Positions 1-37,917 of a stretch of DNA of 37,917 nt are shown in pieces (the first letter of the stretch is position 1; every line of letters begins with the position of its first letter). A program made the position numbers and the translations under genes. This DNA comes from Bacilli bacterium (lineage in GTDB: Bacteria > Bacillota_I > Bacilli_A > RFN20 > CAG-826). Under the pieces are notes generated by a model, which made no database searches, had not been told where the DNA came from, and worked only from the letters and a program-made list of their open reading frames with translations. The stretch is taken from the NCBI GenBank assembly GCA_024408295.1, contig JAKSVE010000009.1, forward strand, positions 1 to 37,917. The letters are read 5' to 3'.

Positions 1-418
1 TGAGAACCTGTTTGCTTTCAAGAGTGTTCAAATGCGTTGAGAACTCGATATAAGGTGCTGCACTTTTATCCTCATCAATGCCCTGCACCAGCGCTTGAAG
101 ATGTTCGGCCATCTCAGGAGTTGCATACTTAATCGTCTCTTCTAAAGCGTGATATACAGGCACACCGCTCTTTATATAGATGGAAAAATAATCAAATATC
201 TTTACGAATTCGGAAGATAATGCAGCTTTTTTATCTTCTTCCTTCTTCTGCGGGTTTGTTATAAGCAAGTAATTTCCGAGGGCTAAGAATATCAATAAAG
301 ATACGGGCAGAAGGTAGTTCTGATTGAATATGAATGACACAACCACCAAAGCAACCCCTATCACATTCATGACAATCAGGATGGCGATTTCTTGTTTGTT
401 AAGCTTTCTTTTTTCCAT
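1..418 (-). CDS. TadC-like type II secretion F-domain protein (partial)
   Basis: Open frame from an ATG at 418 with no stop before the left edge, so only the first ~139 residues are present. Two membrane segments are visible near residues 11-30 and 35-53. They are followed by a soluble helical stretch (FDYFSIYIKSGVPVYHALEE) of the kind that opens a T2SSF domain in TadB/TadC inner-membrane platform proteins. Its start overlaps the end of the TadB-like gene by 20 nt, which implies translational coupling within the operon. By family knowledge the pair forms the membrane platform on which the ATPase acts. The fold assignment is moderate because the conserved C-terminal half lies outside the window. 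Confidence 0.7.
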   Translation of the reverse strand, partial: MEKRKLNKQEIAILIVMNVIGVALVVVSFIFNQNYLLPVSLLIFLALGNYLLITNPQKKEEDKKAALSSEFVKIFDYFSIYIKSGVPVYHALEETIKYATPEMAEHLQALVQGIDEDKSAAPYIEFSTHLNTLESKQVL

Positions 419-1118
419 TGAATTTAAATCCTTTCAACATTGGTTTGACACCCGTGACGATCATCGCAAAGTAAACTGTTCCACCTATGAACAACACGAA
501 ATAGAGCAAGGCAAGAAGGACAAAGGATAATGAGTTTGAGATATCTTTATAAAATGAAGACAATCCAAAGCGAACGGAGACAAGAATTAAAAGAGACATC
601 CCCCATAAAGTGAGGAATTGAATCACGTAATTCATTCTTATCTTGTCCTTGGCGTTTTCACTTTTCTCAACTTGAGCGACTTCATTAAGCAACGGTTCTG
701 CTAAAGAGAGGACATCGCCTCCTTGTTCCTCATATATGGAATAGATAGAGAGGAACATCTGGTAGTAATCTTCTAGATAATAAGTTGCGAGATATTGGAG
801 CTTTTCTCCTATAGAGAATTCGCTTATCGCATTCACTATCTCCTTCTCTTCATCCACTGAATCTTGCATCGCAAGTTCAAAGGAGGATTCGCTAGAATTC
901 GTGGTCGACAAAGAGACGATGAACGAATACACAAAGCGATAGCATTCATGTCTTTTTCTATTTGCGGCGATATATTCCTCAATCATTGGTCTCAGAACAA
1001 AAAGCGAGACGAGAACATATGCCAGGGTGATAAAAATAGAGATGATGATATTGCTCAGCATCAAATATGAGACGATGCCGAAAATCAAACTTATTGCAAT
1101 TAATACTCCGATTATCAT
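399..1118 (-). CDS. TadB-like type II secretion F-domain membrane protein
   Basis: 239 residues. Two N-terminal membrane helices (about 2-22 and 25-45), a soluble helical domain (about 50-165) with the GGDVLSLAEPLLNEVA stretch typical of T2SSF domains, then two C-terminal helices (about 168-188 and 200-225). This is the architecture of TadB/TadC platform proteins of Tad (Flp-type) pilus or secretion systems. The start overlaps the stop of the ATPase gene by 4 nt (ATGA), and the next gene, also F-domain, overlaps its end. The order ATPase-TadB-TadC matches Tad loci. No classical Flp prepilin or prepilin peptidase lies in the window; they may be beyond the left edge. Confidence 0.75.
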   Translation of the reverse strand: MIIGVLIAISLIFGIVSYLMLSNIIISIFITLAYVLVSLFVLRPMIEEYIAANRKRHECYRFVYSFIVSLSTTNSSESSFELAMQDSVDEEKEIVNAISEFSIGEKLQYLATYYLEDYYQMFLSIYSIYEEQGGDVLSLAEPLLNEVAQVEKSENAKDKIRMNYVIQFLTLWGMSLLILVSVRFGLSSFYKDISNSLSFVLLALLYFVLFIGGTVYFAMIVTGVKPMLKGFKFNGKKKA

Positions 1119-2068
1119 TTTTCCCTCCTATAGAGCACTTTCATGGTGCCGTCTTTTTCTAAATGTCCAATCGATTCGATGTATCTTTTTATCGATCCGT
1201 CCTTTCTTCTCTTTTTCTTCAGGAAAACGTAGTTATCTATATGCGAGTTGATGTCCTCCACCAGCTCATCAAATTCAACGCGCTTATCGCCCATCATACA
1301 TAGTCTTGCTACTCTATGAGGCATTGCCTCTAACGACTTAGCGTGGATAGATGAAATCAGTGGATGTCCTGACATCGAAGAAAGGAGACCTTCATACATC
1401 TCTCCACCTCTAGCCTCGGCAACGACAATGTAGTCCGGGTTATTTCTCAATGAGGTTCTGATTAGCGAGGAGAATCTCGCCTCCTCAATTGATTCGTTAA
1501 CTATCCAACACGTCATGTCGATGTTGGAGAATTTGAGGATATCAAGCTCTTCGATGTTGTCTATGACCACCACTCTTGTGTCATCTTTCATCTGAGATAG
1601 CAGCCATTTTTCTAGCTCTGTTTTACCAGTTGAAGTTTCCCCTCCGATTATGATTGATTGCTGTTTTTCGAGCAAATCGAGCAGAATTTGCCTAGATTTC
1701 CCTTCAAAATACTTCTTATCTTCATCAATCTTTGACTTATAACTCTCCACTCTAAGAGAGAATGTGAAGACCTTTTTATTTGCTAATCTACCGATTGATT
1801 TATACAAAGCGTTAAGCCTGTATTTGCCAAAGCTAACATCAAGGTTTGGATGGGTATATGAGAATTGTTTCTCTTGTATATTTGCGATCTGCCTCAGGAA
1901 ATCTCCAACCGCATCACTATCTATTTTGATGACGGATTTCTTTCTTCCCTCAAGCGCGCTCATGTAATAGATATCTTCACCGTTGAATGAGATATCGTTG
2001 ATACCTTCCATAACTATTAGTTCTTTTAAGAAAGAAGTCTCTAAGAATTCTGTTGCGTCTTTAGACAT
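1115..2068 (-). CDS. TadA/VirB11-like secretion ATPase
   Basis: 317 residues from the ATG at 2068, chosen because GGAAGGAG lies 9 nt upstream; the frame stays open further but without a ribosome site. The Walker A motif is GGETSTGKTE. An Asp-box/Walker B region (VVVIDNIEEL) follows, then RTSLRNNPDYIVVAEARGGE and GHPLISSIHAKS, which correspond to the Arg-rich, Walker B and His-box segments of TadA/VirB11 hexameric ATPases. It would power pilus assembly or secretion from the cytoplasmic face of the TadB/TadC platform. The start overlaps the preceding gene by 8 nt and the end overlaps the TadB-like gene by 4 nt. It is shorter than many TadA proteins, with a reduced N-terminal domain. Confidence 0.85.
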   Translation of the reverse strand: MSKDATEFLETSFLKELIVMEGINDISFNGEDIYYMSALEGRKKSVIKIDSDAVGDFLRQIANIQEKQFSYTHPNLDVSFGKYRLNALYKSIGRLANKKVFTFSLRVESYKSKIDEDKKYFEGKSRQILLDLLEKQQSIIIGGETSTGKTELEKWLLSQMKDDTRVVVIDNIEELDILKFSNIDMTCWIVNESIEEARFSSLIRTSLRNNPDYIVVAEARGGEMYEGLLSSMSGHPLISSIHAKSLEAMPHRVARLCMMGDKRVEFDELVEDINSHIDNYVFLKKKRRKDGSIKRYIESIGHLEKDGTMKVLYRREK

Positions 2069-2450
2069 AATAGAGTTCTCCTTCCGTAATTCGATATGTG
2101 AGTTCGTCCGTGTACACATAACCACCGAACTTTGCCTGGAACCAAACGTTAACGGAAGTTGGATAATAGATACCATCATCCTTGAATTCATCGCCGTATT
2201 CTATTTGATAAAGGTATGAGACATGAGGACGATACCTGTCTAAATTCACATCGAAATATTCCCTGATATATTTACTAGTCAGCTTCGTATCAAAATACGG
2301 TCTATACAATGAAACGACATTCACTCCCTCTCTTATGATGACATCATCCAATCCAGTAAATGTTCTATCCACCGCTCCATATAACGTGGAAAAAGAAAAC
2401 ATCGATATGGACGCCATGAAAAGGAGCATTCCAATAAATATGTTCGCCAT
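2061..2450 (-). CDS. small membrane-anchored protein of the Tad-like operon
   Basis: 129 residues. One hydrophobic N-terminal segment (FIGMLLFMASISMFSFSTLY) is followed by a polar, Tyr-rich domain of about 100 residues predicted to be extracytoplasmic. There is no recognisable family. Size, a single N-terminal helix and position directly before the ATPase gene suggest a minor pilin, pseudopilin or TadE-like assembly protein; this is inference from context. The start lies next to the stop of the upstream gene (TAGTATG) with AGAGGA as ribosome site. Confidence 0.6.
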   Translation of the reverse strand: MANIFIGMLLFMASISMFSFSTLYGAVDRTFTGLDDVIIREGVNVVSLYRPYFDTKLTSKYIREYFDVNLDRYRPHVSYLYQIEYGDEFKDDGIYYPTSVNVWFQAKFGGYVYTDELTYRITEGELYYV

Positions 2451-2451
2451 A

Positions 2452-3516
2452 CTATAGTTCCTCTAAGCAGTAATAAGATGTCGAGCAAGAACCAAGCTCA
2501 TTCGAACTCTTGTATAGGTCAAATTTATAGGAGATTGTGTCCACAAGGTTATCTGCACATCCGTTGATCAATATTTCCATTGAGTACTTGTTAACCTCAT
2601 TTGGCATAACTGCTGGGAGATAAACATCATTGGTGAGCAAGTCCCCATCCTTCATGTCCTCCACCGCTTTCATGTCTCTTCCATCGATAGTCACGCCGAC
2701 TGCGTTCTTTAAACCTGGACGCCAAAAACTATCGTATGAATAATGGAATGAAAGAGGGATATCAACCCACCTTCTAATTCCGTCGGTCTTGATAGGCCAA
2801 AGAGGGAATTTTTCAATATGAGAATAAATGCGGAGGCTGATTTCCTTATGCGGCAACACCGAATAATAGCCCAGATAGTTTTTGTACCTTATCAGCATGT
2901 ATTCCAAAGGGATTCTGTTGTATGCCGGGTTGTAAATCTCGCTTTGGAAGCCTCTATGCTCAATCTGGTATGCGGTGTTTTTGAACACTCCATTGCTAAT
3001 GCTGAAACCAGAGAAACCTCCATTAGAGAGATATGCGCTAGAAGGTAGGGAATAATTAACCGGCTTAACAACATCTAGTCTCGTAGATCTCATATATGAT
3101 GATTTCTCCGTGAATGTTGAATCCTTATATTCTTCATTATAGAAATAGAATATGTTTCCCTTATCCGCTATAACTTTTCGAGGGACGACGATATCCATCC
3201 TCTTAGTGGCCCCTATCAATATTCTTTGCTTAGTCCAAGTCGAATCCTTGATGACATATGACCCTGGGTAAGTTGAATCGTTCTGGAAAGACGAAACACT
3301 CTTGGTCAACGAATTGGATAAGACAACATATAGATTGTGATACCCAATTTTGGTGCCCCTAAAAATAAGTGAGAATCTGTAATCGTCTTCCCCGTCAGGT
3401 ATTCCTTTCACCGTTGAATCGACAAACACCCCTGATTCGCCAATCGTTGACGTAGCTCCAATAGTCATTCCACCCGCCAAGAGAGGTATGATTTGGAACA
3501 AAAATTTATACTTCAT
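2452..3516 (-). CDS. secreted protein heading the Tad-like operon
   Basis: 354 residues. The N-terminus (MKYKFLFQIIPLLAGGMTIG) looks like a signal peptide with a basic start and a hydrophobic core. The rest is polar and rich in Ser, Tyr and beta-prone stretches, with Cys residues close to the C-terminus (CSTSYYC). I do not recognise the family. It is the first gene of the operon, with a good ribosome site (AGGAGG) and a conserved promoter motif upstream shared with two toxin-like cassettes. A surface or pilus-associated role is inferred only from the neighbours. Confidence 0.55.
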   Translation of the reverse strand: MKYKFLFQIIPLLAGGMTIGATSTIGESGVFVDSTVKGIPDGEDDYRFSLIFRGTKIGYHNLYVVLSNSLTKSVSSFQNDSTYPGSYVIKDSTWTKQRILIGATKRMDIVVPRKVIADKGNIFYFYNEEYKDSTFTEKSSYMRSTRLDVVKPVNYSLPSSAYLSNGGFSGFSISNGVFKNTAYQIEHRGFQSEIYNPAYNRIPLEYMLIRYKNYLGYYSVLPHKEISLRIYSHIEKFPLWPIKTDGIRRWVDIPLSFHYSYDSFWRPGLKNAVGVTIDGRDMKAVEDMKDGDLLTNDVYLPAVMPNEVNKYSMEILINGCADNLVDTISYKFDLYKSSNELGSCSTSYYCLEEL

Positions 3517-3522
3517 AAAAAG

Positions 3523-3578
3523 TCCTCCTAATACTTACTACCGAGATTTCGGGATTTTTTACCAAAAACTTTTGCAAA
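3523..3578 (-). promoter_or_regulatory. shared upstream motif, copy A (Tad-like operon)
   Basis: Read on the minus strand, the block contains CAAAAGTTTTTGGTAAAAAA, then CCCGA and, about 25 nt later, AGGAGG and the start codon. The core TTGGTAAAAAA, the upstream CAAAA and the distance to AGGAGG recur at 3919-3942 and 19335-19360. It is probably a promoter or activator site for a common regulator or alternative sigma factor. No good sigma-A -10 hexamer sits 17 nt from TTGGTA. Confidence 0.55.
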
Positions 3579-3625
3579 CCGGTCAAAAAACATCACTTTT
3601 TAATAACTTTCTTCCCGGTTTATTG

Positions 3626-3656
3626 AAAAAGGACCATGAATTTAACTCCACGGACC
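3626..3656 (-). terminator. terminator of toxin-like mRNA, cassette 1
   Basis: On the minus strand GGTCCGTGGA and TTCATGGTCC form a 10-bp stem with one U-U mismatch and a 6-nt loop, followed by TTTTT. The equivalent hairpin is conserved at 19026-19057. Confidence 0.6.
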
Positions 3657-3691
3657 TTCTCGGACGCCCTCTCCCCTTAGGGCTAGACCCA

Positions 3692-3720
3692 TTGACTTTG
3701 TCAGTGCCTCAGGGTACTAT
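3692..3720 (+). promoter_or_regulatory. antisense promoter, cassette 1
   Basis: TTGACT, 17 nt, TACTAT: a near-consensus sigma-A promoter pointing against the toxin-like mRNA. The same TTGACT-N17-TACTAT, including most of the spacer, is conserved at 19091-19119. Confidence 0.75.
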
Positions 3721-3726
3721 ATAGAT

Positions 3727-3764
3727 GCTTGTGTCTCGTTGTCTTCGGCCAACGAGCTTTTTTA
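3727..3764 (+). ncRNA. candidate antisense antitoxin RNA, cassette 1
   Basis: Predicted short transcript from the TTGACT/TACTAT promoter to a terminator hairpin CTCGTTG/CAACGAG (3735-3756) followed by six T. It lies entirely opposite the 3' untranslated part of the toxin-like mRNA and ends one base before the toxin stop codon. At about 38 nt it would be very short for a type I antitoxin, so partial read-through into the toxin frame is possible. Confidence 0.5.
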
Positions 3765-3836
3765 TTACTTCTTACGAAGCAAGACGATGAGTGCGATGGC
3801 AAGTGCCATGAGCACTATGATTTCGTCCAAGCGCAT
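3765..3836 (-). CDS. type I toxin-like small hydrophobic peptide, copy 1
   Basis: 23 residues beginning MRLDEIIVLMALAIALIV and ending in a basic RKK tail: one membrane helix with a charged end. AAGGAGG lies directly before the ATG. The peptide has a homologue of identical length at 19179-19250 (shared ...MALAI.LI.L.R.K pattern). Peptides of this form are typical of type I toxins that insert in the inner membrane. The frame overlaps a longer leader frame in another phase, and an opposing promoter sits just downstream. The function is inferred from architecture; no family was recognised. Confidence 0.65.
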   Translation of the reverse strand: MRLDEIIVLMALAIALIVLLRKK

Positions 3837-3879
3837 CCTCCTTCCGGGGAGATTGTCCTAGGTTGACTCTCTTTGACAT
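3772..3879 (-). CDS. leader ORF overlapping toxin-like peptide, copy 1
   Basis: 35 codons from an ATG with a GGAGGG ribosome site. The first residues MSK....G.SP.R are conserved with the leader in the second cassette; the remainder diverges because it overlaps the hydrophobic peptide in another frame. This mok/hok-like arrangement suggests that leader translation controls access to the internal start of the toxin. The leader peptide itself may have no function. Confidence 0.5.
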   Translation of the reverse strand: MSKRVNLGQSPRKEDALGRNHSAHGTCHRTHRLAS

Positions 3880-3918
3880 GAAAAGCCCTCCTACTATATT
3901 ACTAGAGCCAAAATCGGA

Positions 3919-3942
3919 ATTTTTTACCAAGAATTTTTGAAA
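3919..3942 (-). promoter_or_regulatory. shared upstream motif, copy B (toxin-like cassette 1)
   Basis: On the minus strand TTTCAAAAATTCTTGGTAAA... with the core TTGGTAAAAAA, followed by CCGATTTT and, about 20 nt later, AGGAGG. It matches copy A (3554-3578) and copy C (19335-19360). Confidence 0.55.
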
Positions 3943-3980
3943 TATGACGAAAAATTCCTCAAATGGTGCATAATATTGGC

Positions 3981-4517
3981 ATGATTATATTAGTCGGCGC
4001 CTCCGCAAGCGGTAAAACTGAAGTCGCAAAGCAACTTGCTAAGCGATATGGAATAGTAAAAGCAATAACCATCACAACCAGATCGATGAGAGTTGGTGAA
4101 CGTGATGGGGTTGATTACTTCTTTATAACTAAAGAGGAATTCTTAAAGAGGAAAGCCTCCAACAGCTTTGTTGAGACAACTCAATATAATGGCAACTACT
4201 ATGGCTGCTCCAAATCACAGATTGAAGATACCAAGGCAGTCATCGTTGACCCTAATGGATTGAAATCATTCCTCAAGCTCAATAATCCCAGTGTCGTAAC
4301 CTTCTACCTTCACGCTAGCGATGAAGTCAGAGCAAAAAGAATGAGATCACGCGGGGATCTTGAATCATCAATCGCATCTAGACTAGAAGGCGACAAGGTT
4401 GAATTCGCAAAAGAAAAAATAGCCCCTACAGACTTCGTAATCTCAACCGATGATAAGACATTGGATGAGGTAACTGAATTGGTCTATAAGAGCTATATGA
4501 GTAAATTAGGCCGATAA
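3981..4517 (+). CDS. guanylate-kinase-like nucleoside monophosphate kinase
   Basis: 178 residues from the ATG at 3981. P-loop GASASGKTE close to the N-terminus, then TTRSMRVGERDGVDYFF and YNGNYYGCSK. These match the GMP-binding region of guanylate kinases (usual TTR..R.GE.DG.DY.F). Expected to phosphorylate GMP or a related nucleotide; it could be a divergent paralogue rather than the housekeeping enzyme. Start choice: an in-frame ATG also exists at 3963, but neither has a Shine-Dalgarno sequence. A TAATAT hexamer at 3971-3976 would place transcription start at or beside the ATG at 3981, so a leaderless message is likely. The gene converges on the SDR gene, with one stop codon directly next to the other. 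Confidence 0.75.
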   Translation: MIILVGASASGKTEVAKQLAKRYGIVKAITITTRSMRVGERDGVDYFFITKEEFLKRKASNSFVETTQYNGNYYGCSKSQIEDTKAVIVDPNGLKSFLKLNNPSVVTFYLHASDEVRAKRMRSRGDLESSIASRLEGDKVEFAKEKIAPTDFVISTDDKTLDEVTELVYKSYMSKLGR

Positions 4518-5381
4518 TTATAGATACGAATCAAGGAGAGTCTTAAGGCTCTCTTTTCCTTTGTGTGACTTATTAGGCAATTTGACTGCTTTAGGATAGC
4601 CGGTTATACCATATATTCCTCTTGGAACCAAATAAAGATGAGTGTCTTTGGTTGCAGCGGCCTTAACGATGCCTAAACAGGCTCTAGGAGGTTTATGGAC
4701 AAAGATATAGAGGAATCCGTTGCCCAATTTGCGGAAAAGCGGTCCGTGGTCTCTAATGATGTCGGTGCCACACACTCCTGGATGAGTCATTGAGCAATCA
4801 AGGCCCATATCTATAGCGAGGCTATACATATTCATGGCCGCACGTTTACTTGCCGCATATTGCCTGGTCCTCTTCTTGTTATCTTTTTTAAAGTATTGGG
4901 AGTAATCTCCATGCTCTGGCTTGCCATTTGCAACTGAGTTGGTGAAGATGAATCTCGAGTCTTTGTGATCTTTTAATAATCCCATCCATAATCTATAGGT
5001 GCCAACCGTATTTATCGCGGTAGTCATAGGGATATCCTCATTATTGCAGGAACCAGGTTTTGGGTAATACACTCCAGCATTAAGGACGATAACGTCGAGT
5101 TTTGTATCCTTTAATGCCTCCACTAAAGAAGCGATAGATTCCTTGTCGCCCTGATCATACTGGTAGAAATAATTATTGGAATTCCCGGTTTCTGAGGCGA
5201 TTTTTGCTAAGGCTGCCTCGCCTTTCTCTTTGTTTCTAGCGGCAATTATTATGGATGCGCCTTTATAGGATAAGGAAATGGCGGCATCAAGTCCGATACC
5301 AGAAGTTCCGCCCGTGATTAAAACGGTCTTGCCACTAACGTCATCAACATTCTTGTCTAGCCATTTCTTTTCTTTAATCAT
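4518..5381 (-). CDS. short-chain dehydrogenase/reductase (SDR)
   Basis: 287 residues with the classical SDR pattern: the dinucleotide-binding TGGTSGIG near residue 22, an NAG motif (VIVLNAGVYY), and the catalytic Tyr and Lys in YAASKRAA. An Arg-containing IIIAARNK segment after the second strand hints at NADP preference. The overall pattern resembles the retinol dehydrogenase / protochlorophyllide reductase-like branch; the substrate cannot be told. The start overlaps the end of the CorC-like gene by 8 nt, so it is co-transcribed with the two CNNM-family genes. Confidence 0.85.
   Translation of the reverse strand: MIKEKKWLDKNVDDVSGKTVLITGGTSGIGLDAAISLSYKGASIIIAARNKEKGEAALAKIASETGNSNNYFYQYDQGDKESIASLVEALKDTKLDVIVLNAGVYYPKPGSCNNEDIPMTTAINTVGTYRLWMGLLKDHKDSRFIFTNSVANGKPEHGDYSQYFKKDNKKRTRQYAASKRAAMNMYSLAIDMGLDCSMTHPGVCGTDIIRDHGPLFRKLGNGFLYIFVHKPPRACLGIVKAAATKDTHLYLVPRGIYGITGYPKAVKLPNKSHKGKESLKTLLDSYL
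4535..4557 (+). terminator. terminator of the guanylate-kinase-like gene
   Basis: GAGAG (4536-4540) and CTCTC (4549-4553) form a hairpin followed by TTTT. It lies inside the 3' end of the convergent SDR gene. The stem is short, so it may be weak. Confidence 0.45.
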
Positions 5382-6666
5382 GTTTCTTCCTTCTTCTTGG
5401 GAAATAATGGACGGAACACTCCTCGACCGTAAACTCAGTTGCCTTAGTGACTATGAGTTCAATTGTGCCGTGCTTAAGCTTATCTCCGACCGTTGCGAAT
5501 TTCTCGAGTCTATCGTTAATCCAACCTGTAACGGTGGAATAGTCGTCATTGAGTTCTTCATCATCCATTGAGAAACGGTTGAAGAAATCGCTGATGTTCA
5601 TTCTTCCTTTGACGATGTAGATGTTTCTCTTATTGGTCTTCTTGACGTCATCATCGATGATGTCTGTCTCATCCCACATCTCGCCGACAAGTTCCTCTAA
5701 GATATCTTCAAGTGTCAAAATACCTTCGGTACCACCGAATTCGTCTCTGACAACAACGATGTGATTGTGAGTTTCTTTCATCATAGCCATGACAAAAGAG
5801 ATAGTCATTGTGCGAGGTACGGAGATAAGAGGTAATAAAACCTTATTGATATCAACCTTGTTGCCCTCTTTGACCATACGTCTTAATAGAGTCTTAACCG
5901 GAATGAATCCAATGATGTGATCCAAGTTTTCTTTATAGACAGGGATTCTAGAATGTTTGAACGCTTCTTCATGCTTCAAGAATTCTTCAAAAGGAGTCTC
6001 GATGTCATAGGCAAAGACCTTGACTCTAGGAGTCATGATCTCGTAGCAAGAAGTTTCCTTGAAGTCTATTGACTTAGATAGGAGTTCTTTCTGGTCTTCA
6101 TCGATGATTCCTTCTCTCTCAATCTGGTCTACCATTGCCTGAAGCTCTTCATCGGTTGCCACCGCTTCCTCTTCAGGTGCTGCTTCGATAAGAGGGGAAG
6201 TTATCGCTGTTGCGAATTTGCTTGTTGGATAGACAAATGGGAAGAAGATGATTCTGATGATTCCTACAACTGGAACAAAGAATTTGGATAACTTGAATGA
6301 GTGCGACTTAGCAAGTTCCTTAGGGATGATTTCTCCAAAAATCAAAAGGACGACGAGCAAGAATAAATCTGCAACAGTTGATGCGTTTGCGACATTCCAA
6401 CCATTCTCAGTGAATATAGCAATACCTAAAAGCGAGGCGATAGATGAAGCCAAAATGTTGACAAAATCGTTGCCAAACAGGATGCTTGCGATGGTTGTAT
6501 CATAGTTATCTACGTAGAATAATGCGCGTTTTGCGGATTTTTCTCCTCTAGAAGCGTGTCTTTTTAGCTTCAAGCGGTTGACGGATGAATATGACATATC
6601 CATAGCCGAGAACATCGAAGAAAGGATGATACAGATAACAATAATTATCGAATAGAGGACTATCAT
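5374..6666 (-). CDS. CNNM/CorC-family membrane protein with CBS pair
   Basis: 430 residues. An N-terminal DUF21/CNNM membrane domain (about 1-180) contains ...FGEIIPKELAKS. A CBS-domain pair (about 200-330; TPRVKVFAYD, GGTEGILTLEDILEELVGE) follows, and then a CorC_HlyC C-terminal domain (about 345-425; ...DDYSTVTGWINDRL). Proteins of this family act in divalent cation (Mg2+, Co2+) homeostasis at the membrane. The start overlaps the stop of the neighbouring paralogue by 4 nt (ATGA). Confidence 0.88.
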   Translation of the reverse strand: MIVLYSIIIVICIILSSMFSAMDMSYSSVNRLKLKRHASRGEKSAKRALFYVDNYDTTIASILFGNDFVNILASSIASLLGIAIFTENGWNVANASTVADLFLLVVLLIFGEIIPKELAKSHSFKLSKFFVPVVGIIRIIFFPFVYPTSKFATAITSPLIEAAPEEEAVATDEELQAMVDQIEREGIIDEDQKELLSKSIDFKETSCYEIMTPRVKVFAYDIETPFEEFLKHEEAFKHSRIPVYKENLDHIIGFIPVKTLLRRMVKEGNKVDINKVLLPLISVPRTMTISFVMAMMKETHNHIVVVRDEFGGTEGILTLEDILEELVGEMWDETDIIDDDVKKTNKRNIYIVKGRMNISDFFNRFSMDDEELNDDYSTVTGWINDRLEKFATVGDKLKHGTIELIVTKATEFTVEECSVHYFPRRRKKHD

Positions 6667-7682
6667 TTTGTGCCCTCCTGAACGATACGTTCTGCAATCG
6701 GACCGACTAATTCTTCAAGAACATCTTCCATCGTGACCATGCCGATGAGTTCTTTGTCTTTGTATACGAAAGCGATCTGAGTATGGTTATTTCTAAAGCC
6801 GTCTACTAAGTCGTCCATCTTAATGGATGGGGAGACGATATATGGCTTTTCGATATAGTTTCTAAGTTTGATGTTTGGGTTCTTAAGATAAGCGGCAAGA
6901 TAGTTCTTAACTATGACCGTTCCAACAATCTTGTTTCTATCTCCGTAGTAAACAGGGATACGAGAATATTTTGTGGAGCAAATCATCTCCGCTAATTTCT
7001 TGTTGGTGAGACCCTGCAAGTCAATCTCGAACATCTTGTTCTTTCTAGTCAAGACTTCCTTAACGGAAGTGTCTGTGAAATCAAAAGATGCCTGAATCAA
7101 ATCAGATTCGTTTTCTTCAAGCAAGCCTTCCTTCTCATTCAAATCGATAATGGAGTTGAAATCAGATTCTGACATCTCCACTTCATCTTTTGTCCTAGAG
7201 ATTTTCTTAACGAGGAAGATAAGTCCTCTGAAGATGATGGAGATAGGGAAGAGAATGATAACGAAGAAAGATAATGGGTAGCATAAGAACTTAGCCATTC
7301 TATTAGGAATTCTCTTTGAAACCTGCTTCGGGATCGTCTCAGAGAATATATAGACGATGATAGTCATGACGATTGACGCGATCAAAGAAGTAAGCCAATC
7401 AAGTTCCTGGGTAAATGGAAGCCAGGTCATGAAAAGCATCGTGGATATTGAAGATAATGCAACTGCTGAAACGTTCGTTCCTAGAAGGATCGATACGAGA
7501 GACTGCTCATAATGCTTATGCACCCATAAAACAAGCTTAGCATTCCTGTTTCCGTCTTCTGCCGCGATTTCAAAGCGGTATTTATTAAGACAAGAAAAAG
7601 CGGTTTCCGACGCTGCAAAGAAACCAGAAACGATTACGAGTAATATTGTTAGCCCAATAAAGAGCCATTGATGAGGGTCCAA
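6663..7682 (-). CDS. CNNM-family membrane protein with CBS pair, no CorC domain
   Basis: 339 residues, paralogous to the next gene: a CNNM membrane domain (AASETAFSCLNKYRFE, FSETIPKQVSKRIPNR) and a CBS pair (TRKNKMFEIDL ... GMVTMEDVLEELVGPI). It ends right after the second CBS domain and lacks the CorC_HlyC module. The start is TTG at 7682 with AAGGAGATACTTAA upstream. An extended -10 (TGC TACAAT) lies before a small AGTCAG/CTGACT hairpin in the leader. It heads a three-gene operon with the CorC-like gene and the SDR gene. The two proteins may form a heteromer. Confidence 0.85.
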   Translation of the reverse strand: MDPHQWLFIGLTILLVIVSGFFAASETAFSCLNKYRFEIAAEDGNRNAKLVLWVHKHYEQSLVSILLGTNVSAVALSSISTMLFMTWLPFTQELDWLTSLIASIVMTIIVYIFSETIPKQVSKRIPNRMAKFLCYPLSFFVIILFPISIIFRGLIFLVKKISRTKDEVEMSESDFNSIIDLNEKEGLLEENESDLIQASFDFTDTSVKEVLTRKNKMFEIDLQGLTNKKLAEMICSTKYSRIPVYYGDRNKIVGTVIVKNYLAAYLKNPNIKLRNYIEKPYIVSPSIKMDDLVDGFRNNHTQIAFVYKDKELIGMVTMEDVLEELVGPIAERIVQEGTK

Positions 7683-7744
7683 TTAAGTATCTCCTTAGTC
7701 AGTTAGCTGACTGCTCAATATTGTAGCAAAAAGATATGAAATAT

Positions 7745-7781
7745 AAAAGAAAAGCGTCTCAACCATAAAGGCGAGGCGCTT
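7745..7781 (-). terminator. terminator of the 725-residue protein gene
   Basis: On the minus strand AAGCG-c-CTC pairs with GAG-a-CGCTT, followed by TTCTTTT. Confidence 0.6.
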
Positions 7782-7796
7782 AATTCTTAGATTGGA

Positions 7797-9974
7797 TTAG
7801 TCTTCGACTGCTTCGTCATCATCAGCTGATGCGACGTAGTTCTTGAGCTCTGCAGCCCAGTCGTTAGCAACGATGTCGCTCTGTTCGAGTGCTTCATTGT
7901 CGCCCTGCTTCTGTGTGCATGCTGTGTCGATGAGTGTCTTTGCTCTCTTGAGTGAGAGTCCGCTCTTAACCTTGAAGCAGCAAGGGATGTCCTTGTACAT
8001 GTTCTTGTTGCTTGCATCGATTACTGGGATTGGTGAATCTGCGTAATCATTTGGGTTTAATGCTAAGTAGAGCTTTAATCCCTTACCTGCGACTGTGATC
8101 TTGCAGTATGTGACACAGCTTAATCTGAATGTGTCGCCTGAGTTGGATAATCTGCTCTTTAATCCGTATGACAAGAGGTAGCTCTTCAATTCGTTGTAGT
8201 TCTTGAGGAGTTCTTCGTCAGCTTCCTGGAAACGCTCTGCGAATGTCTTTCTTTCGTAGACAACTGCTGGAGCAGGTGCTGGTTCTTCTGCTGGAACGAT
8301 GACTTCTTCAACAGGTGCTGGCTCTTCAACTGGAGCTGGCTCTTCAACAGGTGCTGGTTCCTCGACTGGAGCTGGTTCTTCAACTGGCTCTGGTGCTGGA
8401 GCAGCAACAACTAAATCAGCGAGCTTCTTTTCGATTTCTTCTGAAACGATTGCCTTGATCTGTTCTGCTGTGATCATTGATTCAGCGATAGCCTTGATAG
8501 CATCGTTCTGTCTTTCTTCGATGACTCTCTGCTTTTCTTCTGCTTCTTTAGCAGCTGCAGCAGCAGCCTCTGCTTCTGCCTTAGCCTTTGCAGCAGCTTC
8601 TGCGTCCTTTTCTGCCTGAGCAGCATTCTGAGCTGCTAATGCATCGTTGATGACTGAGCGGATATCGTCAAGTGTGATTGCTGGAGCTGGAGCAGGTGCT
8701 GGTTCTTCTTCAACTGGAGCTGGTTCTTCTTCAACGACTGGCTCTTCTTCAACTGGAGCTGGAGTCATAGCCTGAAGTTCTTCGCGGATGATTTCGCGGA
8801 GTTCTTCTGCTGTTAATGATTCGTCTTTGATCTCTTCTTCTTCGACAGGTTCTTCGACTGGTGTTGCACCATCGTAGTACTTGTCTAATTCTTCTTTGAT
8901 GAGAGCGCGAGCTTCGTCATCTGTCATTGGGCGATCGTTCTCTGGGTGATCGTGATCGTCAAGTGCCTCTGCGATGATCTGGCGGAGTTCTTTTGCTGTT
9001 AATGGACGGTTGTCGTCTTCAACTGGTGCTGGAGCAGGTGCTGGCTCTGGTGCTGGAGCAGCTGGCTGTTCTGGATAGTTAACGATAACCTGGACTGGTT
9101 CTTTTGGCTCTGGTGCTGGAGCTGGAGCAGGTGCTGGAGCTGGAGCTGGAGCAGGTGCATAACCGTAAGGAGCATTGTTATAGAAGTTCTGGACAATGAT
9201 TGGTCCTCTTGGTCCGCATGAGACTTCGTTCTGACCAGCATTTGTGAGCTGTTCGTACTGAGCTGCCTTGAGTGCGTCTTCGTCGTCTTTTGTGACAGCC
9301 TTGTCTGCTTCTGTTGGCTCATCGGTGACTTCGCCGAGTTTGCCCTTCTTTGCCTTAGCTGCTTTTTCAGCTTTGGACTTCTTTGCTTTCTTCTTACCAT
9401 TCTTGATAGCGTCTGCTAATGAGATGATTTCGAAGATTAATGAGAATAAGAATGCAAGTCCTGCAAGTCCGAATGGGAGGCAGATCATGATGGTTGCGAG
9501 CCAATCTTTTGATCTGAATGCAGAATATGCAACTCTAATGACTGTGTTTGGAGTTGTGACTGGTCCACCTAAGAAGAAGTATGTGACCATGACCCATGTG
9601 ATGAGTGATACTACCAAGTAGATGATTGAGCACCAAAGAGCGCTTGGACGCTTCTTTGCGCATAATGTGATGAAATGGATGATCCAGAAGACGACAGTGA
9701 ATACTAATGCTGCGCCTAAGATATAAGGAACTCCAAATCTTGATGTGATGCTCCAGTCTGCAGGAGCTGGAACTGGGAGATGGCAAGCGTTAAGAACGAT
9801 CAAGACCGCACCGACGAATGAGCTGAAAACAGCGATCAATGGGTTTGAGCTTCTAACGAAGTCATCAGAGACTGGTGACTTGGCAATGAAAGTTGGCAAG
9901 AACAGTAACAATGCTGCTGCCGCGATTGCAAGGACAAGTGCAACAATCGACAATTTGATTGATGATTTTTTCAT
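7797..9974 (-). CDS. large membrane protein with Ala/Pro/Glu-rich repeats
   Basis: 725 residues. The N-terminal ~190 residues hold about five membrane helices. A Lys/Ala-rich cytoplasmic linker follows, then long AP and EEPAPVEEPAPV repeats separated by five copies of an amphipathic motif like LTAEELREIIREEL (RPLTAKELRQIIAEAL, RPMTDDEARALIKEEL, SLTAEELREIIREELQ, AITLDDIRSVINDAL, MITAEQIKAIVSEEI). The C-terminal ~120 residues form a compact domain (FAERFQEADEELLKNYNELK ... LKLYLALNP). I recall this domain from hypothetical proteins of gut Bacillota; its function is unknown. Possibly a membrane-anchored scaffold or cell-shape protein. The start has GAGAGGATATAACT upstream, and TTTAAA-N17-TACAAT is its promoter. 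Confidence 0.75.
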   Translation of the reverse strand: MKKSSIKLSIVALVLAIAAAALLLFLPTFIAKSPVSDDFVRSSNPLIAVFSSFVGAVLIVLNACHLPVPAPADWSITSRFGVPYILGAALVFTVVFWIIHFITLCAKKRPSALWCSIIYLVVSLITWVMVTYFFLGGPVTTPNTVIRVAYSAFRSKDWLATIMICLPFGLAGLAFLFSLIFEIISLADAIKNGKKKAKKSKAEKAAKAKKGKLGEVTDEPTEADKAVTKDDEDALKAAQYEQLTNAGQNEVSCGPRGPIIVQNFYNNAPYGYAPAPAPAPAPAPAPAPEPKEPVQVIVNYPEQPAAPAPEPAPAPAPVEDDNRPLTAKELRQIIAEALDDHDHPENDRPMTDDEARALIKEELDKYYDGATPVEEPVEEEEIKDESLTAEELREIIREELQAMTPAPVEEEPVVEEEPAPVEEEPAPAPAPAITLDDIRSVINDALAAQNAAQAEKDAEAAAKAKAEAEAAAAAAKEAEEKQRVIEERQNDAIKAIAESMITAEQIKAIVSEEIEKKLADLVVAAPAPEPVEEPAPVEEPAPVEEPAPVEEPAPVEEVIVPAEEPAPAPAVVYERKTFAERFQEADEELLKNYNELKSYLLSYGLKSRLSNSGDTFRLSCVTYCKITVAGKGLKLYLALNPNDYADSPIPVIDASNKNMYKDIPCCFKVKSGLSLKRAKTLIDTACTQKQGDNEALEQSDIVANDWAAELKNYVASADDDEAVED

Positions 9975-9997
9975 AGTTATATCCTCTCGTGCCTTTT

Positions 9998-10026
9998 ATT
10001 GTATACACGCACGTAAAAGATTTAAA
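9998..10026 (-). promoter_or_regulatory. promoter of the 725-residue protein gene
   Basis: On the minus strand TTTAAA, 17 nt, TACAAT, about 25 nt before the ribosome binding site. Confidence 0.6.
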
Positions 10027-10068
10027 GTGAGTTTTGCATACTTTTGTAAAATTTTTAGTTTTTGGACG

Positions 10069-10101
10069 AAAAAACCGAACTGATATCTCTACCAATTCGG
10101 C
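10069..10101 (-). terminator. pyrG terminator
   Basis: On the minus strand GCCGAA pairs with TTCGGT and a T-run follows. Confidence 0.6.
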
Positions 10102-10108
10102 TTTAAAG

Positions 10109-11713
10109 CTATTTCTTATTGGCGATTGAAGCCTCGATGAAGCCTCTAAACATTGGGTTAGGTTTAAGAGGCCTTGACGTGAATTCTGGGTGGAATTGGC
10201 AGGCTAAATAGAATGGATGATCCTTCAATTCGACCATTTCACACAAGTTTTGCTGTGGATTTATGCCCGAAAACACCATTCCTGCGTCTTCGAAGGCCTT
10301 TTTGAGGTTATTATTGAATTCATATCTATGTCTATGACGTTCCTGGATGTCGTGTGAACCATAGCACTTGTAGGCTAAGGAACCTCCATCTTCGATATGG
10401 CAGTCATATAAACCAAGTCTCAATGTTCCACCCATTTCAATTCCGGTGTACTGGTTCTTTAGCAAGTCGATAACTGGATATGGAGTATTTGGATCGAACT
10501 CAGTTGTGTTAGCCTTCTCCCACTTCATAACGTTCTCGGCGTATTCGACCAACGCCATCTGCATGCCGAGGCAAATGCCAAGGAATGGGACTTTGTTTTC
10601 TCTAGCGTACTTGATTGCGAGCTTCTTTCCTTCAGATCCTCTTTCTCCGAATCCGCCAGGAACAAGAACCCCGTCATATCCGCTTAAGATCGAATCAACA
10701 TTCTCAGGGGTGAGATCCATTGCCTTGATCCAGCCAATCTTGACCTCGTGTGTGAAATAATATCCTGCGTGCTTCAATGCGTTGACGACTGATAAATATG
10801 CGTCATGAAGTTCGACATATTTACCAACAAGAGCGATCTTAACTTCTTCCTTTGAGTCCTCGATACTCTTAACAAATCCCTTCCAATCTTCTAGATTTGC
10901 CACTGGAGCGTCTAATCTAAGATGATTCAAGACAAAATCATCCATGCCTTGCTCATGAAGCATTGGAGGTAAGCGATAGACGATATCTAAGTCATCAGCC
11001 TCAAATACGCCTTTTGGTGAGATGTTGCAGAATAGAGAGATCTTATCCTTAGCACCCTGTGCGACTGGGACTTCGCTTCTTAAGACGATTGCGTCTGGCT
11101 GGATACCGATAGATAAAAGTTCTTTGACCGAGTGCTGGGTTGGCTTTGTCTTGATTTCTCCTGCTGCGTGCAAATATGGGACAAGAGTGTTATGGATGAA
11201 CATGACGTTATCATAGCCAAACTCCGCTCTCATCTGACGCATTGTCTCTAAGTATGGGAGAGATTCGATATCACCAACAGTACCGCCGATTTCAACGATG
11301 ACGATGTCAGCGCCTGATACCTTGGCAGCGTCAAGCAATCTGTTTCTGATTTCTCCGGTGACGTGTGGGATGACCTGAATGCATGCGCCGAGGTAATCTC
11401 CTCTTCTTTCCTTTTCGATAACGGCCTGATAGACCTTGCCAGATGTGATTGAGGATTCCTTCTTGAGGTTGATATCAACCCATCTCTCATAATGGCCGAA
11501 GTCTAAATCTGTTTCTCCTCCATCATCTGTGACATAGACCTCGCCGTGCTGGTAAGGTGACATGGTTCCTGGGTCAACATTGAGGTATGGATCGCACTTG
11601 ACCATGAAAATGCTGAAACCTCTAGCTTTTAAGATTAAACCTAAAGAGGAGGCGAAGATGCCCTTTCCTAATGAGGAAACGACGCCGCCTGTAACAAATA
11701 TGAACTTTGACAT
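10109..11713 (-). CDS. pyrG: CTP synthase
   Basis: 534 residues, the usual length. The N-terminal amidoligase domain begins MSKFIFVTGGVVSSLGKGI (P-loop) and contains VEIGGTVGDIES. The C-terminal class I glutamine amidotransferase domain carries GVLVPGGFGERG, the nucleophile Cys in FLGICLGMQMALVE, and CQFHPEFTSRP with the catalytic His and Glu. It converts UTP to CTP using ATP and glutamine, the last step of pyrimidine nucleotide synthesis. Monocistronic, bounded by its own terminator. The ribosome site is GGAAGGAGA before the ATG. Confidence 0.97.
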   Translation of the reverse strand: MSKFIFVTGGVVSSLGKGIFASSLGLILKARGFSIFMVKCDPYLNVDPGTMSPYQHGEVYVTDDGGETDLDFGHYERWVDINLKKESSITSGKVYQAVIEKERRGDYLGACIQVIPHVTGEIRNRLLDAAKVSGADIVIVEIGGTVGDIESLPYLETMRQMRAEFGYDNVMFIHNTLVPYLHAAGEIKTKPTQHSVKELLSIGIQPDAIVLRSEVPVAQGAKDKISLFCNISPKGVFEADDLDIVYRLPPMLHEQGMDDFVLNHLRLDAPVANLEDWKGFVKSIEDSKEEVKIALVGKYVELHDAYLSVVNALKHAGYYFTHEVKIGWIKAMDLTPENVDSILSGYDGVLVPGGFGERGSEGKKLAIKYARENKVPFLGICLGMQMALVEYAENVMKWEKANTTEFDPNTPYPVIDLLKNQYTGIEMGGTLRLGLYDCHIEDGGSLAYKCYGSHDIQERHRHRYEFNNNLKKAFEDAGMVFSGINPQQNLCEMVELKDHPFYLACQFHPEFTSRPLKPNPMFRGFIEASIANKK

Positions 11714-11805
11714 AAGACTCTCCTTCCGGGGTACCCCTTTTGAAAAAATACGTTGGCAATTATTCGCTTCTTCTTTGACACTTCAATCAATACTTTTAGT
11801 TTTCC

Positions 11806-11820
11806 TATACACTGTATAAT
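11806..11820. promoter_or_regulatory. palindromic divergent -10 region upstream of pyrG
   Basis: TATACA-C-TGTATA (13-bp perfect palindrome, 11806-11818) continues into TATAAT (11815-11820) on the plus strand and gives TATACA on the minus strand. It can serve as -10 for pyrG (minus) and for a short plus-strand transcript that would end at the terminator at 11874-11903. The -35 elements are poor on both sides. Confidence 0.4.
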
Positions 11821-11873
11821 CTAGCAAAAATAATTATTTAAATAGGTTTCTATTTGTTGTAGATTTTTGCCGA

Positions 11874-11903
11874 ACCCCCCTCAAGAAACAGGGGGTATTT
11901 TTT
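11874..11903 (+). terminator. orphan plus-strand terminator between aquaporin gene and pyrG
   Basis: ACCCCCC and GGGGGT form a strong GC stem followed by ATTTTTT. It is oriented on the plus strand, although both neighbouring genes are on the minus strand. With the TATAAT at 11815-11820 it would define a plus RNA of about 75 nt. Confidence 0.6.
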
Positions 11904-11911
11904 ATGGATAA

Positions 11912-11938
11912 AGAAAAAGCGGACTCAGGTGAGACCGC
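11912..11938 (-). terminator. aquaporin gene terminator
   Basis: On the minus strand GCGGTCTCA and TGAGTCCGC pair (one T-T mismatch), followed by TTTTTC. Confidence 0.65.
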
Positions 11939-11957
11939 CCTAGAGATATTAGATTAA

Positions 11958-12692
11958 TTACTCAACTGGAGTTTCTTCTGCTTTTGGTTCTTCAGCTTTC
12001 TTGTCGAATGCGACTTTGTAGACAAGAGCTGCAAGAGCTGCGCCGGCAAGAGGAGCAAGGATCCAGATCCAAACCTGCTCGAGTGAAGATGTCTCGCCTG
12101 CGATTGCAGCGATGACAGCTGGAGCGAGAGATCTAGCTGGGTTGACTGATGTTCCTGTAAGGCCGATTCCAAGCATGTGGACGAATGTGAGAGCTCCGCC
12201 GATATAAAGAGGAGCGCACTTTCCGTTGTACTTCTTCTCGTCTGTGACCCAAAGGATAACGAAGACGAAGACGAATGTTAAGATGACTTCAACAAGGAAG
12301 CCTCCGATGTATGACCATGCGTTGTAGTCAACACCGCCCATAAGAGCATAAGCGATTTCATTCTGTCCAAGTGTGTTGAATGGAGCAACGTTAACAAGGA
12401 ATACTCCGAGTAATGCAGAGCCAACGAAAGCTCCGATGACCTGAGCGCCCATGTAGGCGAACATTTCCTTGAGTGACATCTTGCCTCTTAAGAACATGGC
12501 AAGAGAAACCGCTGGGTTGATGTGGCAGCCTGAGATGCTGCCGAATGTGTAAGCAACGAAAACGATGACCAATCCGAATCCTAATGCTGCGGTGATGTAT
12601 TCTCCTGAGAGAACTGCGATTCCGCATGCGAAAAGGGTAAGGAAGGCTGTGCCGATTGCTTCCACGATGCATTTTTTTAATAACTGTGGCAT
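11958..12692 (-). CDS. aquaporin / MIP-family channel
   Basis: 244 residues with six membrane helices and both signature loops: SGCHINPAVSLAMFL in the first half and TGTSVNPARSLAPA in the second. The second NPA motif reads NPARS, and the ar/R region looks like that of water-selective AqpZ-like channels rather than GlpF, which usually has NPARD. Both interpretations (water or small polyols) remain open. A charged, Lys/Glu-rich tail of about 15 residues ends the protein. Monocistronic, with GAAAGAAGG as ribosome site and its own terminator. Confidence 0.92.
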   Translation of the reverse strand: MPQLLKKCIVEAIGTAFLTLFACGIAVLSGEYITAALGFGLVIVFVAYTFGSISGCHINPAVSLAMFLRGKMSLKEMFAYMGAQVIGAFVGSALLGVFLVNVAPFNTLGQNEIAYALMGGVDYNAWSYIGGFLVEVILTFVFVFVILWVTDEKKYNGKCAPLYIGGALTFVHMLGIGLTGTSVNPARSLAPAVIAAIAGETSSLEQVWIWILAPLAGAALAALVYKVAFDKKAEEPKAEETPVE

Positions 12693-12752
12693 ATTATGTA
12701 CCTTCTTTCCGTTTATTATTCTAATAACAAAGAATGAAAGTGCACGGATTTT

Positions 12753-13919
12753 TTAAAGAATTTTTGATAAATATCTTTCAATCTCTTTCTTGTGATGTCC
12801 AAAAAACACAATGTGGTGATTTCCGCACGGATTCTTGAGAAGAGTCGAGACGTTTGGTAGTTCCACTACGATCTGTGTTCTACATAAGTCGCCTTCGTTA
12901 AGATTCTCTATAATACGGCCTTCTTCAACAAAATAATGCTTAAGGTCGCTAGATAATCTAAACACCGTGAGTGGCCCTTCTTTTACTTCGCCTTTGATGG
13001 CGACGCCAATCTTGGATTCGAAGTGAGTGTGGAATTGCCATGAACTTGTCATATCAGTTGGGATTGTGCAGTGAGCGAGAACGATTCTATTATTCTCAAC
13101 ATCAATCTTTGATGGATTGGCTTGAAATGAGGATTGATTAAATAGTTTCTTTACGAGGTACATGGAAATCATCGCCATGATATCTCCCTCGCAAGTGCCG
13201 ATGATTCCTTCATCGTTGAGGTTAGATAAAGCAAGGCATCCCGTCATTCTGATTACAGGAAGCAAATCAAAACAACGGATAGTCAATCCATCTAAAGCGT
13301 TATCCCTAACGATATCTTTCAAAACCGAGGAGAACTTTGAAGCGTTATTAACTTCAGACTGTGAGAAGACTGTGGTCTTATATGAGGTTTTATCGTTTTT
13401 GCCTTTATATAACTCGATGGTCTTTTCTAAAGGTATATCCACTAATTCGATATTGAAGGTCTGCTTTACCGCTTCGTAATTAGGAATCGAAGAGATTAGC
13501 CAATCTGATGGCTTACCTATAACTCCTAATCTAGCTGGAGCCCCCACTTCTTTTTTAGTTCCTAATTCTTTGATTCTAGAGGCGATGTATTCATTTGAGC
13601 CGTGGAGGATTTCTCCTTTTAGGCTATTGTTGTTTAAATATGTGAGAATCTCTAAAGAAGCCGCTAAAGAGTTATTGGATCCATTAGTCAGAAGGTAATA
13701 AGGTGGCTTTAATCTAGAGATATTAGATAAGAACAATCCCTCAGATCCACCTGAAGCGATGAAGATAAGTTTAACGTCACAATCATAATCATCGATATCG
13801 CTTAACTCGATTGGGGAACCTAAAGATGAAGCGACTCCATTGATGAAGGCTTTGTTCTCTTCGTTGAACTTATTTGACTCATGGAGAGTCGAGATTAATT
13901 TGGATACTTTTACGACCAT
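12753..13919 (-). CDS. fucose/arabinose isomerase-fold protein
   Basis: 388 residues. The sequence follows the pattern of L-fucose/L-arabinose isomerase-related proteins: an N-terminal Rossmann-like part, a central stretch (GLTIRCFDLLPVIR ... GIIGTCEGDIMAMISMYL) and a C-terminal beta-barrel-like part ending NPCGNHHIVFFGHHKKEIER. Expected to bind a sugar and interconvert aldose and ketose forms. The exact substrate is unknown, and catalysis is not proven by the motifs visible. It stands alone between the aquaporin gene and the deoD terminator. Confidence 0.7.
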   Translation of the reverse strand: MVVKVSKLISTLHESNKFNEENKAFINGVASSLGSPIELSDIDDYDCDVKLIFIASGGSEGLFLSNISRLKPPYYLLTNGSNNSLAASLEILTYLNNNSLKGEILHGSNEYIASRIKELGTKKEVGAPARLGVIGKPSDWLISSIPNYEAVKQTFNIELVDIPLEKTIELYKGKNDKTSYKTTVFSQSEVNNASKFSSVLKDIVRDNALDGLTIRCFDLLPVIRMTGCLALSNLNDEGIIGTCEGDIMAMISMYLVKKLFNQSSFQANPSKIDVENNRIVLAHCTIPTDMTSSWQFHTHFESKIGVAIKGEVKEGPLTVFRLSSDLKHYFVEEGRIIENLNEGDLCRTQIVVELPNVSTLLKNPCGNHHIVFFGHHKKEIERYLSKIL

Positions 13920-13949
13920 AAAACGAACTACTTTCTTATATATAATAAA

Positions 13950-13969
13950 GAAAAAGGCGAAGACCGCCT
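13950..13969 (-). terminator. deoD terminator
   Basis: On the minus strand AGGCG and CGCCT pair around a 5-nt loop, followed by TTTTCTTT. Confidence 0.65.
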
Positions 13970-13978
13970 AATTCGTGA

Positions 13979-14698
13979 TTATTTGTTGAAGTCTCTGACG
14001 ACCTGGAGGGCAACCTCAATCATGTTGTTGAGAGATTCCTGACGCTCCATCTGAGAGAGGATTTTGCTGAAGCAGAATGAATCTGAGACTGAACAGATTG
14101 CTAACGCTTTCTTCTTAGCCTCTGCAGCTGCCCAATATAAGCCATAAGCTTCCATCTCAACTCCGAGAACTCCCATGTTTGCCCACTTCTTCCATGTGTT
14201 TGGATCTCCGTTATAGAAAACGTTTGAGGAGAGCATGTTACCGACGTGGTAGTTATAGCCTCTTGCCTTTGCTGCGTTGACTGAAGACACAAGTGCATCA
14301 TAATCAGCGATTGCTGAATATGTTGCATTCTGGAAATTGTAGCTGTTGAGGATTGCAGTATCACAGCAAGCGCCCTGACCGATGATGATGTCTTTTAAGT
14401 CAATGCCTTCCTGATATGCTCCACAAGTACCGACGCGGATGATTAATTCGACTCCGTATTCGTTATAGAGCTCATGAGCGTAGATGCCGATTGATGGGAT
14501 GCCCATACCTGAAGGGAAAACTGAGACTGGAGTTCCATCCTCAAGTTCACCTGTATATGCGGTCATTCCACGGACATCGTTTACGAGTCTGTAATTCTTA
14601 AAGAATGTCTTAGCGATCCATTCTGCTCTTCTTGGATCTCCAGGCATTAATACAACCTTGGCAAAATCGCCAGGTTTAGCGTTGATATGAATAGACAT
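13979..14698 (-). CDS. deoD: purine nucleoside phosphorylase DeoD
   Basis: 239 residues from the ATG at 14698, which has GGAGGATATAAC directly upstream; the frame is open further but no ribosome site supports it. Starts MSIHINAKPGDFAKVVLMPG. Carries the PNP_UDP pattern: GDPRRAEWIA, GMGIPSIGIYAHEL, RVGTCGA, and MGVLGVEMEAYGLY with the nucleoside-binding Met-Glu pair. The catalytic Asp of hexameric DeoD is in SVSDSF. It phosphorolyses purine (deoxy)nucleosides for salvage. Its own promoter overlaps the end of the icd gene region. Confidence 0.94.
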   Translation of the reverse strand: MSIHINAKPGDFAKVVLMPGDPRRAEWIAKTFFKNYRLVNDVRGMTAYTGELEDGTPVSVFPSGMGIPSIGIYAHELYNEYGVELIIRVGTCGAYQEGIDLKDIIIGQGACCDTAILNSYNFQNATYSAIADYDALVSSVNAAKARGYNYHVGNMLSSNVFYNGDPNTWKKWANMGVLGVEMEAYGLYWAAAEAKKKALAICSVSDSFCFSKILSQMERQESLNNMIEVALQVVRDFNK

Positions 14699-14722
14699 GT
14701 TATATCCTCCGACTTTGACTAC

Positions 14723-14751
14723 ATTATAACCTAATCTAGGCAAGAGTCTAA
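14723..14751 (-). promoter_or_regulatory. deoD promoter
   Basis: On the minus strand TTAGAC, 17 nt, TATAAT, starting just after the icd stop codon. No terminator is seen between icd and deoD, so read-through from the TCA operon is also possible. Confidence 0.6.
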
Positions 14752-14755
14752 TTTA

Positions 14756-15748
14756 TTAAAGATTTGCGATGATTTTAGCGGTTAATGTATCTAAATTACC
14801 ATTACCGCCTAAATCAGGAGTCAATCCTTCTTTATCTAATAAAGTCTTATCGATTGCGTTTCTGATCTTGTCTGCATTTGGCTTCTCGCCGAGGTGATCA
14901 AGCATCAAGCAAGCTGATCTAAGCAAAGCAATTGAGTCAGCGATTCCCTTTCCAGCGATGTCTGGAGCAGAGCCGTGGACTGCTTCGAAGATAGACACTC
15001 CTTCTCCGATATTAGCGGCAGGAGCAAGGCCTAATCCGCCTGTTAATCCAGCGATTAAATCTGAAAGGATGTCACCATAGAGGTTAGGTGCGACGATGAC
15101 GTCGAACTGCTCTGGGTTCATGACAAGCTGCATGCACATGTTGTCGACGATCTTGTCGTTGGCAACGATTGTTGGGTAATCATTTTTGATTTCGTTGAAG
15201 AGTTTGAGGAAAAGACCATCGCTGTTCTTGAGGATGTTGGCCTTGTGAACGCAGGTGACTTTCTTTCTTCCGTTCTTGATGGCGTATTCAAAAGCGTATC
15301 TGATGATTCTAGTTGATTTATCAACTGTGATTCTCTTGATGGCTTCCCAACCATTCTCGATTTCGTGCTCCTCTCCGATGTATAAGTCCTCAAGGTTTTC
15401 TCTAACCGTGACGATATCAACATCTGTGTATCTTGAGTAGCCAGGGTATGACTTTGCAGGTCTTACGTTAGCGAATAAATTGAAGATTGTTCTAAGCTGA
15501 ACATTGATTGACTTGAAGCCTTTGCCAATTGGGGTTGTGATTGGTCCCTTCAATGCAACTTTGTATTTCTTGATAGCCTCTATTGTTTCATCTGATAACA
15601 ATGTGCCGTTTTTCTCTAATGATGTCATGCCAACATCGTATGAGTGGTAATTGATGTCCACTCCCGCTGCTGAGATGACCTTTGTAACTGAGTCGGCGAT
15701 TTCTGGTCCGATGCCATCGCCTTTAAGTAAAACTACGTCGTAAGCCAT
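14756..15748 (-). CDS. icd: isocitrate dehydrogenase (decarboxylating)
   Basis: 330 residues from the ATG at 15748 (GGAGGAGAAGAATAATG; the A of the stop of the citrate synthase gene overlaps). Family motifs: LLKGDGIGPEIAD, VRENLEDLYIGEEH (substrate binding), APNLYGDILSDLIAGLTGGL (metal-binding Asp residues) and HGSAPDIAGKG. The length and motifs fit the short isocitrate/isopropylmalate dehydrogenase group, most like NAD-dependent isocitrate dehydrogenase. Position next to citrate synthase and aconitase genes supports isocitrate as substrate and 2-oxoglutarate as product. Third gene of the operon. Confidence 0.93.
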   Translation of the reverse strand: MAYDVVLLKGDGIGPEIADSVTKVISAAGVDINYHSYDVGMTSLEKNGTLLSDETIEAIKKYKVALKGPITTPIGKGFKSINVQLRTIFNLFANVRPAKSYPGYSRYTDVDIVTVRENLEDLYIGEEHEIENGWEAIKRITVDKSTRIIRYAFEYAIKNGRKKVTCVHKANILKNSDGLFLKLFNEIKNDYPTIVANDKIVDNMCMQLVMNPEQFDVIVAPNLYGDILSDLIAGLTGGLGLAPAANIGEGVSIFEAVHGSAPDIAGKGIADSIALLRSACLMLDHLGEKPNADKIRNAIDKTLLDKEGLTPDLGGNGNLDTLTAKIIANL

Positions 15749-17052
15749 TATTCTTCTCCTCCAACATACATGAATGCAGGTCTGATGATCTTGTTGCAAT
15801 ACATGACAGTCTCAACGATATGCGCAACCCATCCAGCGATACGTGCCGCTGCGAAGATTGGTGTATATAAATCGCATGGAATTCCAAGCATTTCATATGC
15901 AAATCCCGAATAGAAGTCGACATTTGCAGCATAAGGCTTGCCATTCTTCTTGGTCAATTTCTCCGATGCGATCTTCTCAAATCTTGAGTAGAAATTGAAC
16001 TTATCGACACACTTCTCTTCCTGAGAGAGGCTCTCGCACTTCTGCTTAAGAAGGATGCATCTTGGGTCGCTTAATGTGTAGACGGCGTGTCCGATGCCAT
16101 AGACCAATCCTGACTTGTCATAGAAGTCTTTGGCTAAGATCCTATCGATGAGTTTAGAGATTTCCTCATCACTAGCATCGACTCCGATTTCCTTGATTGA
16201 AGCGTCCATCATATCCTTGACCATGCGGTTGGCTCCACCGTGTCTTGGGCCCTTGAGTGAGCATAAGCTTGCGGTGATATCCGAATAGATATCGGTGCTT
16301 GTTGAAGCAACGACGATTCCGGTGAATGCTGAGTTATTACCACCACCATGATCTGCATGGACGATGAATGCGGTGTCTAAAGAATCCGCTTCAGTGTATG
16401 AATACTTCTTTCCACCACGAGCTAGATAAAGCATGCTCTCCGCTAAGCTCATCTCCTTGTTGACCGGGCAGATATGGAATGATTCGCCTTCGAGATAATA
16501 TTTCTTAGCCTGGTATGAATATGCGACGATAGCAGGCATCTTAGCAATTAATGAGATACCTTTCTCAACGAGCTTCTTTGGATCATTGGTGTCTGGCTCA
16601 TCATCGAATGAATAAAGGGAAAGGATGGACTTCTGGATGCTGTTCATGATGTCCTTTGAAGCGTTCTTCATGATGACGCTTTCGATGAATCCCTTTGGAA
16701 GTTCACAGTTGTCAGCTAAAAGCTGTCTGAACTCCGCGGATTCTTCCTCATTTGGGGTATGTCCGAAAAGAAGAAGGAATATCGTCTTTTCGAATCCATA
16801 TAGGTCTTTGTCGGTGAAGGCCAAGTCATAAAGGTCGACTCCACGGTAAAGAAGGTGTCCGTGTGCTGGGATCTTCTTGTCGTCGATGATATCGTAGCCC
16901 TTAACGTCTGCTACCTTGGTCAATCCGACGAGGACTCCGGTTCCGTTTGCGTTTCTAAGTCCTCTTTTAACATTGTGTTTCTCATAGAGGCTGCCATCGA
17001 TGTAGCCATCTTTGAGAAGTCTTTCAAATTCTCTATCTAATAAACTGCTCAT
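15748..17052 (-). CDS. gltA: citrate synthase
   Basis: 434 residues. The two catalytic histidines lie in HADHGGGNNSAFTG and GPRHGGANRMVKDM... , with GIGHAVYTLSDPR and the catalytic Asp in NVDFYSGFAYEMLGI. It condenses acetyl-CoA with oxaloacetate to citrate. The fold and length fit type I citrate synthases, with an N-terminal extension of the kind seen in some anaerobic Bacillota. Located between the aconitase and isocitrate dehydrogenase genes, 13 nt after the former and overlapping the latter. Confidence 0.95.
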   Translation of the reverse strand: MSSLLDREFERLLKDGYIDGSLYEKHNVKRGLRNANGTGVLVGLTKVADVKGYDIIDDKKIPAHGHLLYRGVDLYDLAFTDKDLYGFEKTIFLLLFGHTPNEEESAEFRQLLADNCELPKGFIESVIMKNASKDIMNSIQKSILSLYSFDDEPDTNDPKKLVEKGISLIAKMPAIVAYSYQAKKYYLEGESFHICPVNKEMSLAESMLYLARGGKKYSYTEADSLDTAFIVHADHGGGNNSAFTGIVVASTSTDIYSDITASLCSLKGPRHGGANRMVKDMMDASIKEIGVDASDEEISKLIDRILAKDFYDKSGLVYGIGHAVYTLSDPRCILLKQKCESLSQEEKCVDKFNFYSRFEKIASEKLTKKNGKPYAANVDFYSGFAYEMLGIPCDLYTPIFAAARIAGWVAHIVETVMYCNKIIRPAFMYVGGEE

Positions 17053-17065
17053 TGGAGCCTCCTTT

Positions 17066-18946
17066 CTATTTGTCTAATACATTGAGGAGTCCACCCTTTG
17101 AAAGGAGGGTCTTCTCTTCTTCGTTAAATGATAATGGTGCTACGACAACCTGACCTGATGTCTTATTGGTCAACGTTGCGCTTGTGTATGATTCATTGAT
17201 ATCAACAACAATCTCATCCAACACGTTAGCGTTCATGTCAGCCTCGATTGGGAGAATGCCAAAGTTGATAAGGTTCTTCTTGTGGATTCTAGCGAATGAC
17301 TTAGCGATGACTGCCTTGATGCCTAAATATCTTGGAGCGATTGCGGCGTGTTCTCTACTTGAACCCTGACCATAGTTATCTTTTGCAACTATTACTCCAC
17401 CGCCGTATTCAACGCATCTATTTCTGAAGTCTTTATCCACCTGATAGAAGCAGAATTCGGAGATCTTCTCGATGTTTGAACGATATGGTAAGACCTTGGC
17501 GCCAGCAGGCATGATATGGTCTGTTGAGATGTTATCTTCTAAGCTGATTATTGTCTTGCATTCGAAGTGTCTAGGGACTGGTTCGAAATGAGGGATTGGC
17601 TTGATGTTTGGACCCATGATGATATCCCCGTCGAATGTCGGCTCAATGATGAGGTTCTTATCGACGATGAATGATTCTGGGATTGGGAACTTGTCTAATT
17701 CCTGGCCTAATGGCGATGATAAGTAGCCATTTAATGCCGAAATTGCAGCAATTTCTGGAGAAACTAGGTAAACGGATGCAGATTCTGTTCCGCTTCTACC
17801 ATAGAAGTTTCTATTGAATGTTCTTAACGATACTGCGTTGGTGTTAGGTGACTGACCCATACCGATGCATGGTCCACATGTTGTTTCAAGGATTCTGCAA
17901 CCGGCTTCAAGGAGGGTGTCTAAGATACCATTCTGAGTAATCATTCTAAGGACTGTTCTAGAACCTGGAGCGATGCCAACTGAAACTGAGTCAGCAACTT
18001 TCTTTCCCTTAAGGATTGAAGCAACCTTCACAAAATCGTAATAGCTTGAGTTTGTGCAGCTTCCGATGAGGACTTGATCCACTTTAATTGGGCCCACTTC
18101 CTTGACTGATTTGACTTGATCAGGCTGTGATGGGCAAGCTACCAATGGTTCGAGTTCGTTTAAATTAATGACGATGTGCTCATCATAAATTGCGCCTTCA
18201 TCAGCCGAAAGAGGGATATAATCCTGCTCTCTATGCTGGAGGGTTAAATACTCTAAGGTTCTCTCATCTGATGGGAAGACTGATGATGTTGCTCCAAGTT
18301 CTGCACCCATGTTTGTGATGGTTGCACGTTCTGGAACGTTCAAAGACTTAACGCCTTCTCCGGTATATTCGATTACTTTATTGACACCGCCCTTAACGGT
18401 GAGGATTGATAACAATTTGAGTATGATGTCCTTAGCTGAGACACCAGCTCTAAGTTTTCCAACGAGTTCGACATTAACAACTTTAGGCATAACCATTGAG
18501 AATGGAAGGCCAGCCATAGCGCAAGCGACATCCAAACCGCCAGCACCAATTGCAAGCATACCGATTGCAGACGATGTTGGAGTGTGTGAGTCGGATCCTA
18601 ATAATGTTTTGCCAGGTTTAGCGAAGTTCTCCAAGTGAACCTGGTGACAAATACCGTTTCCAGGCTTTGAGAACACTACTCCTTTTTGTCTAGCAACAGA
18701 CTGCAGGAATAGATGGTCATCCATATTCATGAATCCGCTCTGCAATGTGTTGTGGTCAACATAGGAAACCGATAATTCGGTTTTGACCTTATCTAGACCC
18801 ATTGAGAGGAACTCAAGATATGCCATAGTTCCTGTCGCGTCTTGGGTTAATGTCTGATCAATCTTAATTTTGATTGTGTTGCCCCTGATAAGTTCATCAT
18901 TTGTGTGGGCTTTAATGATTTTTTCTACTAATGTCAATTTACTCAT
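17066..18946 (-). CDS. acnA: aconitate hydratase
   Basis: 626 residues. [4Fe-4S] ligands are visible in IGSCTNSSYYD and TTCGPCIGMGQSP. Other motifs are GSDSHTPTSSAIG, GQGSSREHAAIAPRYLG (swivel domain) and RSGTESA. It isomerises citrate to isocitrate. The length and motif order fit the shorter bacterial aconitases with both catalytic and swivel domains in one chain. First gene of the operon. The start lacks a ribosome binding site: a TATAGT hexamer at 18953-18958 (minus) would put transcription start at the A of the ATG, so the message is probably leaderless. Confidence 0.94.
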   Translation of the reverse strand: MSKLTLVEKIIKAHTNDELIRGNTIKIKIDQTLTQDATGTMAYLEFLSMGLDKVKTELSVSYVDHNTLQSGFMNMDDHLFLQSVARQKGVVFSKPGNGICHQVHLENFAKPGKTLLGSDSHTPTSSAIGMLAIGAGGLDVACAMAGLPFSMVMPKVVNVELVGKLRAGVSAKDIILKLLSILTVKGGVNKVIEYTGEGVKSLNVPERATITNMGAELGATSSVFPSDERTLEYLTLQHREQDYIPLSADEGAIYDEHIVINLNELEPLVACPSQPDQVKSVKEVGPIKVDQVLIGSCTNSSYYDFVKVASILKGKKVADSVSVGIAPGSRTVLRMITQNGILDTLLEAGCRILETTCGPCIGMGQSPNTNAVSLRTFNRNFYGRSGTESASVYLVSPEIAAISALNGYLSSPLGQELDKFPIPESFIVDKNLIIEPTFDGDIIMGPNIKPIPHFEPVPRHFECKTIISLEDNISTDHIMPAGAKVLPYRSNIEKISEFCFYQVDKDFRNRCVEYGGGVIVAKDNYGQGSSREHAAIAPRYLGIKAVIAKSFARIHKKNLINFGILPIEADMNANVLDEIVVDINESYTSATLTNKTSGQVVVAPLSFNEEEKTLLSKGGLLNVLDK

Positions 18947-19025
18947 GGAGTAACTATAAACTAAAAAAGAATCATTAAATAGATATAAATATCTTTATTT
19001 AAAAAGAAATTGCTATCATTTGTTC

Positions 19026-19057
19026 AAAAGGGCCAATGGATTTTACTCCACCAGCCC
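19026..19057 (-). terminator. terminator of toxin-like mRNA, cassette 2
   Basis: On the minus strand GGGC and TGGA pair with TCCA and GCCC (small internal loop), followed by TTTTG. Corresponds to the hairpin at 3626-3656. Confidence 0.55.
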
Positions 19058-19090
19058 AGTCGGACCTCCCCTCCGTTCCGGCTAGCGCCC

Positions 19091-19119
19091 TTGACTTTGT
19101 CGGAGCCTTGGGCTACTAT
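19091..19119 (+). promoter_or_regulatory. antisense promoter, cassette 2
   Basis: TTGACT, 17 nt, TACTAT, as in cassette 1 (3692-3720); the flanking sequence is also conserved. Confidence 0.75.
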
Positions 19120-19125
19120 AAAGAT

Positions 19126-19172
19126 GCTTTTTTTAGATCTCTCCCACCTCATTGAGGCAGGGAGATCTTTTT
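19126..19172 (+). ncRNA. candidate antisense antitoxin RNA, cassette 2
   Basis: Predicted short transcript that ends in a hairpin (CTCCC/GGGAG with an inner CCTC/GAGG and an outer AGAT/ATCT) followed by TTTTTATT. The stem sequence differs from cassette 1 while its position is the same, as expected if each RNA recognises only its own toxin message. Confidence 0.5.
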
Positions 19173-19178
19173 ATTCTC

Positions 19179-19250
19179 CTACTTTCGCTTGTTGCGGGTG
19201 AGGATGATTAGGATGATAGCCAGGGCCATGAAGGCCAGGATGTCGCCCAT
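19179..19250 (-). CDS. type I toxin-like small hydrophobic peptide, copy 2
   Basis: 23 residues beginning MGDILAFMALAIILIILT and ending in a basic RNKRK tail. Same length, same MALAI core and same surroundings as the peptide at 3765-3836: an overlapping leader frame, an upstream TTGGTAAAAAA motif, an opposing promoter and a minus-strand terminator. The ribosome site GGAAAGGAACGTGCG is weaker than in copy 1, which makes coupling to leader translation more plausible. Membrane toxin function is inferred. Confidence 0.65.
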   Translation of the reverse strand: MGDILAFMALAIILIILTRNKRK

Positions 19251-19297
19251 CGCACGTTCCTTTCCGGGGAAGGTCCTTGGATTGCTGCCTTTGACAT
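19208..19297 (-). CDS. leader ORF overlapping toxin-like peptide, copy 2
   Basis: 29 codons with an AGGAGG ribosome site. It starts MSKAAIQGPSPERN and shares MSK....G.SP.R with the copy 1 leader. The Trp-rich tail (SWPSWPWLSS) is a by-product of overlap with the toxin frame. Likely a translation-control leader. Confidence 0.5.
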   Translation of the reverse strand: MSKAAIQGPSPERNVRWATSWPSWPWLSS

Positions 19298-19334
19298 AAC
19301 AGGTCCTCCTGCTTATATATAGGGGCGAAATCGC

Positions 19335-19360
19335 GTTTTTTTACCAACGAGTTTTGAAAA
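19335..19360 (-). promoter_or_regulatory. shared upstream motif, copy C (toxin-like cassette 2)
   Basis: On the minus strand TTTTCAAAACTCGTTGGTAA... with the core TTGGTAAAAAA, then CGCGATTT, a TATATATAAG stretch and AGGAGG. Same layout as copies A and B. Confidence 0.55.
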
Positions 19361-19365
19361 AATGG

Positions 19366-19396
19366 CAAAAAAGACAGCTATTTTTCATAGCCGTCT
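19366..19396 (-). terminator. vWA gene terminator
   Basis: On the minus strand AGACGGCTA pairs with TAGCTGTCT, followed by TTTTTT. Confidence 0.65.
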
Positions 19397-19402
19397 CATT
19401 TA

Positions 19403-20038
19403 CTACTTATTTTCCTCAGCGTCTTTCTCTAATACACGTTTCCAGTCTTTCTTAACTTTTCCTGTCGTTTTGAGTTCATCGACCGTTCTTTCGATGCAAC
19501 AATACATCGTCCTTGTGCCTCTATGATCAGAGACATAACTAGCTGAGTAATCTTTTGATATACCGAACCCTTCCGCCGTTTCTGCGGCATCGATGTTCGC
19601 TCCTAAGAACAAGAATTCCCATCCACAGGCTTTCTTTGCTTCAATTAGGGCTTTAACCGATTTCTTGGTAAATTCTCTGCTGCTATTTTCATATCCATCT
19701 GTAGTGATGACCATGAGTGTTTTTGAAGGTTTTTTATCCTCCTCTAACAATGATTGCGATGCAGTGACTCTTGAGATTGTGAATCCAATTGCATCATATA
19801 AAGCGGTGCAGCCGTGTGGGATGTAATCCTCAGATGTGAGAGGTTTGACATCTTTGATATCTTTCCCGTCGTGAACCATTTTCAATTCAGTATTGAAGAG
19901 TGTTGTTGTCACTCTGACATTACCTTCTTCTCTCTGTTTTTTGAGGATGGAGTTATATCCTCCAATTGTGTCGTCCTCTAAGCCTGACATTGAGCCAGAC
20001 ATATCGAGAACAAAGACTAATTCGACCAACTTTTCCAT
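19403..20038 (-). CDS. TerY-like von Willebrand factor A domain protein
   Basis: 211 residues, essentially one vWA domain. The metal-ion-dependent adhesion site is intact: DMSGSMSG near residue 13, a Thr in the HGCTALYDAIG loop and ITTDGYENSS as the third loop. No signal peptide or membrane helix, so it is cytoplasmic. It resembles TerY/YegL-type vWA proteins that act as partners in stress, chemical-defence or phage-response clusters. It has its own promoter with a palindrome TCGC-N7-GCGA centred at about -42. The ribosome site is AGGAGGAATAAAAC. The partner and ligand are unknown. Confidence 0.88.
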   Translation of the reverse strand: MEKLVELVFVLDMSGSMSGLEDDTIGGYNSILKKQREEGNVRVTTTLFNTELKMVHDGKDIKDVKPLTSEDYIPHGCTALYDAIGFTISRVTASQSLLEEDKKPSKTLMVITTDGYENSSREFTKKSVKALIEAKKACGWEFLFLGANIDAAETAEGFGISKDYSASYVSDHRGTRTMYCCIERTVDELKTTGKVKKDWKRVLEKDAEENK

Positions 20039-20096
20039 GTTTTATTCCTCCTGTTGTCTATGCCCCATATTCTAGGTTGATGCCAATTCAAAATGG

Positions 20097-20111
20097 TCGC
20101 TTCCAATGCGA
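20097..20111. promoter_or_regulatory. island operator 1 (vWA gene)
   Basis: TCGCTTCCAATGCGA: the arms TCGC/GCGA match the TCGCA-N4-TGCGA sites further on but with a 5-nt spacer. The TAGAAT (-10, minus strand, 20069-20074) puts the centre at about -42, overlapping the -35 position. Confidence 0.55.
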
Positions 20112-20116
20112 CATTT

Positions 20117-20149
20117 AAAAAAGCCAACCCTAACAGTTGAGGATTGGCT
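20117..20149 (-). terminator. terminator of the AAA-DraG-XRE operon
   Basis: On the minus strand AGCCAATCC pairs with GGGTTGGCT and TTTTTT follows. The stop codon of the XRE gene lies inside the hairpin. Confidence 0.7.
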
Positions 20150-20672
20150 GATCGAAGTGTTCTAACGTTTGGTTTAGCAACAACAAATCATAGATTTTGT
20201 TCTGAATGAAGTATCTGACAATCAAGTCGCCTTTATTTGAACATGATAACGTGAACCCTGCTCTATGAAGCAAATCTAGGGCCCTATCGATGTCTAGTTC
20301 TAATGCGATACATAAGGAGATTGCTGTTTTCTTACTAGGTTTGTAATTGATGTCTGAGCGGATTTTTGAGAATAGTTTTCTATCTACATTGGCCTTTTTG
20401 TATATTTCTGAGTCCTTCACGCCTTTCTTGTCGATGCAAGAGAATAACATCTCAGCGAACGTCTTCTCCTTAACCTCAAAATCAGGCATGGTTGATAAAC
20501 ACATGTCATATAACACTCTTTCGCCTCTATGACCACGCTTTGTCCTCGAAGACGAAACAGAGTCCTCTCGAGAAGGTGCCGCTACCGAATACAATATCTC
20601 ATGTTCGGTGTAGTACTTCTCAACGAATTCAGTTACGTTTTTAAGTAATTCCAACGGTAATGCTTTTTCCAT
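20130..20672 (-). CDS. XRE-like helix-turn-helix protein
   Basis: 180 residues. The C-terminal half (about 90-165) reads like a Cro/C1-type domain: FSKIRSDINYKPSKKTAISL, then IALELDIDRALDLLHRAGFT. The N-terminal half has a Ser/Arg-rich linker (SREDSVSSSRTKRGHRG). I recall this protein type next to vWA, macro-domain and ADP-ribosyl-hydrolase genes in Clostridia, but the function is not known to me. Last gene of an operon with the DraG-like and AAA/M41 genes (22 nt gap). Confidence 0.65.
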   Translation of the reverse strand: MEKALPLELLKNVTEFVEKYYTEHEILYSVAAPSREDSVSSSRTKRGHRGERVLYDMCLSTMPDFEVKEKTFAEMLFSCIDKKGVKDSEIYKKANVDRKLFSKIRSDINYKPSKKTAISLCIALELDIDRALDLLHRAGFTLSCSNKGDLIVRYFIQNKIYDLLLLNQTLEHFDQPILNC

Positions 20673-20694
20673 ATTTTTATTGTCTTATATGCAA

Positions 20695-21522
20695 CTACTT
20701 TGTCAATTCAGTTTTAAAACTAAGAAGGACTGAATACATCTTCTTAGGCATCATTTTTATGACGGTATCTGCTATATTTGCAGGGATTTCCTTGTAAAAT
20801 GCCTCTGCAATTGAGCAAGAAATAGCGGCGATTGTGTCAGAGTCTCCACCTATGTAGATGGATTTTCTTAAACACTCTTCAAAGTTATTAGATGATAAGA
20901 AACAATAGATAGCCTGAGGCACGCTGTTCTGGCATGTCTCATCCATTCTGTAGTTTTTAACTAACTCTTTGTAATCATACTTATCAACGTTTGGATAATA
21001 GTCTTTTATGACTCTTTCTTTTATCTGTTCCTTTGTATATCCATTTCGAGCTAGGAAAATGCACATGGCAACAGCTTCAGCGCCTTTTATACCTTCTGGA
21101 TGATTGTGCGAAATCTCGGTTACTGCTCTAGATAGTGCCTTGACCTCTTCTTCATTTCTAGCGACCCAGCCAACAGGTGATATTCTCATAGCAGCACCAT
21201 TTCCATAAGACCCATAAGGCTTACGATCATTATCCTGGAGCCAAGAAAAGAAATATCCACCATATCCAGCATCAGGATAAGCTCTGAACCATTTGACCAT
21301 GGAATTGACGACGATCTTTTTCAAAGAATCATAATCTACGACATCTAAGTTTGTGTTTAGAAGCGATTCAGCGACCGCGGTCGTCATGAAAGAATCGTCT
21401 GTAAAGCTGTTCAGCCTTGTGAAAAGAGGGAATTCTTCTTTGCTCTTATAATAATTCTTTGCGTTTGATGAATTGAATTCGTACTGACTTCCGATGTAAT
21501 CGCCAATAAGTGCACCTAACAT
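20695..21522 (-). CDS. ADP-ribosylglycohydrolase (DraG family)
   Basis: 275 residues. The binuclear metal-site motifs are present: GALIGDYIGSQYEF at the N-terminus, SFTDDSFMTTAVAE (first Asp pair), SHNHPEGIKGAEAVA, and IGGDSDTIAAISCSIAEAFY (third metal motif). The family removes ADP-ribose from proteins, nucleic acids or small ligands, or degrades ADP-ribosylated metabolites. It is located 14 nt after the AAA/M41 gene and 22 nt before the XRE gene. No ADP-ribosyltransferase was seen in the window. The operon promoter carries the island operator, so it is likely induced with the other island genes. Confidence 0.9.
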   Translation of the reverse strand: MLGALIGDYIGSQYEFNSSNAKNYYKSKEEFPLFTRLNSFTDDSFMTTAVAESLLNTNLDVVDYDSLKKIVVNSMVKWFRAYPDAGYGGYFFSWLQDNDRKPYGSYGNGAAMRISPVGWVARNEEEVKALSRAVTEISHNHPEGIKGAEAVAMCIFLARNGYTKEQIKERVIKDYYPNVDKYDYKELVKNYRMDETCQNSVPQAIYCFLSSNNFEECLRKSIYIGGDSDTIAAISCSIAEAFYKEIPANIADTVIKMMPKKMYSVLLSFKTELTK

Positions 21523-21536
21523 GTATCTCTCTCCTA

Positions 21537-23033
21537 TTATTTAATTATCCTATGGTTTCCGTTCTCGTAGGAAGGTTCAATTAAGCCTTCGCTTTCTAAT
21601 CTTTTAACTATCCTGTTGGCCTTTGTGAAGCTGACGTTCATCTCTTCCTGGATGAATGATGTTGAAATGACATCTAAAGTAGGAAGATATGACTTAACGT
21701 TATCATAGATAACATCATTCTTTGAAGCTCCAACAATCTTGGATAATTGTTCTTTTGAAAGCCTCCTCTTTACCTTCAGCTGACTTACGACGGCATCGAA
21801 TAGATTCATATTCGCCATAATCAATCTTTCTGCCGTGTCCGATGCTTCTTTCAATATCGCACTCTTGTAGTTTTTCTGTTCAAGGGTTTCTTGAGGTTTC
21901 TGCTTCATGAACGTTGGCCCGTCTGCATCTTTAACGTAGAAAAGATCATATCCATCCACTCCACTTGATGCGACTTCCTCGGCCAATGCTATAGCGCGTG
22001 TTATATCGCTTCTAGAACCAGTTGAGCAATCTCCGTTCATCTTTATCTTTTCAGCAACGTTTCCTGCTAGTAAAACGGCGATTTCCTTCTTGATATTGCT
22101 TACTAGTCCACGAACTTCCTCCGATTCCTCTTCTTCCCCATCGTCGTACTCATTCACATGCGCTCCTTTTACATCACCATACTGTTCAACGGTGAGGGAG
22201 CCAATATTTCCAGTTAATAGATAACTGACAAGGAAGTGTCCTGCTTCATGTACACAGACGAATTCAGGAACTGCTGCTTTATTCTTTTTTATTTCCTGGA
22301 ATCGAACAACAGGGATTATCTTATCAAAATCTTCTAAAGTGATATCCGACTTGCCATTGCTTAAGCAATCAATGAGGGTTTCGTTTACCAATGTCTTGAT
22401 ATCAGCACCGGAGAATCCGCCGAGTCTAGAGGATAACTCAATTGTTGAAATGCCATCAAAAATCGCATTCTTTCTCAAATAATAATTGGTGATTTCGTAA
22501 CGTGATTTCGCATCAGGAATAGGCATGTTGATCTTCTTGTCCATCCTGCCGCTTCTAGTTAAGGCATAAGGTAATTCTTCTTTGAAATTCGTTGTAACGA
22601 TAACCAAAACTCCTTCATTGGAATTAATGCCATCTATCTCTGTTAAAAGTACCTTCAAAGTTTTTCTAGAAGAATCTGACATGAACGTTCTAGATGTGAC
22701 AAATTCATCAACTTCATCAATAAAAACAATACTTGGCGCGTTATTACGTGCTTTTGCAAAAATCATTCTTATCTCGTCTATCGTGTTATCTTCATCGCTC
22801 ATTCCTTTGCATTCTAATTCAAAAAACGGAACACCCGATTCATTCGCAATAGCCTTTGCTAAGCTTGTCTTTCCTGTCCCGCATGGTCCCGAGAGCACAA
22901 GTCCTTTTGATATATATGCGCCCATGGACTTGAATTTGTCATAGTTCTTGAGGACGTTGATTATCTTCCTCGCTTCTTCTTTTTGATCATCGTAACCAGC
23001 GATGTCTTCTAGTGTGATTCTATTTTCCATCAT
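21537..23033 (-). CDS. soluble FtsH-like AAA+/M41 protease with winged-helix tail
   Basis: 498 residues. An AAA+ domain (Walker A GPCGTGKT at 49-56, Walker B IVFIDEVDE at 102-110, a modified Arg-finger region ALTRSGRMDKK) leads into an M41 peptidase domain (HEAGH at 262-266, third zinc ligand Asp343 in GSRSDITRAIALAEE). A C-terminal ~55-residue winged-helix-like domain resembling FtsK gamma follows (ISTSFIQEEMNVSFTKANRI). There are no membrane helices, unlike true FtsH. The pore-loop Phe-Val-Gly expected after Walker A is absent (ECKGMSDEDNTID). A second M41 protein lies at 27798-29042. It probably degrades or remodels a specific partner and may bind DNA through its tail. Confidence 0.85.
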   Translation of the reverse strand: MMENRITLEDIAGYDDQKEEARKIINVLKNYDKFKSMGAYISKGLVLSGPCGTGKTSLAKAIANESGVPFFELECKGMSDEDNTIDEIRMIFAKARNNAPSIVFIDEVDEFVTSRTFMSDSSRKTLKVLLTEIDGINSNEGVLVIVTTNFKEELPYALTRSGRMDKKINMPIPDAKSRYEITNYYLRKNAIFDGISTIELSSRLGGFSGADIKTLVNETLIDCLSNGKSDITLEDFDKIIPVVRFQEIKKNKAAVPEFVCVHEAGHFLVSYLLTGNIGSLTVEQYGDVKGAHVNEYDDGEEEESEEVRGLVSNIKKEIAVLLAGNVAEKIKMNGDCSTGSRSDITRAIALAEEVASSGVDGYDLFYVKDADGPTFMKQKPQETLEQKNYKSAILKEASDTAERLIMANMNLFDAVVSQLKVKRRLSKEQLSKIVGASKNDVIYDNVKSYLPTLDVISTSFIQEEMNVSFTKANRIVKRLESEGLIEPSYENGNHRIIK

Positions 23034-23063
23034 AAGCTTCTCCCTCTTTCTGGGTATGTCGAT

Positions 23064-23124
23064 ATTCTATTTGAATTCAATGAATATATAAGGCTTTGGA
23101 CCCCTATTTGTCGCAGATGTGAGA
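23064..23124 (-). promoter_or_regulatory. AAA-DraG-XRE operon promoter with island operator 2
   Basis: Operator at 23111-23124 (TCGCAGATGTGAGA on plus). On the minus strand CTTATA, 17 nt, TAGAAT (23064-23069) follows. The operator centre is about -60.5 from the inferred start at 23057. Confidence 0.6.
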
Positions 23125-23142
23125 AAAGCTAGATCAAGCACG

Positions 23143-23281
23143 AAAAAACCACGGCGCACACCGTGGTTGATTCTCTAGATCTGCCCGTGAAATGAACATA
23201 AGGAGGATCGGGCGTGAGCTGAGACTTAGAGCGTAAGTTAGAAAGGAGGTTGTAGGATGCAGCCAACTCACTAGCTGCGAT
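23143..23281 (-). ncRNA. candidate small RNA with anti-Shine-Dalgarno loops
   Basis: Predicted transcript of about 139 nt from TTTACA-N16-TATAGT (23288-23315, minus) to a strong terminator, CCACGG/CCGTGG plus TTTTTT (23143-23166). No convincing reading frame. Two CCTCC segments (complements of 23243-23249 and 23201-23206) lie in unpaired regions: one between the GCAGC/GCTGC and CTTA/TAAG hairpins, one in the loop of a GCCCG/CGGGC hairpin. This is the layout of sRNAs that mask ribosome sites. An island operator is centred at -61. Confidence 0.6.
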
Positions 23282-23287
23282 GGCATT

Positions 23288-23349
23288 ACTATATTCCAAT
23301 TATTGTGTATGTAAATAGCTTCTGGGAGAGTTAGTCGCAAAGATGAGAA
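23288..23349 (-). promoter_or_regulatory. sRNA promoter with island operator 3
   Basis: Operator at 23335-23349 (TCGCA-AAAGA-TGAGA, 5-nt spacer). The promoter TTTACA-N16-TATAGT is on the minus strand; the centre is about -61 from the inferred start at 23281. Confidence 0.6.
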
Positions 23350-23386
23350 ACGCTTATCAAAATAGGGTCAAAACATTTGATTGAAT

Positions 23387-23457
23387 CGCACTTTTGCGAA
23401 TATATCGGTTTTTACTCAAAAAGGTTTTGATTTTCAGGAATCGTTTGTTATATACTC
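23387..23457 (+). promoter_or_regulatory. promoter of the 200-residue gene with island operator 4
   Basis: Perfect operator TCGCACTTTTGCGA at 23387-23400, then TTGATT (23428-23433) and TATACT (23452-23457). The centre is about -70.5, one helical turn further than the -61 sites. The leader of ~150 nt contains a CGGAT/ATCCG hairpin (around 23518-23534). Confidence 0.6.
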
Positions 23458-23615
23458 TTGCCCACATCGCTTCACCAACCCCCATCGATGGAGGCGTGAT
23501 CCCTGTACATAATGTCCGGATTTAGTTATCCGACACACCCGTTCTTTGACAACTCGCTTTATTCAAACCACCTTTTTAAATCTTCTAATTAAAAAGAAAA
23601 GAGGTATTTACAAAA

Positions 23616-24218
23616 ATGATCAATTTTGAATACATCCACTCCTTAATCAATGATAAGGAAAAACAGAATGAGCCATTAAGACACGGATCTGATAAAGGCG
23701 CAGCCTTCATAAGATGCGAGATCTTGAAGGCTCACTTCGTCTCAAAGGCTCTTGGGCTCACTCAAGAATCCAAAAAACTCTTAAAAGCCTATAACGACTA
23801 CTTCGCCCATTTGGGCTACACCGGAAACTGCATCGACGTCATCAAAAGGAAATTCCTTGGAGATGAATGCGAGCAGCTATTCAAACCTCTCCAGCAATAC
23901 GGCATCTTATCATTCAAAAAGATGCTTAAGCATGTCGAAACAGAGGAACTTTCAAACCTAGATAGCAGATTTGACATCCATGAATTGGCAAATCAAAACA
24001 ATCCAAGCATCTACACGGTTTCTTTCTTAAGAAGCGTGTTGGACATAACCATAGGAAAGAAGGATTTCGACAAATCCACAATAGGAGATTGTTACATCTC
24101 AATCGGCACAATAGACACAACCCCAACATATGATGGAAAACCTTTCTATCATCTAGTCACAAGACATGTTGACTCCACGAGCGAAATAGCATACAAAGTC
24201 TATAAAAAATATAGATAA
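23616..24218 (+). CDS. unrecognised 200-residue protein upstream of the large ncRNA
   Basis: 200 residues, soluble, no signal peptide or membrane helix, Lys-rich. Segments such as KRKFLGDECEQLFKPLQQYG and FYHLVTRHVDSTSEIAYKVY give no family I recognise. Ribosome site AGAGG about 11 nt before the ATG. It is the only larger gene on the plus strand in the island. It is followed after 10 nt by an island operator and the promoter of a ~670-nt structured RNA, with no terminator in between, so its message may run into that RNA. A protein partner of the RNA is one possibility, purely from position. Confidence 0.65.
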   Translation: MINFEYIHSLINDKEKQNEPLRHGSDKGAAFIRCEILKAHFVSKALGLTQESKKLLKAYNDYFAHLGYTGNCIDVIKRKFLGDECEQLFKPLQQYGILSFKKMLKHVETEELSNLDSRFDIHELANQNNPSIYTVSFLRSVLDITIGKKDFDKSTIGDCYISIGTIDTTPTYDGKPFYHLVTRHVDSTSEIAYKVYKKYR

Positions 24219-24228
24219 CGCATGAGTT

Positions 24229-24290
24229 TCGCATAAATGCGACAACGGGTAGCAGGCGGCTTGAAATAGAAGATTGAGCGAGCCTATAAT
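24229..24290 (+). promoter_or_regulatory. large ncRNA promoter with island operator 5
   Basis: Perfect operator TCGCATAAATGCGA at 24229-24242, then TTGAAA (24261-24266), 18 nt, TATAAT (24285-24290). The inferred start is about 24297 and the operator centre -61.5. Confidence 0.7.
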
Positions 24291-24296
24291 CTCATC

Positions 24297-24967
24297 ACTT
24301 CCAAAACCACACCACACGGTGATGGGTTGGAATCGCAAGGGGCTTAGATGCCCCAAGCGAATTGCTCTTTGAAAATTTATTTCCATGAAGTCACACCACA
24401 ACCAGGTGAAGACATCTTGTACGATGGCCTGGACCTATCCGTGGATGAAAAGCGCATTGGGATACTGATGCGTAATAAAGACCCTGAAGTAATGAAAGGG
24501 TTCACCTCGATTGGCTAATCGGGGCTGGGATAGTTGTGCATCGCGTTGACTAAGTATAAGTAGATATCGATAAGTTCGGGCGACAAGAAGCTCTGCAGCA
24601 ATGCATCTCGCCTGAGGATACGTGCCTGAGAAACACGTGATCCCGGCTCTCAAGGGAAGCCTTTGACTTGATGTCCAGCAATGGGCTATAAGAACGTAAG
24701 ATAGTGCGAGTAGCCGTATGTCAGATTAGCTATTTTTTGGAAGAAAAACATGATGATCTGAAGCTCGGTGAAAGTTGGGAGGTATTGGTCCTTCCTTAGG
24801 TTCGTCGAAAGACCATTCAAGAAGTTATGGGGTAGCTCCTCATGATTCAGACTTGGGTGCTAATGCTATGAATAATGCTTGTCAGTAAGTGGTTGTATGG
24901 CGAAGGTCAGTGTGCGATTTCGTGGAAGTAAATTTTAGAGTTTAAGGCGGATTTACCGCCTTTTTTC
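24297..24967 (+). ncRNA. large structured non-coding RNA (~670 nt)
   Basis: Bounded by a good promoter (TTGAAA/TATAAT) and a strong terminator (GGCGG-ATTTA-CCGCC-TTTTTT). No credible reading frame on either strand. Many local helices are visible: TTCCAA/TTGGAA (24299/24327); TCGC..GGGGC/GCCCC..GCGA (24333-24360); CCAGG/CCTGG around AAGA/TCTT; CCTCGATT/AATCGGGG (24505-24524); TGCA-GCAA-TGCA with a GNRA loop (24594-24605) inside GGGCGA/TCGCCT; GGATACGTG/CACGTGATCC (24616-24643); TGGTC/GACCA; ATGGGG/CCTCAT (24827-24843). Size, complexity and a rumen/gut-like host recall the ROOL/GOLLD class of giant RNAs, but I could not confirm a match. No adjacent tRNAs. Confidence 0.72.
24944..24967 (+). terminator. 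large ncRNA terminator
   Basis: AAGGCGG-ATTTA-CCGCCTT stem-loop followed by a run of six T. Confidence 0.8.
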
Positions 24968-24989
24968 TTTATTTTTGTAGGTAAAATGC

Positions 24990-25018
24990 AAAAGAAAAGA
25001 GCATCACATGATGCTCTT
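24990..25018 (-). terminator. HTH gene terminator
   Basis: AAGAGCATCA/TGATGCTCTT stem read on the minus strand, followed by TTTCTTTT. It contains the stop codon of the gene. Confidence 0.7.
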
Positions 25019-25210
25019 GACGCTCTGGCCAGTCTTAGCTTCATACAAAGCGACCAACATGACCATTGCCTGTCCAGACGGCTTAGCCTGGCAGTTTTGC
25101 CAACGATACACTGTACCGTCGTCGACACCCAAGTATCTTGCGATCTCCTGGATAGTCATTGTGCCAACGATGCCGTTGAACAACCTTTTGATGAATCTGT
25201 TAAAATCCAT
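25004..25210 (-). CDS. small helix-turn-helix protein (68 residues)
   Basis: 68 residues from the ATG at 25210 (GGAGGTAACTACA upstream). Most of the protein is one helix-turn-helix: MTIQEIARYLGVDDGTVYRW followed by QNCQAKPSGQAMVMLVALYE. It is a stand-alone DNA-binding domain of XRE/MerR-like type, without a sensor part. A TTGGTAACCAA palindrome between promoter and start suggests autoregulation. An island operator lies at -71.5. It sits next to the large ncRNA, transcribed toward it, with two separate terminators between. It may be an auxiliary regulator of the island. Confidence 0.8.
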   Translation of the reverse strand: MDFNRFIKRLFNGIVGTMTIQEIARYLGVDDGTVYRWQNCQAKPSGQAMVMLVALYEAKTGQSVKSIM

Positions 25211-25242
25211 TGTAGTTACCTCCTTAACATTCCCGTAAGTAC

Positions 25243-25253
25243 TTGGTAACCAA
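25243..25253. promoter_or_regulatory. palindrome in HTH gene leader (possible autoregulatory operator)
   Basis: TTGGTAACCAA, an exact 11-bp palindrome located just after the inferred transcription start (about 25257) of the HTH gene. Confidence 0.5.
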
Positions 25254-25263
25254 AAGGTGAGGT

Positions 25264-25335
25264 TATTATATACGCTGAAGAAGGAATTTAAAGGGGAATT
25301 TTTGGGATTTTCGAGAGGTTGTCGCAAACATGCGA
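25264..25335 (-). promoter_or_regulatory. HTH gene promoter with island operator 6
   Basis: Perfect operator TCGCAAACATGCGA at 25322-25335. On the minus strand TTTAAA, 16 nt, TATAAT (25264-25269). The operator centre is about -71.5. Confidence 0.65.
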
Positions 25336-25612
25336 AATGGCATAGTTCTAAGTAATCCGAAATATGGTCGGGAGATTTGATTTATAAGAAAAACATCCAC
25401 CGTTTCATAGTGCACTGTTGATAGCGAGGGTAAATTTGACTGAAGTGGCATGACTTCCCGATGAAATCATCATATCTCCATATTTTCACTCAATCATTGC
25501 ACTTTTCACTTAAATTGACATAGAGTTAGGAGATTTGCCTGTTGGCAGGAGATAAAAAGAGTGATTGTTACTGAATTACCTAATATAACTCCCCCATTAG
25601 AACGTCCCATCC
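25336..25612. other. intergenic stretch without a recognised gene
   Basis: AT-rich. A GTG with AGGAGA upstream at 25562 opens a 29-codon frame that runs antisense into the AAA_13 gene; I do not regard it as a gene. No terminator for the AAA_13 gene was identified here. Confidence 0.4.
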
Positions 25613-27715
25613 TTAAATCCTGTTCATCACTTCATCGCATTTCTGGATAAGGTGAGCAGGGATGGTATCGAATTGCCCGTCATCGAGAACCGAGGTCGTG
25701 TCGTTGTCGATATGGTATGTTTCGGTGATGTATTTCCACATGATCGCGCCTAACTCCAAGGAACCGTAATGTTTCTGAACGTAGAAGCGAATGATTTCTA
25801 GTTTCTCTAAGCTAGTTGTTGAAGGGTTGAAGTAATCAGCCTTGAGTTGCGTATCGGTTAATGAATTAATCCAAGGTTTGTAATCAAAGTCTCCAAAGCC
25901 CGGTTCTTCGTTGATCTTCTCTTGGATGGACATGTAGTCATCAATTAATTGATGATGATAATCCTTCGGAGACAAATCTCCATGCAAGAACGAGGAGACA
26001 AGCTCGTATTTATCCGAGAAGGACTCTCCGATGAGTTCCAAGTATCTTCTGTAGTGAAGGAGCCTGCAGATTTTAGGTCTAGAAGCATCCGAGAACTTCT
26101 CCTTCTCATATCTGGTTCTGAGCATGAATGAATTTCTCTCAACCAAAGTTTCTGTGACTCGCTCTCCGTCGTTTCTAAGATATTTAGCTTCAACGCAGTG
26201 ATAATAGACCATTTTAAGAAGGTCTTGCTTGATGAGGTCCACAACGATTGCAAAGTCATGAGTGACCATAAGGACTGTCTTGCCTCTAAGGTTATCTACA
26301 CCATAAGCGAACAACTGATGCAACAATGCATACTTCTTGTTGTTGTCAAAGCTTGAAATAGGGTCATCTAAAACGATGAGGTCGTGGCTAGAGCTCTTAG
26401 CATCAAGAGAGAACAACAAGAGAGATAAAGCGTTCTTCTCGCCATAGCTCAAGCAGTCAGCAATATTATCTGGCGCATCTTCTGTATTGGCTGGCTTGAG
26501 GATTGTTTTATATCCTGCATCGCTTTCCTCGACGACAATGCGGTAAGGCATACCGGCAATGTCCAAGAAATCGTTGATATATGCTGAGTTTCTATTGATG
26601 TTGTCTCTGGTGATATTGTTTAATTCCTGCAAATCAGCGCTTAAATTGGTTGTTGCATTGATTACGACATCCAAAGCGTCGTTGAAACGATCGACCTCAG
26701 CCAATGCATCCAGGCTTGCATCCATTAAGCTGAATAATCCCGATGTGTTCAATTTTGAATCCCTGAGATTATCCAATAAGGTGTTGTCTAAGACACTCTC
26801 AACGAGCTCTTTGTATTTCGTGTCTCTAAGTTTTGAAATCTTCACGGCTTCTTCAGCTAAAGCGCGATAGTCGCCCATGATGTGTTCAACCTGCCCTCTA
26901 TTTAAAATCTCGCCCGAACCAATCCAGGAGTTGATGAGGTTTCTTTCATCCTCCGGGAGATACTTCGTGAGCTTTTCGAAGTACTTCAAGGATTCCATTA
27001 ACTTCTTCATCGGAGAGGCTGTCATAGCAGAGTTGATCTCTTGCTGGAAGCTATCGATTTCTTCTGAGATTGCAGTCCCACAGTATGGGCAGTCTCCTTC
27101 ATCGTCCACATACTCTGCGCCTTCTTCAAACCAATCGCTCCACTTTGCTGCGGTATCAACCGATGTTAAGTGTTTCTTAAGCGGGTTGTCATTATGGATT
27201 GTGGCGATTGAATATCCTCTGGATATGCCAGATCCAACTTTTCCTTTCCCCTGAAAGAGTCCTGTCTTGGCGTGGATTTTTGCTTCTCTACCGAAATCTT
27301 GGATATCGCTGACGAAGTTAAGAAGGAACTCACTGTTATCAAGAATGGAGAGTACGGCATTCAACTTATTTCTGATCGCTTCTTCTCTTGCGGTATAGTC
27401 ATTGGTCTTGACGATGATTTCGAAGGTGTTCCTCAATGTATCGTTCTTCTGGAATAAGTTCTTCTCGACATAAGCATCATTAAAGATATAGACATCATTG
27501 ATTGGCTCGCTGAAAGTAACGCTTGGAGTAAGGTCGCTTCCGAATGGAGTCAAGTCCTCCATATCTTCGCCTGCTGCATAGGCCGCAATGGCTTTCGTGA
27601 TGCTGGTCTTACCAGTTCCGTTGTTTCCGTATTTGACGTTTAAGTAGTTCTTTCTTAAAGAAAGCTCAGCGTGTTTGACATTGCAAACATTGTCGATTGT
27701 TATAGTGATGCTCAT
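25613..27715 (-). CDS. AAA_13/RloC-like ATPase with zinc-hook CPYC
   Basis: 700 residues. SMC/RecF-type ATPase: Walker A GNNGTGKT (30-37), signature LSYGEKNAL (422-430), Walker B LIVLDDPISSFD (446-457), His switch MVTHD (483-487), flanking a coiled-coil region with a zinc-hook-like CPYC (209-212). After the ATPase core come R556-x3-E560 and H578, loosely like the Arg-Glu-His triad of PrrC/RloC anticodon nucleases, though the Glu-His spacing is shorter than I expect. The family is linked to phage defence (tRNA cleavage on DNA damage). Start: TATAAT ends 9 nt before the ATG, so the leader would be about 3 nt. No island operator upstream. Confidence 0.75.
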   Translation of the reverse strand: MSITITIDNVCNVKHAELSLRKNYLNVKYGNNGTGKTSITKAIAAYAAGEDMEDLTPFGSDLTPSVTFSEPINDVYIFNDAYVEKNLFQKNDTLRNTFEIIVKTNDYTAREEAIRNKLNAVLSILDNSEFLLNFVSDIQDFGREAKIHAKTGLFQGKGKVGSGISRGYSIATIHNDNPLKKHLTSVDTAAKWSDWFEEGAEYVDDEGDCPYCGTAISEEIDSFQQEINSAMTASPMKKLMESLKYFEKLTKYLPEDERNLINSWIGSGEILNRGQVEHIMGDYRALAEEAVKISKLRDTKYKELVESVLDNTLLDNLRDSKLNTSGLFSLMDASLDALAEVDRFNDALDVVINATTNLSADLQELNNITRDNINRNSAYINDFLDIAGMPYRIVVEESDAGYKTILKPANTEDAPDNIADCLSYGEKNALSLLLFSLDAKSSSHDLIVLDDPISSFDNNKKYALLHQLFAYGVDNLRGKTVLMVTHDFAIVVDLIKQDLLKMVYYHCVEAKYLRNDGERVTETLVERNSFMLRTRYEKEKFSDASRPKICRLLHYRRYLELIGESFSDKYELVSSFLHGDLSPKDYHHQLIDDYMSIQEKINEEPGFGDFDYKPWINSLTDTQLKADYFNPSTTSLEKLEIIRFYVQKHYGSLELGAIMWKYITETYHIDNDTTSVLDDGQFDTIPAHLIQKCDEVMNRI

Positions 27716-27774
27716 AGTCCTTATATTATATATAAATATTGTTCTCCTTTGAATAAAATACTGATGAAAACCAA

Positions 27775-27793
27775 CAAAAGGCCCCGAAGGGCC
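27775..27793 (-). terminator. second AAA/M41 gene terminator
   Basis: GGCCC and GGGCC around a TTCG tetraloop on the minus strand, followed by TTTTG. Confidence 0.75.
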
Positions 27794-27797
27794 ATTG

Positions 27798-29042
27798 TTA
27801 CTTGCTGAGGGCGAAGTCTTTGTAGGTGACCGTTCCCTTTTCGTACATGAGGTTAGCGAATCTCTCGATCTCTTTCTTGTGGGATTTGATCAATGATCTG
27901 GTCATTCTCTCGTACTTCTTGAGGAGTTTAGCCTCCTTGCGTTCATTCCTCCAACGCTTGAGGAAAGTGTCCTCTCTATCGTTGTTGTCCTGATAAGGTT
28001 CAACGTGGTTGACGATGCCTTGGATGCAGACTCTTTCGAGTAGTCTTCTACACATATCATGCGCTTTGTTGTAATCGGAATAGCTGCCGACACCGTGTTT
28101 GCCATAGAAGAGCTGTTCAGCGAGGTATCCTGCCATCGAGATCATGATGGACTGCTCGCGCTTCTCTACGCTATCGACATCTTCATCAGCTTCATGGATT
28201 TCTGTTTCTCCTCCGCTGCAAGTGAAGTATGCGCTATAGAAGTCCCAGTTCTTCTTGAATAGAAGACCGGCGATGGCGTGTCCTGCTTCGTGGATTGCGA
28301 CTCGCATATCCTTGAAGTCGATGGACTTATCGGTGTAGATGCCTCTGACCACACGTCTATAGGAGATTTCAACGTCTCTTGTCGTCATGTTCTTCTTGCA
28401 TCTCAGATATGCGTCGTTGCAGATTCCGCGAATATCCGCGCCAGAGGTTCTTGTGCAGACTTTGGCGACGTGAGAGGTATCGATATTATCCATTGGGACA
28501 TCAAGGTCTCTTAGGAACTTATCGAAGATCTCTTTTCTTGAGGCCTCGTTTGGTTCTGAGATATCGATTGTTCTATCGAATCTGCCAGGTCTTAATAAAG
28601 CTGGTTCGATTTCGCGGATGTTGTTCGTGGTAGCTAAGACTAGGATAGAACCTCTTGTGGTGAATCCGTCGAGTTCCTGCTGGAGGACTCTCTCGATGTT
28701 TTCGTTTCTAGCGATGAGCAAGTCGATTTCATCGATGACCACCACCGCGAATTTCTCCTGACGTGCTTTTGCGAATGCCTCGACAATCTCTCCGCACTTG
28801 TTTTCTGACTTGCCCTCGATTACGAAGATTGGGGCTTTGAAGCTTCCGGCGAACTCTCTTAAGAGGAGGGTCTTGCCGTTGCCTGGGCGTCCGTAGAAGA
28901 GGATGCCTGTTGGAAGCATGAGCTTGTCGTTGTTGAGGATCTCCTCATCCGTCAACCAGCTCTTGATGAGGTTGAGTTCACGTTTGACGTCCTCGTATCC
29001 GTAGACGTTGCTAAACATCTCCTTGGTTAAATCATTGTTCAT
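27798..29042 (-). CDS. second soluble FtsH-like AAA+/M41 protease
   Basis: 414 residues. AAA+ domain with Walker A GRPGNGKT (51-58), Walker B VVVIDEIDLL (100-109) and a normal Arg-finger region (LLRPGRFDRTID), then M41 peptidase: HEAGH (251-255) and third ligand Asp323 in GSYSDYNKAHDMC. No membrane helices and no recognisable winged-helix tail, unlike the relative at 21537-23033. The pore-loop Phe-Val-Gly of FtsH is missing here too (VIEGKSENKCGEI). Own promoter with two island operators. Likely a cytosolic regulatory protease whose substrate may be another island protein. Confidence 0.85.
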   Translation of the reverse strand: MNNDLTKEMFSNVYGYEDVKRELNLIKSWLTDEEILNNDKLMLPTGILFYGRPGNGKTLLLREFAGSFKAPIFVIEGKSENKCGEIVEAFAKARQEKFAVVVIDEIDLLIARNENIERVLQQELDGFTTRGSILVLATTNNIREIEPALLRPGRFDRTIDISEPNEASRKEIFDKFLRDLDVPMDNIDTSHVAKVCTRTSGADIRGICNDAYLRCKKNMTTRDVEISYRRVVRGIYTDKSIDFKDMRVAIHEAGHAIAGLLFKKNWDFYSAYFTCSGGETEIHEADEDVDSVEKREQSIMISMAGYLAEQLFYGKHGVGSYSDYNKAHDMCRRLLERVCIQGIVNHVEPYQDNNDREDTFLKRWRNERKEAKLLKKYERMTRSLIKSHKKEIERFANLMYEKGTVTYKDFALSK

Positions 29043-29075
29043 TGTAGTACTCCCTTCAAATTGTTTTGCTCAATA

Positions 29076-29165
29076 TATATACACCTCTATGCGCGGTATG
29101 TTTAGCGATCTGGATGTGGTATTCTCATGCTTGCGACAAAATAGTCAAAAGTCGCATTTTTGCAA
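29076..29165 (-). promoter_or_regulatory. second AAA/M41 promoter with tandem island operators 7a/7b
   Basis: Two sites: 29123-29136 (minus TCGCA-AGCA-TGAGA, centre about -60.5) and 29152-29165 (minus TTGCA-AAAA-TGCGA, centre about -89.5). Then ATCGCTAAACAT (29098-29109) supplies a TAAACA -35, 17 nt, TATATA. The 12-mer ATCGCTAAACAT recurs at the same distance at operator 8. Confidence 0.65.
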
Positions 29166-29176
29166 CGATTTTGCAA

Positions 29177-29200
29177 GAAAAAAGCCCATTTTAACGGGCT
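29177..29200 (-). terminator. terminator of the sigma-4 operon
   Basis: AGCCCGTTAAAATGGGCT on the minus strand (AGCCC/GGGCT), followed by TTTTTTC. Confidence 0.7.
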
Positions 29201-29219
29201 ATTTGATGATTCGCAATTC

Positions 29220-29738
29220 TTACTTCAGAAGCAAGAATATCATAAGGAATGTGCTGAAGAATCCGAACTGAGAGACGGCGTTGCAGATCTGCTCTATCCA
29301 GTTAGATTTGGCGTCACTTGAATCTAGCTTGGCGGCGAAGACAACCATCATAGCCATGCCCACGATTCCCACTACTAATCCTATTATCACTAGAGGGTTG
29401 AGTAATGAAGACCAGAACGCGGTCATCTCGTTTTGAACCACTGCGATGATAAATCCGATTATGAGGAGCAAGAAACCTAAAGGCATAGCCACTCTCATCT
29501 GAACGAACATCCACCACACATTCTTCTTTTTGATGACCACGATGAATTTCCAGATGGCTTTGATAAGTCCTCCGACGAAAGATATTGCGGCTCCTATATA
29601 CATAAGATAGCTATTTAGAACTAGGCCAAGCATGATGGAAGCAAGCGCAAAGAAAAGACATGGCAAGAGGTCCACCACCGCCATCGGGATGGTGAAGCCT
29701 ACTGGCACAATGTCTTTGCTCATCTTGTTGTTAGGCAT
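29220..29738 (-). CDS. multi-pass membrane protein of the sigma-4 operon
   Basis: 172 residues with about five membrane helices (around 17-34, 36-56, 77-98, 105-128 and 152-170). No charged catalytic motif and no family I recognise. Last of four genes in an operon with gaps of 34-38 nt. Possibly a membrane sensor or anti-sigma-like partner, which is speculation. Confidence 0.6.
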   Translation of the reverse strand: MPNNKMSKDIVPVGFTIPMAVVDLLPCLFFALASIMLGLVLNSYLMYIGAAISFVGGLIKAIWKFIVVIKKKNVWWMFVQMRVAMPLGFLLLIIGFIIAVVQNEMTAFWSSLLNPLVIIGLVVGIVGMAMMVVFAAKLDSSDAKSNWIEQICNAVSQFGFFSTFLMIFLLLK

Positions 29739-29773
29739 GCACTTATTATTGACTCATTTAGTCAACACCGCAA

Positions 29774-30103
29774 CTACTTGCCATAACAATGTCGTTTTGC
29801 TTTCTTTAGCCACTTCTGATGATCTTCGAAATCTTTGAGGTCTCTGAATCGATGGTCAGCTGGTGAATACTTCATTCCGATGTCTTTCTCGTAATAACGG
29901 AAATCCAAAGAGCCTTCTTCGATCAAATACTTGTAAATGCTGAGTGTTTGAAGCTTGTAGGACATATTGCCCTGCAAGAGAGTGTCCTCTTGCCGCTTCA
30001 AGTAGTTTCTGATGATTTTCCTTGATAGTTTCTTGATATCTTTTAGTGTGCTTCTGTGTCTTGATCCCTTCTGAATTGGGATCTTTTTGAATGATTTGGA
30101 CAT
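29774..30103 (-). CDS. unrecognised basic protein of the sigma-4 operon
   Basis: 109 residues, strongly basic and predominantly helical (SRHRSTLKDIKKLSRKIIRN). No family recognised. Follows the sigma region 4 gene after 34 nt. Its charge would suit nucleic-acid or RNA polymerase contact. I looked for a sigma region 2 signature, since a split sigma would need one, and did not find it. Confidence 0.55.
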   Translation of the reverse strand: MSKSFKKIPIQKGSRHRSTLKDIKKLSRKIIRNYLKRQEDTLLQGNMSYKLQTLSIYKYLIEEGSLDFRYYEKDIGMKYSPADHRFRDLKDFEDHQKWLKKAKRHCYGK

Positions 30104-30136
30104 AATTCCCCTTCTACGCCAGGGGAATCACTTAGA

Positions 30137-30355
30137 TTACTTGAGTCCTTCGATCTCTTTTAATCTACGGATAATTTTTGTTTCAACCTGGCGTATCCTT
30201 TCACGCGTTACGCCGAAGATTGGGGCAAGTTCTGCCAAGGTCTTTGGGTCCTCTCCTCTGAGACCGAAACGAAGCTCGAAAAGTTCTCTCTGCTTTTCGG
30301 TGAATTCGTCTTTGTGTTTCTTATAGCTTTCGATGATGTTTTCTTTATTCTCCAT
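30137..30355 (-). CDS. stand-alone sigma-70 region 4 protein
   Basis: 72 residues, matching only region 4 of primary sigma factors: KQRELFELRFGL then TLAELAPIFGVTRERIRQVE with the -35-recognition helix, and TKIIRRLKEIEGLK. Regions 1-3 are absent. Proteins of this size can act as co-sigma or phage-type transcription factors (compare SigO/RsoA of Bacillus). Second gene of the operon, with AGGAGCACATC as ribosome site. Several island promoters have poor -35 hexamers, so it could help at those promoters; this is inference. Confidence 0.85.
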   Translation of the reverse strand: MENKENIIESYKKHKDEFTEKQRELFELRFGLRGEDPKTLAELAPIFGVTRERIRQVETKIIRRLKEIEGLK

Positions 30356-30392
30356 GATGTGCTCCTTTGAGTAAGCGAATTAACGATAATGA

Positions 30393-31094
30393 TTAGTCGG
30401 ATGTCTCAGAATGGTCATCTTCATAAAATAGATTTCCGATCGATGAATTGAGCGGATCGAATCCTGCTTCTGATGCCGGCGCGGTAAGGATGTAGGTCTT
30501 GCCGGATTCGTCTCTGCACATGACGTGGTAGATAGTATATTCCGGGAAACCTCCCCAACCATGTCTCTCGCATAAGTCGAATCTGACAAATGGGGCGTAA
30601 TTGAATGCTTCGATAACACGCTCGTTTTCATTCTCGTCGAGGAATGATTCCAACGGACCGCGTAGGACGGGTTCAGCCTTAAAGGAAACTTGGTAATTAG
30701 GGCTGTATTCTCTATGAATCTGTTCATTGCGAATAAGAATGTCTCTAGAGACGTAATAGTCCTGCTCTCCCACTGAAAGTGCGATGGAGCGAGAAATGGC
30801 TAGAACCTCTGCATGACTATCCCTGATTTTGTCGTATAGAACAGCCGCGAAGTATTGCGTGATTTTGCCGAGGTCTGTCTTGTTGCCTGCGAATTGGAGG
30901 AAGTCCTCTTTGATGGTGAAATCCCCGCTTTCTAAGACCTTATCAACCCATTGATAGATTGGTAAGTCCTCGCCTGAGGAACCGCGAAAGAGAGTCAAGG
31001 CAAAACGTGTGAGTTCGTCGTCTTTCTCGTAATGGCAATCGAATGCGGCATTGATGACGTCGGTGATGTGTTTGTTTAATAAGAATTCGTACAT
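30393..31094 (-). CDS. unrecognised 233-residue protein heading the sigma-4 operon
   Basis: 233 residues, acidic, soluble. Segments include ITDVINAAFDCHYEKDDELTR and GGFPEYTIYHVMCRDESGKTY. No family recognised and no signal peptide. GGGGGA precedes the start. The operon promoter carries island operator 8. Confidence 0.6.
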   Translation of the reverse strand: MYEFLLNKHITDVINAAFDCHYEKDDELTRFALTLFRGSSGEDLPIYQWVDKVLESGDFTIKEDFLQFAGNKTDLGKITQYFAAVLYDKIRDSHAEVLAISRSIALSVGEQDYYVSRDILIRNEQIHREYSPNYQVSFKAEPVLRGPLESFLDENENERVIEAFNYAPFVRFDLCERHGWGGFPEYTIYHVMCRDESGKTYILTAPASEAGFDPLNSSIGNLFYEDDHSETSD

Positions 31095-31126
31095 GAAAAA
31101 AATCCCCCTGAAAAAACATCACCATT

Positions 31127-31187
31127 AATATATGCGCTTGACATATGGATGTTTAGCGATTGGCGCCCATAAATCGCAAGGCTGCGA
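31127..31187 (-). promoter_or_regulatory. sigma-4 operon promoter with island operator 8
   Basis: Perfect operator TCGCAAGGCTGCGA at 31174-31187. On the minus strand ATCGCTAAACAT (31149-31160) gives a TAAACA -35, 17 nt, TATATT (31127-31132). The centre is about -60.5. Layout is identical to operator 7a. Confidence 0.65.
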
Positions 31188-31235
31188 ATTACATGCGATT
31201 TTTTTTGGATAATGCGCATAGCGCGTTGCGTGTGC

Positions 31236-31241
31236 TACAAT
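31236..31241 (+). promoter_or_regulatory. extended -10 promoter of the 55-residue gene and channel gene
   Basis: TGC TACAAT, an extended -10 without a clear -35. Operator 8 is centred about 67.5 nt upstream, which is not in phase with the other sites, so regulation by it is uncertain. Confidence 0.45.
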
Positions 31242-31266
31242 GTGAACGAAAAGGACGAAAACATAT

Positions 31267-31434
31267 ATGAAATGGGAAATTTGGTATTACAAAACCGAGG
31301 AAGACTATAAAGAGAAGAAAGTCTCCTATAAGGAATACATCGACGCTCCAACAAAGGCAGAAGCCTCGATTTGGGCCGCTAACAGGAAAAGAGTGTCCGG
31401 CTACGCTTACGCTGAAGTGTTCCAGAAGCTATAA
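31267..31434 (+). CDS. 55-residue protein upstream of the channel gene
   Basis: 55 codons starting MKWEIWYYKTEEDYKE and ending FQKL, with AAAGGAC about 10 nt before the ATG. Soluble, rich in Tyr, Lys and Glu. The spacing to the channel gene is only 12 nt and that gene's ribosome site (AGAGGA) begins at its stop codon, so the two are co-transcribed. No family recognised. Confidence 0.6.
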   Translation: MKWEIWYYKTEEDYKEKKVSYKEYIDAPTKAEASIWAANRKRVSGYAYAEVFQKL

Positions 31435-31446
31435 AGAGGAATATCA

Positions 31447-33438
31447 ATGAAGAAATCAACTAGAGGAAAGACCCCGCTCTTAAGGCTCTTTTTCCTATCC
31501 CATCCATATCTTGTCATCTTTATAGGTTTAATCATTTATAACCTTGTCCTCATCGCTTTAGCCGCTTGGCTTATGACATTCTTGATGTCCAAGGAAATCG
31601 TTGATGGAGCACCACTCCTTGAGATGAGTTTCTCAAGTTACTTGAAGAATCTTGAATACTGCACAGTGTTCACCATGAACACCGGAGGTATCTATGATAA
31701 CGCGCCAAATTCGGTCGTCATCATGAAGATTATCCTCTCCGTTGTCCAGATGATCACCTTCACCGGTGCACTTGTTGGCTTAGCAACCTCAATGCTCCAG
31801 GGAGTGTTCGAGAAAAGAGCAAAGAACTACGGCAAGCTCAACTTAAAGAACCACTATGTCATTCTCAACTGGAGCAGCGCAGGCGCTAATCTCGTCAGAG
31901 AATTGTCATTCAAGAATGAGAGAATGGTTGTCGTTGTCTTATCCAATCAACCAAGAGAAGAGATTAACGACGCGATAGACAATATCTTCCTTGAAACGGG
32001 AACCGAGAAGAAAGGCATCACCATCTTCGTTAAGGAGGGTGACCCATCTTCTAGAAAAGCCTTGAAGGAAGTCTCAATCGATAAAGCAAAATCAATTGCC
32101 TTGTTAGCCCCAAACAGAAAGAATGCATCAGACGTTGATTCATTCAAACTCATGATGGGCATCATCGGCATCACCAAGAAAGCAAGCATCGCGATTGAGG
32201 CGTTCAACGAAGAGAACATGCTCTCTATGAGAGAATTGATTGTCTCTAGCCCAGAATTAAAAGATCTCCAGATTACTGTTTTCTCTAAGGGTGGCGTCAT
32301 CGGACACATCCTTGCTAGAGCGGCGATAAACTCATCATACCCTGACCTCTACTACTCCATGCTCACATATAAGGGTGGATGTTTCTATGAGACAAAAGGC
32401 GGCAAGACTCTAGAAGAAAACATGGCTAATCACAGCAACTCCATCCCAGTTGCAAGATACCAGGAAAATGACGAGGATATCATCTATTCTTTAGCCTCTA
32501 CACCAAGCAAGGCAATGCCATCCCTTTTTAAGAAACAGTATGATAGAGAAATCCCATACGCTAAAAATCTCCATCAAAACTCTATTGTTTTATATATCAT
32601 TGGCGAAAACGATAAATCCCAGTCTGTTATCGAAGAGTGCAAAGCCTATACCGAAGCGGGATTAGGCAAGATCGAATGTCGTGTCTATCCATTTAGATTT
32701 GACTTAGACGCACTGCTCGATGATATGGCGGGCCTCAAGCGTAGGAAAAAGATCCTTATCTTATCGGATGAGAATGTCGATGAAGACTCAGTCGACGTCA
32801 ACGTCTTCCTCTCTGTCTTAAAGCTACGTTCATCCGGCCGCTTAAGCCCAGATGTTGAAATCTCTGCTGAATTAATCGACCAGGCCAACCGTTCATCTCT
32901 TGCGGCTCTAAACGTCACAAATGTCATCATCTCCAACCAGATGGTAGCCCTCTATATGGTCCAGTTGATGTCTCATCCAAATCACACCGTGTTCTGGAGA
33001 AAGCTCCTTTCTGGCAAAACAGACTTCAATAAGAAAGATATTGATATCAATATCAAGTACGCTGAAGAGTTGCTTAATATCGATGATGAGATCGAATTCT
33101 CATCTAGAGGCGAATTCATCCAGTCCCTCTATAAAGCATCCAATCACGAATACATCCCAATCGGATTCGTGGATGAGAAGAAATCCAAGACTCTTACAGG
33201 CGTTGTGTCTAATGTTGTTGGAAAGACCGTCGGAACAGTGATTGGCACCGCAAAGAAAGCCGTCACTGCTGTCACCAACATGGGAGCAGCTCTCAATATG
33301 GATGAGTTAGGCCAGGTTGAGGCTCAATTAGATAGCAATTCAAGAATTACTATGCTATCTGATAACCTCTTCAAGAAAGAAAAACTGACTATCAAAAAAG
33401 GAACGATAGTCATCCTTATCCATCATCCTGTCGAATAG
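31447..33438 (+). CDS. CASTOR/POLLUX-like ion channel with RCK-type domains
   Basis: 663 residues. A short membrane part with two helices (about 20-47 and 89-116) flanks a pore-like segment (YCTVFTMNTGGIYDN). A Rossmann-like NAD-binding domain begins at HYVILNWSSAGANLVRELS, and a second nucleotide-binding-like domain lies near 390-510. This is the architecture of CASTOR/POLLUX-type and Kch-like channels, where RCK domains gate the pore by ligand or Ca2+. Ion selectivity cannot be read; the segment lacks TVGYG. C-terminal region includes an Ala/Thr/Val-rich stretch near 580-610. Co-transcribed with the 55-residue gene, and convergent with hipA. Confidence 0.78.
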   Translation: MKKSTRGKTPLLRLFFLSHPYLVIFIGLIIYNLVLIALAAWLMTFLMSKEIVDGAPLLEMSFSSYLKNLEYCTVFTMNTGGIYDNAPNSVVIMKIILSVVQMITFTGALVGLATSMLQGVFEKRAKNYGKLNLKNHYVILNWSSAGANLVRELSFKNERMVVVVLSNQPREEINDAIDNIFLETGTEKKGITIFVKEGDPSSRKALKEVSIDKAKSIALLAPNRKNASDVDSFKLMMGIIGITKKASIAIEAFNEENMLSMRELIVSSPELKDLQITVFSKGGVIGHILARAAINSSYPDLYYSMLTYKGGCFYETKGGKTLEENMANHSNSIPVARYQENDEDIIYSLASTPSKAMPSLFKKQYDREIPYAKNLHQNSIVLYIIGENDKSQSVIEECKAYTEAGLGKIECRVYPFRFDLDALLDDMAGLKRRKKILILSDENVDEDSVDVNVFLSVLKLRSSGRLSPDVEISAELIDQANRSSLAALNVTNVIISNQMVALYMVQLMSHPNHTVFWRKLLSGKTDFNKKDIDINIKYAEELLNIDDEIEFSSRGEFIQSLYKASNHEYIPIGFVDEKKSKTLTGVVSNVVGKTVGTVIGTAKKAVTAVTNMGAALNMDELGQVEAQLDSNSRITMLSDNLFKKEKLTIKKGTIVILIHHPVE

Positions 33439-33440
33439 TT

Positions 33441-33473
33441 AAAAGCCTCTCGTTTAAAACGGGAGGCATTTTT
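33441..33473 (+). terminator. channel gene terminator, possibly bidirectional with hipA
   Basis: GCCTCTCGTTT pairs with AAACGGGAGGC and is followed by ATTTTTATT. The reverse strand ends in TTTTAAC, so weak bidirectional action is possible. Confidence 0.7.
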
Positions 33474-34698
33474 ATTTCCCAAAAGCAGGTGTCATATATT
33501 CAATTGCTTTTTCGCTAGCGCCACATCTTCTAGCAATCGTTTTCCACGATGATGAGATAATAGAAGACGTCTCATCAACAATGTCTCGTGCAGTCTTTTC
33601 ATCAATTCCGAATGCAAACGACACCGCAATAGCAGAATCCAAATTCAATGAATTGTCCACCCCATCTATCGTCATAGATAAATACATACCATCCGGATTT
33701 GGATTAACATCAAATAAAGGCGATAAAACCCATCCGTTTTTCATCAATAAGAAGCCATGGTTTCTCAAATGGTCATCAGTATTTTTCACTAGAATCGAGA
33801 ACACAATTCTTTTGAATAATTCAACCAAATCGGCTTCGACATTGCAGCCGTTAGATCTGATAAAGTCTGCCAAATCAAGATAGGAACACTCCGATGATTC
33901 GCCATCCGTTTTGTCTAACAAGCACATCGATGATGCGAAATGAATTCTCTTTTTGCCATTGCGATCGAATCTTTTCACCAAGAAGGTGCTTCCTCTTTCA
34001 GAAAACTTCAGAATCTTTGATGGCATTGTGTTTAGCCCACATAATCTAGCTAATTCATAGGTGACGTATTCAAACAAACCGCTATCCCACTCGTCGTGCT
34101 TCGAAGGAAATTTTGCAATCCATAAAGAGCCATCCAGATCAACTACGTTCGCCTTTGGTCTAGCACCGCCTAAAGACGATCCTGGCGTCAATAAAAGAGA
34201 AATCCATTTTTCATCTAGGAAATTTTCATCTTTCTCATATTCGGAAGCCGCATATTCGATATCTCTTAGTTTTTCTATTGGGGGAGCAGACATATTTTTT
34301 TCGTCCGAGATGAATTTTCCTCCCTTTTCTAGAGAAAATCTGATGGCTCCGAGTCGCGAGTAATCATCAACGCCAAGAAGATAGTCGCTTTCTCTCAATG
34401 GGGTTTTATCCCCAGCAGAGAGTCTTCTTCTGTTCATCAACATCCTGCCCCAGCGGTCAGGTGCTGAATCCATGAAAACGCCGAATTGCTTCTTCTCACC
34501 ATCAACATATTGAGGTCCAGAAAAGTATTCCAAATTTGGATCTATACGGGGGATTCTGTTGTTTCTTAACCATGCATTATCATATATAAAAGAACACACT
34601 TCTGTGCCTCTAATCCCTTGAATACGTAATTCTCCCATTAAAGATGGTTCATTGGAGAAAAACTCTTCATATACATAAACGATTTTGTTTTCTGCCAT
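33472..34698 (-). CDS. hipA: HipA-family serine/threonine kinase toxin
   Basis: 408 residues, full length for the family. An N-terminal HipA_N region (FSNEPSLMGELRIQGIRG) precedes the kinase-like domain: a Gly-rich SSLGGARPKA loop, Lys in LWIAKFPS, FLVKRFDR, catalytic NTDDHLRNHGFLL, and metal-binding LSPLFDVNP. HipA enzymes phosphorylate glutamyl-tRNA synthetase or other targets and cause growth arrest until neutralised by HipB. The start follows the stop of hipB directly (TAAATG). No truncation is visible. Confidence 0.92.
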   Translation of the reverse strand: MAENKIVYVYEEFFSNEPSLMGELRIQGIRGTEVCSFIYDNAWLRNNRIPRIDPNLEYFSGPQYVDGEKKQFGVFMDSAPDRWGRMLMNRRRLSAGDKTPLRESDYLLGVDDYSRLGAIRFSLEKGGKFISDEKNMSAPPIEKLRDIEYAASEYEKDENFLDEKWISLLLTPGSSLGGARPKANVVDLDGSLWIAKFPSKHDEWDSGLFEYVTYELARLCGLNTMPSKILKFSERGSTFLVKRFDRNGKKRIHFASSMCLLDKTDGESSECSYLDLADFIRSNGCNVEADLVELFKRIVFSILVKNTDDHLRNHGFLLMKNGWVLSPLFDVNPNPDGMYLSMTIDGVDNSLNLDSAIAVSFAFGIDEKTARDIVDETSSIISSSWKTIARRCGASEKAIEYMTPAFGK

Positions 34699-35004
34699 TT
34701 ATTTAACCCTCTTTGGAATCGCTATATCTAAATCCTGGAGCTTTCTGCCCAAAACGTCATCTTTTGCAACCAATAGCAAATCCTTATCCATCCCGTTTAG
34801 AGCGTGAAGCACCATCGCATAATATCCAATTGCAACATTAGGCGAACCTTTTTCAATCGCCCAAACAGTTGCCCTGCTGACACCTGCTCTTTCTGCAGCC
34901 AAGCTAGCTGAAATGCGTCTACGCAATCTAGCCATCTTGATTTGTTCGCCCAGTGTCTTCAATATCTCGCCAGTCTTTGGCATCACCATCATCTTACGTT
35001 GCAT
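34699..35004 (-). CDS. hipB: HipB-family XRE antitoxin
   Basis: 101 residues from the ATG at 35004. A Cro/C1 helix-turn-helix (LGEQIKMARLRRRISASLAA, then ERAGVSRATVWAIEKG) is followed by a short tail that would contact HipA. The start is preferred because GAGG is 7 nt upstream and the promoter lies just before it; a longer frame would include the promoter. Binds its own operator and represses hipBA. Confidence 0.9.
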   Translation of the reverse strand: MQRKMMVMPKTGEILKTLGEQIKMARLRRRISASLAAERAGVSRATVWAIEKGSPNVAIGYYAMVLHALNGMDKDLLLVAKDDVLGRKLQDLDIAIPKRVK

Positions 35005-35014
35005 ACTTATACCT

Positions 35015-35071
35015 CTAACATTCGATACTATAAACATTTTTGCGCATTTTGTCAAAAGTATCGAACATTAG
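35015..35071 (-). promoter_or_regulatory. hipBA promoter and operator
   Basis: On the minus strand TTGACA, 17 nt, TATAGT (35027-35055). A long inverted repeat, CTAACATTCGATACT (35015-35029) and AGTATCGAACATTAG (35057-35071), frames the promoter, with 13 of 15 positions matching. Confidence 0.85.
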
Positions 35072-35094
35072 AATGTATCAATGAGATGCATAAA

Positions 35095-35514
35095 TTAGAT
35101 AATTTCCAATAGTTCTGATGGCTGAATAGCCTCAACGACATGATGAAGAAACTTTCCTTTATCTTTAGTTAGGATTTTATATATACCATTGTTATAGGCA
35201 GAGGCTACCAATACGTTATCCTCAAAATCCTCTCCCGCGAAAAACATTGCATGCTCTATTTCTAGACATGTAAGATCCACAACGTTAAACAATGAAATAA
35301 TCTTGTTTAAAGCAGCCATTCTCTTATCCTTTGGCAAATACTTGCGGAGAACATAATGAATGTCGGTTATCTGTTTCGATGATAGATATCCTTCGATTTC
35401 TTGTTCGGCCATTTTATAAAAACAGGCAAGAGAATCATCGGAGCCGGTTCTTTTGGTTAATATATCGATGATTATATTTGAGTCGAACAAAACTTTAAGC
35501 TTATCCTCTTTCAT
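35095..35514 (-). CDS. PIN-domain toxin (VapC-like)
   Basis: 139 residues from the ATG at 35514 (GGAG 9 nt upstream). PIN-domain acidic residues are visible: LFDSNIIIDIL at the N-terminus, an Asp in ITDIHYVL, and the GEDFEDNVLVASAYNNG segment, then LTKDKG. PIN toxins are Mg2+-dependent RNases. The start overlaps the antitoxin gene by 14 nt. Confidence 0.9.
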   Translation of the reverse strand: MKEDKLKVLFDSNIIIDILTKRTGSDDSLACFYKMAEQEIEGYLSSKQITDIHYVLRKYLPKDKRMAALNKIISLFNVVDLTCLEIEHAMFFAGEDFEDNVLVASAYNNGIYKILTKDKGKFLHHVVEAIQPSELLEII

Positions 35515-35710
35515 CTTCGTCTTCTCCAATGGTTGCTCCTGCCGGGAGAATGCCGACCAAAGATTTGGCGTCTTCCATCCTTTTAACTTTCCCCGGAACG
35601 GTGGTGAACACAACCTTTCCGAAGCTTGTAACAACGATTTCTTCGCTCTTGGCAAGTTCCATATATTTGCCAAAATGAGTCTTAAATTCTGTAGCGGTTA
35701 TAATGCACAT
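35501..35710 (-). CDS. Phd/YefM-family antitoxin
   Basis: 69 residues from the ATG at 35710 (GAGG 5 nt upstream). ITATEFKTHFGKYMELAKSE is the typical Phd/YefM N-terminus, followed by IVVTSFGKVVFTTVP and an acidic, probably disordered tail (GEDEDERG). Neutralises the PIN toxin and autorepresses. Confidence 0.88.
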   Translation of the reverse strand: MCIITATEFKTHFGKYMELAKSEEIVVTSFGKVVFTTVPGKVKRMEDAKSLVGILPAGATIGEDEDERG

Positions 35711-35717
35711 AAATACC

Positions 35718-35756
35718 TCGCACATAGATTCTATATAAATCGCACATACTTTTCAA
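35718..35756 (-). promoter_or_regulatory. phd-pin promoter and operator repeats
   Basis: On the minus strand TTGAAA, 17 nt, TAGAAT. Two direct repeats TATGTGCGA (35718-35726 and 35740-35748, 22 bp apart) lie around the -10 and are likely antitoxin binding sites. Confidence 0.7.
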
Positions 35757-35772
35757 TTTATATGTTCGATTT

Positions 35773-35792
35773 AAAAACCCGCCGGAGCGGGT
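35773..35792 (-). terminator. AbrB-ABC operon terminator
   Basis: ACCCGC and GCGGGT around a TCCG loop on the minus strand, followed by TTTTTA. Confidence 0.8.
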
Positions 35793-35811
35793 CTATATAT
35801 GACAATGCTTA

Positions 35812-36480
35812 TTATAGGTTGACTCTCTTGAATCTCTTGCCGCCCCATAAGCAGCAAAGATAGGCAAACAATAAGAATATGATTATGCCCACTCCTAATA
35901 TGCTAAATTGGACGATTTGAGAGGTTGTATTTGAGAAATCGTTGATGAACTCAGCCCAACCAGGAACTGCCATGAATAAGGCTGAAATAACGCCCATAAC
36001 GCCCATTGCAACAAACATTGCGGTCAGCTGAGCAGCAGAATGTCTTCCATCTGGCTTTTTGTAATACCATGGCAAGAAGATTATGTTAAACACCGCAAAC
36101 ACAATAAGGACAAATCCATATGTTGCAAAGTTCACGCCTAGTTCTGGGTATGTCTGATCAACTGGCATGCTTGGGGCTAAGACCAAAGCCTTTACGATAC
36201 CGAATGGAATCGACCAGACCACCGATGCGAGTTGAAGGAAGCAAACAAGCATCACTTTTCCCTTAACAACATCCGTCTTCTTGATTGGAAGGATGGATGT
36301 ATAAAGGATATCTCTATTGGCAAGTGCAATTGGGAAAAGCGTCATAAATCCTGCAAGAGGATAGACGAACGCCACTAACGATGGCCAGCTTGGAATCATG
36401 ACAAACATCGAGAAGGCTGCAAACATCCATGCCTGGAATGGGATGCACAGTCTTATTTCTTTAAAAAGGAGATTCTTCAT
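35812..36480 (-). CDS. ABC-2 type transporter permease
   Basis: 222 residues from the ATG at 36480, chosen because GGGG lies 8 nt upstream; an ATG at 36498 is less well placed. About six membrane helices and no ATPase motif. The N-terminus MKNLLFKEIRLCI is typical of small ABC-2 permeases of antibiotic or lantibiotic export systems. The gene overlaps the end of the ATPase gene by 20 nt. Substrate unknown. Confidence 0.82.
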   Translation of the reverse strand: MKNLLFKEIRLCIPFQAWMFAAFSMFVMIPSWPSLVAFVYPLAGFMTLFPIALANRDILYTSILPIKKTDVVKGKVMLVCFLQLASVVWSIPFGIVKALVLAPSMPVDQTYPELGVNFATYGFVLIVFAVFNIIFLPWYYKKPDGRHSAAQLTAMFVAMGVMGVISALFMAVPGWAEFINDFSNTTSQIVQFSILGVGIIIFLLFAYLCCLWGGKRFKRVNL

Positions 36481-37333
36481 CTTCAACACCCCTTTCAATG
36501 TATAACATTATGTCCTCTAAGCTAGATTCGCTTAATGTGAATCCCTCAAAGGTGGTTTTATATTCTGATGGAATGGTTCCTGAGAACTTTCCATCGTGTT
36601 CTCTATAGTGGCCAATCTTGTCTTTCTCTAGAGGTGATAACTTAGTTGGATCTCCTTCTATCTTTAGATAGCCTTCTTTGAATTCTCTAGATGAGCAGGC
36701 TTTAACAATCTTGCCCTTCTGGATGTAGACGATATCGTCTGCACATTTCTCAAGGTCTGAGATAACGTGAGTTGAGAACAATATGGTTGCGCCTTTGTTC
36801 TTGGCAATCTTCATGAAGCAATCAAGGACTTCATCTCTAGACACTGGGTCTAATCCTGAAGTTGGCTCATCAAGTATCAGGAGCTTTGCTCCATGGCTAA
36901 GGGCCACCGCTAAACCATATTTGACCTTCATGCCATTAGAGAGTTCTTTGATCTTCTTTTCTTCGTCGAGTTCAAAGTACTTCAGCCATTTGCGGTACAA
37001 TTCTTCATCCCAATTCTCATAGAACCTCTTAGTAACTGAGGTTAAGACCTTTATCTTCTGATTTGGATAATAATCAATTCCGCCGAATAGCAATCCTATT
37101 TCGTTCTTGATTGATTGCTCGTCTTTCTTAACTGTTTTGCCATCAAAAATGATGGAACCACTATCCAGTTCTAATAATCCATAAATAGCCTTCATGGTTG
37201 TGGTTTTACCTGCACCATTACGGCCAATGAACCCCACTATTCTTCCCTCACTAGCGGTGAATGAGACATCATCTAATTTAAACGTTGGATAGATTTTGGT
37301 TATGTTATTAACCTCTAGAATCGTATTACTCAT
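36461..37333 (-). CDS. ABC transporter ATP-binding protein
   Basis: 290 residues from the ATG at 37333. Walker A GRNGAGKTTT, Q-loop region, signature LSNGMKVKYGLAVAL, Walker B LLILDEPTSGLDP and switch His in STHVISDLEKCAD. The signature reads LSNGM, a conservative variant of LSGGQ. The C-terminal ~70 residues are accessory. Start overlaps the stop of the AbrB gene (ATGAGTAA). A TTG nine bases earlier is too close to AAGGAG to be the start. Drives export together with the permease. Confidence 0.93.
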   Translation of the reverse strand: MSNTILEVNNITKIYPTFKLDDVSFTASEGRIVGFIGRNGAGKTTTMKAIYGLLELDSGSIIFDGKTVKKDEQSIKNEIGLLFGGIDYYPNQKIKVLTSVTKRFYENWDEELYRKWLKYFELDEEKKIKELSNGMKVKYGLAVALSHGAKLLILDEPTSGLDPVSRDEVLDCFMKIAKNKGATILFSTHVISDLEKCADDIVYIQKGKIVKACSSREFKEGYLKIEGDPTKLSPLEKDKIGHYREHDGKFSGTIPSEYKTTFEGFTLSESSLEDIMLYIERGVEDEESPF

Positions 37334-37532
37334 CGTCTCCAAGCTCCTTCTCCGCCATTTCTGTTACGAAATCGCTTTTCAATATGCCGATTCCCTTTTT
37401 AGTATCGGCGAACAATATGAGACTATCTCCAGGTTCAATGCCAAACATTTCCCTGATTTCACGAGGAATGACGATCTGACCTTTTGCCCCTACCGTTGCG
37501 GTACCTACCGTTTTACTCTTCTTTGCTTTCAT
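37326..37532 (-). CDS. AbrB/SpoVT-family transcription regulator
   Basis: 68 residues. The swapped-hairpin AbrB domain is recognisable: VGAKGQIVIPREIREMFGIE, then PGDSLILFADTK. A short acidic tail follows (EKELGDDE). Ribosome site AGGAGGTAATCT. First gene of the operon with the ABC transporter, so it probably autoregulates it. Without a partnered toxin it is a regulator rather than an antitoxin. Confidence 0.9.
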   Translation of the reverse strand: MKAKKSKTVGTATVGAKGQIVIPREIREMFGIEPGDSLILFADTKKGIGILKSDFVTEMAEKELGDDE

Positions 37533-37555
37533 AGATTACCTCCTAAATCACACTT

Positions 37556-37584
37556 GTTATACTTTTCATACTACGAATTGTCAA
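37556..37584 (-). promoter_or_regulatory. AbrB-ABC operon promoter
   Basis: On the minus strand TTGACA, 17 nt, TATAAC. Two AGTAT steps in the spacer and the -10 region may belong to the AbrB site. Confidence 0.75.
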
Positions 37585-37596
37585 TATTCTTTGCAT

Positions 37597-37621
37597 AAAA
37601 AGAAAAGAGACACATTGTCTC
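37597..37621 (-). terminator. terminator of the DUF5714-like gene
   Basis: GAGACA and TGTCTC around a 3-nt loop on the minus strand, followed by TTTTCTTTTT. Confidence 0.6.
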
Positions 37622-37642
37622 CGTTCATTTTTAGCCGTTGTT

Positions 37643-37917
37643 TTAACCTTTATAGAATGGGCACCTATCTTTGATGCACTGCATATTTCTTGGAGAGAAT
37701 TCGCAGATAACCGACGAGAGTTCTAGCTCTACATCATATTTCTCTTTCGCATGTTCAACCGCTGCGCTCAAAGAGATAAAAGCGTTTCTCTTACAACATC
37801 TAGGCCCACCTATTTCTGACATCTTTGCAACAACGCTAGATGTGAATGCCATATGGTCTTTATAGTCTTCGTTATCCGATAATGGTCCAGTCTCATCGAT
37901 TATCGAGAATACTGCAC
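37643..37917 (-). CDS. Cys-rich DUF5714-like protein (partial, 5' end outside)
   Basis: The frame is open from the right edge (starting ...AVFSIIDETGPLSD) to the stop at 37643, so the N-terminus lies beyond the window; at least 91 residues are present. Cys residues occur in GGPRCCKRNAFISL, VICEFSPRN and QCIKDRCPF, a spacing I associate with the DUF5714 domain, which is often found with methyltransferases. Probably a metal or Fe-S binding domain. An internal Met at 37852 should not be taken as the start. Confidence 0.65.
   Translation of the reverse strand, partial: AVFSIIDETGPLSDNEDYKDHMAFTSSVVAKMSEIGGPRCCKRNAFISLSAAVEHAKEKYDVELELSSVICEFSPRNMQCIKDRCPFYKG

Follow-up and report, generated by a model that had tools for sequence, protein, structure and literature searches.

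Introduction

The FNR palindrome TTGAT-N4-ATCAA has a 5-4-5 layout, with two 5-bp arms held 4 bp apart. Class I sites of FNR are centred at -61.5 or -71.5 and class II sites at -41.5 (PMC6343905). ClgR, an XRE-type activator known from Actinobacteria that has Clp protease genes among its targets, binds a palindrome with GCG arms (WNNWMGCYNNNRGCGWWS; PMC2905415). ROOL is a large RNA without known function that forms hollow octamers (cages) in the test tube; the published copies are carried by phages and prophages, often close to tRNA islands, and in one Ligilactobacillus strain it is as abundant as 16S rRNA (PMC12286853). A literature search, largely of sources outside subscription journals, found no published regulon for ROOL.

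The locus described here has in common with CRP/FNR regulons its scattered targets, the 4-bp gap between its 5-bp arms and site centres close to -61, -71 and -42, but its half-site is TCGCA rather than TTGAT or TGTGA and a matching family member was not found. It resembles the ClgR system in its GCG-armed palindrome, its apparent mode of activation and the protease genes among its targets. The arms of the ClgR operator are closer, however (CGC-N5-GCG in the consensus of PMC2905415, against CGC-N6-GCG here and N7 in one variant), and ClgR itself is known from Actinobacteria. The ROOL gene of the locus matches the family model RF03087 at full length as phage and prophage copies do, but stands in a chromosomal island, behind an activator-like site and near a gene of the PADLOC family PDC-S06. 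That gene in turn matches its profile strongly over nearly the whole length, and differs from the described family in that it appears to share an operon with the gene of a soluble AAA/M41 protein, under the shared site. We propose that the palindrome TCGCA-N4-TGCGA is very probably the site of one dimeric activator, which would drive a regulon made up of this island, tmRNA and an SNF2-MoxR-vWA operon.

Results

A palindrome before the transcription units of an island

The window, the whole 37,917-nucleotide stretch analysed, is one entire contig (C40) of a 1.02-Mb, 64% complete metagenome assembly from a gut bacterium (G000). A pattern search across it found TCGCA-N4-TGCGA eight times, four times perfectly and four times with one mismatch, and all eight sites are in intergenic DNA (Table 1). 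Beyond these eight, no further site with at most one mismatch is present in the window. Site 1, before the vWA gene, is a variant with a 5-nt spacer and one change. The original prediction, of a palindrome before at least eight units, with four perfect copies, small changes or a 5-nt spacer in the rest and none in other intergenic DNA of the window, is confirmed by this search at the level of one mismatch; its coordinates also stand, except that 23387 should read 23386.

Table 1. Palindromic sites, genes and RNAs of the island, by position in the window. Centres are relative to predicted transcription starts; L043 and L133 are contigs of the second species, G044.
Feature	Position	Strand	Remarks
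Site 1, TCGCA-N5-AGCGA variant, vWA gene	20097..20111	-	centre -42.0 (class II-like); same variant and position at vWA of G044
Site 2 (TCTCACATCTGCGA), AAA1 operon	23111..23124	-	centre -60.5; one mismatch; TCTCA variant retained in G044
Site 3, small RNA	23335..23348	-	centre -60.5; one mismatch; counterpart L043 3605
Site 4 (perfect), 200-aa gene	23386..23399	+	centre -70.5; pattern search
Site 5 (perfect), ROOL RNA	24229..24242	+	centre -61.5; counterpart L043 3569
Site 6 (perfect), HTH gene	25322..25335	-	centre -70.5; counterpart L043 1820 at -60.5
Site 7a (TCGCAAGCATGAGA), AAA2 operon	29123..29136	-	centre -60.5; one mismatch; identical TGAGA variant in G044
Site 7b (TTGCAAAAATGCGA), second site upstream of 7a	29152..29165	-	centre -89.5; one mismatch; pattern search
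Site 8 (perfect), sigma-4 operon	31174..31187	-	centre -60.5; G044 counterpart L133 2825
vWA-domain protein, 211 aa	19403..20038	-	PHROG 7371
180-aa protein, C-terminal XRE/Cro-type helix-turn-helix domain	20130..20672	-	domain also ends macro-domain proteins elsewhere
DraG-type ADP-ribosylglycohydrolase	20695..21522	-	Pfam PF03747, E 2.9e-40
AAA1, FtsH-like AAA + M41 protease without membrane part, C-terminal FtsK-gamma-type winged helix	21537..23033	-	
Small RNA of ~140 nt, CCUCC-containing stretches, terminator	23138..23281	-	from sequence; predicted start
200-aa protein	23616..24218	+	nothing above a weak PHROG match (family search)
ROOL RNA	24378..24927	+	Rfam RF03087, 201 bits, E 4.5e-44, full length
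Small HTH protein, 68 aa	25004..25210	-	G044 relative called HTH_3 by Pfam
AAA_13 protein, CxxC zinc-hook-like motif, candidate defence protein	25613..27715	-	PADLOC PDC-S06, E 1.4e-147
AAA2, second soluble AAA/M41 protein	27798..29042	-	relative in G044 57% identical
109-aa protein, sigma-4 operon	29774..30103	-	G044 relative also behind a site
Stand-alone sigma-70 region 4 protein, ~72 aa	30140..30358	-	Pfam PF04545, E 5.5e-13
233-aa protein, first gene of sigma-4 operon	30393..31094	-	

Intergenic DNA of the island region, 3,068 bases in all, holds four perfect sites against 0.001 expected from 2,000 shuffles, and eight with at most one mismatch against 0.059 expected (shuffle maximum 2). 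Other spacers gave two matches for N2, two for N5, one for N7 and none for N3 or N6 in the whole window; the excess is limited to the N4 spacer and to the island part of the window. Genome-wide there are six perfect sites, four of them in the window, and 26 with at most one mismatch, against 15 for a reversed control pattern. Because eight of these 26 fall in the window and the control gives 15, we take the genome outside the window to be near background, and the motif is not equally frequent throughout.

The borders of the island are ordinary core genes, an aconitase and a TrkA-like channel, in agreement with the functional island originally proposed. Within it, the PDC-S06 profile (PDLC04889) covers residues 4-698 of the 700 of the AAA_13 protein, whose gene probably forms one operon with AAA2. 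The large non-coding RNA predicted behind the site at 24229 is now identified as ROOL, scoring well above the gathering threshold of 99.1 bits over model positions 1-574 of 574. Relatives of AAA1 were found in the G044 record and in four distant genomes, and none in viral contigs. A search for repeats near distant AAA2 relatives found nothing useful, and the structure prediction for the 233-aa protein (pLDDT 35) was unusable.

Conservation in a second species

A Bacilli bacterium of the same genus from horse faeces (G044, JAKSVD01; a metagenome assembly, 70% complete) carries the island at the same location, adjoining aconitase. Its contig L043 holds PDC-S06, small HTH genes, ROOL, AAA1, the XRE protein and vWA, and contig L133 holds AAA2 and the 109-aa gene, adjoining the TrkA-like channel. 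Protein identity between the two species is 93-95% for flanking and core genes, 39-57% within the island and 62% for the SNF2 protein. Nine orthologous promoters were compared (those of vWA, AAA1, the small RNA, ROOL, HTH, AAA2, the 109-aa operon, SNF2 and tmRNA), and each of them has a site. Across these nine, 85 of 90 arm positions (94%) are identical, a figure that is partly selected because seven of the G044 sites were located with the pattern itself and only those of vWA and tmRNA by position; the 45 bp downstream of the sites are identical at 153 of 405 positions (38%), with ~27% from shuffling. Odd variants are retained promoter by promoter, namely the N5 spacer at vWA, TCTCA at AAA1 and TGAGA at AAA2. 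The putative regulatory sites have persisted although the proteins encoded downstream now share only about half of their residues.

A search with TCGCANNNNTGCGACWA in 279 genomes of the order gave two or more matches only in G000, G044 and G014. We rejected G014 as a carrier of the regulon, its matches being one stretch repeated beside ATPase genes. The carriers known so far are two species, both incomplete metagenome assemblies.

Position relative to promoters

Transcription starts were predicted from the -10 hexamer by counting 12 bp on from its first base. Recomputed on this basis, most centres are at -60.5 (plus or minus 1) and two at -70.5, and the N5 variants are at -42.0 in both species (Table 1); for AAA2 a better hexamer would place the centre at -64.5. 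In a shift control, -10-like hexamers were scored at each offset on both strands for three separate site sets. At -60.5 (plus or minus 1) a hexamer was present for 4/8 sites of the window (mean over all offsets 0.76), 5/18 sites of G000 outside the window (mean 0.97) and 5/10 sites of G044 (mean 0.64), and this offset was top or tied top in all three sets. The -10 hexamers of AAA2, and of AAA1 in G044, are poor, and several promoters have no good -35 hexamer by eye. The positions agree with the class I-like and class II-like placement originally predicted, given the predicted starts. Because the centres are close to those of FNR sites, we infer that the sites serve an activator that works from where class I and class II activators bind.

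Two other readings of the sites can be set against this evidence. That the sites are accidental, or copies of a functionless dispersed repeat, might be suspected since short palindromes are frequent in bacterial intergenic DNA and the 18 sites elsewhere in the genome come near the control count; with eight sites against 0.06 expected in the intergenic DNA of the island, a fixed spacing, and conservation promoter by promoter, however, it is extremely improbable. The sites might instead be operators of a repressor, LexA-like or responding to some other stress. Palindromes are equally typical of repressors and the content of the regulon appears stress-related, but the centres lie upstream of the -35 region at constant distance and phase, where a block to polymerase would not be expected, and the lack of a good -35 hexamer at several promoters (judged by eye) also speaks against repression, which we consider very unlikely. 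The sites are best read as those of an activator.

Probable targets outside the island

One perfect site outside the window, C36:40436, precedes the tmRNA gene (ARAGORN, tag DNNSVKPWMLGANRAAFARA; Rfam RF00023 match), which has the promoter TTGATA-16-TATAAT. In both species the offset of the site from the mature 5' end is -89, and the G044 copy has two mismatches; at other checked tmRNAs of the genus no site with at most one mismatch was found. The other perfect site, C4:19706, is within a gene. A one-mismatch site, C21:6140, precedes an operon for an SNF2-type helicase, a MoxR-type ATPase and a second vWA-like protein, the latter two named by eye. The claim that the sites link otherwise unrelated genes into one regulon is supported, and would extend to tmRNA and this operon.

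Further one-mismatch sites in G000, which may be due to chance, are found before uvrA and before rpsF-ssb, both at -60.5, and before a pduL-like gene, at -43.5. G044 has no site at rpsF, and G043 and G041 have none at uvrA; as these first two, which the conservation check covered, are not conserved, all three genes were excluded from the regulon.

Candidate regulators

The original prediction looked to a CRP/FNR-family gene with a matching site, and this part found no support in the two assemblies. No match to the CRP-type HTH (PF13545) or the cyclic-nucleotide domain (PF00027) was found in the 64% complete G000. G044 has a single CRP/FNR protein, its gene adjoining NuoF/hydrogenase-type genes (neighbours called by eye). 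At its own start this gene carries TGTGATTTGAATCACA, conserved as TGTGATTCAAATCACG in G043, so that in both genomes the site is of the form TGTGAT-N4-ATCACA and not the regulon palindrome. Because its own site differs, and because the sister genomes G043 and G041 have such proteins, with no TCGCA palindromes of the searched form, the G044 protein is an unlikely regulator and was rejected. A WYL regulator was likewise rejected, none being present in G000 or G044; the idea had arisen from WYL-type genes that adjoin AAA2 relatives in other genomes.

Of the regulators that might recognise the palindrome, one encoded in the island itself, either the small XRE/Cro-like HTH protein or the 180-aa XRE-domain protein, is a serious candidate, if somewhat short of probable. 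The sites accompany the island, and sister species without the island are also without sites; both proteins are present in both islands, and the small HTH gene carries a site of its own. ClgR is an example of an XRE activator with a GCG-armed palindrome as its operator, and a model of the XRE domain of the 180-aa protein, whose recognition helix is identical between the two species, resembles ClgR, DdrO and C proteins. These Foldseek matches are weak, however (E 0.07 at best), the small HTH proteins vary in their recognition helices between and within genomes, yet the sites stay the same, and the domain of the 180-aa protein is a widespread tail of macro-domain enzymes encoded next to vWA genes, at loci without the palindrome. 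A CRP/FNR-family protein encoded in the unassembled part of both genomes is the less likely choice, and we regard it as doubtful. Its appeal is the 5-4-5 palindrome, like the TTGAT-N4-ATCAA of FNR, and the chance of one gene being absent from both assemblies, 64% and 70% complete, is ~0.1; the FNR positions of -61.5, -71.5 and -41.5 serve as reference (PMC6343905). Against it stand the lack of PF13545 and PF00027 matches in G000, the conserved TGTGA-type site of the sole G044 member, and the R-E-x-x-S-R recognition helix of that member, which is also found in G043, where TCGCA sites are lacking.

Discussion

The sites, their excess, their positions and their conservation are read from sequence, and from these we infer starts, operons, binding, activation and the signal. 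In the proposed mechanism, a dimeric activator would occupy sites centred for the most part at -60.5 (plus or minus 1), with -70.5 used at some promoters and -42 where the spacer is 5 nt long. From there it would recruit RNA polymerase in the manner of class I and class II activators, presumably via the alpha C-terminal domain. The activator would thereby co-induce vWA, the AAA/M41-DraG-XRE operon, the small RNA, ROOL, the small HTH protein, AAA2 with PDC-S06 and the sigma-4 operon, and elsewhere tmRNA and the SNF2-MoxR-vWA operon.

The genes grouped in this way suggest a response to stress or phage that is directed at translation and protein quality. More specifically, and as a tentative reading only, the regulon could be a defence programme encoded by the host and induced when translation is blocked or phage attacks. 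ROOL, tmRNA, the small RNA, the AAA/M41 proteases and the candidate defence ATPase would then be made together, and ROOL would act on ribosomes or on the products of translation. The regulon would be the first gene set known to be co-activated with ROOL. It would give ROOL functional neighbours beyond phage tRNA islands, in ribosome rescue and proteolysis, along with a small RNA and candidate defence genes, and makes its function testable via the signal and regulator of the regulon.

A phage ROOL copy that we examined has a TTGACA/TATAAT promoter, with tRNAs nearby. No palindromes were found at viral loci with vWA, AAA2, HTH or ROOL relatives, and blastn with the ROOL gene gave no matches in phage and plasmid records. 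The ROOL leader is boxA-like, which we mention as a remark because the same bases can pair with the ROOL 3' end. The small RNA has a strong terminator and a fold energy modestly better than that of shuffles (z -1.5; -3.0 for its partial G044 counterpart), and its CCUCC-containing stretches are anti-Shine-Dalgarno-like.

Island divergence and surroundings

Between the window and G044, the sister species that carries the island, island proteins are 39-57% identical, as against 94-95% for the flanking genes (L043 and L133 compared). The island is a putative hypervariable or replaced allele at a single chromosomal location. A HipA-like gene and a small HTH partner, assigned by eye, adjoin it. Among the window's gene products is a stand-alone sigma region 4 protein. 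G044 has, close to its second ROOL, a protein with sigma regions 2-3 but no region 4.

Macro-domain (ADP-ribose) proteins (L184, L185 and L186) end in the XRE domain of the 180-aa island protein, and a vWA gene directly follows the gene of such a protein in Peptoclostridium and is close to one in Selenomonas. A relative is carried by a human gut phage.

ROOL and the small RNA

PDC-S06 lies near ROOL in all three island-type loci (the window, L043 and L044), and the L044 ROOL, the second of G044, has no TCGCA-N4-TGCGA-type site upstream. Directly before the window ROOL is the boxA-like TGCTCTTTGAAAA, which is resembled by sequences in both G044 loci and in a phage ROOL (L183), and which overlaps bases able to pair with the ROOL 3' end. 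In three other genomes (G011, G021 and G048) a gene family of ~325 aa is divergent to ROOL; its members, one pair of which is 48% identical, start with a ribbon-helix-helix-like region, match WCX weakly, and are possible regulators of ROOL.

Stretches of CCUCC, the complement of Shine-Dalgarno sequences, occur in both small RNAs. In that of G044, TTACCTCCTT matches AAGGAGGTAA, located upstream of the first HTH gene.

Palindromes in other genomes

A CRP/FNR gene has TGTGAT-N4-ATCACA conserved at its start, and this is probably the operator of that same gene. In G014 (L127), a perfect TCGCA-type palindrome is present twice in identical form, within a stretch that is repeated next to ATPase genes; one copy overlaps the region where an ATPase gene starts.

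Positions of features in the window and in compared loci
Feature	Sequence	Position	Strand
Island segment compared	window	19403-31094	
Small RNA	window	23138-23281	-
Small RNA	L043	3660-3812	+
boxA-like stretch	window	24360-24377	
ROOL	window	24378-24927	
PDC-S06	window	25613-27715	
Sigma region 4 protein	window	30140-30358	
HipA-like gene and HTH partner	window	33472-35055	
Sigma region 2-3 protein	L044	3487-4164	
~325-aa gene	L045	10392-11378	
~325-aa gene	L046	10580-11554	
~325-aa gene	L047	near 9400	
TCGCA-type palindromes	L127	2810, 4119	
TGTGAT-N4-ATCACA	L148	near 1429	
TGTGAT-N4-ATCACA	L150	near 1426

Follow-up and report, generated by a model that had tools for sequence, protein, structure and literature searches.

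A stretch of about 670 nt at positions 24297-24967 of a Bacilli contig raises two questions: to which family does the structured RNA that it appears to encode belong, and what determines when that RNA is made? The stretch lies within a DNA of 37,917 nt, hereafter called the window. The original prediction saw a giant RNA, either ROOL/GOLLD-like or of a new class, driven by an operator of the surrounding island. ROOLs are a family of giant bacterial RNAs that rank among the largest structured RNAs and form hollow cages wider than a ribosome; we know of no function for them. The window RNA is a new member of this known family, and what is unusual and informative about it is its regulatory wiring together with the boxA in its leader.

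The family assignment comes from a covariance-model search of the window, in which positions 24378-24927 (+ strand) matched ROOL (Rfam RF03087) over its full length (model positions 1-574) and scored 201 bits (cut-off 99.1, E 4.5e-44). ROOL was the only Rfam family to pass its gathering score anywhere in the window, which at this threshold rules out GOLLD, OLE and HEARO; within 24200-25050 none of these three matched up to E 1 either. The ROOL half of the prediction is thereby borne out, while its GOLLD alternative finds no match at gathering score and the option of a new class falls away. A promoter and a terminator enclose the RNA as predicted, and the expected extent corresponds to the model core plus a leader, counted from the predicted start, and a tail with terminator. 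The gene, single-copy in its own assembly (G000; 1.02 Mb, 64% complete), has the following parts:

24261-24290, + strand: σ70-like promoter TTGAAA-18-TATAAT, matching the consensus at 11 of 12 positions
~24297, + strand: transcription start, predicted from the promoter
24297-24377, + strand: leader, upstream of the covariance-model core
24378-24927, + strand: ROOL RNA core, full length, from the covariance model
24727-24757, + strand: variable linker (approximate), from the model alignment and comparison with PMC12286853
24928-24967, + strand: tail and terminator, downstream of the core
24944-24972, + strand: intrinsic terminator, with a stem at 24944-24962 followed by T's

The conserved core motifs of the family, namely GGGATACT, GTGAAAGTT, GGTAGCTCC, CAGACTT and GGCGAAGG, are all present. 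The window RNA thus resembles known ROOLs, among them those with solved cages (E. faecalis, L. salivarius and env-120), in its full-length covariance match, its length of ~550 nt, its variable linker and its core motifs. In the solved structures the variable linker is the part that is disordered within the cage, and intermolecular bridges (e.g. kissing loop B4) and a homo-oligomeric cage are known for these other ROOLs (PMC12286853); by analogy, the window RNA would form a cage as well.

Does the locus act as RNA or as a peptide gene? The three helices named in the original prediction are all present in the sequence: a GNRA hairpin at 24594-24605 (TGCA-GCAA-TGCA), whose loop is kept and whose stem varies in relatives; an 8-bp stem at 24505-24524 (CCTCGATT..AATCGGGG, including one T-G pair); and a 9-bp stem with one bulged G at 24616-24643 (GGAT.ACGTG..CACGT.G.ATCC). 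When the family structure is mapped onto the window RNA, 118 of the 146 pairs present are standard. Covariation in the window's own 73%-identical homologue from a second genome, G036, supports the ROOL helices: 98 of the 117 pairs scored are conserved, against a mean of 88.5 and a maximum of 97 in 5000 shuffles, and ten show compensatory changes affecting both partners (shuffles: mean 3.3, maximum 10). As to coding potential, the overlapping 56-aa ORF at 24348-24518 carries 11, 8 and 12 differences on codon positions 1, 2 and 3, and its changed codons are synonymous in 3 cases and non-synonymous in 16, in agreement with the earlier statement that the region has no credible reading frame. We considered whether this ORF might encode a conserved peptide of the 5' domain, as the frame is open in both G000 and G036a (a ROOL of G036) with look-alike residues, and rejected this because the substitutions are not codon-like. 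Pair conservation and compensation, together with codon counts free of coding signal, identify the ROOL locus as an RNA and not a peptide gene.

The ROOL gene sits between 19 and 31 kb in an island whose order is a VWA-like gene, an unknown protein, an ADP-ribosylglycohydrolase, AAA-M41 protease 1, a 200-aa protein, ROOL, a small HTH protein, an AAA_13/PDC-S06 ATPase and AAA-M41 protease 2. The genes closest to the RNA are:

21537-23033, - strand: AAA-M41 gene 1, an FtsH-like AAA+ protease with an FtsK-gamma-type winged helix
23616-24218, + strand: 200-aa protein of unassigned function, upstream of ROOL
25004-25213, - strand: small HTH protein, with similar small ORFs in the G036 island
25613-27715, - strand: AAA_13/PDC-S06 candidate defence ATPase, 700 aa
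27798-29042, - strand: AAA-M41 gene 2, a second FtsH-like AAA+ protease

Contig C171 of G036 carries a partly rearranged version of the same island, with AAA_13, small HTH-like ORFs, ROOL, AAA-M41 and a VWA-like gene next to the same aconitase flank. Another contig of that genome (L289, G036:C11) bears, at 1562-3788, an ADP-ribosylglycohydrolase and AAA-M41 pair as in the window, with no ROOL in the contig. A second G036 ROOL (L012, G036:C184) has in its vicinity a sigma-70-like protein gene (3487-4164) and an AAA_13/PDC-S06 homologue.

There are no tRNA genes within the window, and none of the ten proteins encoded at 19.4-30.1 kb around ROOL is clearly a phage structural or integration protein. 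The setting is a chromosomal island and unlike that of a phage, which distinguishes the locus from the ROOL family at large, solved-cage members included, as does an activator-type site held in common with protease genes. Since ROOLs outside prophages have been reported (PMC12191101), location in a phage or tRNA island does not define the family. A comparable case is the ROOL lncRNA on the megaplasmid of L. salivarius UCC118 (PMC5643018), likewise outside a phage tRNA array and with a small HTH gene downstream; however, the window ROOL is only 36% identical to it, the L. salivarius neighbors are unrelated to the window island, and its ROOL has no clear boxA.

Among relatives, ROOL is patchily distributed, occurring in 8 of the 61 genomes searched and in 5 of 37 within the genus. 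In a rough tree of 29 ROOLs, the window sequence is closest to G036a (74% identity), followed by viral ROOLs (59-60%) and the other chromosomal ROOLs of the order (56-58%). ROOL was located in 21 viral contigs by means of a specific DNA pattern, and Rfam confirmed every one; an earlier, looser pattern was unspecific, with none of the few loci checked being ROOL, and blastn with a viral ROOL query gave no match in phages or plasmids. At 18 of the 21 viral loci, tRNA genes lie within a few kb, often many and in a few cases just one; the stretches examined of the other three (L327, L332, of which 1.6 kb only, and L341) have none.

What, then, switches on the window gene? The "island operator" of the original prediction exists, as a palindromic site at 24225-24246 upstream of the ROOL promoter that recurs in the island:

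23107-23128, unstranded: site copy upstream of AAA-M41 gene 1, with a weak promoter at -60.5
23331-23352, unstranded: site copy, -60.5 of a leftward promoter TTTACA-16-TATAGT (10/12) towards AAA-M41 gene 1
23382-23403, unstranded: site copy, -70.5 of TTGATT-18-TATACT, the promoter of the 200-aa gene
24225-24246, unstranded: site with core TCGCA-N4-TGCGA, a predicted class I activator site, centered at -61.5 of the ROOL promoter (11/12)
25318-25339, unstranded: site copy, -70.5 of TTTAAA-16-TATAAT (10/12), the promoter of the HTH gene
29119-29140, unstranded: site copy upstream of AAA-M41 gene 2
31170-31191, unstranded: site copy, -60.5 of TAAACA-17-TATATT, upstream of a 233-aa gene (30393-31094)

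Five of these are strong palindromes (23107, 23331, 24225, 25318 and 29119). The G036 island holds four copies, one of which, upstream of its ROOL, shares an exact 20-mer with the window site at 25318; spacing there is -60.5 at both the ROOL promoter (10/12) and the promoter of the HTH ORFs (10/12). The claim that ROOL belongs to the regulon of the island therefore stands, on site copies in both islands, while the type of operator changes, as the -60/-61 spacing points to an activator; the island part of the regulon comes from two genomes, G000 and G036. In G000 the core TCKCANNNNTGMGA occurs at 15 sites, 8 of them within the window, whereas its reversed control occurs at 3; in G028, a complete relative without ROOL, the counts are 5 and 2, and the best promoter scores 8/12.

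Class I activators, as at CRP-type promoters, act from a site centered at -61.5. Nine sites were compared with the promoters around them, the motif used to select these sites having been derived from the window. Seven have a promoter scoring 8/12 or more at -59.5 to -62.5 (background 4%, p 6.6e-9) and four have one scoring 10/12 or more (p 2.3e-9), while 2000 random positions of G028 gave no promoter of at least 10/12 at the site spacing. Like class I sites, that of the window is two-fold symmetric and centered at -60/-61 or, roughly one turn of the helix farther out, at -70.5. Two sites are not exact fits to -60: that at 25318 lies at -70.5, and that at 29119 is paired with a -10 box minus its final T. 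The core corresponds, to our knowledge, to neither the CRP nor the FNR consensus. Because symmetric sites stand at a fixed -60/-61 from several σ70-like promoters far above chance, we read the palindrome as a putative class I activator site and not as a repressor operator; the small HTH protein (25004-25213) is a candidate regulator acting on it.

Two of the seven G000 sites outside the window have a strong promoter at -59.5. One precedes the tmRNA gene (ARAGORN, L372 1590-1993), whose promoter is TTGATA-16-TATAAT (11/12), so that tmRNA probably shares the activator-type site of ROOL; this link comes from one genome, G000, as the tmRNA of G036 was not among the contigs examined, and no site was found upstream of the tmRNA in G028. 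The other precedes a helicase-like gene (ResIII/SNF2 match), behind which lie two genes that are MoxR-like by sight, and a look-alike helicase gene in G036 is also preceded by a site at a similar distance.

The same palindrome could instead be a phage-type repressor operator, ROOL being the remnant of a mobile element silenced by the small HTH protein. Such a history would suit an HTH gene under its own site and a ROOL whose nearest relatives outside chromosomes are viral, but the site lies ~15 bp upstream of the -35 box and not over the promoter, its -60/-61 spacing recurs at several promoters, a strong copy precedes tmRNA, an improbable target for repression, and the ten proteins around ROOL include no clear phage structural or integration gene. 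We consider repression unlikely and retain the activator as the preferred reading of the site.

Once started, how would such a long untranslated RNA be transcribed to its end? The ROOL leader contains a motif of ribosomal RNA operons:

24363-24375, + strand: rRNA-type boxA TGCTCTTTGAAAA in the ROOL leader, the motif being as in the rrn boxA of the genus

In three genomes of the genus (L344, L345 and L346), the rrn operons carry GATCTTTGAAAACT ~100 nt before 16S and TGTTCTTTGAAAAC ~120 nt after it, and it is this rrn-leader motif of the lineage that lies inside the ROOL transcript leader. Of 22 non-redundant ROOLs (<80% identity, viral ones included), 11 carry TYCTTTGANAA, with no more than one mismatch, around the 5' end (1.7% expected for each, p 2.3e-14), and 6 carry an exact copy (p 1.2e-12); these p values overstate independence because ROOLs share ancestry. 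The hits are confined in position: of the 60-nt bins from -400 to +739, that at -40..+19 contains 11 and every other 0-2. Carriers fall in at least three branches of the rough ROOL tree; boxA is absent from the ROOLs of G011, G021 and G029 and from several viral ones. Within the family, the leader boxA is a further distinguishing feature of the window RNA, though one that recurs in roughly half the ROOLs compared. A second boxA-like sequence, GTTCTTTGACAA, lies at 23542-23552 in the leader of the 200-aa gene, downstream of TTGATT-18-TATACT.

Alternatively, the motif might serve the structure or the processing of the ROOL 5' end, for instance as part of a variable first helix, and it does overlap the first model positions in v335, v337, G059 and G038; it is, however, clear of the model start in the window, G036, v160 and v340, and in sequence it is the boxA of the lineage's rrn operons, one mismatch at most from GYTCTTTAANA, the published gammaproteobacterial consensus (PMC5725501). 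We consider such a structural or processing role unlikely. The boxA of rRNA operons and suhB-type transcripts is the same 10-13-nt motif in a transcript leader, in a survey that left out non-coding RNAs (PMC5725501); the window transcript differs in being a non-ribosomal structured RNA for which antitermination is predicted. In the part of the literature covered by our search, we found no paper that discusses boxA and ROOL together. We infer that the leader boxA serves as a NusB-S10 antitermination element.

Taken as a whole, the locus is probably a chromosomal ROOL gene with an activator site, a σ70-type promoter and a leader boxA for antitermination, and with a cage-forming product. An activator bound in class I position at -61.5, presumably encoded by the island and with the small HTH protein as candidate, would switch ROOL, and would serve AAA-M41 protease and HTH genes through the same site as well as the helicase operon and probably tmRNA elsewhere in the genome. 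The σ70-type promoter would start the transcript, boxA would load the Nus (NusB-S10) antitermination complex so that transcription of this long, structured and untranslated RNA runs to completion, and the product would self-assemble into a homo-oligomeric cage, as solved ROOLs do. A common site wiring ROOL to AAA+ proteases, a helicase operon and probably tmRNA offers a concrete lead on when, and with what, ROOL acts. A boxA in several ROOL branches, phages included, would explain how a long RNA is transcribed to its end; boxA alone does not account for the rRNA-like levels of ROOL in L. salivarius, where the RNA has no clear boxA.

These partners suggest a role of ROOL in the response to translation or proteostasis stress. 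A more specific version, which we put forward tentatively, is a translation-stress regulon in which the island activator would turn on ROOL, tmRNA for ribosome rescue and FtsH-like AAA+ proteases for removal of tagged products, with ROOL made like rRNA via boxA antitermination. On this view, the targets of the ROOL cages would be stalled ribosomes, tRNAs or their products. Kretsch et al. have speculated that a ribosomal subunit could be enclosed in a cage; if ROOL is regulated together with tmRNA and FtsH-like proteases, this would agree with their idea without proving it.

That ROOL is instead tied functionally to the PDC-S06/AAA_13 ATPase as an anti-phage module is quite unlikely, for although three of the four strong ATPase homologues in the 61 relatives searched lie within ~3 kb of a ROOL, five more distant PDC-S06 genes of the order (~26-33% identical to the window protein) have no ROOL in the stretches examined, and at six further ROOL loci of the order no PDC-S06 neighbor appears in the stretches seen. 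On account of these distant genes, a general PDC-S06-ROOL tie across the order was rejected. No relatives of the window PDC-S06 protein were found in phages or viral contigs.

Several further features were noted around ROOLs. In viral tRNA arrays with ROOL, short Rfam tmRNA matches of 81-83 nt occur in L331 (1391-1471) and L224 (2471-2553), the latter 38 nt upstream of ROOL; both are possibly odd tRNAs. The viral ROOL contig L225 has a weak partial OLE match at 2050-2137 (53.4 bits against a cut-off of 50). In G011, G021 and G029, a protein of ~325-328 aa without Pfam or NCBIfam match divergently adjoins ROOL (L015 10393-11379, L016 10381-11355 and L017 ~8573-9736), and its strong homologues within the genus are restricted to these three ROOL carriers. 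About 3 kb from the ROOL of G029, L017 13189-19999 combines a repeat array translating as repeated RLAEPFSRGRN with genes that are cas2/cas1/cas9-like by sight, a probable CRISPR-Cas locus. In the window itself, inspection by sight revealed a HipA-like gene with an HTH partner at 33472-35055 and a PIN-domain-like toxin with an antitoxin-like partner at 35095-35725.
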